This document shows positions 1 through 59,872 of a stretch of 59,872 bases of DNA, piece after piece (the stretch's first letter is position 1; each line of letters opens with the position of its first letter). Below the pieces are notes generated by a model. That model worked only from the letters and a program-made list of their open reading frames with translations. It made no database searches and had not been told where the DNA came from. A program made the translations under genes and the position numbers. Origin of the DNA: a bacterium (GTDB lineage: Bacteria > Patescibacteriota > Saccharimonadia > CAILAD01 > GCA-016700035); NCBI GenBank assembly GCA_020854115.1, contig JADZGC010000016.1, forward strand, positions 1-59,872, read 5' to 3'.

Positions 1-614
1 CTATTGCCCAAGCTATTGCCAATATGTTCGACCTCATCTTGGTCAACAGCGGGAGTTTCTACCGCGCATTAGCCAAGGCGACACTCGATGCAGGTCTCTG
101 GCCTCCAGATCCGGAGTGTATTCCGTACTGCCTGACAGTCGATCTAGCAGTCGACCGGGGTGTGGTATGCGCAATCAATGACATACCAGTCTCGATGAAC
201 GAGCTGAAGGCCCCCGAACCAAGTAATCATGCTTCAACGATTGGTGTGCACGGCGCGGTGCGTACATACGTCAATCAAACCATCCGACAGTACGCCAATT
301 CCCTTTCAGCCGTCGGGCTTATCTGCGAGGGACGAGATACTGGAACCGCCATCTTTCCTGATGCAGATCTCAAGCTCTACTTCACTGCACGGTCCGAAAT
401 TCGCGCCGCGCGTATGTCCACCGATACCTATACCTGGGCAGCTGAGCAGATCATAGAGAGAGACCAACGAGACATGTCGCGCGCAGAGTCACCATTGTTG
501 AGCGCCGAAGATGCCGAGCAAGCTGGCTATATAATCATCGATACGAGCGGGCTCGATCAGAGCGAAGTTCTGCAGCGCTCGAGTGCCCTCGTACAACACA
601 TTTTGGTCATTTAA
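1..614 (+). CDS. cmk: cytidylate kinase, 5'-truncated by window edge
   Basis: Phosphorylates CMP/dCMP with ATP in the cytoplasm. The frame is open from base 3, so the ATP-binding P-loop lies upstream of the window. The visible part starts just after it and contains NSGSFYRAL (cf. the family DTGxMYRAL motif) and EGRDTGTAIFPDADLKLY, the core CMP-kinase signature with its catalytic Arg-Asp. The end is followed at once by a strong terminator, so this is the last gene of its transcript. The remaining ~200 codons fit a normal ~220-residue enzyme. Identification is by motif reading and is firm. Confidence 0.9.
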   Translation, partial: IAQAIANMFDLILVNSGSFYRALAKATLDAGLWPPDPECIPYCLTVDLAVDRGVVCAINDIPVSMNELKAPEPSNHASTIGVHGAVRTYVNQTIRQYANSLSAVGLICEGRDTGTAIFPDADLKLYFTARSEIRAARMSTDTYTWAAEQIIERDQRDMSRAESPLLSAEDAEQAGYIIIDTSGLDQSEVLQRSSALVQHILVI

Positions 615-620
615 CACAAG

Positions 621-649
621 ACCCCCTCTAACGAGGGGGTTGTTCTTTT
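621..649 (+). terminator. intrinsic terminator after cmk
   Basis: Stem ACCCCCTC / GAGGGGGT with loop TAAC, followed by TGTTCTTTT. It sits 6 nt after the cmk stop. Confidence 0.9.
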
Positions 650-679
650 GAATAAACATTTTCCATGATACTGCATGTA

Positions 680-1963
680 TTACCCAAGGTAAAAATCTGC
701 TGCAAAATAAAGGAATCCGCAGAGCAATATGATGCTTAAAGCAAAAGAAAAAGCTTGCAAATATCCTGGGGCAAGCTTATATGAGTCTGGCCTATGCCGC
801 ATCTTCAAAAATAATAGTTCTATAGTCTCTCTATATAACCATACCATAGTGCCAATAAATCGGGTCACTAAACTGAAGATGCCATACAGCGGCGTGAGTA
901 ATATCAGATACCAAGCATCCTTCTTCCCCATTGCAAACCACGTCACAAAATCAAGCATAGCGTACAGTACAAAAACCACTATAAAGATCAATGGATTCAC
1001 TATCAGAACCGGCAAAGCCGCAATACGTAATGGGTCTATTAACAGATTGAGGAGGTTGTAAAGAGAATCGACTCTCAATCTCCATGCAGTATTTCGACTT
1101 AATATCAAACCAATCAGCAAACGAGTATTGGCAGCAAATCCAGGATTCCACCCCAAGCAACGTTGTTTAAAGAGCTGTCCAAGAGTTTCTGGCACCTCGG
1201 TCTTCACGGTATCAGGCACATATGTGACGCCACGCGAGCCGATTGAATGATGTATCAATAATGTTCTCTCAAGATCCTCGCCACTAAACTCCCCACTATG
1301 GGTATCGACTTGAGCTTTGAGTCGTTTTGTTCGAAACAAGCCGATTGCCCCAGAGATACATAGCACTGTCCCATATGGAGCATGATAATTCTTCCCGATT
1401 TGCATACTTTTTAGATACTCATGTCTCTGAATATCCGCCCAAAATCCTTCGCCGGTAGGCACTACATTAAATGCCACTGCATCGTAGCGATCGAGCAACC
1501 CGTATGGCAGCGTGCTGTTTTCTAGTCGCATGTCGTCATCCATGATCAAGACATATTTTGTTTTAACATAATCTAATGCGCGATGAATTGCGCCCACTTT
1601 CCCCCTATTAAAGCCAAGTTTGAGCACCTTTGCACCACTCTTGAGTGCGATTGTCGAAGTCCCATCCTTCGACGCATCATCGGCAACGATGATTGTTACT
1701 CCGGGCAAGCAAGCACGTACAGATTCGATAGTGGGTGCGATCTTATTAGCTCCTTGATGACAAGCAATCACAACCGTGAGATTGCGGTGATCCCTGTCAG
1801 AGAATCTTGTATTAATCGGAATCCGTCGAGATATCACAAACAATTCAAAGGATATCTTAATTCCATCAATCAGCAGTGTAAAAATCAGAACACTCGCTAA
1901 CACTTGTATCAAATCAGTACTACTCCTGAGGCTGCCTGAAACATACCATACATAATATCCCAA
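680..1963 (-). CDS. membrane glycosyltransferase, family GT2
   Basis: Probably a processive or lipid-linked sugar transferase acting at the cytoplasmic face of the membrane. Visible: an N-terminal hydrophobic segment (~res 20-45), then a GT-A domain with the donor-binding VVIACH strand, ADDASKDGT, the metal-binding DDD, the acceptor-site GEDLER and a QRCLGW motif (compare Q/RXXRW of hyaluronan/chitin-synthase-like enzymes). Three hydrophobic segments follow at the C-terminus. An in-frame TGA lies two codons before the TTG at 1963, so TTG is the only long start. It stands alone between a terminator and rnj. The sugar and acceptor cannot be read from the sequence. Confidence 0.85.
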   Translation of the reverse strand: MGYYVWYVSGSLRSSTDLIQVLASVLIFTLLIDGIKISFELFVISRRIPINTRFSDRDHRNLTVVIACHQGANKIAPTIESVRACLPGVTIIVADDASKDGTSTIALKSGAKVLKLGFNRGKVGAIHRALDYVKTKYVLIMDDDMRLENSTLPYGLLDRYDAVAFNVVPTGEGFWADIQRHEYLKSMQIGKNYHAPYGTVLCISGAIGLFRTKRLKAQVDTHSGEFSGEDLERTLLIHHSIGSRGVTYVPDTVKTEVPETLGQLFKQRCLGWNPGFAANTRLLIGLILSRNTAWRLRVDSLYNLLNLLIDPLRIAALPVLIVNPLIFIVVFVLYAMLDFVTWFAMGKKDAWYLILLTPLYGIFSLVTRFIGTMVWLYRETIELLFLKMRHRPDSYKLAPGYLQAFSFALSIILLCGFLYFAADFYLG

Positions 1964-2038
1964 TAATCAGGAGCATCACTAATGATAAGAGATGGTCATG
2001 CGGTGCAAACCGTGAAACTCTACGCATAGCAATATATT

Positions 2039-4123
2039 CTATACTTCGATCACGACTGGCAGCACAATTGGATTGCGCTTCGTGACCTTGAAGAGATAGT
2101 TGGCAATCTCATCACGCATACGCGTCTTGATGATCAGCGAGTTGGCTGGAAGAGCCTTATCTCGCTTATCAAAGATGTTTTGTACGATCTGACGACTGCG
2201 CTGCACCAGCTCAACGTTGTCCTTCATGTAGATGAAACCACGCGAGATGATGTCAGGGCTCGTAACAAGCTTGCCGGTCCTCTTATCGACCGTCGCGACC
2301 GCCATAAAGACGCCGCTCTCGCTCATTGCCAAGCGATCCTTCAAGACGATCTCTTGCACGTCACCAATCCCCGCGCCATCGATGAGCACTGAGCCAGCCT
2401 GTACTTTTGGACCTTCCTTGACCGAACCCTTATCGTCAACCACCAATGTCTGGCCGTCTTCAATCACGAAGACATTACTATCAGCAATACCTTCCGTCAA
2501 TGCAATTGCCGCATTGTGGAACATATGATGCATCTCACCGTGAATTGGCAGGTAATGCTTCGGTCGAGTAAGCTGAATCATCTCTTTGATTTCTTCGATG
2601 CTCGCGTGCCCCGAGGTGTGCATAGTGCCAAGGCCGTCGAGCTCAGCGGTCGCTGGCTGATAGACATATGTACCCCAACGGAAAAGATTGTCGACCATAC
2701 CCCAGACTGACTTCTCGTTACCAGGAATGATCGAAGCCGAAAGCACGACCACGTCGGTTTCTTTGAGCTTCACGTCGCGGTGGTCGCCAGTGCCCATACG
2801 CTGCAAAGCCGAGAAAGTCTCACCTTGCGAACCCGTCGACACTACGACGAGCTGTCCATCCTGATACTTCTCCATGTCCCGAGCCTTGATAAGCAAGCCT
2901 GCTGGAATCTTCACATAGCCAAGCTTCACCGACAGCTCAAGGTTATTGAGCATGCTGCGGCCTACGACGACCAGCTTGCGTTTAGCCTTAGCAACCGCAT
3001 CGATAATGATCTGCATACGCGTAATCTGACTCGAGAAAGCAGCGATAATGACGCGCTTATTGTAGTTGCGCACCAAAATCTCATCAATCGTATCAACGAT
3101 CTCGCTCTCAGAAGCCGAGCGTCCGGTCTTCTCGCAGCTCGTTGAGTCACACATCAACATCAACACGCCTTCGTCACCGATCTGCTTCAGGCGCTCTTTG
3201 TCTGATGGCTTACCATCAACTGGATTCTCTTCGAAGCGCCAGTCACCGGTGTTGATAATCGTCCCAACTGGTGTGCGAATGACGAGCGAGCAAGCATCAG
3301 GGATGGAGTGTGTGATGCGCAAGAACTCGATATTAAAGACCCCGAGCTGGATGCGATCGTGCTTATCCTGATCTACGATATGTAGCTCTGGTTTAAATGG
3401 CAAACGATATTCTTCGAGTTTGCGCTCGATGAACTTAATCGTAAACTTAGCGGCATAAATCGGTGCCGGAATCTTTGGCAGGAGAAATGGGATTCCCCCA
3501 ACGTGGTCTTCGTGAGCGTGCGTAATCAGGATACCGCGAATCTTATGCTTACGCTGTTCAAGATACGCTACGTCAGGCACAACGAGGTCTATCCCCGGCT
3601 GATCTTCGCCTGGAAACGAAAAGCCCATATCCATGATGATGATGTCATTCTCATACTCGAGAGCCATGATGTTCTTACCGATCTGGTTGAGACCACCAAG
3701 CGGGATGATCTTGAGCTTGCCTGCATCGGTCTTACTAACACCAGGGATCGATACGGCCGCCTTAGCAGCACCATTACCGTTTGTATTGAAGCTGCCAGTT
3801 ACGAATGTTTGTGGACCTTTTGGCATACGCATACGAGGTGGGCGTCCGAGGCCACCGCGTTCTTGACGCTGACCGTTCTTGTTGCCGCCGTTGCCGTTTT
3901 GGCTACGGCCTCGCAGCTGGATATTCTGCTGACCGCGACTATTTGAGCCACCTCGACTTTGACCCTGACCGGATTGTCGAGTATTTGTATTACTGCCAGG
4001 GGCTTGATTGCGGGCTGGTCGAGGCGCTCGTACTTCTTGCTTCGCAGGAGATGCCTGCACCCTAGTTGATTGTTTTGGCATATCGTCGGCCGAGAGCGGT
4101 CGACTGGTTAATTTATCTGGCAT
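2039..4123 (-). CDS. rnj: ribonuclease J
   Basis: Metallo-beta-lactamase/beta-CASP RNase (endo- and 5'-3' exoribonuclease) of mRNA decay and rRNA maturation. The zinc-binding THAHEDHVGG motif, the INTGDWRF segment and TSGHAS are all present, followed by a C-terminal domain; at 694 residues it is longer than the usual ~555. The excess is a ~120-residue N-terminal extension rich in Gln, Asn, Arg and Gly (RGGSNSRG, RGRSQNGNGGN), looking disordered and RNA-binding. Shine-Dalgarno AGAAAGGA precedes the ATG. It is downstream of and co-directional with udg and pnp, giving an RNA-decay cluster with PNPase. Confidence 0.95.
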   Translation of the reverse strand: MPDKLTSRPLSADDMPKQSTRVQASPAKQEVRAPRPARNQAPGSNTNTRQSGQGQSRGGSNSRGQQNIQLRGRSQNGNGGNKNGQRQERGGLGRPPRMRMPKGPQTFVTGSFNTNGNGAAKAAVSIPGVSKTDAGKLKIIPLGGLNQIGKNIMALEYENDIIIMDMGFSFPGEDQPGIDLVVPDVAYLEQRKHKIRGILITHAHEDHVGGIPFLLPKIPAPIYAAKFTIKFIERKLEEYRLPFKPELHIVDQDKHDRIQLGVFNIEFLRITHSIPDACSLVIRTPVGTIINTGDWRFEENPVDGKPSDKERLKQIGDEGVLMLMCDSTSCEKTGRSASESEIVDTIDEILVRNYNKRVIIAAFSSQITRMQIIIDAVAKAKRKLVVVGRSMLNNLELSVKLGYVKIPAGLLIKARDMEKYQDGQLVVVSTGSQGETFSALQRMGTGDHRDVKLKETDVVVLSASIIPGNEKSVWGMVDNLFRWGTYVYQPATAELDGLGTMHTSGHASIEEIKEMIQLTRPKHYLPIHGEMHHMFHNAAIALTEGIADSNVFVIEDGQTLVVDDKGSVKEGPKVQAGSVLIDGAGIGDVQEIVLKDRLAMSESGVFMAVATVDKRTGKLVTSPDIISRGFIYMKDNVELVQRSRQIVQNIFDKRDKALPANSLIIKTRMRDEIANYLFKVTKRNPIVLPVVIEV

Positions 4124-4166
4124 TAGTTTTCCTTTCTGGTACTAATTGGTTTTATTGAATAAAAGC

Positions 4167-4781
4167 TTAAGATAATTTCTGAAGGATATCTGGGATACTG
4201 GCAAAATCTTGCTTCAGAGTTTCGCGCATACCGCCATTATAGAGGGCGGCTGCGGGATGATAGAGCGGCAAAAACACTTGTGTGCGCTTCTGGCCTGCAT
4301 GCGTGTACGTGCGCTTCATGGGTTGACCATGTACGGCACTAATCTTCTTGTCAGGAAAGAACACCGACATCGAGTGGCGACCAAGAAATGCCACAAGCTT
4401 AGGCTGAATGATGTCAATCTGCTCTAGGAGGTACGGGAGACAGGCTTTGATTTCGTCAGGAAAAGGATCTCGATTGTTCGGCGGTCGGTATTTCACGATA
4501 TTTGTGATATAGACTTCTTCGCGAGTCAGCCCGATGGATTCGAGCATTTCTGCGAGAAACTTACCAGATGCGCCAACAAACGGTCGTCCTTGACGATCTT
4601 CCTCTGCCCCGGGGGCTTCACCCACAAACATAATGTCTGCTTCTGGGGAACCCTCGCCGGGCACAGGGTTTGTGACTGATTTACATAATTCGGTACATAT
4701 TTCACACGAGGCTATGCGGGCAGCGATTTCGTCTAGTCGATCAATTTTTGTTTGACTGTGAACTACTTCGTCGCCCGCCAT
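4167..4781 (-). CDS. uracil-DNA glycosylase, family 4 (Fe-S type)
   Basis: Removes uracil from DNA in base-excision repair. Motif A GEAPGAEEDRQGRPFVG and motif B HPAA are intact and length (204 aa) is typical. Family-4 enzymes bind a 4Fe-4S cluster through four cysteines. Two are seen in CEIC near residue 30 and one in IKACLPYL, but the one normally found as K-C-RPP is tyrosine here (VKYRPPNNRDP). An extra Cys follows CEIC (CTELC). Whether the cluster is retained is uncertain. It starts 7 bp after the pnp stop, hence an operon with pnp and rnj. Confidence 0.9.
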   Translation of the reverse strand: MAGDEVVHSQTKIDRLDEIAARIASCEICTELCKSVTNPVPGEGSPEADIMFVGEAPGAEEDRQGRPFVGASGKFLAEMLESIGLTREEVYITNIVKYRPPNNRDPFPDEIKACLPYLLEQIDIIQPKLVAFLGRHSMSVFFPDKKISAVHGQPMKRTYTHAGQKRTQVFLPLYHPAAALYNGGMRETLKQDFASIPDILQKLS

Positions 4782-4788
4782 ATTGAGC

Positions 4789-6930
4789 CTATTCGGATTG
4801 AGCAGCTTTTTTACTCAAATTGAACCTTCCCTTGTCGTCTTTTTCGACAAGCTTCACCTTTATTTTATCGCCTTCCCTCAATTCATCACTTACTTTTTCG
4901 ACTCGGTGATCTGCGATTTGACTGATATGTACGAGCCCTTCACGACCGGGCATGAACTCTACGAAGGCTCCAAACTCCATGAGTTTCACGACCGTACCAT
5001 CATAGATCTTACCGACCTCAGGCTCTGCGGTAATGGCTTCAATCCACTCTTTGGCCTTTTGAGCCTTCTCTGCGTCTTCTGAGTAGATCATCACTAGGCC
5101 AGAGTCTTCGATATCAATCTGGGTTTCAGTCTCTTCGGTGATCTTGCGAATAGTCTCACCGCCTTTACCGATCACTTCCTTGATCTTATCTGGATTGATT
5201 GTCAACTTAGTGATACGAGGCGCGTATAGTGAGAGTTCAGGTCGCACTTCCGAGAGAATCTTCATCATCTCGCCCATGATATGCGCTCGCCCTTCCTTCG
5301 CCTGCGCCAGGGCTGCACGCATAATCTCCACGGTAATACCCTTGACCTTGATATCCATCTGCAACGCAGTAATGCCTTCGCTCGAACCGGCAACCTTGAA
5401 GTCCATATCACCGGCAAAATCTTCGGCCCCCTGGATATCAGAGAGAATGATGTATTTTCCTGGGTTTGCATGATCTATAACCAGACCCATCGCAATACCA
5501 GAGATTGGACGCTTTAATGGCACACCTGCATCCATCAATGACAGCGTCGAGCCACATACGGAAGCCATACTCGTAGAGCCGTTTGAGCTCAAGATCTCCG
5601 ATACGACGCGACTCGCGTACGGAAAGTCCTCGATTGACGGAATCATTGGCTCGAGTGCACGTTCGGCCAAAGCGCCATGCCCGATCTCGCGACGACCAGT
5701 ACCGCGCAATGGTCGCGCCTCACCCGTCGAATACGGTGGGAAATTATAGTGGTGCATGTAGCGCTTGCTCGTATCCTCTTCCATGGTGTCAATCAGCTGT
5801 GCGAAGCTCGTCGGTGCCAGCGTCGTCAAAGTCAACGCCTGAGTAGTGCCGCGCGTAAAGATCGCCGAACCATGGGTGCGTGGCAATACACCAGTCGCGC
5901 CAGAGATAGGACGGATTTCTGTCGTTTTGCGTTGATCTGGACGCTCGCCATCTTCGAGAATACCCCGTCGAATCTCATTATCGATTGCCTTCGTAAAGGC
6001 TTCTTTGACCCGACCAGCTGGGAAGCGTTCTTTGTCATCTTCCATCTCGGCAGGGAGTGGCCCAAACTCTGCAAGCACCATCTCACGAAGTTCGTTAATT
6101 GAATCTTGGCGCTTCAAGCCATCAGTGTGACGCACATACTGACCCAGCTTGCCGTCAAGAAACTGCTCGATCTTCTCGGTCAGTTCTTCATCAGCCTTAA
6201 AGAGGTCGTACTTCTGAGGCTGTACGCCCATTTCTTGCACCATTTGCTCCTGAAGTTCGATAACTGGCTTCCATGAATCAATCGAAAGCTGTAGAGCTTC
6301 GAGCATCGTCTCTTCACTCACCTCTTGCGCAGCGGCTTCCACCATCATAATGGCGTCCTTCGTGCCTGCTACCGTGAGATTGAGTGTACCGTTATCTTGC
6401 TCGCTGTTGGTTGGGAATGGCACAAGCTTGCCGTCGATCTGACCGATACGAATACCAGCGACTGGGCCTTCAAATGGCGCACCAGTCAGCATCAGCGCAC
6501 TAGAGGCAGCGATAATGCCGATGATATCCGGCTCGTGCTCCATATCGACTGAGAGCGGCATGACAACAATCTGGACGTCATTACGATACCCCTTCGGGAA
6601 AAGAGGTCGAATCGGACGGTCGATCAATCGAGCAGTCAGAATCGCCTTTTCGCTCGGACGACCTTCGCGCTTGATAAAGCGACTGCCGGAAATCTTGCCG
6701 GCAGCATACATGCGCTCTTCGTAATCAATTAAGAGCGGGAAGAAGTCTTGATCTGGCTTTGGCTCTGGTGCAACAACCGCTGAAGCAAATACCACCGTGT
6801 CACCGTAGCGCACAGTCACTGCTCCAGTTGCTAAGAAGGCCAGATTACCGGTCTCGATTGTAAGTTTTTTACCTGCAAATTCAGTTTCGTAGGTAGCTTG
6901 CTTGCCGCCAAACGGATGGATGATATTCAT
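4789..6930 (-). CDS. pnp: polyribonucleotide nucleotidyltransferase (PNPase)
   Basis: Phosphorolytic 3'-5' exoribonuclease. All modules are present in the expected order: first RNase PH domain, helical linker, second RNase PH domain (GTGRREIGHGALAERAL and the SDIQGAEDFAGDMDFKVAG catalytic region), KH (VIGKGGETIRKI) and S1 (GAFVEFMPGREGLVHIS). Length 713 is normal. SD AAAGGAT precedes the ATG. It follows rpsO on the same strand, the common bacterial order, separated by a structured spacer. Confidence 0.97.
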   Translation of the reverse strand: MNIIHPFGGKQATYETEFAGKKLTIETGNLAFLATGAVTVRYGDTVVFASAVVAPEPKPDQDFFPLLIDYEERMYAAGKISGSRFIKREGRPSEKAILTARLIDRPIRPLFPKGYRNDVQIVVMPLSVDMEHEPDIIGIIAASSALMLTGAPFEGPVAGIRIGQIDGKLVPFPTNSEQDNGTLNLTVAGTKDAIMMVEAAAQEVSEETMLEALQLSIDSWKPVIELQEQMVQEMGVQPQKYDLFKADEELTEKIEQFLDGKLGQYVRHTDGLKRQDSINELREMVLAEFGPLPAEMEDDKERFPAGRVKEAFTKAIDNEIRRGILEDGERPDQRKTTEIRPISGATGVLPRTHGSAIFTRGTTQALTLTTLAPTSFAQLIDTMEEDTSKRYMHHYNFPPYSTGEARPLRGTGRREIGHGALAERALEPMIPSIEDFPYASRVVSEILSSNGSTSMASVCGSTLSLMDAGVPLKRPISGIAMGLVIDHANPGKYIILSDIQGAEDFAGDMDFKVAGSSEGITALQMDIKVKGITVEIMRAALAQAKEGRAHIMGEMMKILSEVRPELSLYAPRITKLTINPDKIKEVIGKGGETIRKITEETETQIDIEDSGLVMIYSEDAEKAQKAKEWIEAITAEPEVGKIYDGTVVKLMEFGAFVEFMPGREGLVHISQIADHRVEKVSDELREGDKIKVKLVEKDDKGRFNLSKKAAQSE

Positions 6931-7137
6931 TTGTATCCTTTTATTCTTTCTCTAAGACTGCACCGACTTTTTGTCAGGTGCCAGAGAACATATGACCAAG
7001 GCGTCCATGACGCATGATCCTATCTACTCTTTCACCTGCACACATGTGTGCAATCGCTTAAATTATCAATATCTACAATACGTATTTTACTACAAATCGC
7101 AGACGATCGTTAGTTTCTGGGCGCTAAGACGCACTAT

Positions 7138-7237
7138 ACGGTGATGAAGTGCAAGGCGGCTTTAAGGAGCGAACCGAATCGTACTCAACAGTACGACGAA
7201 GGAGCTCCGCAGAAGCCAACGCTGCAATTCGCACCGT
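7138..7237 (-). other. long nested stem-loop between rpsO and pnp
   Basis: Inside the 318-bp rpsO-pnp spacer four stems nest concentrically: ACGGTG/CACCGT, GCTT/AAGC (7159-7162 with 7213-7216), GGAGC/GCTCC (7166-7170 with 7204-7208) and TCGTACT/AGTACGA (7179-7185 with 7190-7196). It begins 12 nt after the S15 stop on the transcribed strand. No U-run follows, so it is not a simple terminator. In E. coli an RNase III site and PNPase autocontrol lie in the corresponding spacer; a similar processing/autoregulatory role here is inference. Nothing else is seen in 6931-7137. Confidence 0.6.
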
Positions 7238-7248
7238 ATGTACGTCGA

Positions 7249-7518
7249 TTAACGACGGAGTTTGAGCTTCTTAACGATAGCTTCGTACCGCTCTTGTGAA
7301 GACTTCTGCAAGTAGTCAAGCAGGCGACGGCGCTTCGAGACCATAGCCAACAAGCCACGGCGACTGTGGTTGTCTTGCTTGTGCTTTTTCAGGTGATTAG
7401 TCAGCTGAGCGATCTTTTCAGTAAAAATCGCAATCTGAACCTCAGCGGAGCCAGTGTCCTTGGCGTGCTGACCATGTTTTTTTACGAGTGCTTTTTTGTC
7501 GAGTTGTGCTGTAGTCAT
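7249..7518 (-). CDS. rpsO: 30S ribosomal protein S15
   Basis: Primary 16S rRNA-binding protein of the small-subunit platform. The 89-residue length and signatures are canonical: [32 protein letters not shown] and [17 protein letters not shown] box ends 11 nt upstream of the ATG, directly next to the truB stop, so a near-leaderless promoter of its own is likely besides read-through from truB. Confidence 0.98.
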
Positions 7519-7535
7519 AATGTTTAACCAGTATA

Positions 7536-8204
7536 TCAGATAGAGAGAAGATTTTCAAGCCCTACGGCACCCTGAACGCTATACTCCCCTATCTTGGTAC
7601 GTCGGAGCGCACTCAGATATGCTCCTGTGTCGAGCATTTCTCCTAGATCTCTCGCCAGTGAGCGAATGTATGTTCCGCTCGATACGGCCACCGTCGCCTT
7701 GAGAAGCGGATACTCATAATGCACATCTATCCAGCCATACACCTCGACCGGTCGAGACTGGAGCTCTACTGAGGCGCCCTGGCGAGCCAGCTTATACGCG
7801 CGCTGGCCCCCTACCTTCATCGCACTATAGATAGGTGGCGTTTGCATAATCCGCCCTGTCAGCTGCTTGATTACCGTCTCTACTTCCTCAGTACTTGGCC
7901 GACGAGAGCTCACCGCCGTCATCTCTCCTTCGAGATCATCGGTAGACGAATTAGCCCCGAACGTAATCTCGAGCTCATATTCCTTATCAAGCTTAAGAAA
8001 CGAATCTACCTGGCAGGTATATTCTTTTCCGACAAGAACTAGCAGTAAACCGGTGGCTAGTGGGTCGAGCGTACCGGCGTGCCCTACTTTCTTGATGCCG
8101 GTAAACTTTCGTAAGACGTGTACCGCCCAAAACGAACTCTTCTTGTACGGCTTATCAACTAGCCAGAGGCCAGTAGGTTCAGTCAATGTGCCGCGTTTTA
8201 TCAT
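7536..8204 (-). CDS. truB: tRNA pseudouridine-55 synthase
   Basis: Isomerises U55 in the T-loop of tRNAs. The catalytic Asp sits in [14 protein letters not shown], and the [12 protein letters not shown] motif is present. At 222 residues it lacks the C-terminal PUA domain of E. coli TruB, a short form common in small genomes. It lies between the DHH-like gene and rpsO, reproducing the familiar nrnA-truB-rpsO-pnp neighbourhood. A CATAAT box lies 10 nt before the ATG. Confidence 0.96.
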
Positions 8205-8245
8205 GAGTACAAATATTATGCGCTTTTCGCGTCTGGCATGCGAGT

Positions 8246-9163
8246 TTATTGTGCAATTTGGGCTGGCCGCATAACCTGATCTTGCCCAACTTCGAGGGAT
8301 CCATCAGATTGTTTCATCTGCTCAGCTGCTGCCTGTAGCTGCTGCAAAGTATCACTTGGGATAGCTTGAGCAACCGTTTTTGGCTCACTCTTTTCTGGAG
8401 TTTTTTGTGCACCGTAGAGCACTTTGACGATCTCCTGCTGACGTGCCCCATTACTCATAAGCTGAGCGGCCATCGTGAGCGACTTAGCAGTTGTCGAAGC
8501 AGTCGTGAAGCGATTGGTGGCCGACATAATCCCTGCCAAGAGGGCTGTAGCGATTTCGTGGTTCATAAGTCCTGTGCCAATCGAATCAATTGTGCCTATA
8601 AGCATCTCGCAGACACTCGTCGCATTCGTATCGAGATAATTGACACTCCCATACTGTTCATTTACACGATGAAAGTCATAATTAATCAGATGAAGACCAT
8701 CAAACAATGTCGGGTTTTGTTCAAGTAATGCATCAATCTTAGAAATTGACAGCACACCCACCACTACGACTAGGTCGAACTGGAAAGCCCCATACGAGAA
8801 ACTCGCGTCTTCTGGTTTAAAGTTGCCAGCGTGAGGCGTAATCGTCACGTTGAGCTTATTATCGGCGATATCGTACTTGAGCTTTTCGACTTCAACATGC
8901 GCCAGATCAAGCGACACAATGAAGTCGCGTACGCCATCAAGTGAGCGTGATATCTTCCCTGTATCCACAACATTTGCAGACAGTGGTAGCTCATCAGTAA
9001 TCACTGCATGAGCCTTCTTGCCTGCTGCGGCGAGTGCACTCTGCAACGCAAAAACGCCCATCACCTGATCGAGTGACGGTTGGCGGCCGGTGACAATCAG
9101 TACACTTTCTGCCTGCTTAAGAAGCTCCGTAGCTTGCTGCTTAGGGGTTATTTCCGTATTCAT
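8246..9163 (-). CDS. DHH-superfamily protein with degenerate active site (NrnA-like)
   Basis: Location next to truB and the overall pattern place it in the NrnA/DHH phosphoesterase family (nano-RNA and pAp hydrolysis). However every metal motif is altered: motif I (HxxPDGDxxGS in active enzymes) reads RQPSLDQVMGV; the motif II Asp is Gly in VVVVGV; DHH is DFH in NYDFHRVNEQYG; and the motif IV Asp is Ala in AGIMSATNRF. A ~55-residue Gln/Ala-rich tail replaces or follows the DHHA1 domain, whose G-G-H motif is not seen. Length (305) is near normal and the frame intact, so this is a conserved non-enzymatic or re-purposed protein rather than a pseudogene. Function unknown. Confidence 0.75.
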   Translation of the reverse strand: MNTEITPKQQATELLKQAESVLIVTGRQPSLDQVMGVFALQSALAAAGKKAHAVITDELPLSANVVDTGKISRSLDGVRDFIVSLDLAHVEVEKLKYDIADNKLNVTITPHAGNFKPEDASFSYGAFQFDLVVVVGVLSISKIDALLEQNPTLFDGLHLINYDFHRVNEQYGSVNYLDTNATSVCEMLIGTIDSIGTGLMNHEIATALLAGIMSATNRFTTASTTAKSLTMAAQLMSNGARQQEIVKVLYGAQKTPEKSEPKTVAQAIPSDTLQQLQAAAEQMKQSDGSLEVGQDQVMRPAQIAQ

Positions 9164-9261
9164 AAGTGATAATATTCTTTTAGAGAATAGATTATTGTAC
9201 CTTATTCAATATATTCTGTCAATAGCATAAGCTTGATCAGATAGGATTCTCGAGAAAACTT

Positions 9262-9290
9262 TTGACAAATTATCAGGTTTGAGCTATGAT
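9262..9290 (+). promoter_or_regulatory. sigma-70-type promoter of rpsT
   Basis: TTGACA (9262-9267), 17-bp spacer, TATGAT (9285-9290). The ~57-nt leader can form a TGCCCGCC/GGCGAGCA hairpin and carries AAGGA 11 nt before the start. Confidence 0.9.
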
Positions 9291-9353
9291 ACATCGGTCT
9301 TATTGCCCGCCCTTATGGCGAGCACCGAATGTTAATCAAGGACTACATATCTT

Positions 9354-9713
9354 ATGCCAATCATCAAATCAGCAATCAAGCGAGTACGTCAGCAAGCGAA
9401 GCGTCGTTCCCGAAACTTAGCTGCCAAGCGCCGTATCAAGATTGCCAGCAAGCAGACCCTTAGCGCACTCGAGGCTAAAGACCTCAAGATCGCACAGGAA
9501 TCGCTCAAGCAGGCTATCTCACAGATCGACAAGGCCGTTAAGAAAGGTACGCTACACAAGAATACCGCTGCGCGCCGTAAGAGCACCCTCACCCGCTCAT
9601 ACAATGGCGTAAGCGAGAAGGCCTACGGAACCGAAGCTGCAACCAAGAAAGCTGCTCCAGCTAAGAAGCCAGCTGCGAAAAAAGCTGCCCCTAAGAAGCC
9701 TGCGGCAAAATAG
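9354..9713 (+). CDS. rpsT: 30S ribosomal protein S20 with basic tail
   Basis: Binds 16S rRNA during early 30S assembly. The S20 core is clear (KSAIKRVRQQAKRRSRNLAAK, KGTLHKNTAARRKSTLTR). At 119 residues it exceeds the usual ~87 because of a ~30-residue C-terminal tail of alanine, lysine and proline repeats (KKAAPAKKPAAKK), resembling histone H1-like tails. Only plus-strand gene among minus-strand neighbours, with its own promoter. Confidence 0.97.
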   Translation: MPIIKSAIKRVRQQAKRRSRNLAAKRRIKIASKQTLSALEAKDLKIAQESLKQAISQIDKAVKKGTLHKNTAARRKSTLTRSYNGVSEKAYGTEAATKKAAPAKKPAAKKAAPKKPAAK

Positions 9714-9715
9714 CT

Positions 9716-10636
9716 CTAAAAACCAAGCGTTAAGCTCAGCACCAGATCAGTCATGGCCTGGTGCGGTTTTTTTATGCCAGACTTCATCGCTACATCAGCA
9801 TCTAATAATGCTTGGTATGACTGTGCCAGCTGCGCCTCAGTACATCGAGTCGCCTGCTGCTGTGCGCGACTCGCCGCATAGGGCTTCACGCCGCAAGCCG
9901 ATAATTCTGCCGGTGTCGCTCGGTGATACACCAGCGTCAGTACACGAAAATGCCACTGGAGCATCGCTAGGAGCTGCTGCTCACTCGCACCCCCCTTCAT
10001 GAGCTCATCGTAAAGTCGAATCGCTCGCTGCGCATCACCTGATTGCACTGTAGCAATCAGATCAAATACAGAGCTCGTAGGATCAGTACTCACAAGCTCT
10101 TCGATGTGCGATCGATCTATCGTCCCGCCAGCCACGGTGAGCTTTGTGAGTTCGTGGTGCAACCGCCACTGGCTCATCCCGGCTCGCTTGATGAGCAAAT
10201 GGGCCGTAGCTCGATCGAGATCTGCGCCAGCTCGCTTCGCCTCCTTGATCAGCCACTGCACGAGCTTGCCCTCGCTCAATGTCTCGTACACCTTCGCTGT
10301 AGGTATGGCCGCAAGTGACTTATACAGCTTCGAGCGCCGATCCATGTCACGCCCATCAAGAACCGCGACTGTAGACTCGGGAATTTCTTGTAGTAATGCT
10401 AAAAAGTCTTCAATATATGCCTGCGCTTCGACTAATGATCGGACCGTAACAAGACGATGCGAGTAAAACATAGGTAGTGCGAGAAGCTGCTGCTTGAGCG
10501 CAGGGAGCGTAATTTGTGTCAAGTCGCAATCTACGGCTTCCAGTGCATCTGCATACTTGCGCCTATACTGATCTCGTAGCTTAGCGATATGCTGAGCGAT
10601 TGCGTAGTCATTATTGCCACCCAAAAAAACAATCAT
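9716..10636 (-). CDS. holA: DNA polymerase III subunit delta
   Basis: Clamp-loader 'wrench' that opens the beta clamp. Protein begins MIVFLGGNNDYAIAQ, with AAA+-like domains and a C-terminal collar domain; weakly conserved as always for HolA. The frame extends 30 codons further upstream but that stretch is antisense of mutM; the start at 10636 overlaps the mutM stop as ATGA and is preferred. Length ~306 aa fits. Translational coupling to mutM is implied. Confidence 0.85.
   Translation of the reverse strand: MIVFLGGNNDYAIAQHIAKLRDQYRRKYADALEAVDCDLTQITLPALKQQLLALPMFYSHRLVTVRSLVEAQAYIEDFLALLQEIPESTVAVLDGRDMDRRSKLYKSLAAIPTAKVYETLSEGKLVQWLIKEAKRAGADLDRATAHLLIKRAGMSQWRLHHELTKLTVAGGTIDRSHIEELVSTDPTSSVFDLIATVQSGDAQRAIRLYDELMKGGASEQQLLAMLQWHFRVLTLVYHRATPAELSACGVKPYAASRAQQQATRCTEAQLAQSYQALLDADVAMKSGIKKPHQAMTDLVLSLTLGF
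9739..9773 (+). terminator. rpsT terminator overlapping holA 3' end
   Basis: Stem GCACCA (9739-9744) / TGGTGC (9759-9764) followed by seven T. It lies inside the last codons of the convergent holA gene. Confidence 0.85.
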
Positions 10637-11526
10637 CGCTTCACCTCTCGCTGGCACTTCGGGCAAATGTGCGTCCCACGCCCTGCTACGCGTAGCTTCA
10701 GGATCTGCGTACCACAGCGTTCGCATGCTTGTCCCTCTCGACGGAACACCTTAGCAAACGTCAGGTAGCTCCCCTTCTCGCCCTCCGCATCAACGTAATT
10801 TTTGTCACTCGAACCACCAAGCGAAATCGACAGTTGCATCACCTCACGCAGTGCTTCGTACAGTCGCTTGAGCTTCACGGCACTCACTCGCTCAACAAGT
10901 GTCGCAGGGTGAATGCGCGCCGCATAAAGACCCTCATCGGCATAAATATTTCCGACTCCTGCCATCACCGACTGGTCCATGATGGCCGCCTTGATGCTCG
11001 TACGTTTACGACGCATGAGCCGCTGCCTAAAACTTGCAAAAGTAAAGTCCGGACTCAAAACCTCTGGTCCCAGCTTGGAGATAAAGCTATCCTCGGCTAC
11101 TTTTTCTGTCTCGACGAGCTTCACCCAACCGAATTTACGCTGGTCATTAAAGAATAGTCTTGAGCCGTCCTCGAAGCCAAAACTTACCCGGGTACTCCTA
11201 TCTGGAAGCCTGCCGATGAGACTGTCCGTCGGATGCCCTCCCCCAAACCCTTCCCGCGCCCCTGTCTTAGTATGAAAACGAAACACCAGCTGCCCCGTCA
11301 TCTTGAGGTGGATCAGGAGTGAATAGCCCGTATCGAGACCAATAATTAAACCTTTACCGCGTCGATCGACATCAGTAATCTTAGCGCCAATCATCTGAGC
11401 ATCGACAATATCTGCATCATTTGGAAAACTCTTCGGTGTCTCGACTTCTACAGAAGTAATAATGAGACCTGGAAGCATCGAAAGAAGCCCAAGTCGAATC
11501 GTCTCGACTTCAGGTAGCTCTGGCAT
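10633..11526 (-). CDS. mutM: formamidopyrimidine-DNA glycosylase
   Basis: Excises 8-oxoguanine and cleaves the abasic site. The catalytic N-terminal proline is in MPELPEVETIR, which fixes the start at 11526 (a longer frame to 11541 would bury Pro2). The helix-two-turn-helix and the C-terminal zinc finger are intact (CERCGTQI ... CPKCQ). SD GAGGGG is present and a TATAGT box lies 13 nt upstream. Its MutY partner in the GO system is a pseudogene in this window (25790-26617). Confidence 0.97.
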   Translation of the reverse strand: MPELPEVETIRLGLLSMLPGLIITSVEVETPKSFPNDADIVDAQMIGAKITDVDRRGKGLIIGLDTGYSLLIHLKMTGQLVFRFHTKTGAREGFGGGHPTDSLIGRLPDRSTRVSFGFEDGSRLFFNDQRKFGWVKLVETEKVAEDSFISKLGPEVLSPDFTFASFRQRLMRRKRTSIKAAIMDQSVMAGVGNIYADEGLYAARIHPATLVERVSAVKLKRLYEALREVMQLSISLGGSSDKNYVDAEGEKGSYLTFAKVFRREGQACERCGTQILKLRVAGRGTHICPKCQREVKR

Positions 11527-11547
11527 ATACCCCTCTAGCACTATACA

Positions 11548-14304
11548 TTACTCAAGCTCTCCCCAATTTTTGCCGACCACCTCCCCTACCTCAATTGGCG
11601 CTGCAAGCTTAATCACGTGCTCCATAGTGTCCCGCAGAAGCTGCTTTACTTCATCAACCAGCTTCTCATCACATTCGACGATCAGTTCGTCATGAATCTG
11701 TAAGATCATATGCGCATCGCCATCCAGCCTTGCTAATTTTGGGGCCAGTCGAATCATCGCGAGCTTCATCATATCGGCAGCTGTACCCTGGAGTGGCATA
11801 TTCACCGCCTGACGCTCAGCAGCAGATCGAACAATAAAACTACTCGACTTTATATCTGTGCACGGTCGGCGTCTAACAAATAGTGTTTCGGTATACCCTT
11901 CTTCATGAGCCTGTTTTTTAAGCTTTTTGATGTATTCTGCTACTCCCTTACGCAGCTCAAAGTACTTATCGATGAAGTCTTTGCTTTCCTCATAGCTCAT
12001 ACCAGTTGCCACCGACAGGCCATGGATATTCATACCGTACAGGACGCCGAAGTTAATTGTTTTCGCACCATAGCGCTGATCCTTCGTCACCTCTTCCGGC
12101 TTCACTCCGGCCATTTGTGCCGCGGTCAGAGTATGAATGTCTATACCCGACTGAAAATCTTCGATCATTTGCTTGTCATCCGCCATCGCGGCAGCCAACC
12201 GCAACTCGATCTGACTATAGTCTGCCGAGACAAAGACCTTGCCCGTATCGGCTACGAAGCCCTTGCGTATCTCGCGACCCAAAGGGGTGCGCACCGGGAT
12301 ATTCTGCAAGTTTGGATTATTGCTCGATAAGCGCCCAGTCTGCGCAATCGTCTGCTGGTAACTCGTATGTACCCGACCAGTCTTCGGCTGTACGAGTAGT
12401 GGCAAGGTGTCGACATATGTGCTCTTGAGCTTCGTGACCTCCCGATAATCAAATATCAAGTCGATTATTGGGTGCTTCCCGCGCAGCTTCTCAAGCTCGC
12501 TTGCGGCAGTCGAAGCCCCGCCCGTCTTCACTTTCTTGAGACCTTCACCATCAATCTTGAGCTTATTAAAAAGAACCTCCTTCAGCTGCTGCGTAGAATT
12601 GATGTTGAATTCCTCACCCGCGAGGTCATAGATTTGTTCAATTGTCTTCGTGAGTCGTTTATCAAGATCCTTCGAAAACTTTGCAAAGAAATCCGCGTCC
12701 AACTTAACTCCTGTCAGCTCGATGTCCCCAAGCACGGGTATGAGTGGCCACTCTAGCTGAGCTGCGACTTCTTCAAGCTTGCCTATAGATTGCAGTTCAT
12801 TACTCAGCCGCTGATACAAGCGCCAAGCAATATCGGCGTCTTCGGCAGCATACTTAACCGCCTCATAGATTGGCACTTGATCGAAGGTTTTCTGATTTTT
12901 CCCGCGCTGACCAATGAGCTCGGTAATCTCGATCATCTCAATCCCCAGCTCTGCGAGCGCCAGACCAGAAAGCGTTTGTGCGCGCCCGAGAGGATTAATT
13001 AAGAACGCCGCTACCATTGTGTCGAAGCAAATCCCCTGCATAGTGACGCCAGCACACTTCAGAACCTGATAATCATATTTGATGTTGTGACCAATTTTGC
13101 CGATCTCAGGGTCCTCCAGGATAGGTTTGAATGCAGCTATCACCTCAGCAAGAGCTAGCTGCTCCCCATCAGTATGCCCGACCGGAACGTAATATGCCTT
13201 GCCTTCCTCCCATGAGAGAGAGATGCCGACTAAATCAGCTGCGATTGGCTCGAGTGAGGTAGTCTCCGTATCAATAGAGAATACTTTGTGCTGCGCAAGC
13301 TTCGTCACAAGTTCGTCAAGTTGTTGCTTGGTCGTCACACCTTTGTACTGAGCTGTCTGTAAATGGGTCCGCAACCGCTCATGATCACGCGTATCGACGT
13401 TATATATCTCATCAAAAAGATTTTTTTGTTGCCCCACTTCACTCTGTGGCAACTTTGCAATCAGCGAGCGAAACTCTAGCTTATGCAAGAGCTCTATGAC
13501 CTTATCGCGGTCATAGCGATGAAGGCGTGCTGCCTCGAGCTCAAACTCACACGGCACATCACGGACAATCCGCGATAGCTCGAGTGAACGATAGGCATCA
13601 TCCCGACCAGCCTCGAGCTTAGCTCGTAGTGCAGGCTTAAGTTCGTCCAAGTGCGCGTAAATACCATCGAGCGTCTTGTACTTCACGACTAGCTCGGCAG
13701 CCGTCTTCTCGCCCACACCTTTTACGCCCGGGATGTTATCACTTGAGTCTCCCTTAAGCGCTTTTGTAACTAAGAATTCTTCTGGCGTCACTCCATAACG
13801 ATCCTTCACGGCAGCCGGGTCATACAGTACCGTATCCGAGAACCCACGCTTGAGTGTGTAGATACTCACATGCTCATCTACAAGCTGGAGCTCATCCATG
13901 TCCCCGGTCACGATCACAATTTCATGCTGCCTCTTCAACTGCTCTGCGAGTGTACCGATCACATCATCAGCCTCGTACCCTTCTACGCCAATCACGGGGA
14001 TCTCAAAGGCCGCCAAAAGATCTTTAGTCACATCAAACTGCGGCACAAGATCCTTGTCGGTTTCCTTGCGTGTGGCTTTATATTTTTCATCGAGATCATG
14101 ACGGAATGTCTTACCGGGCATATCCCAAGCCACGACGACGTATTCTGGCTTCAGCTCCTTGATCGCGTTGAGGAGCATCATCGTGAAACCATACACGCCA
14201 TTAGTCGGTGTGCCGTCTTTGGTACTCAAAAACGGTATGGCATGAAAGCCACGGTGCAACAGGGCGTGCCCATCGAAAATCGCTACACGTGGTCGATTTG
14301 TCAT
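11548..14304 (-). CDS. polA: DNA polymerase I
   Basis: 918 residues with all three activities. The 5'-3' exonuclease is N-terminal (GVEGYEADDVIGTLA, KGDSSDNIPGVKGVGEKTA). The proofreading domain retains its acidic residues (FSIDTETTSLE, GHNIKYDYQVL, AEDADIAWRLY), unlike many bacterial PolI that have lost them. Polymerase motifs A (VSADYSQIELR), B (RYGAKTINFGVLYGM) and C (QIHDELIVE) are intact. A TATAAT box (14312-14317 complement) ends 7 nt before the ATG, so the mRNA is probably leaderless; that box overlaps the stop of the upstream trmB-like gene. Confidence 0.98.
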   Translation of the reverse strand: MTNRPRVAIFDGHALLHRGFHAIPFLSTKDGTPTNGVYGFTMMLLNAIKELKPEYVVVAWDMPGKTFRHDLDEKYKATRKETDKDLVPQFDVTKDLLAAFEIPVIGVEGYEADDVIGTLAEQLKRQHEIVIVTGDMDELQLVDEHVSIYTLKRGFSDTVLYDPAAVKDRYGVTPEEFLVTKALKGDSSDNIPGVKGVGEKTAAELVVKYKTLDGIYAHLDELKPALRAKLEAGRDDAYRSLELSRIVRDVPCEFELEAARLHRYDRDKVIELLHKLEFRSLIAKLPQSEVGQQKNLFDEIYNVDTRDHERLRTHLQTAQYKGVTTKQQLDELVTKLAQHKVFSIDTETTSLEPIAADLVGISLSWEEGKAYYVPVGHTDGEQLALAEVIAAFKPILEDPEIGKIGHNIKYDYQVLKCAGVTMQGICFDTMVAAFLINPLGRAQTLSGLALAELGIEMIEITELIGQRGKNQKTFDQVPIYEAVKYAAEDADIAWRLYQRLSNELQSIGKLEEVAAQLEWPLIPVLGDIELTGVKLDADFFAKFSKDLDKRLTKTIEQIYDLAGEEFNINSTQQLKEVLFNKLKIDGEGLKKVKTGGASTAASELEKLRGKHPIIDLIFDYREVTKLKSTYVDTLPLLVQPKTGRVHTSYQQTIAQTGRLSSNNPNLQNIPVRTPLGREIRKGFVADTGKVFVSADYSQIELRLAAAMADDKQMIEDFQSGIDIHTLTAAQMAGVKPEEVTKDQRYGAKTINFGVLYGMNIHGLSVATGMSYEESKDFIDKYFELRKGVAEYIKKLKKQAHEEGYTETLFVRRRPCTDIKSSSFIVRSAAERQAVNMPLQGTAADMMKLAMIRLAPKLARLDGDAHMILQIHDELIVECDEKLVDEVKQLLRDTMEHVIKLAAPIEVGEVVGKNWGELE

Positions 14305-14312
14305 ACCTGATA

Positions 14313-15122
14313 TTATACGCGCTTTTCAGATAAAGCAGAGTCCGGGGCAGACTGCATCTCGGCTCGCAAGATCTGAAAGAGCTGTCGCATACTATCCGCT
14401 ATCTGTTGAGAGTGAATCACGGTACCAAAAACTTCCTGACCATAGCTCAAATAGGCCACTTTATCAGCATAGATATTGATTTCAACCGGCATACTATAGC
14501 GATCAGAGTCATAAAACGTATGCTCGATGAGATGCGCCTTGTGTTTTGCAAGCGTCCTGGGAAGCGTGAACCCTTGCGGTGTGAGTGCCTGCACCTTAAT
14601 CCCCATGCGGATACGAGTAGCGACAAAACCATCAAGGTATTCACTCCCCAGAAAATCATGCTGATTTGGAGAAATGATGAGCATCACATCGGCTTTGGTC
14701 TGCAATATGTCATCATATATATCCTTCAGTCCCTCGATACCCTGATACTGTCGCACGGCTGGCTGCTCGGTGAGCTGATGATAGCGCTGCGTGAGAGTTG
14801 GCAGAAGTGACTTAAAGCGATATTCGTTATTGAGCAAAATATTTCTTCGCTTCTCAGCGAGCATTTCGATTTGAATCGGATTGGCTGGCAAATAGCTCAA
14901 TCGCTTACCCATCTTTGACTTGGTTATGAGGTTGAGCTGCTCAAGGCGCGCAAGGATCGAATATGCATTTGTACGAGTTTCGCCAAGCTTTTCGGTCAAG
15001 AGTGCCGGTGTGATCTCACCGATATCTAGGGCCAATAAATATGCTGCAGCTTGATTCTGCTTGAATCCAAGCCCCTCCAGAATGCCGATATCGCTTGGTT
15101 GTTGTGGATTTGTCGATTTCAT
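14313..15122 (-). CDS. TrmB-family transcriptional regulator
   Basis: N-terminal winged helix (res ~10-75: LGFKQNQAAAYLLALDIGEITP ... TRTNAYSILARLEQLNLI) matches the TrmB HTH, followed by a helical linker and a C-terminal PLD-like sensor domain seen in TrmB proteins (VMLIISPNQHDFLG). Such proteins usually sense sugars in archaea; the ligand here is unknown. TATAAT lies 9 nt upstream of the ATG. It is divergent from the cassette at 15472, 57 nt from that promoter, and could be its regulator (inference from position only). Confidence 0.8.
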   Translation of the reverse strand: MKSTNPQQPSDIGILEGLGFKQNQAAAYLLALDIGEITPALLTEKLGETRTNAYSILARLEQLNLITKSKMGKRLSYLPANPIQIEMLAEKRRNILLNNEYRFKSLLPTLTQRYHQLTEQPAVRQYQGIEGLKDIYDDILQTKADVMLIISPNQHDFLGSEYLDGFVATRIRMGIKVQALTPQGFTLPRTLAKHKAHLIEHTFYDSDRYSMPVEINIYADKVAYLSYGQEVFGTVIHSQQIADSMRQLFQILRAEMQSAPDSALSEKRV

Positions 15123-15178
15123 TTCGACATAATTATAGCAAATATATATCTGTAAGTCTAGTGTTTTGCCATTTAATA

Positions 15179-15471
15179 TTGACTATTCATGCTATTTACC
15201 CCATACTGTGCCCATCAAAACAAACCGCACCTCACAGCGCTTAACAGTCCCCCACAAAGCCCTATAGGCAGATGAATTATCACCTCTCTCAGGACTTTAC
15301 GGCCTCCCCGCAATAAACCATTCTTTAATCTCGGCAGCAGCTTCGGAACTGCTGCCGGGATCACAAAGATCTCGGGTGTGAAAACCCGGCGTAATTCCGA
15401 AACCGGACTCATACAGCAACGGCCCAGTGACCGACTCACTGAAACAGCACCTACCTATGCAAGGAGAAATC
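15179..15471 (+). promoter_or_regulatory. promoter and ~258-nt structured leader
   Basis: TTGACT (15179-15184), 17 bp, CATACT (15202-15207). The leader holds a UUCG-type hairpin CGGCAGCAG..CTGCTGCCG (15333-15358), a second hairpin CGGGT/ACCCG near 15374-15388, then the cassette octamer GCACCTAC (15447-15454) and SD AAGGAGA just before 15472. No known riboswitch class was recognised. It fills the 15123-15471 gap. Confidence 0.65.
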
Positions 15472-16014
15472 ATGGCCCGTGAGGGTTTCATCAGCCAGGA
15501 CGATCGCCGCAAGGTCGCCTCAGACACCATCTGGGGACTGTCCCGTGGCACATTCGTCATCGTGGCAGTCATCATCGTGGCCAGCGTCATCGGCGCTGCC
15601 TCTTGGGGCATCAGCGTCGCTATCAGCGACGTGCGTGGTGCCGGGGATGTCGTGCAGCGTCGCAATGATGCCAACAACCGCATCGGCGCGCAGGCCTTCT
15701 TCGAGGACACCTTCGCCAGCATCAAGGCGCAGGACCGCAAGTTGACCGATGCACGGGCCGATCTGGACGAGTTCTTGTCCACCACGCCGCAGCCCTCAAG
15801 CTCGGACTTGGTGCAAGCACAGCTCTACACACAGCAGCTCAAGGCCAAGCAAACGACGGTGACCGGTCTCCAGCAGGCCTGTCAGGACGCCGTCGCGCGC
15901 TACAACGCCGAAGCCCGGAAGACCATCCGTGGCGAATGGCGGTCCGAAGACTTGCCGTACCAGATCGACACCACGTCGACCACCGACGAGACGGACTGCC
16001 AGCCGGCAGCCTGA
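15472..16014 (+). CDS. single-span membrane protein, GC-rich cassette
   Basis: Unrecognised. Starts MAREGFISQDDRR with SD AAGGAG 7 nt before; a longer frame from 15427 runs into the leader. One hydrophobic segment (~res 27-50, FVIVAVIIVASVIGAASWGI) is followed by an extracellular/periplasmic helical, coiled-coil-like domain and an acidic Thr-rich tail. Codon choice is visibly richer in G and C at third positions than neighbouring housekeeping genes and resembles actinobacterial genes. Pairs with the following lipoprotein, 74 bp away. Confidence 0.75.
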   Translation: MAREGFISQDDRRKVASDTIWGLSRGTFVIVAVIIVASVIGAASWGISVAISDVRGAGDVVQRRNDANNRIGAQAFFEDTFASIKAQDRKLTDARADLDEFLSTTPQPSSSDLVQAQLYTQQLKAKQTTVTGLQQACQDAVARYNAEARKTIRGEWRSEDLPYQIDTTSTTDETDCQPAA

Positions 16015-16088
16015 TCGAGTTCGAGTCCACCCATCCACACCCCGGGAGGGGGCAAGTCGCCCCCTCCCAACAAACCAGAAAGAGACTC

Positions 16089-16686
16089 ATGAAAAACCTG
16101 AAGAAATACCTCATCCTGCCGCTACTCGTCGCATGTGTCGGCTTCACCGCCGTGGCCTGCAGCGATGGCCCAAAGGCGGACTCCGCCCAAGGAGCCACCC
16201 AGAAGGTCGCTGAGGAGTACAGCAAGGCGGGCCGTCCAGGCCGTTCCCTACCCGCTGCAGGAGATGAAAGAGGGCGGCTGGCTCGAGCGCATGAACTTGC
16301 GTGAGCGCCTCATCCGCTACTCGGATTCGAACAAGATCAGCTACATCTACTTGTTCTCGGATCAAGGTCAGCTCCTGGCCAACTACACCGTGAAGGGAAA
16401 GGTGTCCAACACCAGCTCCCAGATGACCACCGCTCAAACGGTCGACGACTACTGCGGATCGGGCAAATACTGCCCGATGGCAATCGACGCCCCGATGGAC
16501 GATGGCACCTGGGGTCCCTCCGAGGACGCCATCTTCTTCTTCACCACCGACGGTGTGATGGTGCAGTGGTCCGGCCAGTACGTGCTGGCCGATGCCCCGC
16601 TAGACCTCACCACCCAGCCGGTGCTGGTGTACAACACGGGCTCCAAACCCACCTCGGTCGCCGACGAAAAGAACTACGGCGGCTAA
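16089..16686 (+). pseudogene. lipoprotein with +1 frameshift
   Basis: The first frame gives a classical lipoprotein signal (MKNLKKYLILPLLVACVGF then lipobox AVAC at res ~24-27) but ends early at a TGA. A second frame continues with a well-formed domain: VPYPLQEMKEGGWLERMNLRERL, then NKISYIYLFSDQGQLLANY and KGKVSNTSSQMTT, a domain seen in actinobacterial lipoproteins as far as can be recalled. The join requires skipping one base near 16228-16242 (GGCGGGCCGTCC). Either a sequencing/assembly indel, a real null allele, or a shift event; no classic slippery site is apparent. SD AAAGAGA precedes the ATG. Confidence 0.7.
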
Positions 16687-16701
16687 CTCCCGTATGACAA
16701 T

Positions 16702-16775
16702 CGAGGGCCTTTTGCCCCTCGTCTGATACTCGAGCAGCCTCTCGAGTCACCCACCCCTTGCAGCATAGGGGTGGG
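16702..16775 (+). terminator. triple hairpin terminator array
   Basis: Three consecutive stems: CGAGGG/CCCTCG (16702-16721), CTCGAG/CTCGAG (about 16729-16746), CCCACCCC/GGGGTGGG (16750-16775). Closes the GC-rich cassette. Confidence 0.7.
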
Positions 16776-16822
16776 CTTACCCATATTTGCATAATTACCG
16801 ATACTACCAGCATAATGAATTC

Positions 16823-17137
16823 ATGAGTAATGTAGATGACGAACCAGGACGCGAGCTTTCTGCCTATGAGGAGATCGTCGGTATCGATACTCCAGATGGG
16901 CGCGAACAGCTCAAAGAAGCTCTCCAAGGTATGCGCGATCTGGCAGTACAACATACTCCTCGTGACGAATCAGATCCAGACTGGCGACTGACCGAAGAGG
17001 AAAGAGCAGCTGGTCGTCGAGGTGTGCAGGAAGCACGCGCCGCCATTCGAGCAACTGAGTCGCCTACCGAACGACTTGCACGCGAAAAACGAGAGCGAGA
17101 ACAACCCGGCTCTCAGCCAGAAAACGACCCACAATAA
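16823..17137 (+). CDS. small acidic/charged hypothetical protein
   Basis: 104 residues from MSNVDDEPG, very rich in Glu and Arg, no membrane segment, probably mostly helical. Start 16823 is chosen because CATAAT (16811-16816) ends 6 nt upstream with TTGCAT 18 bp before it, giving a leaderless promoter; the longer frame from 16787 would begin upstream of this box. No family recognised. Followed by a terminator. Confidence 0.65.
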   Translation: MSNVDDEPGRELSAYEEIVGIDTPDGREQLKEALQGMRDLAVQHTPRDESDPDWRLTEEERAAGRRGVQEARAAIRATESPTERLAREKREREQPGSQPENDPQ

Positions 17138-17156
17138 GCGGGTCGTTTTCCTTTTA
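17121..17156. terminator. bidirectional terminator
   Basis: AAAACGACCC (17121-17130) / GGGTCGTTTT (17140-17149), then CCTTTTATT. Serves the plus-strand small gene and, through the A-run, the convergent rpoD. Confidence 0.85.
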
Positions 17157-17167
17157 TTCCCTGCTGT

Positions 17168-18295
17168 TTATTGCAAGTAATCTTTGAGACGCCTAGAGTC
17201 TTTGTGCTTACGCAGCTTCGCCAAAGCTTTCGCTTCTATCTGGCGAATACGTTCACGAGTCACGCCAAACTCCTGGCCGACTTCTTCGAGCGTATGACTT
17301 CTGCCATCCTCGAGTCCAAAGCGCATACGCAAGATCTTCTGTTCTCGCGGCGTAAGTAGCGATAGCGTGTTGTTGATATGCTCCTTCAGAAGCTCATACG
17401 TCGCAGCATCGACTGGAGAGACTGAGTCCTGATCCTCGATGAACTCTCCCAGAGTAGAGTCTTCATCTTCACCAACTGCAGCGTCAAGCGAAGTGGTGTC
17501 CTGACTAATCTTCTGAATATGCAAGACTTTCTCAACATCCATCTCCATCTCTTTTGCCAGCTCTTCGGGGCTTGGTTCGCGGCCAAGCTCACTGGTAAGT
17601 CGACGCTGCGTGCGAATCAGCTTATTGATCGTCTCCACCATGTGTACCGGAATGCGAATCACACGAGCCTGGTCAGCGATAGCGCGGGTAATAGCCTGTC
17701 GAATCCACCAGGTAGCATAGGTCGAAAACTTAAAGCCTTTGGTGTAGTCGAACTTTTCGACAGCTCTCAGTAGACCCGTATTTCCTTCCTGAATGAGATC
17801 GAGCAAATCTAGACCGCGACCAATATACTTCTTCGCAATCGACACCACGAGACGCATGTTCGCTTCCGCCAGAGCATCCTTAGCTGACTTGTCGCCAGCT
17901 TGAATCCGCTTCGCAAGCGCAACTTCTTCTTCAGCATTAATCAGCGGGATCTTACCGATCTCACGCAAGTACAGGCGTACGGAGTCATCTGCGATATCCT
18001 TGATAGCTTCTTCGCTGACAGCATTCTCGACATCCTCTTCTGGCTCTGTCTGCCAGATCAGTTTATCTTTTTGATCAACCACTTCGATACCTGCATCGAT
18101 CAAAGCCGAGTAGAGGTCGTCTAAGAGATCGACCTGATCTTCTGCCTGCGGAATAGCTTGTAATACTTCTTGTTGAGTAACAAATCCTTGCTCGCGGCCC
18201 TTCGTGACAAGTCGCTCGACAGCTGGCTTAAATTCTTCTGGGATGTTTGGCTCGAGGTTACGGCCTTCGGCAGGTTGAGCTTTTTTGCGTGGCAT
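17168..18295 (-). CDS. rpoD: primary RNA polymerase sigma factor
   Basis: Recognises the -35/-10 boxes described throughout this window. Regions 1.2-4.2 are intact: [19 protein letters not shown], the -10 binding [19 protein letters not shown], and the region 4 helix-turn-helix [20 protein letters not shown]. At 375 residues the long non-conserved region between 1.2 and 2 is absent, as in most non-proteobacterial RpoD. SD GGAAGG before the ATG; 42 bp after dnaG, the classical dnaG-rpoD pair. Confidence 0.97.
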
Positions 18296-18337
18296 AATAT
18301 CCTTCCACTTATTTAGTGCATTATGATAACAATCTGA

Positions 18338-20119
18338 TTATAGATAGGTGCTTTCATCTTCCAGGAGGCGCTGGTACGCTTTGAGAAGTTCGCCGGCTGC
18401 CGCACTATCACCTTTTTGTTCGGCGACGGCTAATTGGCGTGATAATTCCCGTTTCTTGAGACTAAATATATGTTTTTGCACTGTATGCACTTGGGTAAAG
18501 GCTTCGAGCCCTCGTTCGTTCTCGCTTAAATGCGAGTATTCATGTTCACCCCGTAGTGAAAGCATCTTAACATGATTTGATAAGTCTGGCAAGGCTTTTA
18601 AGAGCTGCTTCTCAGTTATTTCCGGCCGGTCTATGAGAAGCTGTATGAGTGGCTTATTTTTTTCTGTCGCATCAGAGATATTGAGGTCTTGTAAAACAAT
18701 TCGTGTGTCAGCGAATGCGACAGCCATCTCCATGAGCATATTTTCGAGCTGCTCTTGGCGTGATATAGGGCTAGGCAGGTGAGCAGCATTCGTCGTATCC
18801 CTATTGTCTATCAGCTCAACAGCTTGAGCTACTTTTGTGCTCGTTGTATTATTTTTTCTACCTACCTTACGCATTTGTTCTCGAAGCAATTGCACATCTA
18901 CTGCTAGCATTGCCGCGATTTGCCTGACATAATGATCTTGCTCAACTGCATCTCGCAAGCGCGCGATTGTCGGCAAAACGAAGGCTGCAAATTTCTTCTT
19001 GCCATCACCAGTTGAGAGGTCAAACTGCTGCGCACTAAAACTAATAATGTAGTCGACTGCATACGTGGCGCCCGCGTAGGCTTGTTCCCACAGCTTGCTG
19101 TCTCGCTTAATGAGTTCATCCGGATCCTTTGCTTCGTCAAATCGAATAACCTCCAGCCTGATCGGTAAATCGGCAGCCAGATCTAAGGCTCGCTGCGTGG
19201 CTTTTATGCCGGCCTCATCCTGATCAAAGCACAGCTTCACATGCGTTGCGAGCCGACTCAAGCTGACTAGCTGTTCCTGTGTCAATGCAGTACCGCTGAC
19301 CGCCACGACCTGCTCATATCCAGCCTGCCAGACACTCATCATGTCCAGATGCCCCTCAACAATGATTACTTCCTCTTTAGCACGAATCGCTTTTTTTGCC
19401 TGCTTGAGTCCAAAGATGGCTGTGGTTTTATGATAGATCGGTGTATCAGGTGAGTTGATGTACTTCGCAGCCTTTGCATCACTTAACAAGCGCCCAGAAA
19501 AACCGACTGCCCTTCCTCTCGCATCATAGACAGGAAACATAATACGATCGCGAAATAAGTCATAGCCCGTCTGCCTCCCTGCTTTTTGAGCGCTTAGGCC
19601 CGCCTGCTTGAGCTCGGCGAGTATATAACCTTTCTTGAGAGCATAGTCAGTAAAGCTAGACCAGGGGTCTGGGGCATACCCGAGCGTAAAAGCCTTGATC
19701 GTCTCAGCCTTCATGCCACGCTGATCCTTGATATAACGCAATGCGTCAGGCGATTGAGATAGTTGCAGATGATAATACTTTACAGCTAGCTCCATGAGCT
19801 CATACAGCCTATTCCTATCATCTCGGGGACCAGATGCTTTGCGGCTCAACGTAATGCCAGCGCGATGAGCGAGCATCTCAAGAGCCTCCGGAAAGCTCAG
19901 ACCTTCTATCTTCATAACAAAACTAATCACATCACCACCTTCGCTCGAACCAAAGTCATGCCAAATCTGCTTGTCGGGACTCACGAAGAAACTGGCAGTA
20001 CGTTCGTCGCGAAATGGCGAGCGAGCTTTGTAGTCCTTGCCGGCTTTCTTGAGCTCGACATATCCACCAACCACATCTACAATATCGAGCTTTGACTTTA
20101 CAAGTTCGGCGTCATTCAT
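18338..20119 (-). CDS. dnaG: DNA primase lacking the CHC2 zinc ligands
   Basis: Makes RNA primers for replication. TOPRIM core is intact (VEGHLDMMSVWQAG near res 250, CFDQDEAG near 305) and a helicase-binding C-terminal region follows. The N-terminal CHC2 zinc domain keeps its fold signature but not its ligands: SPFRDERTASFFVSP where active zinc fingers have CPFH, and HDFGSSEGGDVISF in place of HCFGC. All four Cys/His ligands are replaced (S, R, D, S). The frame and the rest of the domain are conserved, so this is lineage-level loss rather than decay. TATAAT (20127-20132 complement) ends 7 nt before the ATG: leaderless. Confidence 0.96.
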   Translation of the reverse strand: MNDAELVKSKLDIVDVVGGYVELKKAGKDYKARSPFRDERTASFFVSPDKQIWHDFGSSEGGDVISFVMKIEGLSFPEALEMLAHRAGITLSRKASGPRDDRNRLYELMELAVKYYHLQLSQSPDALRYIKDQRGMKAETIKAFTLGYAPDPWSSFTDYALKKGYILAELKQAGLSAQKAGRQTGYDLFRDRIMFPVYDARGRAVGFSGRLLSDAKAAKYINSPDTPIYHKTTAIFGLKQAKKAIRAKEEVIIVEGHLDMMSVWQAGYEQVVAVSGTALTQEQLVSLSRLATHVKLCFDQDEAGIKATQRALDLAADLPIRLEVIRFDEAKDPDELIKRDSKLWEQAYAGATYAVDYIISFSAQQFDLSTGDGKKKFAAFVLPTIARLRDAVEQDHYVRQIAAMLAVDVQLLREQMRKVGRKNNTTSTKVAQAVELIDNRDTTNAAHLPSPISRQEQLENMLMEMAVAFADTRIVLQDLNISDATEKNKPLIQLLIDRPEITEKQLLKALPDLSNHVKMLSLRGEHEYSHLSENERGLEAFTQVHTVQKHIFSLKKRELSRQLAVAEQKGDSAAAGELLKAYQRLLEDESTYL

Positions 20120-20194
20120 GCGTTCTATTATAGCTTGCTCATTCTAAAAAACCGATCGTCGTACGAAAATTCTTATGTGCGCGTGGTAGCAATC

Positions 20195-20746
20195 TTACAC
20201 ATACTCCAATATTTCCGGGAACTCATACATCCCCTTCGAACCTAGAAAATGACCGTGGCCCTCCAATTCAACCAGTTCTGCAGATAATTTGCCGGCCAGT
20301 GCACGCGTCCGATCAGGTGCAACTATCTGATCATCTCGGCTCAATATACATATCCAATGATCGACTGTTGATTTGAGCAAGCCCCAATCAGGCTCGGGCC
20401 TAAAAAAGTCATGGGCTCGTGGATCCGAAGCATCATAGAAGCCCGACACAAGCACTGCCGTGCGCAGCCTTACCTTCTCCCCCGGTAGTTCAAGCATCCT
20501 CAGTATCTGCCAACACCCCAATGAGTGCCCAACAGCCACAGCATCATCCTGCATTTCATATCGCACCTCCTTTAATGCCTCATGCCAAGCACCGATATCG
20601 GACCGTCTCCGTATGGTCGGAAAGTGTGGAGCCAAGACATCGTATCCGCGCACTCGCAGCTGGTCACCAAGCCAACCAACCCAACCACGGCTTGGGTCGT
20701 CATCCCAACCGTGCATAATCAATGCTTGAGTCTGTTTTACTTCCAT
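20195..20746 (-). CDS. RBBP9/YdeN-type serine hydrolase
   Basis: Small single-domain alpha/beta hydrolase. MHGWDDDPSRGWVGWL start, nucleophile elbow GHSLGCW, Asp in DDQIVAPD and His in GHGHFLG complete the triad. Length ~183 aa fits the RBBP9 family. Substrate unknown. Overlaps the end of the upstream membrane-protein gene by ~10 bp, so co-translated. Confidence 0.85.
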   Translation of the reverse strand: MEVKQTQALIMHGWDDDPSRGWVGWLGDQLRVRGYDVLAPHFPTIRRRSDIGAWHEALKEVRYEMQDDAVAVGHSLGCWQILRMLELPGEKVRLRTAVLVSGFYDASDPRAHDFFRPEPDWGLLKSTVDHWICILSRDDQIVAPDRTRALAGKLSAELVELEGHGHFLGSKGMYEFPEILEYV

Positions 20747-21873
20747 GACCATGTATCAATCACATGGTCGAAGGTTTTGCGACTATAGCTATCGTTGTAC
20801 GCACCCGTAATAGTAAAGGCGATAAAATTCTTCTCCGCAAACTGCTGATCGGACTCGGGTAGTACAATGAAGACATTCACATAGACCGGGTCACCCCCCG
20901 CTTGCGCCGCGCCCACTACCTTCACAGCATCAATATTGCCAATCTTAATATCTTGCCGTGCCGAGATAGCCTTGCCGGTGGTCGCATTTGTGATCAATGC
21001 ATCAAGTACCCTCTTCGAATCAAACCGCTGAGCCGAAGGTGATGAAGAAGCCTGGGTAGTATCTTCGGCGACAAAATCAAAATCACGAAATGTAGACACA
21101 ACCACTGACGATACCTTTTGAGTACCATAGAAAACTGAGAGCTGGCAGTCTTTATTCACATCCACTCGAGGCTGGTTTGGTATTTGCAAGCTATAACAAG
21201 CAGTTTCCAGACGCTCATAACCACTCGCTAATGCTTTCACGGCAGTATCGCGCACTGGTGTCACAGCCGTGCTCGGAGTAGGTTGTACGACAGCGCGCTG
21301 TTGGTATACTCGCCAGCCAACAAATCCGCCGATGAGCAGCACAAAGACTACAGCAAGTATGATCAGCAATCGACGTATCGGATGCTGCTTTGGTACATTT
21401 GTCCTGGATAAAGACGCTGCTTGATTAGTCGTCCCCTGGGCGGGTGCAGTAAGATGCGGTGGCACATTAGTTGCGGGGAGCGGGAAGCTGCCGGTCTTTG
21501 GGTCTTGGGCAAGTCGTACGGGTGCAGGCTGAATCGGTGTCGGATCTGGAATAAGCGGAGTATCAATATCACTTTCCGGTCCAGACGCCGCACCAGGTAC
21601 ATCAAATAACGCAGCAGGAGTAGCGCTTGATTCAGATGGAGGAATCGATACCAGTGGCGTTGTAGGAGTAGTTTGTTGTGAGGAGACTACTGGCTGTGGT
21701 GCGGCGTTTACATCAGTGGTCGGTTGAACAGGTAGGCTCTGCCCACTCGTCAGATCTGGCAATTGAGCGGTCCGATCGGTATAGCCTTGGGCCAGCGGAT
21801 TATGAAAAACCGGCGGTGTAGCTCCCGCTGGCTGCGAATTTGTATCACTAGACTGATTGGTATCCGGCTGCAT
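20737..21873 (-). CDS. membrane-anchored protein, Pro/Thr-rich cytosolic arm
   Basis: Residues 1-170 are low-complexity, rich in Pro, Thr, Ser and Gln; one membrane span follows (LLIILAVVFVLLIGGFVGW), then a ~180-residue external domain ending FDHVIDTWSWK. No family recognised. The end of the domain resembles that of the next gene (VVDAVVRDWQWRF), suggesting a shared fold. A TATACT box lies 10 nt before the ATG. Confidence 0.75.
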   Translation of the reverse strand: MQPDTNQSSDTNSQPAGATPPVFHNPLAQGYTDRTAQLPDLTSGQSLPVQPTTDVNAAPQPVVSSQQTTPTTPLVSIPPSESSATPAALFDVPGAASGPESDIDTPLIPDPTPIQPAPVRLAQDPKTGSFPLPATNVPPHLTAPAQGTTNQAASLSRTNVPKQHPIRRLLIILAVVFVLLIGGFVGWRVYQQRAVVQPTPSTAVTPVRDTAVKALASGYERLETACYSLQIPNQPRVDVNKDCQLSVFYGTQKVSSVVVSTFRDFDFVAEDTTQASSSPSAQRFDSKRVLDALITNATTGKAISARQDIKIGNIDAVKVVGAAQAGGDPVYVNVFIVLPESDQQFAEKNFIAFTITGAYNDSYSRKTFDHVIDTWSWK

Positions 21874-21926
21874 GCTACCTCTCAGTATAGCAGAGTGTTA
21901 TCTTGCATTTGTGCATGCTTATCAGA

Positions 21927-22529
21927 TCAAAACCGCCATTGCCAATCACGCACTACAGCATCTACCACGTCACGATCAGACTGAGATGTATACCAGGCTC
22001 GCAATTCAAATTGCTTGAGCTTATAACCACTCTGCAGCGGTAGCGGATCACGCAAGGTCAGTAAGAACGTCACCATTGATTCGCTATTTTGAGGATATTG
22101 TTCAACAAGCTTGTCGGCAGTTTTGTTCCCCCACTGCACCATTTCACGCGACTTCAATTGTGCTTCTAGCCCACTCCAACGATTGCGCCAGTCAGACTCC
22201 GCATCCCGAACCTCACTGTCTATGTATGTATTGAGCGTGATATAGATATGCTTCCTTGGACGCGAATAGGCAGAAAAGCTACACGTATCTTCAGCCGTGT
22301 GCCACTCAAAATCCTCTGGCAATGCCAGCGCACTACAGTCGGTAACTAATAGCTTTTGCCCGGCTTGGGCAGCGACACTCACGGGCTTTGGCTGCAACTT
22401 CACCTCAAGCCTATGTCGCCACGCATCAGGGACAACGAAGACCCAGAGTAAGTAAAATGCTACAACAAGCACCGACACTATTGTGGTCGCTTTCGCTCGA
22501 TCGGAGTGCCAGAATGATGTCTTATTCAT
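21927..22529 (-). CDS. membrane-anchored hypothetical protein
   Basis: 200 residues: N-terminal span (TIVSVLVVAFYLLWVFVV, res ~15-33) and an external domain with one Cys pair candidate (DCSALAL, DTCSFSAY). C-terminus ends DVVDAVVRDWQWRF, similar in layout to the neighbour at 20737. Overlaps the arginase gene by 8 bp, so one operon. Function unknown. Confidence 0.75.
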   Translation of the reverse strand: MNKTSFWHSDRAKATTIVSVLVVAFYLLWVFVVPDAWRHRLEVKLQPKPVSVAAQAGQKLLVTDCSALALPEDFEWHTAEDTCSFSAYSRPRKHIYITLNTYIDSEVRDAESDWRNRWSGLEAQLKSREMVQWGNKTADKLVEQYPQNSESMVTFLLTLRDPLPLQSGYKLKQFELRAWYTSQSDRDVVDAVVRDWQWRF

Positions 22530-23421
22530 GATGCAAGTAGCGCGTATAACTATCCCAGCGAATACCCAGTAGATGCGCTAATAGCTCAATCGCTAAATCA
22601 CCGGTGCGGCCATCGATGTCACACATAGGATTAAATTCGACTAGGTCAATCGCGATAATATTCTCTGCCGCCAGTTGGCGAGCAATGTAGACGGCTTCGC
22701 GATAGGTAAGGCCACCCTGATTCTTGATGCCTGTACCAGGCGCGAATTGCTGATCAATCGAGTCTATATCAAAGCTCACATGGATTGGTCGCCCCGCAGC
22801 CCATTTTCGTACGTCACGCATAACGGCTCCAATACCCGAAGCGATCACATCGTCCATGGTTGCATGTGCCACACCTTCTATATTTATCCAGTCGGCCTCT
22901 GGCTGATCAATATCTTTGATAGCGACATAATAAAAATCCTGAGGCTTCATGTAGGGACCATAGAAGTGCTCGTACAATGCACCGCCTGTCGCAACTCGCA
23001 CCGGCATACCGTGCAGATTATGAGTCGTAGATGTGCCGGGAGCCTGGGTGTCTGGATGAGCGTCGATATATACACACACTGCGTCTGGATGACGCTCTCG
23101 CGTTGCGAGCAAGCTAGCTACAGCTACTGAATGATCCCCACCCAACACAACTGGTAGCGCGCTCGATTCTGTTACAACGATTGCTTTACGTAAGCCAATC
23201 AACCACGGAATCAAGCGATGTGCATTACGTACACCCTGAGCTTCCTGGGCACCGACGTGAAGCGAATCGACCGACCACTGCACGAGCTCTATCGATGATG
23301 CGCATGGAGCAAGTACCCCCTCAAGCCCTCTCTCTAGCAATACTTCAGGCCCATCTTCGGCCCCATAGCTGAAGCTCCCAAGATTCGTGCCGGCTGCGAA
23401 GATTCGTATGTCTTTTTGCAT
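22522..23421 (-). CDS. arginase-family ureohydrolase
   Basis: Binuclear-Mn ureohydrolase fold. All six metal ligands are visible: GGDHS, DAHPD(T), and SFDIDSID; the substrate loop NLHGMP and the DLVEFNP motif also match arginase better than agmatinase. Arginine to ornithine plus urea is the likely reaction. No urease or ornithine pathway genes are in the window, so the role may be arginine-derived nitrogen or local arginine depletion (inference). TATAAT lies 10 nt before the ATG. Confidence 0.88.
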   Translation of the reverse strand: MQKDIRIFAAGTNLGSFSYGAEDGPEVLLERGLEGVLAPCASSIELVQWSVDSLHVGAQEAQGVRNAHRLIPWLIGLRKAIVVTESSALPVVLGGDHSVAVASLLATRERHPDAVCVYIDAHPDTQAPGTSTTHNLHGMPVRVATGGALYEHFYGPYMKPQDFYYVAIKDIDQPEADWINIEGVAHATMDDVIASGIGAVMRDVRKWAAGRPIHVSFDIDSIDQQFAPGTGIKNQGGLTYREAVYIARQLAAENIIAIDLVEFNPMCDIDGRTGDLAIELLAHLLGIRWDSYTRYLHHE

Positions 23422-23453
23422 AAGTAGTTTAATTATACCTGCCCACGCAGCTG

Positions 23454-23482
23454 TTGACGACGATCTAGCGATAGACTACGAT
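23454..23482 (+). promoter_or_regulatory. promoter of a small RNA
   Basis: TTGACG (23454-23459), 17-bp spacer, TACGAT (23477-23482), in the arginase/Mur-ligase gap. Confidence 0.65.
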
Positions 23483-23488
23483 GCAAAC

Positions 23489-23706
23489 GACGTCGCGTAT
23501 ATCGAGCATTCCCGTCGTTCCCAATCCCCTGCCACTCGATGCCGGCTGACGCCAGGGTGGTTCGTTCAGAAGTCCCACCAGTCCTTCCCGGACCACCCTG
23601 GCACTTTCGCCAAAACTAACAGCAGCGCCTCTCATCTAGGCCCATACTGTTCGCATCACTGAGTCATTGACTCCCCTCCCCGAGGCTTAACGGTCTCGGG
23701 ATTTTC
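23489..23706 (+). ncRNA. candidate ~215-nt structured RNA
   Basis: Bounded by the promoter above and a terminator CCCGAG/CTCGGG + ATTTTCTT (23679-23706). It contains an 11-bp perfect helix GCCAGGGTGGT (23551-23561) / ACCACCCTGGC (23592-23602) enclosing further hairpins, and no plausible ORF. The next gene (23751) has its own leaderless promoter, so this is more likely an independent RNA than a leader. It matches no class I can recognise. Confidence 0.5.
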
Positions 23707-23750
23707 TTATTACGCCGGCTTTTTAGGCAAAAAACAGGTACAATATTAAT

Positions 23751-25088
23751 ATGCTTTCCAGAATAAAAAAACTCGTGCCCAAAAAAGCCATTAACGCTTT
23801 TCACTATACTGAAGCCCTCGCAGCCAGCTTCGCCTATCGCAACCCTAGCAAGCATATGATTGTCATTGGGATCGTAGGCAGTAAAGGCAAAACCACTCTA
23901 GCCAATCTGCTCTGGGCAGCGCTCAGTGGCGATGGATCTAAAGTGGGACTGATTGGCACTGCCAATATACGTATCGGCAAAGATGAGCAGCTCAACCCAT
24001 ACCACATGACAATGCCAGGTCGCCATCGTCTACAGAAGACCCTGGATGCCATGCGACGTAGTGGTTGTCAGTACGCGATTATGGAAGTTCCATCCGAAGG
24101 CCAAGCGCAGTGGCGACACGTCGGCATTCATTATGACGTGTTAGTTTTTACAAATGTAACGCGTGAGTTGATGGCTAGCCATGACTATTCATTAGACAAA
24201 TTACACGATCACAATCAGAGAGTATTCAGGCAGGTCGCACACCAAAAACCAAAATTGATCAACGGACGTGTTCAGCCAAAAATCCTCGTTGCAAATGCCG
24301 ATGCAGAACATTTCCCACAATACTTCGCCCACTTGGCCGACATTAAGCGCAGCTATAGTATCCGAACCAAGAGCAATTACCGCGCCACTCGCTTACTCGT
24401 CCAAAATCAAAAATCTTCGTTTGTGATCAATAAACAGGCGTACACCATCCCCCTTCCTGGAGCAGTCAATATCTCAAACGCCACAGGCGCAATTGCTACC
24501 GCTCTGGAGCTCGGCAAATCAGCCAGCAACATTCAAAAAGGCCTCCGAGCACTAGGCGTTATTCCGGGTCGGATGGAGCCGATCAAGGCAGGCCAGAAGT
24601 ATACTGTGCTGGTTGATTACGCCCACGAAGAAACAGGTATGGAAGCCTTGATGCAGACTGCCGCTGCGATGCGTACGAATGCCACACAGCGCATTATCAC
24701 TTTGCTTGGAGCCGAGGGCGGAGGCCGTGACGAACAAAAACGCCCTATCATGGGCAAAATCGCCATGCAGGGTAGCGATTTCGTGATTCTCTCGAACGTC
24801 GACCCCTACCGAGATGATCCCGACGCTATCATCACCGATATTGCGAAGGGTGTCGAAGAAGCAAAGGGCTTACGTAATCACACATACTTCGCTATACCAG
24901 ATAGGCGTGAAGGAATCCGCAAGGCACTTAGTCTCGCTAAAGCCGGCGACATTGTTCTCATCACCGGCAAAGGAGCTGAGCAATCGATCATTATTGATGG
25001 CAAGAAGTCCGCCTGGGATGATCGAGCGGTTGTGCGCGAGGAATTAGCGCGCCTGCAGAAAAAACCAACTACCGCGAAGAAGCGATAA
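23751..25088 (+). CDS. MurE-like Mur ligase
   Basis: ATP-dependent amide ligase of peptidoglycan precursor synthesis (UDP-MurNAc-tripeptide synthetase type). ATP loop GSKGKTTLANLL (res ~40-51), TNVTRELMASHDY, GRMEPI and LVDYAHEETGM, and the GAEGGGRDEQKRPIMG region are present. At 445 residues it lacks the full N-terminal UMP-binding domain of classical MurE, a Patescibacteria-typical short form. TACAAT (23739-23744) ends 6 nt before the ATG: leaderless. Which amino acid is added cannot be read. Ends 20 bp inside the convergent next gene. Confidence 0.85.
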   Translation: MLSRIKKLVPKKAINAFHYTEALAASFAYRNPSKHMIVIGIVGSKGKTTLANLLWAALSGDGSKVGLIGTANIRIGKDEQLNPYHMTMPGRHRLQKTLDAMRRSGCQYAIMEVPSEGQAQWRHVGIHYDVLVFTNVTRELMASHDYSLDKLHDHNQRVFRQVAHQKPKLINGRVQPKILVANADAEHFPQYFAHLADIKRSYSIRTKSNYRATRLLVQNQKSSFVINKQAYTIPLPGAVNISNATGAIATALELGKSASNIQKGLRALGVIPGRMEPIKAGQKYTVLVDYAHEETGMEALMQTAAAMRTNATQRIITLLGAEGGGRDEQKRPIMGKIAMQGSDFVILSNVDPYRDDPDAIITDIAKGVEEAKGLRNHTYFAIPDRREGIRKALSLAKAGDIVLITGKGAEQSIIIDGKKSAWDDRAVVREELARLQKKPTTAKKR

Positions 25089-25494
25089 AGCCGATCACCG
25101 TCGCAGTCCACCAACAGAGCTGCGAGAGACTAATCGCAGCTACAGACAAAAGCTGAAAAGGTCGTGGCATTTTCCAGAAGTCATCTTGCTTATACGCCAA
25201 CATCTGCTTACGTATACGATCAAACACTACGCCATTGATCACTAGGATCAGAACCGCCGCTAACTTAATTTTAGTGCGGATCGTCACGTATTCAGGGTCA
25301 AGCAGTATACTGCCGCTGATAACCTGAATGACGACCGATGCCCATATAAGCTTCTGAGCGATGCCCGTGAGCCATCCGAGCTGTGAGACTTTCACTTTTC
25401 GAAATACCCATAAAAGCCCGACTGTATCGACTAATAGTACCGACCCAAAACCAATCGCAAATCCTATCAAGTGCGTGAATAAAATTATGTTCAT
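25069..25494 (-). CDS. four-span membrane protein
   Basis: 141 residues with four hydrophobic helices (IILFTHLIGFAIGFGSVLLV; WASVVIQVISGSILL; IKLAAVLILVINGVVF; LLSVAAISLSQLCWWTATVI). The layout and the conserved His in the first helix recall small CopD/DUF2269-like membrane proteins. Function unknown. Starts 3 bp after the upstream small membrane gene; operon likely. Confidence 0.75.
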   Translation of the reverse strand: MNIILFTHLIGFAIGFGSVLLVDTVGLLWVFRKVKVSQLGWLTGIAQKLIWASVVIQVISGSILLDPEYVTIRTKIKLAAVLILVINGVVFDRIRKQMLAYKQDDFWKMPRPFQLLSVAAISLSQLCWWTATVIGFIASSR

Positions 25495-25497
25495 GTC

Positions 25498-25797
25498 CTA
25501 AGTGTCCCCTTTCTTACCGCCCCACTGCCAGCGTGGCGGTTCACCTTTCTTATATGATATGTAGATTAATACACTTGCCCACACAAAGCCGATCAATATA
25601 GAAAATACCGGCCCCTGCCACGAGCCATTAAAGCGCAGGTCAAGCAGCGCAATAATTCCCGCAAAGATCGCCGACCAAATGGCTACTATTAACCAAGCTT
25701 GCCATGTGACCGGCACCCAGCCCCAACCATATTTTTTGGCTCGAAACCAATAGTGCTGCTTCATCTCGGGCTCCGTATGTATATTATGCTTACTCAT
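25498..25797 (-). CDS. two-span membrane protein (YGWGW family)
   Basis: About 99 residues: FRAKKYGWGWVPVTWQAW motif followed by two membrane helices and a basic Trp-containing tail. Similar short proteins are widespread in Patescibacteria and Firmicutes, uncharacterised. Start MSKHN at 25797 overlaps the terminal GATGAGTAA of the mutY remnant, so it was once coupled to it. Confidence 0.75.
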   Translation of the reverse strand: MSKHNIHTEPEMKQHYWFRAKKYGWGWVPVTWQAWLIVAIWSAIFAGIIALLDLRFNGSWQGPVFSILIGFVWASVLIYISYKKGEPPRWQWGGKKGDT

Positions 25798-26617
25798 CCC
25801 TACTCTCAATTGTAACCCGCTTGCCCGCTCGACTCAAAAACCCCTCGACAACCAGCTCATCAACCACCTCAATACCTTGGCCACGTCCTGTTCGAGCTGT
25901 CGGGCTAGGTCAGTAAGGGTAATGGTCTGCACTCGCAATACAGCCACCAGAATCGCCCCGCACAACTACCGATAAGAGCATTCAAACTTTGACTGGCACA
26001 CATAATGCCAGCTCCAACAATTTGGATTTACCACTTGCTTTGACGGCCAGGCGCCATAACCCATCAAGGCCCAATACCATTGGCGTGGATGCTCGCGATC
26101 CAATGCGGTTTCGACATATATCATCAACTCAGTATCGCTCACGTCGTCGGCATCGGTAAAGAATTCGTGCAAAAAGACACGCCGAATATTTGTCTCAATA
26201 AATAGTGCCAGATGATTGAAAGCATATGCGAGGATGGCTCCAGCAATATTCGGGCCAATGCTCGAAATTGGGTCAGATCAGACACACTAGTCGGCAGTTT
26301 GCAGGCATATTCGGCTACTACTCTCTCCGCAAGCTGCTTGAGCCACAAAGCACACGATGATTGTAGCCGAGCCCCTGCCAGGCCCTCAGCACTTCTTCGG
26401 TAGTAGCACGAGACAATGCCTCGAAGTCTGGCCAGGCCTGCACCCAAGACTGAAACTTCGGACGCATCCTATCGACCTGTGTCTGCTGTAGCATCACCTC
26501 ACTCGCCACAACATTGTGGGGTGATGGGTTATCACGCCACGGCATCTCGCGTCCATACTGCGCATAATGATCCCAGATTAGCTCACGAAGCTGCTGGATC
26601 CTTTTCTCGTCATGCAT
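25790..26617 (-). pseudogene. mutY: A/G-specific adenine glycosylase remnant
   Basis: Read across frames, a near-full adenine glycosylase is visible: REMPWRDNPSPHNVVASEVMLQQTQV, LRAWQGLGYN, ALWLKQLAERVVAEYA, GPNIAGAILAYAFN, FIETNIRRVFLHEFF, WALMGYGAWPSKQVVNPN, QSKFE, then a C-terminal winged-helix-like tail. It is broken by three frameshifts (near 26355, 26260 and 25880) and one in-frame TAG (near 25966) where the family has Gln (SYR-stop-LCGAIL). The catalytic Glu region (SEVMLQQTQ) is intact, so inactivation looks recent. Start MHDEKRIQQL at 26617. No Fe-S cysteines are seen. Confidence 0.88.
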
Positions 26618-26687
26618 GATTTGCAGTATAGCGAAGTCTTGTCCGGATATGTAACACAAGCCTGAGTAACCGAGTATAATACACTAT

Positions 26688-28238
26688 ATGCCAAAGGCAC
26701 CCAGGCGGCATCAACCCGCCGATTCGCATCAGCAACATCGCGCCGAAAGAATACCCTTTGCCCTGAGTAGCGAGCGGTCCTCGCAATCAATACCAGCCCT
26801 AACGGAGGAATCCCCTACCGATATGCCAAAACGCGACCAGTCAGTACGGCCGGACTTTGTCTATGATCCCGTTCATGACAAGCGCCATAATTTGCAGCGT
26901 TTCACACGCGAAAAGCCAAAGAAACCATGGTGGAAAAAAACTCTCATGGCCATACTTATCATCACTCTCATTTCGGGTGCTTGGTTTGCGTTCTTTGCCG
27001 TGCGCAATATCACGAAGATTGCACCAAATTTCTTCAAGTTTTCGCAGAAGCTCAAGGGTGAAGATGAAGGCCGCGTCAATATTCTCTTACTGGGTGTCGG
27101 CGACCCAGGCCACGAAGCAGCTGGCTTAAGCGATACTAACATTCTCGTCAGTGTAAATACAAAAGAGAATAAAGTCGCGTTGACATCCATCCCACGAGAT
27201 ACGCGCGTCAAAATTCCTGGCTATGGTTTTGCCAAAATCAATAATGCCAACGCCTATGGAGACATACCGCTTGCCAAACAGACCGTCAGCAATTTTCTCG
27301 ATGAGCCAATTCAATATTATATCCGCACTGACTTCACTGGCCTGAAACAAGCTGTGGATGCTGTGGGCGGTATCGAGATCAACAATAAGGACTACCTCTC
27401 CGACCCAGAGTATCCCTGCGACAATAATCAATGGCGCAGCTGTGGCTTCACGCTCAAACCAGGCACATACAAAGCCGATGGTGCACTGGCGCTCAAATAT
27501 GCTCGTTGTCGCAAAGGCACTTGTGGAGATGATTTCGGACGTGCAGCCCGACAGCAAGAAGTCCTCTCGGCCATTCGCTCTAAGGCTATGTCGGCCGGAA
27601 CTATTCTCAATCCAGCCAAACTCACTTCGCTCATTTCGGCAGCCGGCGATAATGTTCAAACTGATATGTCGGTAGGTGAAATCATGCGCCTCAATGAACT
27701 CACCAAAGACATCCCAAACGATCAATTCATCAATGTTGTACTTTCGCTCAAAGAGAATGGTTTCCTCAAGTCAGCTCCCGACGGAACATCAGATCTCGTA
27801 CCGGTTGATAGTACGCTTGCAGCTATTCAGACCTTTGAAGACAACATCTTCGCTTGGGGACCAATCTGGAAAGAAAACCCCTCAATCACTATTCAAAATG
27901 GAACTGCGGCGGCAGGCATAGGTGGTAAACTCCAAACTAAGTTCGAGAAAGATAAGTACCCAATCGCAATCTCTCAGGTCACAAATGCGCTTAACAAAGA
28001 TTATTCAACCACACGACTCTTCGACATGAGCTTGACCGACGCAAGCTCAACGCCGAAAAGCTCAAACTCCAGTGCGCGCGCGAGCAAGCCCAATACTCGG
28101 TCATACCTTGAAGGGTTATTAAAAGTGCAGGCAAGCGCACCAACTCCAGGGGTCAACTCTAGTAGCGATTTTGTAATCATCATCGGTAGCGACTACACAA
28201 ACTATCTGCAGATAGTAAGTCCAGCGCCAGTCCAATAA
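26688..28238 (+). CDS. LytR-CpsA-Psr family glycopolymer transferase
   Basis: Attaches anionic or other glycopolymers to peptidoglycan from lipid carriers. Cytosolic low-complexity arm (res 1-95), one membrane span (MAILIITLISGAWFAFF), LCP domain with LLLGVGDPG, SDTNILVSVN, SIPRDTRV and KINNANAYG, then a C-terminal LytR_C-like domain and Ser-rich linker. Start at 26688 is chosen because TATAAT (26675-26680) ends 7 nt upstream (leaderless); MPKRDQ at 26823 is the alternative. Confidence 0.9.
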   Translation: MPKAPRRHQPADSHQQHRAERIPFALSSERSSQSIPALTEESPTDMPKRDQSVRPDFVYDPVHDKRHNLQRFTREKPKKPWWKKTLMAILIITLISGAWFAFFAVRNITKIAPNFFKFSQKLKGEDEGRVNILLLGVGDPGHEAAGLSDTNILVSVNTKENKVALTSIPRDTRVKIPGYGFAKINNANAYGDIPLAKQTVSNFLDEPIQYYIRTDFTGLKQAVDAVGGIEINNKDYLSDPEYPCDNNQWRSCGFTLKPGTYKADGALALKYARCRKGTCGDDFGRAARQQEVLSAIRSKAMSAGTILNPAKLTSLISAAGDNVQTDMSVGEIMRLNELTKDIPNDQFINVVLSLKENGFLKSAPDGTSDLVPVDSTLAAIQTFEDNIFAWGPIWKENPSITIQNGTAAAGIGGKLQTKFEKDKYPIAISQVTNALNKDYSTTRLFDMSLTDASSTPKSSNSSARASKPNTRSYLEGLLKVQASAPTPGVNSSSDFVIIIGSDYTNYLQIVSPAPVQ

Positions 28239-28277
28239 TTTTCTCTCTTTGTTCGCAAGTCCAGGTATACTATAGCT

Positions 28278-29498
28278 ATGCCAAATAAGCCACACACTTC
28301 TCCTGCTGACTCACGACCAGAGTTTCGTCCGCTCGCCGATCGACTGCGACCGAGCTCGCTCAAAGAAATGGTCGGACAAAGCAAGGTCATCGGTAAAGGT
28401 CAATTCGTACGTGAACTCATCGAGCACGACGAGATCACTTCGATCATTTTTTGGGGACCACCAGGATGCGGCAAGACGACTCTGGCGCGCATCATCGCAG
28501 CGTCCGGCAATTATCATTTCGTCGAGATTTCAGCCGTCACTGCAGGTAAGGCAGATGTTCTCCGAGTGATCGAGGACGCGCGAGCGATGCAGAGACTCAA
28601 TACGCGCACGATTCTCTTCGTCGATGAAATTCATCGCTTCAATAAAGCCCAGCAAGACGCCTTTCTCCCTCACATAGAGAATGGGACTATCATCCTCATT
28701 GGCGCCACCACCGAGAACCCCAGCTTTGAGGTTATCACCCCACTCCTCTCGCGCAGCCGTGTCATTGTACTTGAAGGTCTCGATCACAAAGAACTGGTGA
28801 CCATTCTCAAACGTGCAACCAAGCTCTACCCACAACTCAAAGTCCAAACCAATGCTCTCGATGCCTTGGCGGATTTTGCAGCTGGCGATGCGCGAGCCGC
28901 ACTCAATGGCCTCGAGGCCGCAATCCAAGTGTCCCCCACTAAGTTGTCTGTGGAATCCGTTAAGCAAGCAATGCAACAGGTCAACTTAAGCTACGACAAG
29001 ACAGGCGACTTCCACTACAACCTTATCTCGGCATTCATTAAATCGATCCGCGGCAGTCACGTCGACGCCGCGCTCTACTACCTCTTCCGCATGCTCGACG
29101 CTGGCGAAGACCCGAAGTTTATTGCTCGACGCCTGATTATCCTTGCCTCGGAGGACATTGGTATGGCCGCCCCCGCAGCACTCAATCTCGCCACAAGCTG
29201 CTTTCTAGCTGTTGAGCGCGTTGGCTTGCCCGAATGCGAGTACCATCTCGCTCACACGACTGTAGCACTGGCAAAATCACCCAAGAGTCGCGCGGTTGCC
29301 GATGCGATGGGACGAGCCAAGAAAGCAGTTAGAAGTTACCCTGCAGCACAAGTCCCACTTGAGCTACGTAATGCCCCGACCAAACTCATGAAAGAACTCG
29401 GCTATGGCAAAAACTACAAATGGCAGGCTGACTTTCAAGCACCAGGAGGCTTCCTGCCGGAAGAGCTCACCGACGAACGTTTTTACTTTGACGATTAG
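28278..29498 (+). CDS. rarA: replication-associated recombination protein A
   Basis: AAA+ ATPase of the RarA/MgsA/WRNIP1 family acting at stalled forks. Walker A GPPGCGKTTLARII (res ~60-73), Walker B ILFVDEIHRFNKAQQDAFLP, sensor GATTENPSFEV, and the RarA-specific C-terminal tetramerisation region (SAFIKSIRGSHVDAALYYL, EDIGMA). Length 406 is normal. TATACT (28266-28271) ends 6 nt before ATG: leaderless. Confidence 0.96.
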   Translation: MPNKPHTSPADSRPEFRPLADRLRPSSLKEMVGQSKVIGKGQFVRELIEHDEITSIIFWGPPGCGKTTLARIIAASGNYHFVEISAVTAGKADVLRVIEDARAMQRLNTRTILFVDEIHRFNKAQQDAFLPHIENGTIILIGATTENPSFEVITPLLSRSRVIVLEGLDHKELVTILKRATKLYPQLKVQTNALDALADFAAGDARAALNGLEAAIQVSPTKLSVESVKQAMQQVNLSYDKTGDFHYNLISAFIKSIRGSHVDAALYYLFRMLDAGEDPKFIARRLIILASEDIGMAAPAALNLATSCFLAVERVGLPECEYHLAHTTVALAKSPKSRAVADAMGRAKKAVRSYPAAQVPLELRNAPTKLMKELGYGKNYKWQADFQAPGGFLPEELTDERFYFDD

Positions 29499-29516
29499 TG
29501 AGTGAGAAGGTATAAT
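29488..29516 (+). promoter_or_regulatory. strong promoter inside rarA 3' end
   Basis: TTGACG (29488-29493), 17-bp spacer, TATAAT (29511-29516). It overlaps the rarA stop and drives the tiny-ORF unit that follows. The octamer GTACCTAC (29526-29533) begins ~4 nt after the predicted start of transcription. Confidence 0.8.
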
Positions 29517-29543
29517 CCTCGCATCGTACCTACGAGAAGAGAT

Positions 29544-29615
29544 GTGGCAATATGCCGACGCAAACGTAAGTTCGTACACTACTCGCAGAAGATCAGCCTG
29601 GCCGGTGGGAGTTGA
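29544..29615 (+). CDS. 23-residue basic micro-ORF
   Basis: GTG start (29544) after GAGAAGAG; product is basic at the N-terminus (CRRKRKFVHYSQK). A TTG in the overlap TTGA (29612-29615) could start a second ~20-codon ORF ending at 29674. Support is positional (promoter, purine-rich RBS), so tentative. Confidence 0.35.
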   Translation: MAICRRKRKFVHYSQKISLAGGS

Positions 29616-29683
29616 GCCAGGCCATCATGGAGCTCTGCATGCCCAGCGAGACAGAGCTTGAGCGCGTACAGTAAGCCACTGAG

Positions 29684-29857
29684 ATGCATGTTCTGATGCT
29701 GCGCCACAACAAGCAGGAGCAGCTCACCGAAGAGGAGATGGAGAAGATTTTCGATTTTCTTCCACGACTGTACAGAGCTCATCACTACGGGGTGATCGAT
29801 GGCCGCAAGATCGAAGTCATAGTGACAGCTCGGCTGGGAGATCCGGTCGGTGGCTAA
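29684..29857 (+). CDS. 57-residue hypothetical protein
   Basis: ATG at 29684, TAA at 29855. Hydrophilic, with an acidic helix (QLTEEEMEKIFDFLPRLY) followed by a short beta-rich end (GVIDGRKIEVIVTARLG). Codon use resembles the GC-rich cassettes. Weak RBS (GAG). A terminator-like pairing AAGCAC/GTGCTTTTGT (29859-29907) follows. No family recognised. Confidence 0.5.
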   Translation: MHVLMLRHNKQEQLTEEEMEKIFDFLPRLYRAHHYGVIDGRKIEVIVTARLGDPVGG

Positions 29858-29956
29858 TAAGCACCAGGGCAAAGCTTGCTCCCGCCTGATAACGCTTGTG
29901 CTTTTGTGTCCTAGCGTCACCTGTTAGAATAAGTTTTCCGAGACATGGGGGTGTCA

Positions 29957-30223
29957 ATGAACCTACGCACACGAATCAATGCCGCCCGATCGATCTGGCA
30001 CTCATTCGACGTGGCCATGCGTGAGCAGCAAAAGAAAATGCGCCTAGTCAAGGACGCACACGATGACCATGCACTCCGCCGGTCGCCACAAGCACCACGC
30101 CAGAACTTCCTAGCGATCCATCCACGAGAGGCATATAACCTCGAGTGGCAGAGACGCGCTGCACTCAAGCGTGCTCGTTCGCGTCAATCGCTAGGCTCGT
30201 TCATTCGGCCGGGATCTCCGTGA
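29957..30223 (+). CDS. basic hypothetical protein, 88 aa
   Basis: Start MNLRTRINAARS chosen because GGGGGTG lies 4-5 nt upstream; TAGAAT (29925-29930) is a plausible -10. Arg/His-rich, no membrane segment, possibly nucleic-acid binding (inference from charge). No family recognised. Confidence 0.55.
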   Translation: MNLRTRINAARSIWHSFDVAMREQQKKMRLVKDAHDDHALRRSPQAPRQNFLAIHPREAYNLEWQRRAALKRARSRQSLGSFIRPGSP

Positions 30224-30233
30224 TCTCGGCTAT

Positions 30234-30947
30234 TTATATTAAGCCCTTGAGATATTTCTTACGTAGTCCCGGCTCAAATCGTTCGATCGCATACCGCAGC
30301 ATAGTCCGAGGCATGGCTTTGTATCTGTCACTTTCGCACAACCATGCCTCTTCTACGTCTTGTCCAACTCGCTTGCCAACTTCACGCAACATCCAACCAA
30401 CCGCTTTCTGAATCAGATCATGAGAATCATGTACTAGGATGGTTGCTACACTCAAAGCTAGCTCAGACTTGCCCTCGCAAATAGTATAGAAACAAGACAG
30501 CATGGCAATACGCCGCTCCCACAGGTCATCCGAACGAGCCAACTTCTCCAGCACCGGCAACGCGTTGCCACCCAGATGTGCGCCTACGATATAGCTGGCT
30601 GAGGAATCAACGAGGTCCCAATTATTTATGCGCTTCGTGTTCTTGAGATAAAACTCATATACAGCTTGCTTCTGATGCTCATCGCCTCGCTTGTACTGTT
30701 CGACCAGAATCAGGCAGGCGCACAATCGGACTTCATGATACTCACTCTGTAAGAGTTTCTTCACTTCTCGCAGGGGCAAAATCCGATACCTTCGAATGAG
30801 CTTCCGCTGATTAGGCACCGATACACCATAAAACTTGTCACCATGACCGTACTGCCCTGGCGCAGTCTTAAAAAACCATGCCGATGCCCGCGCCCTCTCA
30901 GAGGTTCCAATAGCTCGGAGTTCTGCCTTAAGCGCATCCGCACGCAT
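30234..30947 (-). CDS. DNA alkylation repair protein (AlkD-like HEAT repeats)
   Basis: Removes bulky or cationic alkylated bases with a HEAT-repeat fold. Family hallmarks: GVSVPNQRKLIRRY, EVRLCACLILVEQY, INNWDLVDSSASYIVGAHL (the conserved N-N-WDLVD), and ERRIAMLSCFYTI. The 237-residue length is typical. Five bp after the upstream TIGR03085-like gene. Confidence 0.93.
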   Translation of the reverse strand: MRADALKAELRAIGTSERARASAWFFKTAPGQYGHGDKFYGVSVPNQRKLIRRYRILPLREVKKLLQSEYHEVRLCACLILVEQYKRGDEHQKQAVYEFYLKNTKRINNWDLVDSSASYIVGAHLGGNALPVLEKLARSDDLWERRIAMLSCFYTICEGKSELALSVATILVHDSHDLIQKAVGWMLREVGKRVGQDVEEAWLCESDRYKAMPRTMLRYAIERFEPGLRKKYLKGLI

Positions 30948-30952
30948 ACGGC

Positions 30953-31600
30953 CTAGAGTCCAATCTGAGCGTGCTTGTAAATGTCGAGGGTCTTTTTGTC
31001 TCCATCGGCACGCACATCAGCCACACGACCGCGATTCATAAAGAGCAATATAAACTCAGGCGCTTCAGCTGTAAGTGTCAGTTCGTGTGGATCCGTTCCA
31101 CGTCCTCGTCGCGCCACATACACATCGCCAGTCAGGCTATCCACCAACGTCACACGCACTGATGGGTCGAGCTTGCGCAAACCCAAACGCGCCATGGCCG
31201 GCACGAAGCTCGCGAGGCCTGCGTAGAGATCGTCTGATATGTCACGAGTCCGCTTGAGCTGACCGCGCAAGATATCTTCGTTATGAACAAAAAATTCGAT
31301 CAAATTGTACCTGAAGTTTTTGCCCCGCCAAGGAATGTGTTCAATCTTGTCGATCAGTATCTGGTGGGCAGCGCTCTTTTGGGCACCAATCGCTTCATTA
31401 TGTCTGTCTGCCAGAGGTGGAAAAATGATGCCAATTCGCGCCAATAACGGACCTCCGTCACGCACAATAATATGCGCCACAAGATCCTCAATATCCCAGC
31501 CTTCACACAAGGTAGAAGTCTTCCACTGCTTGGGCTTAAGCTCTCGCAGAAGTTGGGCGAGATACATTCGCTCGGCAATAATGAGCTGTTCGTAATCCAT
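30953..31600 (-). CDS. TIGR03085-type DinB/maleylpyruvate-isomerase-fold protein
   Basis: Matches the actinobacterial 'metal-binding' family by AERMYLAQLLRELKP, TLCEGWDIEDLVAHI and NLIEFFVHNEDILRG; the His residues in AHI and HNED are the expected metal ligands. The fold is shared with mycothiol-dependent isomerases; the thiol here is unknown. Start MDYEQ at 31600 follows AAGGTAGG; the longer frame to 31954 is antisense of the GDPD gene. Confidence 0.8.
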   Translation of the reverse strand: MDYEQLIIAERMYLAQLLRELKPKQWKTSTLCEGWDIEDLVAHIIVRDGGPLLARIGIIFPPLADRHNEAIGAQKSAAHQILIDKIEHIPWRGKNFRYNLIEFFVHNEDILRGQLKRTRDISDDLYAGLASFVPAMARLGLRKLDPSVRVTLVDSLTGDVYVARRGRGTDPHELTLTAEAPEFILLFMNRGRVADVRADGDKKTLDIYKHAQIGL

Positions 31601-31675
31601 AGTTCCTACCTTCATACCAAGTGTACCATTTCGCTTATGACATATGTCGAGTAAAATATGGGCAAGTAACGCACT

Positions 31676-32431
31676 ATGAACTCTTTTTTCTCCCCCCTCA
31701 CCAGACCACTCATCATTGCGCACCGCGGCGCGTCTGGCGATGCCCCCGAGAATACCATGGCTGCATTCCGTGAAGCGATCAAACAAAAGGCCGATGCGAT
31801 CGAGCTTGATATACAGCTCACACGAGATAATCACCTTGCGGTTATTCATGATCACAGGATCGATCGTACCACCCGTGGTCGTGGGAGAGTAGCGAACCAA
31901 CTCCTGCACGAAATTCAAAGGCACTCGGCCGGGAGCTGGTTTGGCCCCGGTCATACCGCAGAGCGCGTCCCCACACTCGATCAGGTTTTTGCAGAATTTG
32001 GCACCAAAACCAACTATGTCGTCGAACTGAAATTTTATGAACCAAGGTATAAATATTTATCTGCACAAGCCGTAGCAACCGTCATGAAACACCAGCTACT
32101 TGACCACTGCTTATTTCTTTCATTTAGCCCCTTCATCCTACGAGCCATAAAGCACCTCCAGTCGAACGCGAAAACCTGTCTTGCCTTTCGTCCAGTCGGC
32201 GGCCTGCGACCGCCACGAGCCAGCCTCAAACATGCCGACAGCATTGCACTGGCTTCTCACTTCACCGACACACCCTATATTGAGAAGCTTCGCTCACTTA
32301 ATCTGCCGATCAATATTTGGGCGAAGACCCAGCGACACGAAGACTATAATCACGAAATAGCCATGGGGTCAGACATGATCACAACAAACCATCCCCGTAT
32401 ACTGCGAGAACACATTCGTGCCGCTAAATAA
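31676..32431 (+). CDS. glycerophosphodiester phosphodiesterase
   Basis: Hydrolyses glycerophosphodiesters to glycerol-3-phosphate. Active-site signature AHRGASGDAPENTMAAF, ELDIQLTRDNHLAVIHD and VVELKF are complete. No signal peptide, so cytosolic; 251 residues is normal. TAAAAT (31652-31657) gives a ~12-nt leader. Could recycle host-derived phospholipid head groups, given the parasitic lifestyle of relatives (inference). Confidence 0.93.
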   Translation: MNSFFSPLTRPLIIAHRGASGDAPENTMAAFREAIKQKADAIELDIQLTRDNHLAVIHDHRIDRTTRGRGRVANQLLHEIQRHSAGSWFGPGHTAERVPTLDQVFAEFGTKTNYVVELKFYEPRYKYLSAQAVATVMKHQLLDHCLFLSFSPFILRAIKHLQSNAKTCLAFRPVGGLRPPRASLKHADSIALASHFTDTPYIEKLRSLNLPINIWAKTQRHEDYNHEIAMGSDMITTNHPRILREHIRAAK

Positions 32432-33851
32432 GACCCGCTTTGAACGACTACCCTCCAAGTCACGTGGTAAGCACTTCATGCTTCTTGCTAGCTTCAGTGT
32501 AGCGCTTGTGCTTTTTATAGGTATTGGAATCTTTATTTATTTTCAGCACACGAGCAATGTCGAACCGCCAACATATACCGTCGTAACACGACCAAAGATA
32601 ACATACGCATTTGACGATATCCCTTCCGGACGACAGCCGGGTATCATCCAATTATTGAAGATATTAGCAGACCACCAAAACAAAGACCTTGCACCAAGCA
32701 AGACGGATGCAGCCGACATACTCGTTACCTCCATGCCGCACGACAACGATCTCGTTTTCACCACTTCAGGCAAGACGCAATTAAATAACATCACGAGCAG
32801 TGCGCCATTATCTACGACCACGGAGAAGTTTGGACTGCGACTAGCTGATGTCTCGCGCACTAAACCAGAGGACATCACAAAAGCGCTCGCACCCACCTAC
32901 TCGCCAGCTCCACCATCATGGACCTACCTCGCCGTAGGCGACATCATCCCCGCCCGTGACGTCTACACCTACTCGAAGCGATATGGCTTTCTCTACCCCT
33001 ATACCAAGGTCAGCGACACACTCAAGCAAGCCGATCTCACTGTTGCAAATGTGGAGACCACCATCGCCGATGGTCAGGCCAATGGCGAGGGCGCTGGCAT
33101 GATGGTTTTCACGGCACCAAGCCAAGCTTTCCAGGGCCTTGTTGAGTCGGGCATCGACGGTATTAATCTCGCAAATAATCATGCGATGAACGGTGGTGGT
33201 GCAAAAGTCACCGAAATGCTTGCTGGTCTCGATGCTCGCCAGATCGGGCACTTTGGCGTCAGCACCACAAATGGCGTAAATACCTGGGCTACCACAGTCA
33301 AAGGCATCAAGGTCACTCACCTGAGCTTTAACACTGTACCGGGCAGCATTGAACCTACAACAAGCACACCTGGAGCACGACGAATTTCACTCAAGCCATG
33401 GGGAAGCTTATCCGATAACGATATAGCCCTCGTGCAAGAGCAAATTAAAGCTGCTAAACAGTCATCCGATGTAGTCATCCCTTGGTTTCAATGGGGTACC
33501 GAATACACACATGATGCCAACGATGAACAACGCCGTCTCGCCCACGCCGCAATCGATGCCGGCGCCGAAGTCGTCATCGGCACTCACCCACACTGGACGC
33601 AAGGCATCGAGTGGTACAATGGCCACTTCATCGCTTATTCTCTCGGCAACTTTATCTTTGATCAAAACTGGAGCGACGAAACTCGACGCTCATTTACCGT
33701 CCAGCTTGCATTTACTGGCACGAAGGTCACTGGTGTACGACTCTTCCCTGCTTATATCGAGAATTGGGTGCAGCCCCGCTTCTTGGCGCCATCAGAGAGC
33801 CTGTATCAACAAATCCTTGCCGACATTGCTTCCCACTCCTGGTGGGAGTAG
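32418..33851 (+). CDS. CapA-family metallophosphatase-like protein
   Basis: Membrane-anchored (LLASFSVALVLFIGIGIFIYF near res 20-40) with a ~100-residue variable domain, then the PGA_cap fold: VGDIIPARD, ANVETTI, NLANNHAMNGG, GTHPHWTQGIEWYNG and YSLGNFIFD. The family is linked to poly-gamma-glutamate or surface-polymer export in other bacteria. GTG start overlapping the GDPD gene by 14 bp, so coupled. Confidence 0.9.
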   Translation: MPLNKTRFERLPSKSRGKHFMLLASFSVALVLFIGIGIFIYFQHTSNVEPPTYTVVTRPKITYAFDDIPSGRQPGIIQLLKILADHQNKDLAPSKTDAADILVTSMPHDNDLVFTTSGKTQLNNITSSAPLSTTTEKFGLRLADVSRTKPEDITKALAPTYSPAPPSWTYLAVGDIIPARDVYTYSKRYGFLYPYTKVSDTLKQADLTVANVETTIADGQANGEGAGMMVFTAPSQAFQGLVESGIDGINLANNHAMNGGGAKVTEMLAGLDARQIGHFGVSTTNGVNTWATTVKGIKVTHLSFNTVPGSIEPTTSTPGARRISLKPWGSLSDNDIALVQEQIKAAKQSSDVVIPWFQWGTEYTHDANDEQRRLAHAAIDAGAEVVIGTHPHWTQGIEWYNGHFIAYSLGNFIFDQNWSDETRRSFTVQLAFTGTKVTGVRLFPAYIENWVQPRFLAPSESLYQQILADIASHSWWE

Positions 33852-33870
33852 TACGACATCTGGCAGACAC

Positions 33871-33899
33871 TTGAAATTCTTACGCTAATCTGCTAGAAT
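33871..33899 (+). promoter_or_regulatory. promoter of secreted protein gene
   Basis: TTGAAA (33871-33876), 17 bp, TAGAAT (33894-33899). Confidence 0.8.
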
Positions 33900-33926
33900 A
33901 GTAGCTGTCACTCCTTTGTGACTCCT

Positions 33927-34517
33927 ATGAACAACACAACTCGACAAACATCAAAAAATCGCACAAACCCCTGGGTATTTGAAACATCTCAGGATAACGC
34001 ACTGATTGCAGCAGCTGTCATTTCTACGGCTCTTGTAGTGAGTGCGCTTTTTATTCCTCACTCCAGCACAAATGCTCAATCCACCAATGAGCTCAATCTA
34101 GAATCAGCCCACGCTCTCTGTATGCAAGCAAATACCGCAGCTGAATGTGACACACTAGTGCAAGCAATTACTAAGCAGAAGCCGAATCAGCTCCCAGGCG
34201 ACCCAGTACGCCCGTACAAGACATTCTCAAGCTGTCGTGACGCAGTTGATTACCTCTTCAGTGACCGTACAGACCACCAACGCGCGATTGGGGTCGTGTA
34301 CCGAGAATCTACCAACAATCCAAATGCGCGCCGACCTGGCAGCCAGTATGCCGGATGTGCACAGCTATCATCTACACTGCAAGCCACCTTCTTGCGTGGC
34401 CCGTGGAATGATGCATATTATAACGTCCTCGCGATGCGTGATGCGGTTGATGACCCACGCTGGGGCTGGTGCCATTGGGATCTTGTCAACTATTGTGAAT
34501 ACGGTGGCGAGTTCTAA
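33927..34517 (+). CDS. secreted lysozyme-fold-like protein
   Basis: 196 residues: N-terminal membrane/signal segment (ALIAAAVISTALVVSALFI), Cys-containing linker, and a C-terminal domain with YRESTNNPNARRPGSQYAGCAQL, i.e. the E-S..NP.A..GS..G..QL pattern of soluble lytic transglycosylase-like lysozyme folds with a candidate catalytic Glu. The many Cys suggest disulfides. ATG 33927 is preferred over GTG 33918. Likely acts on host or own peptidoglycan. Confidence 0.65.
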   Translation: MNNTTRQTSKNRTNPWVFETSQDNALIAAAVISTALVVSALFIPHSSTNAQSTNELNLESAHALCMQANTAAECDTLVQAITKQKPNQLPGDPVRPYKTFSSCRDAVDYLFSDRTDHQRAIGVVYRESTNNPNARRPGSQYAGCAQLSSTLQATFLRGPWNDAYYNVLAMRDAVDDPRWGWCHWDLVNYCEYGGEF

Positions 34518-34611
34518 GTATGATCTGGATTATCTCAATTCTTCGGCCCCAACTACCGATGACTCCAATTCGAGCACGCCATGGACCATAAGAATCTAGC
34601 CACAAATATAC

Positions 34612-34850
34612 TTGCAAAAAATTCGCAAATCTGTTAGAGTACATAAAGGTTGTCAAACCAGTCTGAATCCCTCAGGGAGTACACCAGTACGCAAACCTGA
34701 GAGACTGAGACCTTGAGCTTAGTCACGTTTAGAACCTCGATCCTATCGAGCCAGAAAATCGAGACGTGGTAAGGATAGCTCACAAGCTGACGACCAACCA
34801 AGAAGGAGGAGCAACCCCCGCTCCCCTGTGTACCTGGGAGGTTTCCCACC
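34612..34850 (+). promoter_or_regulatory. promoter plus ~200-nt leader of Rpf-like gene
   Basis: TTGCAA (34612-34617), 17 bp, TAGAGT (34635-34640). The leader contains CTCAGG..CCTGAG pairing near 34675-34703 and ends with hairpin TGGGA-GGTT-TCCCA (34835-34848) that buries the GGGAGG ribosome site 3 nt before ATG. No known riboswitch recognised; the c-di-AMP (ydaO) class common before rpf genes in Actinobacteria was considered but its conserved blocks are not visible. Region 34518-34611 shows nothing else. Confidence 0.6.
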
Positions 34851-35402
34851 ATGAGTACCCCAAAGAGGCCCCGAAGTAGTCGCTTGACTGCGCTACTCCT
34901 GATTGCCGTGCTCGGTATCTTCAGTAGCGCATGTCGATACCACCCCATCGACGGCTTCCCGCTGACAGACCTGCGAGCATTCAACGCTCTGCATGGCTCA
35001 AATGTGAGCCCCGAAGCCGCGAAGACAGCCTGCGAGACTGCCGACGCGACCCAGGGGCCTGGAACCTGTCAAAGGTTCATCGAGGCCATCAACACCGCCC
35101 GGCTGAACGAACTGGCTCGGGCCAAGTTCGCATCAATCGGCGGCCTGACGGACGCACAGCTGGCCCGATTGGCCAAATGTGAGTCCGGCGGCAACCCGCG
35201 TGCTCGCTCGAGTAGCGGTCGCTACACCGGCCTGTACCAGTTCGACCGAAGCACCTGGAACGGCGTGGCTCGGCGCATCGCCCCGGAATACATTGGCGTG
35301 CTGCCTGGCGACGCTCCGCCCTATGTGCAGCATGCCATGGCACGACGGCTCTACAAAGAGCGTGGCCGACGGCCTTGGCCGATCTGCGGTAGGCGCATCT
35401 GA
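34851..35402 (+). CDS. Rpf-like secreted transglycosylase, GC-rich cassette
   Basis: Lipoprotein-like signal (LTALLLIAVLGIFSSAC) followed by a ~90-residue helical linker and a resuscitation-promoting-factor-type domain: LAKCESGGNPRARSSSGRY, LYQFDRSTWN, with catalytic Glu in CESGGN. Should cleave peptidoglycan outside the cell. GC-rich codon use, strong leader and terminator place it with the other cassettes. It is the second lysozyme-fold secreted gene in tandem. Confidence 0.8.
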   Translation: MSTPKRPRSSRLTALLLIAVLGIFSSACRYHPIDGFPLTDLRAFNALHGSNVSPEAAKTACETADATQGPGTCQRFIEAINTARLNELARAKFASIGGLTDAQLARLAKCESGGNPRARSSSGRYTGLYQFDRSTWNGVARRIAPEYIGVLPGDAPPYVQHAMARRLYKERGRRPWPICGRRI

Positions 35403-35421
35403 TCCCTGGCGGGATCCTACA

Positions 35422-35460
35422 GGGTGAGAGGACGGCAACGTCCTCTCACCCTTCACTTTT
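35422..35460. terminator. 12-bp perfect stem terminator
   Basis: GGGTGAGAGGAC (35422-35433) / GTCCTCTCACCC (35440-35451), loop GGCAAC, then TTCACTTTT. Also lies 3' of convergent msrB. Confidence 0.93.
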
Positions 35461-35860
35461 ATTGAGACCTTTTCTTCAAATTAAGACTGGTAGAATTAAT
35501 ACAAAATCTCTGTCCTGTCGTTTCTTTTGGCCCGTCCTCAAACATGTGCCCAAGATGTGCACCACATCGACTGCAAACCACCTCTGTACGGCTCATACCA
35601 CGATCCTCATCTGAGCGCATTTCGACACCCCCAGATACTGCACGATCAAAGCTCGGCCACCCAGATCCAGAATCAAATTTGTGCTCACTATCAAAAAGTA
35701 GCTGACCACATACCTTGCAGGCATAGGTGCCGTCTGCATGTTCATCCCAGTATTTTCCAGAAAATGGGGCTTCCGTCCCCGCATGCTGCGTTATCTCATA
35801 TTCTTCGGCGGTCAGTTGCGAGCGCAGGTCGTCTTCACTCATGTGCTGCTGATCAGCCAT
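35459..35860 (-). CDS. msrB: peptide methionine-R-sulfoxide reductase
   Basis: Repairs oxidised methionine. Both zinc CxxC pairs (CKVC, CSRC) and the catalytic Cys in GQRFCINS are present, with GSGWPSF. 133 residues, cytosolic. Its ATG shares the A of the pepF stop (TAATG), so translation is coupled. Confidence 0.97.
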   Translation of the reverse strand: MADQQHMSEDDLRSQLTAEEYEITQHAGTEAPFSGKYWDEHADGTYACKVCGQLLFDSEHKFDSGSGWPSFDRAVSGGVEMRSDEDRGMSRTEVVCSRCGAHLGHMFEDGPKETTGQRFCINSTSLNLKKRSQ

Positions 35861-37638
35861 TACTGCAAACCCTTAACCCAGGTCTTGATAATCGCAAAAC
35901 CGCCGCGCCAGAAATCAGCACTCGCCATGTCAACGCCAACTTCCATTAAGACCTTATGCGGATCGCGCGAACCGCCGACCTTCAGAATATTCTCAATCTT
36001 CGGCACAAATGACCGCCCTTCTTGCTTATAGCGCGCATATAGCGACAAACTCAGTAACTCACCAAAGCTGTAGGCATAACAATAAAACGGCGTATGCACG
36101 ATGTGCGGGATGTAGGCCCACTCATGACGAAACACGTCGTCAACCGCCACTGAGTCGCCAAACTGAGCATGCAGGGTGTCAAGCCACAACTTCTCTAAGT
36201 CTTCGACCCCAGCCCCTTCAGGAATCACTTTGTGTGCTTCAAGCTCAAACTTCACGAAGTACGTCTGGCGACAAATGGTGGCGTAACTGTCGGCAATCTT
36301 TTCAGCAATCATCGCTTGCCGCTCAGCCGGATCATCGAGAGCATCGAGCATATTTTCAAAGAGCAGCATTTCACCAAAAGTTGAAGCAGTTTCTGCAAGC
36401 GGAAGGTTTGCGTGCTGTACGCCGATCGGCAAGTGGCTCGCGTAGAGCGAATGCACACCATGTCCGAGCTCATGGGCGAGCGTACTGACATCACGCGCCT
36501 TGCCAGCGTAATTGAGCAATACATACGGCGCCATCGAGGGCGTAACGGTGGCGCAGAAGGCTCCTCCACGCTTATTTGGATTCGGGTGCGAATCAATGTG
36601 TTGCTCATCAATAATTCGCTGAGCCTTCACCGCAAAATCTGGTGAGAAGTCCATGAAGCTCTTCAGCGTCAAATCAACTGCCTCGGCATAGCTAAACTCA
36701 TGCTGGCTTTCGCCAACAGGCGCGTAGATATCAAAGCGGCGTATTTGTTTGAGGCCAAGTTGTTGTTGCTTCCATCGAAAGAAATCTTGAAACACTTTTG
36801 ACTCGTCCTCACACACCTGCAGAAGCGTCTCAATCGCCGTATCTGGAATGTGATTACCGGCGTTGCGCATCGAGATAGTACTATCGTATCCGCGTAATGC
36901 AGCCTCATACGCCCAATCTTTTACCACCGCCTGATAGACCTTAAAGAACTTTTGCTTCTCGCGCTCATACGGTACGTATAGTGCCCGATATGCCACCTCG
37001 CGCTCGTCGGCGTCAGCAGCATACACATGCCGCATCAGCTCCGAAGTCGTCTTGTAGATTTGCTTCTTGTCCGCCAGCTTCAGTGAATACTCAAAGTCTG
37101 CCTCGATCGCATCGCGCAAATCCGTCAGTACGCTCGTACCAGTCGTATCCTTGTGAGTAATAATGCTCTCTGCCTCGAGTGAGAGTGTAAATTTCGCCAT
37201 CCTGCGAGAGTGCTGCAGCGAGTATTCGTAGTCGGGCAAAGCCGCAAAAAGACGCGTGGCGTTTTTGTCATCGAGCACTTCCATCCCCTCGACTTCCTTA
37301 CCCTTAAGCCACATCCCGATAGGTCGAGTAACTTCAGCAATTTGTACACCTAGATCTTGGGCGCGGGCCTTCAGACGAGCCGGCTCGCCATCCTTGATAT
37401 CAGTCGTCTCCCACAAAGCAACACGATCTACTAAGCGAGTAAATTTTTCGCTAACTCTCGTGCTCCACTCAACATGTTCGACAAACTGCTCAGTCGCCAT
37501 ATCGGGCTTTAGCTTCTTCTGCCACGCAGTATATTTCGGGATCTCGGATTCGATTTCAGCATAAAGTGCGTCAAACTCCTTCAGTGGAAGAATTTGCTCG
37601 AGATCCCACTGCACTGCTTCGGTATGATCTGCCTTCAT
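35860..37638 (-). CDS. pepF: oligoendopeptidase F (M3B)
   Basis: Zinc metallopeptidase degrading short peptides. HELGHGVHS at about residue 390 with the distal Glu in LPLAETASTFGE; length 592 is canonical. SD AGGGGCG precedes the ATG. Suited to use of imported peptides in an amino-acid auxotroph (inference). Confidence 0.96.
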   Translation of the reverse strand: MKADHTEAVQWDLEQILPLKEFDALYAEIESEIPKYTAWQKKLKPDMATEQFVEHVEWSTRVSEKFTRLVDRVALWETTDIKDGEPARLKARAQDLGVQIAEVTRPIGMWLKGKEVEGMEVLDDKNATRLFAALPDYEYSLQHSRRMAKFTLSLEAESIITHKDTTGTSVLTDLRDAIEADFEYSLKLADKKQIYKTTSELMRHVYAADADEREVAYRALYVPYEREKQKFFKVYQAVVKDWAYEAALRGYDSTISMRNAGNHIPDTAIETLLQVCEDESKVFQDFFRWKQQQLGLKQIRRFDIYAPVGESQHEFSYAEAVDLTLKSFMDFSPDFAVKAQRIIDEQHIDSHPNPNKRGGAFCATVTPSMAPYVLLNYAGKARDVSTLAHELGHGVHSLYASHLPIGVQHANLPLAETASTFGEMLLFENMLDALDDPAERQAMIAEKIADSYATICRQTYFVKFELEAHKVIPEGAGVEDLEKLWLDTLHAQFGDSVAVDDVFRHEWAYIPHIVHTPFYCYAYSFGELLSLSLYARYKQEGRSFVPKIENILKVGGSRDPHKVLMEVGVDMASADFWRGGFAIIKTWVKGLQ

Positions 37639-37658
37639 GCTCGCCCCTAATTAATCAA

Positions 37659-37749
<91 letters not shown>

Positions 37750-37811
37750 GTAATGTCCTATTGTACCAGATATAGATCAAAAAATGCGCACCGCGAGAAG
37801 TCAAGCAGGAG

Positions 37812-38636
37812 CTAAGCGGCGGTAGGCGCTGTCGGAGCTGCAGGGTTTGGCGCGGCTGGAGTGGTGGGTGGCATCTGTTGCGAGCTGTTTTTTGCAATCC
37901 AAACGTACAGGAGAGGGATTGCTGCTGAGTAGAGGATCACTAGCACGACCGTTACCAAAATACCGATAATTGTAATGATTGGGAGAAGCATAACCAGGTA
38001 TGCGCCATAGATACCCAGTACCTTTCCGACATTGCCCCTCGTAAGCTTCCAGCTCTCCTTGACAGCGTCCATGCCGGATAGTTCCGGACGGTCAACCAGT
38101 ACATATGAAGCCAAAGATAATCGAAGTCCGATATACAATCCTGGAATGATGAGCAATATCAATCCTGCGATCACGGCCAGAACTACTAGCAAATTAGCTA
38201 CGAAGAATCGCAGGAGGTTCTTGAGGGCATAGCTGAAGGCTGATCCTACCGATTCTTTCACACCACGCACAGCTTGCAGCAGCATAAAAGCAATCATTGG
38301 TCCAATGAGCAGATTGACGACAAAATTCACCAGCTGACCTATCAGCTTGGTACTTGAGTAGCTCCAGTCAAGACTATCCGACGTCATAGTCGTTTGATAA
38401 TTGCCTGTGAGTAGACCTAATACGATACTGATCGCAATAAGGATACCCCAGAGAATCGCAAAGTTTGCCAATTCAAGACGAATCGCCTGTGAGCTTGGCT
38501 TAAAGAGCCCAAAAGCGCCGGGATATGCTCCGGCAGTCACCGTATCGGCGGCACTTTGTGCCACTGCTGGGGCTGGAGCTGCAGGCTGAGTTGGTGAAGT
38601 AGGTGCTGGTGTTGGGGTTGGTTGTGTGGTTGCCAT
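37812..38636 (-). CDS. polytopic membrane protein, Pro/Ala-rich termini
   Basis: About 274 residues. N-terminal ~45 and C-terminal ~20 residues are Pro/Ala/Thr-rich; the core has about six hydrophobic helices and resembles the DUF975/GDPD-membrane-domain class (MDAVKESWKLTRGNVGKVLGIY). Start MATTQ at 38636; TATATT lies 9 nt upstream. Function unknown. Confidence 0.75.
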   Translation of the reverse strand: MATTQPTPTPAPTSPTQPAAPAPAVAQSAADTVTAGAYPGAFGLFKPSSQAIRLELANFAILWGILIAISIVLGLLTGNYQTTMTSDSLDWSYSSTKLIGQLVNFVVNLLIGPMIAFMLLQAVRGVKESVGSAFSYALKNLLRFFVANLLVVLAVIAGLILLIIPGLYIGLRLSLASYVLVDRPELSGMDAVKESWKLTRGNVGKVLGIYGAYLVMLLPIITIIGILVTVVLVILYSAAIPLLYVWIAKNSSQQMPPTTPAAPNPAAPTAPTAA

Positions 38637-38698
38637 ATTGCTTACAATATAGCACACGCCTGTCTAGACAGTCTAATTTCTAAGTAAACACCCCCTGC

Positions 38699-39289
38699 TC
38701 AAATCTTATCTGAAACGCGCCATACCCACAGGTGTGCTTCGTAGCCGCACTCTCGGGGCTCGCGATGATGCAGCTCTTCAACGAGCCCATACTGCCCTAC
38801 CCAACGTTGCACCTTTCTCGGAGTGAGATAATTCCATGGCAACACAGTTGAAAATTGGCCGGCATGTTGATTAGCACGATAGCAGGCCCAAACCATCGCT
38901 GCGTAAGCGATCGGCTGACGCGCCACGGTGTCGATCAGAATAACATGCTTGCGTGCCACACGCACCATCTCACCCATCATCCTTGTCGGCCGACGAGTGT
39001 GATGGACCGTCATACTGCAGATCACTACATCAAAGCTCCGATCTGGAAACGGTAATTCTTCACCATCTACATAAACCACATCCGGATCATCTAGTGAGTC
39101 TGGGTGTCGCATAATGTCGGTGCTAACCACATGCGGATTCACGCTTTTCACAAGCTGCGTCACGTAGCCAAGTCCATAGCCAACCTTCAGTATCTTCCCA
39201 GAATCTACAAAAGGCTTATAGTGCGCAAACCAATGCTTATCATCTCTCAAAAAAGACCGCTGAACCTGCTTGCGAATGCGCGTAGGCAT
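38699..39289 (-). CDS. class I SAM-dependent methyltransferase
   Basis: Methyltransf_11-like. SAM loop VGYGLGYVTQLV, acidic end of strand 2 (VSTDIMRH), DGEELPFPDRSFDVVICSMTVHH as motifs II/III. 196 residues; substrate unknown. ATG overlaps the stop of the small glycine-rich gene (TAATG). Confidence 0.85.
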   Translation of the reverse strand: MPTRIRKQVQRSFLRDDKHWFAHYKPFVDSGKILKVGYGLGYVTQLVKSVNPHVVSTDIMRHPDSLDDPDVVYVDGEELPFPDRSFDVVICSMTVHHTRRPTRMMGEMVRVARKHVILIDTVARQPIAYAAMVWACYRANQHAGQFSTVLPWNYLTPRKVQRWVGQYGLVEELHHREPRECGYEAHLWVWRVSDKI

Positions 39290-39468
39290 TAGTCAGTGCT
39301 TGATTTACCAAGTACCCCCAGCAGACCCCAGACGATAAATCCCGCCCCGACCCCAATCAATAATCCCGCGCCTGGCTGACCAAATACCAACCCAATACCG
39401 AGCCCGAGTAATGTCCCGCCGGGGATAAATAGACCACCTGCGTCGTTTTTCTTTGACTTCTTATCCAT
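39289..39468 (-). CDS. glycine-zipper small membrane protein
   Basis: 59 residues from MDKKSKKND, SD AGGAGGTG 8 nt upstream. Two Gly-rich hydrophobic helices (GTLLGLGIGLVFG, GLLIGVGAGFIVWGLLG). Unknown function; typical of short Patescibacteria envelope proteins. Confidence 0.7.
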   Translation of the reverse strand: MDKKSKKNDAGGLFIPGGTLLGLGIGLVFGQPGAGLLIGVGAGFIVWGLLGVLGKSSTD

Positions 39469-39521
39469 AATTACAACACCTCCTAACACTAGGATACTAC
39501 CTTGACGGAACTAACTTGAGC

Positions 39522-39563
39522 AAAAAGAAAAACCGGTGTGAGCCACGAAGGGCCCACACCGGC
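39522..39563 (-). terminator. terminator of tRNA transcript
   Basis: CCGGTGTG (39533-39540) / CACACCGG (39555-39562) with TTTTTCTTTTT on the minus strand. Confidence 0.9.
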
Positions 39564-39601
39564 AGGCTGTCTCTCCGCTTCCCCGACGGATTAACAGCTT
39601 G

Positions 39602-39673
39602 TGCAGGAGGTCGGACTCGAACCGACAACCTTCCACCCGAAGGTGGCTGCTCTACCATATGAGCTTCTCCCGC
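39602..39673 (-). tRNA. odd tRNA, Pro(CGG)-like, defective anticodon arm
   Basis: Acceptor GCGGGAG/CTCCTGC (one G-U), D-arm GCTC/GAGC and T-arm GTCGG-TTCGAGT-CCGAC are good. The anticodon arm is not: CCACC-TTCG-GGTGG forms a 5-bp stem with a 4-nt UUCG loop; reading a 7-nt loop TTCGGGT (anticodon CGG) leaves stem mismatches. Loss of one GGT/TGG unit from a tRNA-Pro(CGG) would explain it. No CCA encoded. Confidence 0.6.
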
Positions 39674-39760
39674 TATCGATACCGACAGCATCTGCTTTTG
39701 GCGGGTTGGCAAGCCGCCGGCAAATTACTGTACGTTATCGATATGCCCCTGAAAGGCCAG

Positions 39761-39833
39761 TCGCCGCTGAAGGATTTGAACCCCCGACCTCTTGCCTTGT
39801 GAGCAAGCGCTCTGCCAACTGAGCTAAGCGGCG
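39761..39833 (-). tRNA. tRNA, probably Val (CAC), unusual loop register
   Basis: Acceptor CGCCGCT/AGCGGCG, D-arm, 5-nt variable loop and T-arm GGGGG-TTCAAAT-CCTTC fit. Anticodon stem CTTGC/GCAAG encloses TCACAAG. The usual U33 would have to be the first loop base to read CAC (Val); strict numbering gives C33 and ACA. Call is therefore provisional. Confidence 0.65.
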
Positions 39834-39869
39834 CGTCCATGCAGGACTATGATGCAGATGCATCGATTG

Positions 39870-39942
39870 TGGTCAGGCAGGGTTTCGAACCCTGGACATT
39901 CCGCTTTTCAGGCGGATACTCTGCCAACTGAGCTACCTGACC
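39870..39942 (-). tRNA. tRNA-Phe (GAA)
   Basis: Acceptor GGTCAGG/CCTGACC; anticodon stem TCCGC/GCGGA, loop CTGAAAA; T-arm CAGGG-TTCGAAA-CCCTG. Regular cloverleaf. Confidence 0.96.
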
Positions 39943-39949
39943 TGGTCGG

Positions 39950-40330
39950 GAGAGAGGCCCCTCAGACCTCAATCCCGGAAGTTCCCCGCCCTTCGCAGGG
40001 TTATTGCTCGTCAACGACGGGCCACGGGCACTCTACTCCGTGTGTGACATGCTTGACTCATTTCATTGGCCAAGTACAGTATCGGTGGACCATGCCGCTG
40101 CAGCTGAGGGCTGCCCAGGTTTTACAATCAGCCACAAGCCCTTATCCTGGAAAAGCTTATCTATCCCTAGGCGCACGTTCAACGCGAAGGTCAGGCTGAA
40201 GGGCGGAGCTACGGAAGCTCCACATCTATTATGAAGGTACGAGGGTTGCCGTGCCCGAGCGCTATGCTCACACGAGACGGCGTGCATCCTAGTTCAAGGA
40301 ATGAGGGCACGGGCCCGCTCACTTACGCAG
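39950..40330. other. non-coding, strongly base-paired region
   Basis: No convincing ORF. Many stems, including GGAGCT/AGCTCC near 40205-40221. At 40249-40312 a compact tRNA-like cloverleaf folds: closing helix CCGTGCCC/GGGCACGG, arm GAGC/GCTC, arm CACG/CGTG and a T-arm-like CATCC-TAGTTCAA-GGAATG. It lies directly upstream of the minus-strand tRNA group. Not recognised as RNase P, tmRNA, SRP or 6S RNA. Confidence 0.4.
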
Positions 40331-40509
40331 CTTGGCCATATAGTCGCCTCCGCTAGTACATCGCTACTTTATCGAGCGTGTTTTTGGCGAATATTGGCGT
40401 ATCGCTTAGGCTGATTATTCCCTTAACGCGAGTGAGCTTTTGACCTGTAAGAATATTCTTGGACAGGACGAGCCCTCCATTACGGAAAGGCTCGTTGTGT
40501 ACAAGATGC

Positions 40510-40672
40510 ATGGCGCGCTCGGCAGGATTATCGCTGTCGATATAAGTCGCGTCGCTCGAAAAATCTCGAAGTTTACTTCAGACTTTTCTCACTCCTTACT
40601 TATCGAACCTGGTTTCGAATCCAAGGAAAGTACCATATAGACATTTTCTTACGTGTAGATACTGAGAAATTT
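40510..40672 (+). mobile_element. ~160-bp tRNA-linked mini-element A
   Basis: A 20-bp direct repeat, ATGGCGCGCTCGGCAGGATT, occurs at 40510-40529 and again as the 3' end of tRNA-Arg (40673-40692). The 143 bp between them has no ORF. Its first ~92 bp resemble the element beside tRNA-Ser(GGA). This is the signature of site-specific integration into a tRNA 3' end followed by reduction, or of a non-autonomous miniature element. Region 40331-40509 shows only an AGGACGAGCC..GGCTCGT stem. Confidence 0.65.
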
Positions 40673-40673
40673 A

Positions 40674-40750
40674 TGGCGCGCTCGGCAGGATTCGAACCTG
40701 CGACCTCCAGTACCGCAAACTGACGCTCTATCCAGCTGAGCTACGAGCGC
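40674..40750 (-). tRNA. tRNA-Arg (GCG)
   Basis: Acceptor GCGCTCG/CGAGCGC, G73, encoded CCA. Anticodon stem TCAGT/ACTGG, loop TTGCGGT gives GCG. Most bacteria read CGU/CGC with ACG edited to inosine; a GCG anticodon avoids the need for TadA. Its 3' end is the target of mini-element A. Confidence 0.93.
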
Positions 40751-40838
40751 ACACCGATGACTTACAGGTTATGAGGTACGCGAGACCGCGATGAGAAACA
40801 GGGGCTATTTTACCGAATTTTTGCTTATCTGTAAAGAC

Positions 40839-41618
40839 TTAAAACTTCAGTCGCTTGAAGATCGATTCTCCGAGATAGCCCTCTGGTTCTGATTCTGGCA
40901 ATACTGAGCTTAATATCTCAGCAATGTCATCCGCTACATCATGCGTGCCGTGCAGCGTCACGAGGATTGAGAAGCGCTTCAGTGGCACCAGTTCAAACAC
41001 CGGCACGCCATCATTTTCGACCCCGAAGAATGACTTGAAGGAGTCGTAAGGGTAATGCTTGCCATCGATAACCACTCCATATGTGGTGAGCTCGTAGCTG
41101 TGTGCCTCCGTCCCCTTAGCGCCATATTTCGTCAGGGCAATTGGCACGAGTATGCCGAGCGGAATGAAGAACCAACTCTGGAGCAAAATGGCAGCGATAA
41201 TCGATCCGGCAGCTACAACGCCCATGACGATATACCACTGCGTTGGGCGGTGTTGTCCCGACTGCTGGGCATTTTGCCAAGCCAAGAGAACATTATCTTC
41301 GACAGCAGCCGCCTCCTCATCAAGCTCCTCATCACTCATCATTGCGTAATCACTTTCTCCTGCCATATCTGCCTGTGCAGAAACTGACACCGGGTCTGGT
41401 TGCGGCTGAGCCCCAAGCTGAGGTCCTTGTGCAGGTCGGATTCCAAATTGAGGCACCGCAGCTTCAGTCATCCCTTGTGCTGGAGCTGGGGCTGTCTGAA
41501 CTGGCTGTGCTGGCTGCACCATATGCTGTTCACCCGGAGCGAGACTAAACCCACCCGATGGCCGTGCGGGCTGCTGTCCGAGCTGGGCTTGAGTGTCCTG
41601 ATCTGGCTGCATAGTCAT
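40839..41618 (-). CDS. membrane protein with PH-like domain
   Basis: 259 residues: ~85 Pro/Gln-rich residues, an acidic stretch, a tight two-helix membrane hairpin (WYIVMGVVAAGSIIAAILL, WFFIPLGILVPIALTKYG), then a beta-rich domain (YELTTYGVVIDGKHYPYDSFKSF) like the bacterial PH domains. Common in Patescibacteria, function unknown. CATAAT 5 nt before ATG. Confidence 0.75.
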   Translation of the reverse strand: MTMQPDQDTQAQLGQQPARPSGGFSLAPGEQHMVQPAQPVQTAPAPAQGMTEAAVPQFGIRPAQGPQLGAQPQPDPVSVSAQADMAGESDYAMMSDEELDEEAAAVEDNVLLAWQNAQQSGQHRPTQWYIVMGVVAAGSIIAAILLQSWFFIPLGILVPIALTKYGAKGTEAHSYELTTYGVVIDGKHYPYDSFKSFFGVENDGVPVFELVPLKRFSILVTLHGTHDVADDIAEILSSVLPESEPEGYLGESIFKRLKF

Positions 41619-41675
41619 TACTAATTATGGCTTACTCTTCTCAAAAAAGCCACAACACTTATGCTTTTGAGCTGC

Positions 41676-41996
41676 CTATTTCTTATCTTTGGCTTTGTCG
41701 AGCTTATCGAGTCCAATGAGCTTCACGCCTACGTAGACCACACCAGCAATGATCGCGAAATCGATCAGTGTGGCGAGGAAGCTCCCATAGGCTACGGTCG
41801 CCTCTCCAATCCTGAACGTTGCCCCCTTCATACCTTCAGCTGAGCCTAGAGCGAGCCCGACGACCGGGTTTACGATATCCGTCACAAGCGAACTTACCAC
41901 CTTAGCGACTGCGCCACCGAGAATAAAACCAACTGCGAGACCTACAACCCCTTGCTCGCGAATGAAGTCCATAAAGCCATTGAGATGCTTTTTCAT
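41676..41996 (-). CDS. mscL: large-conductance mechanosensitive channel
   Basis: Pressure-relief pore. 106 residues with the N-terminal amphipathic helix, TM1 GVVGLAVGFILGGAVAKVVSSL, the periplasmic loop, TM2 and a short charged tail. SD AAGGA before ATG. Confidence 0.97.
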   Translation of the reverse strand: MKKHLNGFMDFIREQGVVGLAVGFILGGAVAKVVSSLVTDIVNPVVGLALGSAEGMKGATFRIGEATVAYGSFLATLIDFAIIAGVVYVGVKLIGLDKLDKAKDKK

Positions 41997-42075
41997 AATA
42001 ATTCCTTATTTACCTACCTCTATTGTACTCCGTACGACAAGTGGCGTCTGGAGATATGCAGATACTATCATTTTA

Positions 42076-42244
42076 TCGAGCTGGCGGAGAGAGAGGGATT
42101 ATGCTGAGCATATAATCATCGTCGCTCACATAATGTCGAAATAAACTCCACATTATCTTCGCTCCTCGATTATCGAACCCGGGTTCTCGGTCCCTATTCA
42201 TCAGCTCGAGCGAACGACCTATCGGTCATTTTCTCGAGCTGGCG
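42076..42244 (+). mobile_element. ~160-bp tRNA-linked mini-element B
   Basis: Begins with TGGCGGAGAGAGAGGGATT (42082-42100), identical over 19 bp to the 3' end of tRNA-Ser(GGA) at 43347-43365. Inside, 42102-42193 aligns with mini-element A. A second partial copy of the left border, TCGAGCTGGCGG, lies at 42233-42244 (first copy 42076-42087), giving a ~157-bp unit. Unexplained region otherwise non-coding. Confidence 0.65.
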
Positions 42245-43365
42245 GTATTTTTTGGACGAAGTTCGAACATTTTTTGAGGAAAACCCCCAATAAGGAAGCC
42301 AGAAACTACGAAATGGAATTTGGCCCGCTTGGGCGCCACTTGGTTATGTAAACGACAAAAACGCCCGCTGTATCGCCGTGGACAAAGAAAAGGCAAAGTA
42401 TATCAAGCGAGCTTTTGAAATGTACTCAACTGGCGAATATCCCCTCGCTCAAATCCGAAAGATTATCAATTCCTTGGGCTTGGTTGGCAAAAAGAATAAG
42501 GTGCTTTCCGTCTCAAATTATCAGTATATGCTGAAAAATAAAATCTATTACGGAATGATTGAATATAACGGCGAATTATATGACGGAAAGCATGAACCGA
42601 TTATCACAAAGAAACTTTTTGATTCCGTTCAAGAAGTGATGATGAGAAAATCAAAGCCGAAAACGCCAAAATTGAAACCGTATGTGTACAGAGGATTTTT
42701 CCTTTGCGGAGAGTGCGGCTGTTTTATAACGACCGAAACACAGAAAGGTCATAACTATTTGCGATGCACCAAGCGGAAAAATCCTTGCACGCAAAAATAT
42801 GTCCGCGAAGAAATCATCACTTCTCAAATAAAAGAAGAAATCAAAAAAGTTTCTTTGTCTTCCGCTTGGGCAAATGCTTCAATCAATTATTTTGAAAATG
42901 AAAAAATGAAACTTGCCAAAGCGGAAAGCTCTTTCGCCCAAAAAGCGAGAAATGAGCTTGTAGAGATAGAAACAAAACTTGATCGTTTGCTTGATTTACA
43001 ACTGGACGGCAATTTATCGCAAGCGGAATATACCGCTAAAAAGCACAAGCTCATTCTCGCTAAAAAGGATTTGGAAGAAAAAATCTCCGCTTTTGGGCGA
43101 AAGAGCAATAATCGGTTCGAACTTGCCATTGCCTTTCTAAAAGACGCCAACCAAGCCGAAAAATGCGCTCAACAAGAAAATCCCGAACGGATTCGGGATT
43201 TTCTCAAAAAGATTGGTTCGAACTTCCGCATTGCCGACCGCACTTTGTTTTTGGATTTCAAAAATGCCTTCAAAATTGCGGAAAAATACCATGCCGAGGC
43301 GCTTTGCGCCGAGGCAACATCTTTCAATTTCGCTGAATGTAAAACTTGGCGGAGAGAGAGGGATT
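42082..43365 (+). mobile_element. integrative element remnant at tRNA-Ser(GGA)
   Basis: The 19-bp direct repeats (42082-42100 and 43347-43365) bracket mini-element B plus a broken serine recombinase. The right copy is the functional tRNA 3' end, the left the displaced att copy. No cargo genes remain. AT-richer codon use inside the recombinase contrasts with its surroundings. Confidence 0.7.
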
Positions 43366-43472
43366 CGAACCCTCGGTACGGTTTCCCGCACACACGCTTT
43401 CCAAGCGTGCTCCTTCAGCCACTCGGACACCTCTCCAAGAATCACATCAATCAATACGACTTCGCATTGTAA
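42294..43472 (+). pseudogene. large serine recombinase, N-terminally truncated
   Basis: Homology can be read back past the annotatable GTG (42378) to QKLRNGIWPAWAPLGYVND, where an in-frame TAA (42291) stops it; the N-terminal catalytic resolvase domain with its nucleophilic Ser is absent. Remaining: recombinase domain (KAKYIKRAFEMYSTGEYPLAQI), zinc ribbon (CGECGC and, downstream, CTKRKNPC), and a long coiled coil (res ~170-230). The last ~45 codons run antisense through tRNA-Ser(GGA), so the original stop was probably lost on integration. A remnant. Confidence 0.85.
43347..43436 (-). tRNA. tRNA-Ser (GGA)
   Basis: Acceptor GGAGAGG/TCTCTCC (one wobble), G73, encoded CCA; anticodon stem CACGC/GCGTG, loop TTGGAAA; long variable arm; T-arm GAGGG-TTCGAAT-CCCTC. 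Confidence 0.95.
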
Positions 43473-43485
43473 CAACTCAGTAGGT

Positions 43486-43520
43486 AAAAAAACAGCCTGA
43501 CTCTCAGGCGAGAATCAGGC
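43486..43520 (-). terminator. terminator of NYN cassette
   Basis: GCCTGACTCTC / GAGAATCAGGC (43495-43520), then TGTTTTTTT on the minus strand. Confidence 0.9.
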
Positions 43521-43535
43521 ATTGAACCCATACGG

Positions 43536-44051
43536 CTAGGCTACACGTTCGTGAACGAGGCCATCAATGGACATCACGCTGACGAAACGGTGCTCTAGCG
43601 AACCAGGCAGAGTTCTGTAGCGGCGACCCATCCGCTTCCCGAAACCAACCACCGTACACGGGATATGTGCTAGCTCGAGCTCTCGCACCTCGTGAGCGAA
43701 GTTGTTCCTGTCATGCGACACGATGATGACCTTCGCAAGACGATCAGTGTCCCAAACTTGATACAGCTTAGCCACCATGAGATCGTCGACATCGTCAGGA
43801 TTGCCCTCGCGCTTGTAGTTCATGTAGGTCTTGAAGCCTACGAAGCGAAGGTGTTCCTGCTGCTCGAAGCGCTTGGCGATCGGCGCCCGCTCCTGATTCA
43901 GGTAGGCCCAGGCTTCCAGTTCAGTACCGCCAGCCTCTACACGCAACCATTCCAGTAGCGCATGCCAGTTCGGACGATTGCGAGTCACTTCTGCGAACTG
44001 AATGACGATGTTTGGCACATCGACCAGTGCTAGTGTGATCGGTCTCTGCAT
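43536..44051 (-). CDS. NYN/PIN-like RNase-fold protein, GC-rich cassette
   Basis: 171 residues. Acidic cluster of the NYN fold: LALVDVPNIV near res 7-16, DDVDDLMVAKLY near 86-97, VIIVSHDRNNF near 107-117, then a beta-strand predicting VGFGKRMGRR. The usual DGxN start is D-V-PN here. Could be a ribonuclease or a nucleic-acid-binding relative. SD AAGGAGGTG 5 nt before ATG; own promoter and terminator. Confidence 0.75.
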   Translation of the reverse strand: MQRPITLALVDVPNIVIQFAEVTRNRPNWHALLEWLRVEAGGTELEAWAYLNQERAPIAKRFEQQEHLRFVGFKTYMNYKREGNPDDVDDLMVAKLYQVWDTDRLAKVIIVSHDRNNFAHEVRELELAHIPCTVVGFGKRMGRRYRTLPGSLEHRFVSVMSIDGLVHERVA

Positions 44052-44094
44052 GTTTTCACCTCCTTAGCAGAGATGGGGAAGGTACATATGGTAT

Positions 44095-44122
44095 ATTATA
44101 ACAGAATGATCTATGTTGTCAA
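44095..44122 (-). promoter_or_regulatory. fully consensus promoter of NYN cassette
   Basis: On the minus strand TTGACA (44122-44117), 16 bp, TATAAT (44100-44095). Both boxes are perfect consensus. Confidence 0.93.
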
Positions 44123-44158
44123 CTATCTACGACAGCCTTGGTGACGGCCTTCGTTTGC

Positions 44159-45208
44159 CTAACCAAGCTTTTTCTTGAAGACCTCGACCAGCTCTACAGG
44201 TGTCGGATCGATTTCATTCATCATACCGAGATATGAAGACATATAGTCCCCAAGTAGAATCGTCCAGAGAAGCTGCTGAAGTGGCGTCGTTCCCTGCGCC
44301 TCAACAACGATAGGCTCGTAGCCGTGCCCTTTGAGTACCTCGGCCATGACATCGATGCGCTTGAGAATACGCTCGTGCTCGAGTGAGCTTCTCAGCACCA
44401 CACCTGTGACTGTTTTCTCGGACGAGAAGAGCCAGCCCTGCATTTCGTTGTGGTTTAGTTCTGGAAAAGCATTACACCAGGCTTGTTGCTTAGCGTTTTC
44501 ATTGATGTCAATCTTCCACTTATAGATAGCCGAGCGAAGCGCCATACCGCCATAGATCACTACCGGCTTACCGACTAGCTGCTCAGCAATATCCAGAGCT
44601 AGATTCTTGCCGTCGACGTCATCTTGATTAAACTGACTCTTCTGGATATCGAGCCAATCAGCGACATCCAGAAGCTCTCGTCGCAGATCAGTGCCTTCTG
44701 TAAGCCCTGCGTCTTCGAGTAAGCAAGCAAGTGCCTTGAGCCCAGCAAACACACTAAGGCGTGGCTGCGACACTTCTGGAAGCTTCAGGAGCATATGCCC
44801 TGCTTCTTCAGCCCGCTTCAGGAGCTCTCCCCCGGCCGTCATCACGACGATACGCGCCGAGCGCTTCTTCGCATCCTCGTAAGCCGCTAGTGTCTCCTCC
44901 GTATTCCCCGAATAGCTCGAGAGAATCACCAGACTATGCGCCTCGACATACTCCGGCAAATTATACCCGCGTACGATCTCAAATGGCACCTTCAGCCGAC
45001 TTGCTAGCCAATTACGAGCCATATCAGCCGCTAAAGCCGAGCCTCCCATGCCAGCGAGCGCGATGTGCTGCAATCCCTGCCCCCAGGATGGCGTGATATC
45101 TTGATCCATACTGTCAGCGAAGTTCAGTCGCAGATGAGCCGGCTGAGCATCAACCGCCCCGAGAATGTTGTGTTTGTCGTGCGCGAGGAGGGAATCAAGA
45201 TTTTTCAT
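44159..45208 (-). CDS. bifunctional phosphoglucose/phosphomannose isomerase
   Basis: Interconverts fructose-6-P with glucose-6-P and mannose-6-P. Two SIS domains: MGGSALAADMARN and SSYSGNTEETLAAYEDA in the first; NENAKQQAWCNAFPELNHNE in the second, the hallmark of the archaeal/CPR PGI-PMI type. 349 residues. Supplies hexose-P to the PMM at 57475. TATAAT (45222-45217) ends 8 nt before ATG: leaderless. Confidence 0.93.
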   Translation of the reverse strand: MKNLDSLLAHDKHNILGAVDAQPAHLRLNFADSMDQDITPSWGQGLQHIALAGMGGSALAADMARNWLASRLKVPFEIVRGYNLPEYVEAHSLVILSSYSGNTEETLAAYEDAKKRSARIVVMTAGGELLKRAEEAGHMLLKLPEVSQPRLSVFAGLKALACLLEDAGLTEGTDLRRELLDVADWLDIQKSQFNQDDVDGKNLALDIAEQLVGKPVVIYGGMALRSAIYKWKIDINENAKQQAWCNAFPELNHNEMQGWLFSSEKTVTGVVLRSSLEHERILKRIDVMAEVLKGHGYEPIVVEAQGTTPLQQLLWTILLGDYMSSYLGMMNEIDPTPVELVEVFKKKLG

Positions 45209-45273
45209 ATGTCGCTATTATACTGATCTCCCCACCGGATGTCAGGTAGCACACCGACAGATCGCGCAATGTC

Positions 45274-45392
45274 TTGCGAAATTTTGTAAATAATGGTAGT
45301 ATCAACAAATCGGTTTTGTGCCTTATCAACGGCGATATAAGCACAAATACGACTGAAAAGCACCTACTAGCACCTACAAGGAAGGCAAGACA
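45274..45392 (+). promoter_or_regulatory. promoter and leader with cassette octamers
   Basis: TTGCGA (45274-45279), 17 bp, TAGTAT (45297-45302). Leader hairpin TTTGTGCCTTATC/GATATAAGCACAAA, then two copies of GCACCTAC (45360-45367, 45370-45377) and SD AAGGAAGG. Confidence 0.75.
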
Positions 45393-45797
45393 TTGGCTTT
45401 CAAGACCACACAGGAGAACTGGCTCAGCGAGCTTCGCAAGCGAGTCAACCTAGACAAGGGCAAGAAGCCCACCAGCCTGCTGGATGCACAGTTCTCCGAC
45501 TGCCAGGACTGCTGGGGATCCGTCATCCGACAGGAGCCCGAGTACGTCGTTCAATTCCTGATGAAGTACATCGTCACCAAGCCCTTTCAGCCGATGACCA
45601 ACTCGCAGTACCGCCGCCTCAAGGAACTGCTCATCGCGGTCTGCGAGCGCGCCGCTTTCCTCCGAGAGCGCGGCGGCGTCATGCGAGGTTTCGACGAACT
45701 CATGCAGGCTCTCGCCACGCACATGCCGGAGCTCAACCGCGACCTGCGGGAGCACGAGGAGTCACTGCAGCGCGAGTCGCTCGACCCCATCGCCTGA
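45393..45797 (+). CDS. helical hypothetical protein, GC-rich cassette
   Basis: 134 residues from a TTG start (AAGGAAGG 8 nt upstream). Soluble, predicted mainly helical, Cys pair in SDCQDCW. No family recognised. Closed by a strong terminator; convergent with the cassette at 45949. Confidence 0.75.
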   Translation: MAFKTTQENWLSELRKRVNLDKGKKPTSLLDAQFSDCQDCWGSVIRQEPEYVVQFLMKYIVTKPFQPMTNSQYRRLKELLIAVCERAAFLRERGGVMRGFDELMQALATHMPELNRDLREHEESLQRESLDPIA

Positions 45798-45842
45798 CAG
45801 GCACCACTTCGTGTGGGTAAGGCTTCGGGACCTGCACACACC

Positions 45843-45876
45843 GCCCCGGGACATCACGTCCCGGGGCACTTCTTTT
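45843..45876 (+). terminator. 10-bp GC stem terminator
   Basis: GCCCCGGGAC (45843-45852) / GTCCCGGGGC (45858-45867), then ACTTCTTTTATT. Confidence 0.93.
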
Positions 45877-45889
45877 ATTCATAAGATTA

Positions 45890-45937
45890 TTATAAAAAAA
45901 CAGGGTGTTGATCTGGAAATAATCCAGACCAACACCC
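45890..45937 (-). terminator. terminator of 45949 cassette
   Basis: Minus strand GGGTGTTGGTCTGGA / TCCAGATCAACACCC (45937-45903), then TGTTTTTTTAT. Confidence 0.93.
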
Positions 45938-45948
45938 AAGTGGGATCA

Positions 45949-46548
45949 TCAGCTCACGCCGACGAGCTCCCTTGTGTCGTCGACCTCATCGAGATCGTCG
46001 ATCTGATCGATGCACTCGGCATCCTCGCTCAGCTCGGAGCGATGGAATAACACATCGTCGAGATCCCTCAGTGCCTTGAGGATCGCCGCCATGTGGACCT
46101 GATTCAGCGGCCTGCGCGACCCCTGCCCTCGATCCAAGTCGAGCCACTCCTGCTGTTCGTGCGGAAGCCGCTCGAAGGCAGATGCGTACTCGGGATGCTG
46201 ACGCGTGGTACTGAACTCAGAAGTCGGGCCCAGGATGAGCAGCGCCCACTCACACCAGACTTCCCAGTAGTCAGCGAGCTCCTCGCGCATGACGAGACCC
46301 TCAGCAACCACCCAGGCCTCGTGTGCCTGACGGAAGAACTCCAGCCCGATCACCTTCTGAGGCGTTCTGTCCGAAAGCAGTGCTTCGCGGATCTTGTTCT
46401 TCATCAGATCGTTGGAATGGATCCTGCGGTAATGGTCGAAGTTGAGCTCATCGCGATCCAGAGCCAGCAATGCGACCACGGCCAGCTCATCGATCAGGTC
46501 AGCCTGTGTCAGCTGACGGACTTGCGGTAGGCGTGGGGAAGACTCCAC
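45949..46548 (-). CDS. acidic hypothetical protein, GC-rich cassette
   Basis: 199 residues from GTG (SD AAAGGGG). Soluble, rich in Glu/Leu/Asp, mainly helical with an acidic C-terminus (SEDAECIDQIDDLDEVDD). No family recognised. Promoter at 46626-46654; leader carries GCACCTAC. Confidence 0.75.
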   Translation of the reverse strand: MESSPRLPQVRQLTQADLIDELAVVALLALDRDELNFDHYRRIHSNDLMKNKIREALLSDRTPQKVIGLEFFRQAHEAWVVAEGLVMREELADYWEVWCEWALLILGPTSEFSTTRQHPEYASAFERLPHEQQEWLDLDRGQGSRRPLNQVHMAAILKALRDLDDVLFHRSELSEDAECIDQIDDLDEVDDTRELVGVS

Positions 46549-46569
46549 GGTACCCCTTTCGTTTCTCTT

Positions 46570-46654
46570 GTAGGTGCTTTTTTGGTTGCGGCTAAGACGC
46601 CGTTGTCAGATGCCGCGAACTTCTAATGCTATCAAAAAATCACTATTTTGTCAA
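46570..46654 (-). promoter_or_regulatory. promoter and octamer leader of 45949 cassette
   Basis: Minus strand TTGACA (46654-46649), 17 bp, TAGCAT (46631-46626). Octamer GCACCTAC at 46577-46570. The segment AACGGCG..TTAG resembles AACGGCGATATAAG in the 45274 leader. Confidence 0.8.
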
Positions 46655-46682
46655 AGGGTAACATTAGAATAAGGCAACAAAA

Positions 46683-46717
46683 AGATGAAGCGCCAACCCG
46701 ATGACAGGTTGACGCTT
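46683..46717 (-). terminator. terminator of small-protein unit
   Basis: Minus strand AAGCGTCAACC / GGTTGGCGCTT (46717-46688), then CATCTTTTTGTTG. Confidence 0.85.
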
Positions 46718-46751
46718 ATTTGTGGTGTAGCCGAAGGTGGCTACAGAGCCG

Positions 46752-46892
46752 TCACTTGGCCCCCTTCTTGACCGAGGCGGGCGGAGCAGTCGGTGCGATG
46801 GCTCGGAGTGGGAGCTCCTGATCCCACACACGGGTGGTGAGCCCCTGGGTGGGGCGCCGGTGATCGGCGCAGAACTGCTGGCTCTTCATCAT
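46752..46892 (-). CDS. 46-residue basic protein
   Basis: Begins ATG ATG AAG (46892) after AAAGGATGTG. Basic, Pro/Ala-rich; includes QQFCADHRRPTQGL and a C-terminal SVKKGAK. GC-rich codons. Leader holds GCACCTAC (46926-46919) and, upstream, a CTCTCCC..CACTCTG / CAGAGTG..GGGAGAG hairpin (46977-47023). No family recognised; the same bases also carry a longer frame in another phase, rejected for lack of RBS. Confidence 0.55.
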   Translation of the reverse strand: MMKSQQFCADHRRPTQGLTTRVWDQELPLRAIAPTAPPASVKKGAK

Positions 46893-47140
46893 TGAAGAAA
46901 TCACATCCTTTCGGGGAAGTAGGTGCGGATGAGAAGTCTAGACGGTGCTCGTGTGAGCTCCTTCGAGACCTCTCCCGCAACACTCTGGTCTATCTGATCA
47001 CAGAGTGCTCTGGGAGAGGGCAAAACGTTTGGAAGTTGGTCATGAGACCGGGGAGTAAGGTAGTACCCGGGACGAACCCAGATATACCCGTATGCGACAA
47101 GCTGTCACATACCTCCCCGGCCTCAGCTGCGTACTAACCG

Positions 47141-47461
47141 CTACCGACGGCCGCCCTGGGGCTTCTGGCCCTTGGGCTGCTGGCGCTTGGCCCGCTCAGC
47201 CTTGTCGCGCTCGGACTTTGCCGACTTCTTGGTGGAACGCCGCCCACGGCTCTTACCGCCACCCGCGTTGGGCACGTGCAACTCGCCGAAGAAGCGCTTC
47301 GACAGGAAATCGAGCCGGTCCGCCACCGCCTTGAGGGCGTTGGGGTGGAGCTTCTCGCCGCGACCGGCGAGCACCTCGTCCAGCACCTTGACCCGCCACT
47401 GCGGATCGTTGGCGTTCGGACGGGTGTCCACCAGGTCGGCGCGCATCGGGGAGGCCACCAT
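47141..47461 (-). CDS. basic-tailed hypothetical protein, GC-rich cassette
   Basis: 106 residues: a compact N-terminal domain (DPQWRVKVLDEVLAGRGEKL, KAVADRLDFLSKRFFGEL) and a ~45-residue Lys/Arg/Gly/Gln tail typical of nucleic-acid or ribosome binding. GGAG lies just before ATG but inside the leader helix described next. No family recognised. Confidence 0.7.
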   Translation of the reverse strand: MVASPMRADLVDTRPNANDPQWRVKVLDEVLAGRGEKLHPNALKAVADRLDFLSKRFFGELHVPNAGGGKSRGRRSTKKSAKSERDKAERAKRQQPKGQKPQGGRR

Positions 47462-47575
47462 GGTCTCCGCATATCTGTAGACTATCTGCTCAATCAGATG
47501 CGCACCGGATTGGCTCCAGACAAGAACAGATTGGCAACAGATATGAGTCAGATAGGTATCAGATACGCGGAGACC
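47462..47575 (-). promoter_or_regulatory. leader helix that hides the start region
   Basis: GGTCTCCGCGTATCTG (47575-47560) pairs over 16 positions (one G-U) with CAGATATGCGGAGACC (47477-47462), which ends immediately at the ATG of 47141-47461 and contains its GGAG. The 82-nt loop has repeated ATCTG words. TTGACA lies at about 47609-47604 but no good -10 at 17 bp. Confidence 0.6.
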
Positions 47576-47698
47576 AGATATTCACCTGGTATATTTCCAA
47601 ACGTTTTGTCAAAGTAAACCTGGCAAATTGCTAGGATTTACATACTATCACAGATTATTATTTTTGTCAATATATATGGACATTTAAATCTCATTCGA

Positions 47699-47726
47699 TA
47701 CATGGCTCATATATATGAGCCATGTA
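47699..47726. promoter_or_regulatory. 28-bp perfect palindrome (operator candidate)
   Basis: TACATGGCTCATAT followed by its exact reverse complement. It lies 12 bp before the -10 TATAGT (47739-47744), over the -35 position of the nuclease-like gene, so binding there would block RNA polymerase. Confidence 0.75.
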
Positions 47727-47750
47727 CTAACGCTGTGTTATAGTAAAAAT

Positions 47751-48611
47751 ATGAATACACATCTATCAGAAGCGGAGAGCAAGCCTAGCTCCACATTAGT
47801 TCAGCACAAGCCCGAGAACCAACCTGAATTACTGGACACTAATATCCCAGTAGAAGAGCTGCGAACAGAGTTTGATATGGAATTCAACGCCTTTATGAGT
47901 AAAAGAAGGGAGTACAAGCAAGAAGCTATCGACCTGAGACATCCGCAGCCGGCTCGTTACGCCGAAAGTAAGCTTTTTAAAGACCGGGTGCTGAACCCTG
48001 ATTTCGCACAGCTTGGCGAATTTTCAGATATCCTTTTTCAGTGCCCTATTGCAGGAGATTTGCAAGAACGCATTGATCGAGCTCGATATCAACGTTTGAC
48101 CATAGACAATGGCGCAAGAGATCGCGAATTAACACCTTCAGAAAAATTGGAGATTTCCCAGCTCAAGGAAGAAATCCGGTCATTAAGGGATCAATTAATC
48201 CCTTTCAACCATATGTTGAGAAAGCTACTCGTCGAGAACCCTGATGCATTTACTGAAGAAGGTCTCGCGAATTACCTGAGTGAAGCCATGGGTAAAAAAT
48301 ACAAGACGGCACGTACTTTAATTGCAGGCGTAGGGGCAGAAGTTGCCACATATAGATTGCTTAGCGAGCATAATGTAGCAGTTGGACTTAGTACTGCAGC
48401 GCAAGAGCCTAAAGGGATAGACCTGCTCGTTCAAGATAAAGGCGTAGTGAAACTCATTGATGTCAAAACCGGCGGGAATCAGACTGATGGCAACGTACGT
48501 GATCAGAAGCCAAATCACTTTACACTCAATCTAGATCGCTCTATGTATGAAGATTTCAAAATTAAACCTGAGTACGAAGACGAGATATTGTCTAAGCTAG
48601 AAATTATATAA
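47751..48611 (+). CDS. PD-(D/E)XK nuclease-like protein
   Basis: 286 residues. Long charged helical N-terminal part, then a C-terminal core: GAEVATYRLL (Glu ~198), GIDLLVQ (Asp ~222), LIDVKTGG (Asp-x-Lys ~237). This E..D..DxK layout is the restriction-endonuclease-like fold. Start ATG 47751 is preferred (TATAGT ends 6 nt before, leaderless) over the ATG at 47715 lying in the palindrome. No methylase or toxin partner is adjacent. Lower GC than the flanking cassettes. Confidence 0.65.
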   Translation: MNTHLSEAESKPSSTLVQHKPENQPELLDTNIPVEELRTEFDMEFNAFMSKRREYKQEAIDLRHPQPARYAESKLFKDRVLNPDFAQLGEFSDILFQCPIAGDLQERIDRARYQRLTIDNGARDRELTPSEKLEISQLKEEIRSLRDQLIPFNHMLRKLLVENPDAFTEEGLANYLSEAMGKKYKTARTLIAGVGAEVATYRLLSEHNVAVGLSTAAQEPKGIDLLVQDKGVVKLIDVKTGGNQTDGNVRDQKPNHFTLNLDRSMYEDFKIKPEYEDEILSKLEII

Positions 48612-48675
48612 TATGCTTGACTTACTAAGTATATTATGAGATTATAATTCAGCTTAGATTACCGAGGAGGTGATT

Positions 48676-48861
48676 ATGGCTGGTACCTTGGGCTGCCAAA
48701 TGGCTACCCCAACACTATGGGATATCCTGGAGACTCCTCCAATCAATCCCGCAGCAATCGACGCATTTTACGCACATCTCGTCAACTGTCCGACCTGTCG
48801 GGCAAAGTTCGATGATCTGGATCTGCCAGATCCGGACGACATTGCTACTGCGTCACCATAG
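48676..48861 (+). CDS. small CxxC protein, zinc-finger-like
   Basis: 61 residues from MAGTLGCQ, SD GAGGAGGTG. C-terminal FYAHLVNCPTCRAKFDDL resembles the HxxxCxxC motif of anti-sigma zinc-finger (zf-HC2) proteins, but no membrane part follows. Promoter TTGACT (48617-48622) and TATAAT (48643-48648) are 20 bp apart. Confidence 0.65.
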   Translation: MAGTLGCQMATPTLWDILETPPINPAAIDAFYAHLVNCPTCRAKFDDLDLPDPDDIATASP

Positions 48862-48889
48862 TGACCAGGCGACTCGCTCGCCTGGTCAC
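48861..48889 (+). terminator. 12-bp perfect stem terminator
   Basis: GTGACCAGGCGA (48861-48872) / TCGCCTGGTCAC (48878-48889), then TTCCCCTTTAT. Confidence 0.92.
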
Positions 48890-48903
48890 TTCCCCTTTAT
48901 ATT

Positions 48904-48933
48904 AAAAAAGGACCCGATCATTGGGTCCTTTTT
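48904..48933 (-). terminator. groEL terminator
   Basis: AAAAAAGGACCC / GGGTCCTTTTT; U-run on the minus strand, 12 bp after the groEL stop. Confidence 0.93.
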
Positions 48934-48944
48934 GTAAGGTGATT

Positions 48945-50851
<1,907 letters not shown>

Positions 50852-50921
50852 ACCACCTCCTACTTCTTATTATTTGATTACTCGATTGATTTTACTAGTG
50901 CCTCTGGTTGTGACAGAAGCA

Positions 50922-50948
50922 TTAGCACTCTCAATGCGTGAGTGCTAA
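50922..50948. promoter_or_regulatory. CIRCE operator
   Basis: TTAGCACTC, 9-bp spacer, GAGTGCTAA: perfect match to the HrcA operator. It starts 6 bp downstream of the -10 box, so repressor binding covers the start of transcription. hrcA itself is not in the window. Confidence 0.97.
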
Positions 50949-50953
50949 ATATT

Positions 50954-50982
50954 AGTATAGGTAGATCTGTTAGGGGCGTCAA
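50954..50982 (-). promoter_or_regulatory. groESL promoter
   Basis: Minus strand TTGACG (50982-50977), 17 bp, TATACT (50959-50954). Confidence 0.9.
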
Positions 50983-51080
50983 GCATCTACGATTGCCAAC
51001 ACAAAAATATAAACGCCACCCACATACCAGACGTGAGCGGCGAATTGATCTATGCGGACCGCAGTCTAAGGAAGCCCTTT

Positions 51081-51179
51081 CTACGCCCATGCTCGATAGC
51101 GGGCTTCCTGTGCGGGGGGTGAGCGGCCTGGATTCGCAGCGGCCGCTGGTGGTGAGGACTGACGTGTTTCGTCCGCCAT
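51081..51179 (-). CDS. 32-residue Pro/Ala-rich micro-ORF
   Basis: ATG at 51179, TAG at 51081; product rich in Pro, Ala, Arg (QSSPPAAAANPGRSPPAQEA). It lies 35 nt after a good promoter and runs into a hairpin GGAAGCCC/GGGCTTCC (51111-51070). No clear SD. The transcript could equally be a non-coding RNA ending at the CGCC..CAC/GTG..GGCG stem and TTTATATTTTT near 51005. Nothing else seen in 50983-51291. Confidence 0.4.
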   Translation of the reverse strand: MADETRQSSPPAAAANPGRSPPAQEARYRAWA

Positions 51180-51220
51180 GATGACTACCGATCTAGTAGA
51201 GGTACAATGAACTGGCGGCT

Positions 51221-51249
51221 ATTCTACCAGGATTTCACTAGATTGTCAT
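51221..51249 (-). promoter_or_regulatory. promoter of micro-ORF/sRNA unit
   Basis: Minus strand ATGACA (51249-51244), 17 bp, TAGAAT (51226-51221). Confidence 0.7.
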
Positions 51250-51291
51250 CAGACTGAAGTACGAGGAAGGGTCCTGTAATATAGTTATTTC

Positions 51292-54057
51292 TTAAGACTC
51301 GGTCTCATCGGGTCGCGCTTCTGTATGTCGACCAAGCAAATATATCGCGCCAATTAACGCACCGACCCCAATTACGCCAAACCATACCCAGCCTGGAAGC
51401 TGGAAGATAAAGCCGGCGGTCTTATACAGTACGATCAGTACAAGTGTCCCGATTCCCCAGTCTCGCACCAAACGATAGTGCATTCCCATTCCTGCGACAA
51501 TCAGGACGATACCGAGCCCCATGATACTTATCGTATACCCGCCGGTCGTGTCATTGAGTGCCTCAAAAGCCAGTGGCACCGTCGATACGAAGAGTGCCCC
51601 TGCGGTCAGTGCATCTTGGGCCTGCCGCTCACCGCGCTGATACTGTCGATATGCCAGGGCAGCGATATAAACTGCCGTGGTCTGGACGTAAACCTGAGAG
51701 ATTGTAATACCGAATGCATCATAGAGCCTCAAGACACTAAGCCAAAACAATCCTGAGCCAATATATTTACCAGTTCTATTCTTTTGACGATAGCTCTCCG
51801 AGATTGTCATACCTGCTGCCAACGCACCCACCGACACCGACCACCATTCGACCTGTGCTGGCCTCGATTCACCAGCACTCATCGCAAATGCAATACTACC
51901 ACCCACGACTGCCGACAGACGTGCAACTGTGCCACGCCCATCCTCCACTGGCCATGCCAGGATATATATCACCGCCGACCACAAACCAATCGTCAAGAAT
52001 GTCGACCAGCCATAATGATCCGCTACCGACATCATGACGATATAGCTGCCAGCCACAGCTAGCCCTGTCGGCACACGCTTCTCTCGTTCTACAAACGAAG
52101 TTGCGAGCGTCAAAATAACCGGCACAAGAGCCGCTATACGCATCGCAATATGTGTATCGCTTAACGCTAATCCAAATGCTAGTAACAGTCCTGCGCCATA
52201 GCTAACTCCCATGAGCCGTGGTCGATTTTTCAGGCTCGGCAAAGCCTTGTAGAGCGCGTAGAATCCGACTCCAGACGCCAGCGCGAGCACATATCCGATC
52301 GCAGGCTGCCAATTGTATTGCGCGCTGGCAACAATAATGAAGGCGTTAATCCCCAACATCGCCCCGATAATCATCTGTGGACGTCGCTTCCGCGCGAGTA
52401 AGAAATAGCTCATTGATGAAGCGATTAGTACGCCCGTGCCCCAGTGATATGGATCTATCGCAACCGCCATGACGCTAGCAAGCACGGTCCAAATTACCAC
52501 CACTGCATCCTGCATTTCTGCAACAGCATCGTCGATCTTACTCAATACGAATTCGCTCACTACGCTCAATATGATCGCAAGCAATGCATAGACCAGCGCA
52601 ATCTGTCCAATCGCCCACCCGATCGGCATTAGATAGGTAAGGCAGATATACGGTAGGCTAGTCAGAACCAATAAAAACACCGCATACACTTCATGCCGCC
52701 GAGTCAAAACATAGTGGGACAAGAGTATTGCTGCTGAACCTAGTGTGAGAACAGAGCTTTGCTGCCCATCAAAAGGCAGCATCGGAGCCACTAGGCTCAA
52801 TGCGATAGCCAGCGCGGCATAAATCGGCTTATGTCGTGCTTCTGGTGCGTATTTGTCACCAACCACGTAACTCAAACCGATCAGGAGAAGAAGTACCGCT
52901 ATCACCCACATCGGGACTTGTCGACTATGTAATACGAGCCCAAAGCCAATTGGGAAAAGTGTGGCAGCCAGTCCGAGATACGTGACCTCTGCATCTGACT
53001 GATCAAAATCGCGTAAACCTGCACAGACCAGATAAAACGCAGCTGTGAGTACGAGCTGCGTACCGATCGCCCAGCTCCCGAATTCTTCCCAACCAAGCAG
53101 CGACAACACTACAGAGATTGGCACAAAGACCTGCGCACTTACATCGAGTGCTTCGACCAATTGCCTGTCCTTCATGACTCGCGCCAGAAAGATGTACGCT
53201 AAGCTCGTCAACATCATTACCCATCCATACCAGTACACCGGTGCTTCCAGAGTAGCGGTCAACGACTGGAAGAGAGAGACGGTGGTGAGGGCCGAGAAAT
53301 ACACGATATAGCTCTTACGGATCAGGGCGTATGTCAGAAGCTGAAGTACGAGCGCGATTGCTGTCGTCGCGAGCCAGATCGGCGCAGCTGGCTGACCATC
53401 GTAGAGTAGAGTCTGTACCGCCAAGCCAACGAGCGGCACCATCAGAAGGCCGATAGCCGCAAATGTTATTCCTGCCGGCTGAAAGCGCTTTGTGAGCCGA
53501 TACAGACACAGCCCCGAAATATAAAAAGCAGCTGTCAGAGCGCCAAGCATAACGACCTTGGTCATACTATCGATCGAGCCATAGTTGCTTCCGACAAACG
53601 TACCAGCCGCTATAACAATCAAGAACGCGCCAAGGTACAACAAGACATTAGCATTTTGCATCATCTTGCGGCTACGCTCAGCTAATGATGGTACAGGTGG
53701 CTTGGGTGGCTCAATAGTAACTGCCTTGAGGTTCGCCTGCTGATGCACGGCGGCTGGCGCGATCTCCACAATTTCTTTCGAAGCCTCCGTCAATTTGACG
53801 CCCTTGGCAAGTAGGGTTTGCATGCCAGCCCGAATCGATCGGGCTGCGCGATGCAATACCTCTGACTCCGCCGCAGTCTTCGCGCTCATTGCCAAGCGCT
53901 CCACCCTATCAGCGATCACCTCATCGGTCACTTGATCAAGTATCGGATTCGGGGGCTGATTGAGATGCTGTTGTGAAGGATTAGGTTGACCACGATGGCG
54001 ATTGTCATACCAGATGAGACCTACGACCGCAATGATCATCAGCAAAAAGACCAACAC
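51292..54057 (-). CDS. giant polytopic membrane protein (DUF2339/DUF2157-like)
   Basis: 921 residues. N-terminal anchor (LVFLLMIIAVVGLIWY), a ~120-residue soluble part, then more than 20 hydrophobic helices to the end. Architecture fits the DUF2339/DUF2157 group, of unknown function, frequent in Patescibacteria. GTG start with GGAGGG 7 nt upstream. No catalytic motif is visible. Confidence 0.7.
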   Translation of the reverse strand: MLVFLLMIIAVVGLIWYDNRHRGQPNPSQQHLNQPPNPILDQVTDEVIADRVERLAMSAKTAAESEVLHRAARSIRAGMQTLLAKGVKLTEASKEIVEIAPAAVHQQANLKAVTIEPPKPPVPSLAERSRKMMQNANVLLYLGAFLIVIAAGTFVGSNYGSIDSMTKVVMLGALTAAFYISGLCLYRLTKRFQPAGITFAAIGLLMVPLVGLAVQTLLYDGQPAAPIWLATTAIALVLQLLTYALIRKSYIVYFSALTTVSLFQSLTATLEAPVYWYGWVMMLTSLAYIFLARVMKDRQLVEALDVSAQVFVPISVVLSLLGWEEFGSWAIGTQLVLTAAFYLVCAGLRDFDQSDAEVTYLGLAATLFPIGFGLVLHSRQVPMWVIAVLLLLIGLSYVVGDKYAPEARHKPIYAALAIALSLVAPMLPFDGQQSSVLTLGSAAILLSHYVLTRRHEVYAVFLLVLTSLPYICLTYLMPIGWAIGQIALVYALLAIILSVVSEFVLSKIDDAVAEMQDAVVVIWTVLASVMAVAIDPYHWGTGVLIASSMSYFLLARKRRPQMIIGAMLGINAFIIVASAQYNWQPAIGYVLALASGVGFYALYKALPSLKNRPRLMGVSYGAGLLLAFGLALSDTHIAMRIAALVPVILTLATSFVEREKRVPTGLAVAGSYIVMMSVADHYGWSTFLTIGLWSAVIYILAWPVEDGRGTVARLSAVVGGSIAFAMSAGESRPAQVEWWSVSVGALAAGMTISESYRQKNRTGKYIGSGLFWLSVLRLYDAFGITISQVYVQTTAVYIAALAYRQYQRGERQAQDALTAGALFVSTVPLAFEALNDTTGGYTISIMGLGIVLIVAGMGMHYRLVRDWGIGTLVLIVLYKTAGFIFQLPGWVWFGVIGVGALIGAIYLLGRHTEARPDETES

Positions 54058-54117
54058 AATATACCCTCCAAGTTGTTACTTTGAAGTCTACGCCTTCGGG
54101 GAGGTTTGTGCAAAAAA

Positions 54118-55038
54118 TCAGCTTGAGCGACGCGCGCGCCCTCGATGCGTTCGGTATGGCGGTTTGTTCTTCAGGCGTTCATAAGAATCAGCGATACGTT
54201 CTGACGCATCAAGTGCATGCAGATTGATGATGTCGGGTCGAATGCGCACGAAGGCTGCGGGCTGCTGATTCTTCGGCTGTTGACTCGTGTGCTTCAGATG
54301 AATCCGATACCCACGATCATCCCAGGAATCAAGAAATCTCCAGCCGCTTTTGTCGATGGACTTCCCCCCACGTGGCCAGAGCATATGTGGCGTGCGCGCA
54401 CGCACATACGGTGATGTCTGTAGGATCTCCGCCCATATCTTCGCGCCGTAAACTGGCGTGGCAGTGAGCAGCCAGTAAATCAGGTGCGGGTCATTAATAA
54501 GCATAATATCGCGCTCAAGCGGCACACCCCGCGTCGTCATAAACATACCGAGACTGATTTTGCCCGCCTTGCGCTCTTCTGTCTCCAATACTCGAAGCCA
54601 CCGACTGAGCTTCCACAAAAGACCCTTTGCAACGAAGATCCTTCCGGGGGTCGTAACAATCAAAAGATCGATGTCGCTGTCATCATGTACATTGCCAATC
54701 GCGACACTATTTACAACTACCACTGCCCGTACAAATGGCAAGAGAGCCATAAAACGCCCGATGCGTCGTGCGCGCTTCAGGAGCGCCTCGCGCGCTAATT
54801 CACGAGAGTCCACGCGCACGTACCGCATCCCACGAAGCCCATACCTATCACCGATACGCTGGATCTTAGTCTCGAGTATCAATTCGCGCACCGCCCCTGC
54901 AACAGCCAGGTGGTTAGCGCGGACTGGCAAGTAATTTACCAATCGCTCCATACTTACAGGTACATTAAATACTGCGAAGTACGTCACCATATCGAGAACG
55001 GCTTGCTTGATATCAGCGTGTTTCTTGGCGGCATCCAT
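54118..55038 (-). CDS. nucleotidyltransferase-fold protein
   Basis: Winged-helix-like N-terminus (res ~10-75), then a minimal NTase core: SVAIGNVHDDSDIDLLIVT near res 110-128 with the two Asp of D-x-D, followed by a third acidic candidate and a basic tail. Such genes are common in Patescibacteria beside lipid/wall genes; substrate unknown. TAAGAT 6 nt before ATG suggests a leaderless mRNA. Confidence 0.75.
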   Translation of the reverse strand: MDAAKKHADIKQAVLDMVTYFAVFNVPVSMERLVNYLPVRANHLAVAGAVRELILETKIQRIGDRYGLRGMRYVRVDSRELAREALLKRARRIGRFMALLPFVRAVVVVNSVAIGNVHDDSDIDLLIVTTPGRIFVAKGLLWKLSRWLRVLETEERKAGKISLGMFMTTRGVPLERDIMLINDPHLIYWLLTATPVYGAKIWAEILQTSPYVRARTPHMLWPRGGKSIDKSGWRFLDSWDDRGYRIHLKHTSQQPKNQQPAAFVRIRPDIINLHALDASERIADSYERLKNKPPYRTHRGRARRSS

Positions 55039-55062
55039 CCCTGTATCTTATCTGGTGTCACC

Positions 55063-55103
55063 ACAAAGAAAAAGCCTCTCTCCCGGTATTTCGAGAGAGA
55101 GGC
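55063..55103 (-). terminator. terminator of acyltransferase gene
   Basis: Minus strand GCCTCTCTC / GAGAGAGGC (55103-55074), then TTTTTCTTT. Confidence 0.9.
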
Positions 55104-55109
55104 TGTAGA

Positions 55110-55982
55110 CTACAAAGCCAGGAGCTTCTGATGAGCTTCATGTGTACAGAGCTCCATCCGCTCACGCACATGACTACGCAATGCCGGGAGGTTAATCGCG
55201 TCCCACGGATTGCGTGCTGGCGTCATACTGAAGTCGGTAGGATCGATCGGCCCCCCGAAGACCGCCACACAGCGCCGACGCAAGAACCGACGCTTCACCA
55301 GTGCACCGTTCTTACGCTTGCCAGTACCCGCCAAACCAACTGGCACGATCTTGACATTGGCATTGATCGCTAAGCGCAGAGGGCCGGTCTTGATGTCCTT
55401 GACAGCGAGCGGGTCATCACGCGTCCCCTCTGCGAAGACCATGACCGAGTAGCCATCGTCGAGCATCAGATGAAGATGCGGCAAGGCATCGTCGCCCAGC
55501 AGTCCATAGCGAAACTGTTTGCCTGTTGCAATCTGATCAATGTCTTTGTCTCGAAAAACAAACACGCCGCTCAACCAGATCAGAACGCGAGAAAACCCGT
55601 AGATTTGACCCAACGGAGACTTCACCATCCAACCCACCACTCGCCTGATCGACAGACCGACCACGAAGATGTCGCGGATCGAGACGTGCTTGACCGCAAA
55701 GACCACCGGTAGGGGTAGGCGTTCGACATACTCATGCCCAAAGGCTGAGATATGCGGGACTGAAGCCATGGGCAGATTATCGAGACCGTACACGTCCCAG
55801 CGGCAGGTGCGGCGAAACACAAGCTCGACTAGCCGATGTGCAAAGGTATAAAAATTGGGATACACGCCGTACTTCGGTTGACGTCGACGTGCGTAGTCGC
55901 CGGTCCGCCTCACACGCTTGAGTACCTCTGGCGGATGTTTCAGCTTCTGACCGGTCGGATGATGTGCTCTGGCTTGATTCAT
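55110..55982 (-). CDS. PlsC-like lysophospholipid acyltransferase
   Basis: Acylates a glycerol-3-phosphate derivative or similar lipid. H-x4-D motif as KHVSIRD (family NHxxxxD), FAEGTR (family FPEGTR), and VPVGLAG. Start MNQARAHH at 55982 after AGGGGG; the frame to 56033 lacks an RBS. Other lipid genes are not seen here; scavenged fatty acids or lysolipids may be the substrates (inference). Confidence 0.85.
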   Translation of the reverse strand: MNQARAHHPTGQKLKHPPEVLKRVRRTGDYARRRQPKYGVYPNFYTFAHRLVELVFRRTCRWDVYGLDNLPMASVPHISAFGHEYVERLPLPVVFAVKHVSIRDIFVVGLSIRRVVGWMVKSPLGQIYGFSRVLIWLSGVFVFRDKDIDQIATGKQFRYGLLGDDALPHLHLMLDDGYSVMVFAEGTRDDPLAVKDIKTGPLRLAINANVKIVPVGLAGTGKRKNGALVKRRFLRRRCVAVFGGPIDPTDFSMTPARNPWDAINLPALRSHVRERMELCTHEAHQKLLAL

Positions 55983-56062
55983 GATCCCCCTGGATATGAA
56001 AGGTGCGAGTAAAAGTAGTGCTGATTGTAACAAAAACTCGTGCTTTGCGCATCAATAAATAT

Positions 56063-56094
56063 GCAAAAGGGGCGGGGTACCGTGACTCCGCCCC
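56063..56094 (-). terminator. terminator of micro-ORF unit 2
   Basis: GGGGCGG (minus, 56094-56088) / CCGCCCC (56075-56069), then TTTTGCAT on the minus strand. Confidence 0.8.
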
Positions 56095-56420
56095 CCGTGA
56101 GGCGCCGTTTGAGATCAGGCTTCTTTTTTCTCGCCCATTCTCTGCTGTCTGTAGGGTTGCCTGATGCATAGCCGGGTGCGACCCGCCTATGCATTTGGTA
56201 GTTCCAGATTACAAGGGGGCGACCCTCAGCAGAGACAAATTCTCTCCCCGGCTAGGGTATGAATTGGTGCATTATTAGGTGCTCCTCCCCCATAAGACAT
56301 GTCGAGTGCGCGGCTCTCGGGCCCCGCGATCTTCTGAGTCGGCAACGGAACCATCCATTGATTTAGGATGGCTTGGCTCAAAGTTTTACTTCCCTGAGCT
56401 CCATGAGAGAAGTGGGTCGG

Positions 56421-56471
56421 CTACGCCGGCTTTCGGCCCCCGCGGGGCTTGGCGTGGACGAAGGTCTTCAA
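56421..56471 (-). CDS. 16-residue basic micro-ORF
   Basis: TTG start (56471) preceded by a near-perfect AAGGAGGTGA at 5-nt spacing; product KTFVHAKPRGGRKPA is strongly basic. A TTGACA (56624-56619) with a weak TGTCAT -10 at 17 bp lies upstream. Downstream to 56095 more SD-like sites occur (GGGGGAGGAG near 56290) but no long frame. Confidence 0.45.
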   Translation of the reverse strand: MKTFVHAKPRGGRKPA

Positions 56472-56654
56472 ATTCACCTCCTTGGAGGTCTCTGGGCAGT
56501 TAGCTGCCGACGAAACTCAGTGGCCGCCCGTGAGCAACAGAGCTGTGTGCTGGTGGGCGATCCCCCTGGACAGTCCGCGAACGGACATGAGTGGGATGAC
56601 ATCAGGATTATTAATGATTGTCAATACTAAGTAACAAGTTTAGTAAAACAGAAC

Positions 56655-56686
56655 GGGGTGGCAGGGACCGAAGTCCCTACCACCCC
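56655..56686 (-). terminator. terminator of micro-ORF unit 1
   Basis: GGGGTGGTAGGGAC-TTCG-GTCCCTGCCACCCC on the minus strand, followed by GTTCTGTTTTAC. Confidence 0.8.
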
Positions 56687-56756
56687 TATGTGCCGTCCCC
56701 GCTTTCGCGGCTCTGGTTTGTCACCGCACGTTGACGCCGGTGACCGAGATAACTCA

Positions 56757-57136
56757 CCTCCTTCTGCGAACATATCACGTAGAAGGCTACACGTTAGTTG
56801 CACTGGCGCTGTCGGCCAACGTCGAGGACATCATCGCAGCCCTCACTCCATCAAGCGGAGGTCTTGGGCTCGCGACTGATTGACCCTCAGGATTCACTTC
56901 GGACAGTCCCAGATGATACGTGTGAGGCAATCCTGCCCCGGAGCAGATTCCTTAGCACAGCTTGGCGTCAGGACACTGAGTGTCTACGCGGCACTAGTAG
57001 CCACTCGCTCAGATGCTTCGGTCGTGCGCACTGCTATACCAGCATCTCTCTTAGAACACGTTTCACCTACGACTACGATGTCCTGACGAATGCCTGATTC
57101 GTTCTCGGATTTCAGATGAAGCAGCCGGTCTCGTAG
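56757..57136 (-). other. non-coding part of micro-ORF unit 1, structured
   Basis: No long frame with RBS. A long-range helix GCGTCAGGAC/GTCCTGACG joins about 56966-56975 and 57082-57090, enclosing smaller stems. A perfect AAGGAGGTGA near 56754-56763 precedes a possible 23-codon GTG frame (56686-56757). Candidate structured RNA or long spacer. Confidence 0.35.
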
Positions 57137-57187
57137 CTAGGCCGGAGACCGAGCGCAAGGCTGCACATGCATGCCCCCTGCGTTCAT
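57137..57187 (-). CDS. 16-residue micro-ORF
   Basis: ATG (57187) after AAAGGAG; product MNAGGMHVQPCARSPA. Follows the 47-residue gene by 44 nt. Low information content, supported mainly by the RBS. Confidence 0.4.
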   Translation of the reverse strand: MNAGGMHVQPCARSPA

Positions 57188-57231
57188 CAGACTCCTTTCG
57201 ATCGGGTCGACACCTCGCCCTTGAACGAGGG

Positions 57232-57375
57232 CTAGATGCCGGCGAGCCTCGGGTTCATGCGGGTCCCGGTATTCTCGGGTGTGGTGCGAACCAGCTTCCT
57301 GTCGCTGTACTCGCCATCACGGGGGTTGTAGGTGCGGTCGGGCCCACGGATGCGGACCCCTGGCTTCTTGAGCAC
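57232..57375 (-). CDS. 47-residue basic small protein
   Basis: GTG start (57375), RBS AAAGGGG 4-5 nt upstream, TAG stop. Basic and Gly/Pro/Arg-rich (KKPGVRIRGPDRTYNPRDG ... MNPRLAGI), likely extended. GC-rich codon choice as in the cassettes. First gene of a unit with a strong promoter. No family recognised. Confidence 0.65.
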   Translation of the reverse strand: MLKKPGVRIRGPDRTYNPRDGEYSDRKLVRTTPENTGTRMNPRLAGI

Positions 57376-57428
57376 GAGTGCCCCTTTCTGCCAAGCTAAT
57401 GCCCCTCATGGGCCTCAGCGGTTTTTAT

Positions 57429-57457
57429 ATACTACGCCCGGGGATTTCTATCGTCAA
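57429..57457 (-). promoter_or_regulatory. promoter of micro-ORF unit 1
   Basis: Minus strand TTGACG (57457-57452), 17 bp, TAGTAT (57434-57429). Confidence 0.85.
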
Positions 57458-57474
57458 TACACCTTTCGAGAGAA

Positions 57475-58869
57475 TTATGCAGTGAACTTTTTCACCAAAC
57501 TTGAGAGTTCTTGATGCGCTTTAGTCAGTACCGTCCTATTCTTGGCTTCGAGATTGATCCGTACGTATGGTTCGGTATTACTTGGTCGAATATTTGCCCA
57601 CCAATCCTCAGCACGTATCGTGAGGCCATCTAGTTCGTCACATTTCATCTGGGAATAATGCTGCTTTAGCGCCGCGATCAAGTGTTCGCCCTGGTTTGTC
57701 TTAATGTCTTCCTCGACAATGTGCGCATACTTTTTATATGGCCCGATGAGCTCTGATAGCTTCTTATCAGTCTCGCTCATTATGCCAAGCACCATCACAG
57801 CAGCGATTAATCCGGAATCAGCAAAAAAATTATCACGGAAGAAGAAATGACCAGCTCCTTCACAGCCAAAAACCGCATTCGATGAGCGCATCTGCTCCTG
57901 CACATAGGTGTGCCCCACCTTTGATCGAATCGCCTTGCCGCCAAGGCCTTCGACAGTCTCCGGGACAATATCACCGATCACTGCATTGTAGACCACGCAG
58001 GCATGCTCATTTTCTTTTAAAAACGTTGCTGCTAGAAGCGCACCGAACTCGCTCGAAGTCACCGCCTCACCAGTCTCGTCGACAACAAAACACCGATCAC
58101 CGTCCCCATCAAAGGCAATGCCCAGATCAAGCTCATTGCGCCGTACGAGCGTCTGCAGATCTTCGATAGCTTCTGGGAGAATTGGATTGGCGGGATGGTT
58201 TGGAAATGTGCCGTCCAGCTCCATATAGAGACCCGAAATATCGAGAGGAGTCAGCTCCTGAAGCTTCGGTACTGCCAGGGCACCCATGCCATTACCAGCA
58301 TCAATACCAACCTTCAGCGGCTTGAGCTCACTGCCCGCAAACCGCAGGGCATGCTCCACCCAATCTGAGAGAATGTTCTTCTCAAGCTTGCGACCTACTT
58401 CCTCGACCTTATGAAACGATTGATCAATCACTGCTTGTTTGATCTCCAGCAAGCCCGAATCAATCCCTACAGGACTCACGCCAGCTGCGGTCAACTTGAT
58501 GCCATCGTATTCGCCTGGATTATGGCTCGCGGTAATCATTGCGCCACCTGCCAGATCGTACTGACCAACCGTAAACGAGATCATATCGCTAGTAATCATG
58601 CCCACATCGAGCACTTCTCTCCCCTGCTGAATCAAGCCATCTATAAAGGCCGTCGCCAGCTGCTCTGAGTCCGTCCGCATATCTCTCCCAACCGCCACGA
58701 TGCCATCTGGGAGCGTGTCTGCAAAAGCCCGGGCGATGTCTCGTGCGATGTCTGCATTGAGCTCTTCTGGCACAAGTCCGCGGATATCGTATGCCCGAAA
58801 AATACGATCCAGTCTCTCCTGATCTGAAGAACCCGAGGACTCCCCTGCCTGTTCTATAATTCCACCCAT
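57475..58869 (-). CDS. phosphomannomutase/phosphoglucomutase
   Basis: Interconverts hexose-6-P and hexose-1-P for wall and surface sugar nucleotides. AYDIRG near the N-terminus, phosphoserine loop TASHNPGEYDGIK, metal loop FDGDGDR, sugar loop and the phosphate-binding RPSNTEPYVR. TATAAT (58884-58879) ends 9 nt before ATG 58869, so MGGIIEQ is the likely leaderless start; ATG 58875 lies too close to the box. Confidence 0.95.
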   Translation of the reverse strand: MGGIIEQAGESSGSSDQERLDRIFRAYDIRGLVPEELNADIARDIARAFADTLPDGIVAVGRDMRTDSEQLATAFIDGLIQQGREVLDVGMITSDMISFTVGQYDLAGGAMITASHNPGEYDGIKLTAAGVSPVGIDSGLLEIKQAVIDQSFHKVEEVGRKLEKNILSDWVEHALRFAGSELKPLKVGIDAGNGMGALAVPKLQELTPLDISGLYMELDGTFPNHPANPILPEAIEDLQTLVRRNELDLGIAFDGDGDRCFVVDETGEAVTSSEFGALLAATFLKENEHACVVYNAVIGDIVPETVEGLGGKAIRSKVGHTYVQEQMRSSNAVFGCEGAGHFFFRDNFFADSGLIAAVMVLGIMSETDKKLSELIGPYKKYAHIVEEDIKTNQGEHLIAALKQHYSQMKCDELDGLTIRAEDWWANIRPSNTEPYVRINLEAKNRTVLTKAHQELSSLVKKFTA

Positions 58870-58923
58870 ATGCATGCCATTATACAAGAAGCACAAACCG
58901 AATGCTTGTCTTCGAGTAAGCTC

Positions 58924-58952
58924 TTGACTAGTATGTCTATGATTGCTATAGT
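58924..58952 (+). promoter_or_regulatory. promoter of rod-like RNA
   Basis: TTGACT (58924-58929), 17 bp, TATAGT (58947-58952). Confidence 0.85.
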
Positions 58953-58958
58953 GTATAG

Positions 58959-59107
58959 TACGTACCTTACAGTACTAAGGCGAGACGCTTAGGCGAACGA
59001 CCTCGGGAGCTACGGCTTCAAGAGAGGTCTGTCTTACTCTTGGCGCCTACACTCCCGTCCTCGGGCTGAGAGGTCGCCATTGTAGCTCGTCTAAGCGTCT
59101 CGGATCA
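58959..59107 (+). ncRNA. rod-shaped small RNA, 6S-like in outline
   Basis: Closing helix GAGACGCTTAGGCGA (58982-58996) / TCGTCTAAGCGTCTC (59087-59101), 15 bp with one G-U; inside it CGACCTC/GAGGTCG, GGGAG/CTCCC and CAAGAG/CTCTTG stack with internal loops to a single rod. No ORF. A long rod with an internal bubble recalls 6S RNA, but no sequence signature confirms it. Confidence 0.6.
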
Positions 59108-59327
59108 CCATTTCCTGACGATGTCTACGAGCCCCCCCATCGCGGGGAAGACATGCTAACATCGTCGACAAAAAGTTCGGCCTCCCGCGCCGAACACACC
59201 AGGTTCCCGCCAACCTGGTGTAGCCCGAGGGTGGGGGCCCCACCACCCCACCCTCGGGCGCCCACCTCGTCGTTTTTGTCGAGGTTTTCTTTTTTGTTAT
59301 TTTTTCGAGCTTCGTCCCTCTGTCGAA
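59108..59327 (+). other. serial hairpins downstream of the rod RNA
   Basis: GACGATGT/ACATCGTC (about 59117-59168), GTTCGGC/GCCGAAC (59177-59197), ACACCAGGTT/AACCTGGTGT (59196-59221) and CCCGAGGGTGG/CCACCCTCGGG (59223-59258), then T-rich sequence from 59272. Probable terminator array or 3' domain of the RNA. No gene seen. Confidence 0.5.
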
Positions 59328-59872
59328 TTACCAAAAAATATTACCTGCCACTCGATGATATACTCGATGAAACCAAGGCTCGAGCTTCGTCCAGTGTCGA
59401 TATACCTCGGGCTTTAGCGCATATTCCCAGCCGCCAATAAACTCTGTTATTTCCTCATTAAAGCCAGACTTAAACTGATACAGACCCCACATCGAGTGCT
59501 CAGAGTTCAACTTGTCCTTCGGTGGCACGGCAATCAGATCGTACTCTTTGGCCCCCCGGTCTCGCGCCCAGCACATCACCTCGTACTGCAGGAGATACGG
59601 CGCCATGAGATTGCGCTTCGCGCCACTTGAGCCACCCTCTTTGTAATATGCCTTGTCACCGAAGATCATGGCATACTCGGCTGCCAGCACTTCACCCTCA
59701 TGCAGCGCGACGAAGAATTGCCCCATCCCCGCCTCAGCCAGTGCCCGCCAGTACGCCCTAAATGCCTGCTTCGGGCGCAGGAAGAAACCCGCCCTCCCCT
59801 GTGTAGCACGCATCAGCTCGTACATGGTATCGACCATTTCATCGGTTGCTGGCCGCTTCTCGATCGTCACGC
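59328..59872 (-). CDS. FemAB-like peptidoglycan bridge aminoacyltransferase, partial
   Basis: C-terminal ~180 residues of a FemX/FemAB protein, continuing beyond the window edge (GTG at 59870 is internal). GNAT-like second domain with FFVALHEGEVLAAEYAMIFGD, YYKEGGSSGAKRNLMAPYLLQYEVM and GLYQFKSGF. Adds amino acids from tRNA to lipid-linked wall precursors. No terminator signal separates it from the T-rich tract. Confidence 0.88.
   Translation of the reverse strand, partial: VTIEKRPATDEMVDTMYELMRATQGRAGFFLRPKQAFRAYWRALAEAGMGQFFVALHEGEVLAAEYAMIFGDKAYYKEGGSSGAKRNLMAPYLLQYEVMCWARDRGAKEYDLIAVPPKDKLNSEHSMWGLYQFKSGFNEEITEFIGGWEYALKPEVYRHWTKLEPWFHRVYHRVAGNIFW

Follow-up and report, generated by a model that had tools for sequence, protein, structure and literature searches.

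Two Promoter-Led, Structured Units after Phosphomannomutase in a Saccharimonadia Genome May Each Carry a Small Frame in a GC-Rich Codon Style

Two adjacent minus-strand units directly downstream of a phosphomannomutase gene, T1 (~57424-56655) and T2 (~56590-56061), are tentatively read here as mostly structured RNA transcripts that may each carry one frame written in a minority, GC-rich codon style, a reading that we hold at a little under even confidence. The window analyzed is a whole stretch of 59,872 nucleotides and constitutes contig 16 of a genome of 790 kb. The organism is tiny and probably host dependent; Patescibacteria rely on other bacteria. We refer to the genome of the window as G000, to a genome of the same family as G001, and to one of a different family as G011.

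Anatomy of the two units

The minus-strand gene order is a FemAB-type transferase, phosphomannomutase (57475-58896), T1, T2, an acyltransferase (56033-55110), a nucleotidyltransferase-like protein scoring just below the Pfam cut-off, a 921-aa membrane protein, and GroES and GroEL, the last two identified by eye. A first-pass annotation of this zone had described a promoter, a 47-codon frame, and 16-codon frames with Shine-Dalgarno sequences, and the sequence confirms all of these on the minus strand. The features, all on the minus strand, are as follows.

57429..57457, minus: T1 promoter, sigma70-type, TTGACG-17-TAGTAT (scan; 9 of 12 consensus positions)
57395..57419, minus: T1 5' stem-loop, near the expected transcript start (minimum-energy fold and sequence)
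57232..57375, minus: ORF47 of T1, GTG start, predicted basic peptide of 47 aa, AAAGGGG at 57387-57381 (codon statistics, folding)
56690..57231, minus: T1 3' part, moderately structured, z -2.2 (folding)
57187-57137, minus: 16-codon T1 frame preceded by AAAGGAG, codon support absent (codon score)
56965..57088, minus: domain bounded by the inverted repeat GCGTCAGGAC (56965-56974) and GTCCTGACG (57080-57088) (folding)
56754..56763, minus: copy of AAGGAGGTGA in T1, lacking a well-spaced start and mostly paired (pair probabilities, shuffles)
56655..56686, minus: T1 terminator, 14-bp stem with UUCG loop (scan)
56596..56624, minus: candidate T2 promoter, TTGACA-17-TGTCAT, second hexamer weak (sequence; not called by the scan)
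56102..56600, minus: T2 body, moderately structured, z -2.0 (folding)
56474..56489, minus: ACCTCCAAGGAGGTGA, Shine-Dalgarno of the T2 frame within a self-complementary stretch (pair probabilities 0.44-0.61)
56421..56471, minus: T2 frame MKTFVHAKPRGGRKPA, 16 codons and a stop when read from its TTG, or 18 codons when read from the GTG at 56477 (codon statistics)
56277..56283, minus: AGCACCT motif in T2, common to leaders of foreign-coded genes and other slot RNAs (motif count)
56069..56094, minus: T2 terminator-like GC-rich stem, then only four T (by eye and in the fold; not called by the scan)

T1 starts directly after the phosphomannomutase stop and ends in a 14-bp stem, and T1 and T2 are, by this anatomy, likely transcription units. 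T1 has a promoter and a terminator, while both are weaker in T2. Two strong terminators had been proposed; the T1 stem was called by the scan, but the T2 stem, with its four T, was recognized by eye and went uncalled. Promoter-like sites in 54000-59872 numbered 4 versus 4.5 in shuffles, and terminator-like sites 4 versus 4.6. Since such matches occur at the shuffle level, their value lies in their position.

Rfam 15 returned no family at gathering score in the region (best subthreshold E values, 7.5 and 8.1). Covariance models for tmRNA (RF00023) and RNase P RNA (RF00010) had no match there, and both genes were located elsewhere in the genome. An overlooked native gene of at least 40 codons, on either strand, was likewise rejected: the best candidate scored +0.09 per codon, whereas genes average 0.22 (sd 0.08).

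Homologue searches and codon usage

Conservation of the frames, expected in the first-pass annotation if the peptides are real, did not hold for ORF47: searches of 391 other genomes gave only chance-level matches, in 23 genomes, with a best E value of 0.045. A nine-residue ORF47 pattern had no match in viral_contigs or genome_contigs, and ORF47 had no match in phages and two weak ones in plasmids (E values of 2 and 4). Nothing was found for the T2 frame with a 20-base exact piece in viral_contigs, with tblastn in the examined loci, or in DNA searches. At the DNA level, T1 and T2 had no homologue in 60 relatives, phages, or plasmids, and exact pieces of 20 and 18 bases were absent from viral_contigs. 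Since ORF47 was found nowhere else in these searches, the case for translation consists of the codon statistics of 47 and 16 to 18 codons.

Those statistics are unusual for this genome, in which the GC content at third codon positions (GC3) of 262 long frames averages 0.52 (sd 0.074). GC contents at codon positions 1, 2, and 3 are 0.60, 0.53, and 0.85 in ORF47 and 0.61, 0.50, and 0.89 in the T2 frame read from its GTG, and both frames show the periodicity of genes from GC-rich genomes. Synonymous codon usage in both is closer to that of a foreign-coded gene set, described below, than to that of native genes. Given its amino acid sequence, ORF47 favors the foreign-coded set over native genes by +17.5 bits; same-length native-type windows average -23.6 bits, and 3 of 1235 reach its score. 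The ORF47 peptide, with 11 K/R versus 5 D/E, is basic. Among the ten T1 frames of at least 14 codons, eight score negative, and the only positive frame besides ORF47 has 18 codons (+6.3). Three of the five T2 frames are also negative, and a 23-codon frame scores +6.7 versus +6.6 for the MKTFVHAKPRGGRKPA frame of 16 to 18 codons; scores near 6 bits are weak, since other short frames score alike. The proposal of several tiny basic genes thus gains support from codon usage for ORF47 and, more weakly, for MKTFVHAKPRGGRKPA, but not for MNAGGMHVQPCARSPA (-2.8 bits) or for the frame at 56757, whose containing open frame scores -7.2 bits. Altogether, codon usage suggests that ORF47, and less surely the T2 frame, is probably a gene of the foreign-coded type.

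Length says little on this point. A sense frame of at least 47 codons appeared in 1605 of 2000 T1 shuffles, so the length of ORF47 carries no meaning. When GC3 of at least 0.85 and an excess of at least 0.25 over positions 1 and 2 were added, 1 of 2000 T1 shuffles qualified, and 5 of 2000 T2 shuffles held a frame of at least 18 codons with GC3 of at least 0.88 and the same excess; these thresholds were chosen after the frames were seen.

The ribosome-binding sites had been regarded as too perfect to be a likely accident. With overlapping hexamers merged, each unit holds one distinct Shine-Dalgarno sequence with a start, and at least one such site occurred in 707 of 2000 T1 shuffles and 341 of 2000 T2 shuffles, so that these sites are ordinary. 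The full 10-mer AAGGAGGTGA, which we take to be the full complement of the 16S rRNA tail, is less easily obtained by chance (1 of 2000 T1 shuffles and 0 of 2000 T2 shuffles) and occurs three times in the window versus 0.07 expected. One copy lies in each unit, and the third serves an ordinary gene at 44051 as its ribosome-binding site; other sampled stretches of the genome held one further copy (L058), with L001, L018, and L150 merely repeating the copies in the two units. Rarity of the full 10-mer is therefore the part of the argument that stands, but its copies in the units are paired: that in T2 (56483-56474) lies within the self-complementary ACCTCCAAGGAGGT and is about 60% paired, and that at 56763, which has no start, is paired to about 85%.

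Folding

T1 gave z scores of -4.43 with its terminator (20 shuffles), -3.10 (40 shuffles), and -2.42 without the terminator. The portion containing ORF47 scored -0.33 alone and the 3' part -2.22, and the predicted fold of T1 is located outside its long frame. T2 scored -2.28, -1.81, and -2.04 across runs, and in the 40-shuffle run its opposite strand scored -1.97 versus -1.81 for the sense strand. The 20 coding controls ranged from -0.91 to 1.59, and of 40 strand-stretches outside the coding controls, 16 had z scores below -3, T1 sense among them. Since intergenic stretches of the window often fold as well or better, the moderate structure of T1 and T2 is not special.

A structured stretch closed by an inverted repeat had also been proposed. 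The repeat helix forms in a fold of the isolated domain (z -1.18), but its probability is 0.00 in the full-length ensemble, and the repeat itself is at chance: at least one exact inverted 9-mer occurred in 199 of 500 T1 shuffles, and the two seen were matched by 88 of 500.

A recurrent slot and a recurrent motif

Phosphomannomutase was found in 13 of 17 genomes of the order, and 12 of these could be assessed for the slot that follows it (the G003 contig ends there). A promoter and a structured noncoding RNA occupy this slot in 10 of the 12, including G000 and G001, and are absent from G004 and G008; promoters in the slots of relatives were judged by eye. The slot RNAs of relatives are mostly strings of long hairpins, lacking a comparable frame, with z scores of -2.6 to -10.8 in eight genomes outside the family and -1.83 in G001 (G007, close to G013, was left out of this scoring). 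As a promoter-led structured RNA right after phosphomannomutase, T1 has the anatomy of a slot RNA, and most slot RNAs of relatives are more structured than either T1 or T2.

Place is what these RNAs share. Compared with the slot sequences of relatives, T1 and T2 gave a best blastn E value of 0.84 and no nhmmer hit. A domain shared by G010 and G015 has double changes that keep pairing at 7 of 27 predicted pairs (two sequences only). When 392 genomes were scanned with the model built from it, R1, the two parent sequences were the sole matches, and the window had none. At this sensitivity, the idea that one covariance family is widespread in the slot was rejected. Judged by these comparisons, the folded portion belongs to a fast-changing type, linked to its place rather than to its sequence. 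Near the end of the window, on the plus strand at 58953-59295, a further unit, T3, opens with a promoter (TTGACT-17-TATAGT) and continues as a run of long hairpins, with z scores from -4.6 (over the first 248 bases) to -8.5. It holds no sense frame of at least 14 codons, and its build is like that of the slot RNAs of relatives.

Across 23 leaders and slot RNAs, AGCACCT was the most overrepresented of the 7-mers present in at least four sequences (9 sequences; z 12.6, versus a maximum of 6.3 in 20 shuffled sets), the motif having first been spotted by eye in several of them. The degenerate form AGYACCT occurred 15 times versus 1.07 expected (0 of 500 shuffles), once in T2 and never in T1. In G000, it lies near the starts of 4 of 9 GC3-rich genes versus 10 of 339 others (P = 0.0002), with three of the four coming from the discovery set. 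Genes that bear the motif exceed the others in GC3 in G000 (P = 0.035) and in G001 (P = 0.029); the difference was nonsignificant in G004 (P = 0.28) and G011 (P = 0.096), the genomes outside the discovery of the motif.

The foreign-coded gene set

High-GC3 genes were present in all four genomes sampled. In 409 kb of the window's genome there were 10 GC3-outlier frames, ORF47 included; the others comprise P_A and P_B (15472-16686), frames at 45393-45797 and 47461-47141, a metalloprotease-like lipoprotein, and others. At least one outlier (L051, 46 aa) may be spurious, and in G011 many are probably spurious frames. For the foreign-coded proteins tried, PHROGs and NCBIfam gave nothing usable and Pfam gave no match above its cut-off.

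P_A and P_B match phage proteins, with best E values of 6e-7 and 9e-19, respectively. Queried with the G001 copy, P_A returned 26 records, all from Arthrobacter, Microbacterium, or Curtobacterium phages; P_B returned 48, of which 28 were from phages of these three genera and the rest from Rhizobium, Fusobacterium, and other phages. P_A was found in 3 of 392 genomes of the class. In G000 and G011, P_A and P_B have the same neighbors on both sides, a synteny that spans families, and their GC3 is 0.80 to 0.83 versus a genome mean of 0.52 and, in G011, 0.64 and 0.69 versus 0.29. The module (11548-18295 in the window; L064 in G011) adjoins a regulator, which looks TrmB-like to us, and the P_B frame is interrupted near 16230 in the window. 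Rfam identified a second tmRNA gene in this genome (L065:7101-7443) and in G011 (L064:16154-16484), both near paralogues of this regulator and GC3-rich frames; ARAGORN called only the one in G011, with a tag, GKTNDELKRQPDF, lacking the usual ALAA-type end.

The metalloprotease-like lipoprotein, named by eye from an HELGH motif and a signal peptide, is 57% identical between G000 and G001, with GC3 of 0.85 and 0.84 and differences at 42 of 73 four-fold sites; phosphomannomutase from the same genomes is 63% identical, with GC3 of 0.53 and 0.47. Of 392 genomes of the class, 2 contained the metalloprotease-like gene, and a pattern-based scan of genome_contigs found it in a single record, from Patescibacteria. 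The two copies (L060:3025-4068 and L113:3-764) have a Thr-rich linker and, by eye, a similar 5' hairpin in their leaders. A gene resembling CDP-alcohol phosphotransferase by motif was present in 15 of 17 genomes of the order and in 0 of 82 others. Its GC3 exceeds the mean of its neighbors in 15 of 15 genomes and every listed neighbor in 13 of 15, from 0.88 versus 0.47 to 0.55 in G004 to an excess of 0.03 or less in G005, G008, G009, and G015; the small GC3 differences may be due in part to the amino acid composition of membrane proteins.

High GC3 kept through such long residence makes recent transfer unlikely as the sole cause. Selection for high expression is also an unlikely source: the few highly expressed genes checked lack high GC3, with values of 0.23 to 0.36 for EF-Tu, S12, S19, DnaK, and RpoC in G011 and 0.55 to 0.60 for GroEL, DnaK, and RpoC in G000 and G004. 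These genes were located by loose motifs; two matches, probably misnamed, were excluded, and G001 gave none.

In three genomes, strong promoters lie upstream of 33 to 50% of the foreign-coded set versus 14 to 25% of native genes with an upstream gap, and in the fourth upstream of 25% versus 35%, with 4 to 9 foreign-coded genes in each genome. Structured leaders precede P_A, in three genomes, and the metalloprotease-like gene, while the part of T1 occupied by ORF47 is not structured. Elsewhere in the window, 45393-46548 holds two GC3-rich frames (GC3 0.85 and 0.75), each with AGCACCT in its leader; neither had a match in phages, and Pfam gave nothing above its cut-off for them. On the minus strand, T5 (47641-46688) has a promoter and a strongly folded 5' part (z -6.9) and looks like one structured transcript, with a lysine/arginine-rich frame of 106 aa (GC3 0.90) and one of 46 aa (GC3 0.83); the 106-aa protein had no match in phages or viral_contigs. 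A recombinase-like gene, identified by eye, beside tRNA-Ser(gga) at 42378-43472 looks like an inserted element.

Proposed explanation and alternatives

In the reading that we put forward tentatively, T1 would open with a 5' stem-loop and a ribosome-binding site, continue with one translated frame for a 47-aa basic peptide, and finish with a folded 3' region ahead of its terminator, and T2 would be a structured RNA whose 16-codon frame has a strong ribosome-binding site inside a hairpin. Both frames would use the codon style of the minority gene set that includes the actinophage-related module, and the two units would belong to the fast-changing, promoter-led structured-RNA units that follow phosphomannomutase across the order. 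The sequences themselves show the anatomy, the codon signature, and the filled slot of relatives; we infer both transcription and translation of the frames. The folded RNA would stabilize the message and control its translation, and codon usage and the phage-like companions suggest that the peptides might act on, or inside, a partner cell rich in GC, probably an actinobacterium. It is conceivable, but in our judgment unlikely, that these Patescibacteria possess a set of messages and structured RNAs written for host ribosomes, delivered into an actinobacterial host, and translated there, with T1 and T2 being two of them and encoding small basic peptides; such a set would have its own promoters, stabilizing folds, and host-type codons conserved over long evolution.

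It is quite possible, if on balance doubtful, that T1 and T2 are purely noncoding structured RNAs whose frames are GC-rich accidents, AAGGAGGTGA pairing with its own RNA or with 16S rRNA rather than initiating translation. The slot RNAs of relatives, which lack comparable frames, the frame lengths and single ribosome-binding sites expected by chance, the unconserved ORF47, and the largely paired copies of AAGGAGGTGA, one of them startless, would all agree with this. Accidents of composition are harder to reconcile with a GC3 pattern reached in 1 of 2000 shuffles for ORF47 and at the T2 thresholds in 5 of 2000, with +17.5 bits for ORF47 against negative scores for eight of the other nine frames in T1, and with an unfolded part of T1 that coincides with ORF47. 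Were the foreign codons instead a mark of recent horizontal transfer, T1 and T2 would be remnants of genes or RNAs of an actinobacterium or its phage that landed in the slot. The resemblance of P_A and P_B to proteins of Arthrobacter, Microbacterium, and Curtobacterium phages fits this account, which we nevertheless consider improbable, given that the same two genes are syntenic in different families with GC3 far above that of both genomes, that the two metalloprotease-like genes, equal in GC3, have differences at 42 of 73 four-fold sites, and that ORF47 has no phage match, two weak plasmid matches (E values of 2 and 4), and a pattern absent from genome contigs. Short frames, ribosome-binding sites, and hairpins upstream of a same-strand gene might also recall leader or attenuator peptides regulating the downstream acyltransferase (56033-55110). 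Such a role seems very improbable: T1 stops at a strong terminator; T2 has a terminator-like stem, although its poor T-run leaves read-through possible; and the gene next to the slot RNA in relatives is the nucleotidyltransferase, with no intervening acyltransferase.

Implications and comparison with known systems

How Patescibacteria act on their hosts is largely obscure. A set of genes that retains host-like codons across families, in opposition to the composition of its own genome, would be a list, drawn from sequence alone, of candidate host-acting genes that could be tested at once in cultured Saccharibacteria, and T1 and T2 suggest that some candidates may be very small and lie in transcripts that gene callers take as empty. 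The foreign-coded micro-genes hint that such messages may concern the partner cell. Excerpts of published work supply some context: certain Saccharibacteria grow on Actinobacteria, and spacers of both target some predicted Saccharibacteria phages (PMC10746230); a conjugation-related secretion system, mostly lacking a relaxase, is described in Patescibacteria (PMC12102498); and cultured Saccharibacteria can be transformed with genes optimized to their own codons (PMC10633639). Units like T1 and T2 are described neither in these excerpts nor among the matches listed for Saccharibacteria or Patescibacteria on the subjects of codon usage, small RNA, and noncoding RNA.

Several known systems share some of these traits. 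Patescibacteria genes acquired from hosts or phages have foreign composition, as do the genes considered here, whose high GC3, in contrast, is kept in orthologues and in one case in synteny across families. The phage module P_A/P_B, related to proteins of Arthrobacter, Microbacterium, and other phages, shares its foreign codon usage with T1 and T2 in this genome, although the two units show no sequence relation to phages. Small mRNAs for microproteins with structured leaders or tails have, like T1 and T2, a promoter, a ribosome-binding site, a short frame, and a terminator; in T1 and T2, however, the frame has codons of another genome type, and most of the transcript is predicted to be folded RNA. 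GOLLD, ROOL, and OLE are orphan large structured bacterial RNAs. RNAs of this type resemble T1 and T2 in being several hundred bases long and structured, with their own promoter and an unknown role, whereas T1 and T2 lack an Rfam match or a sequence family, carry a codon-biased frame, and share only their slot with the RNAs of relatives.
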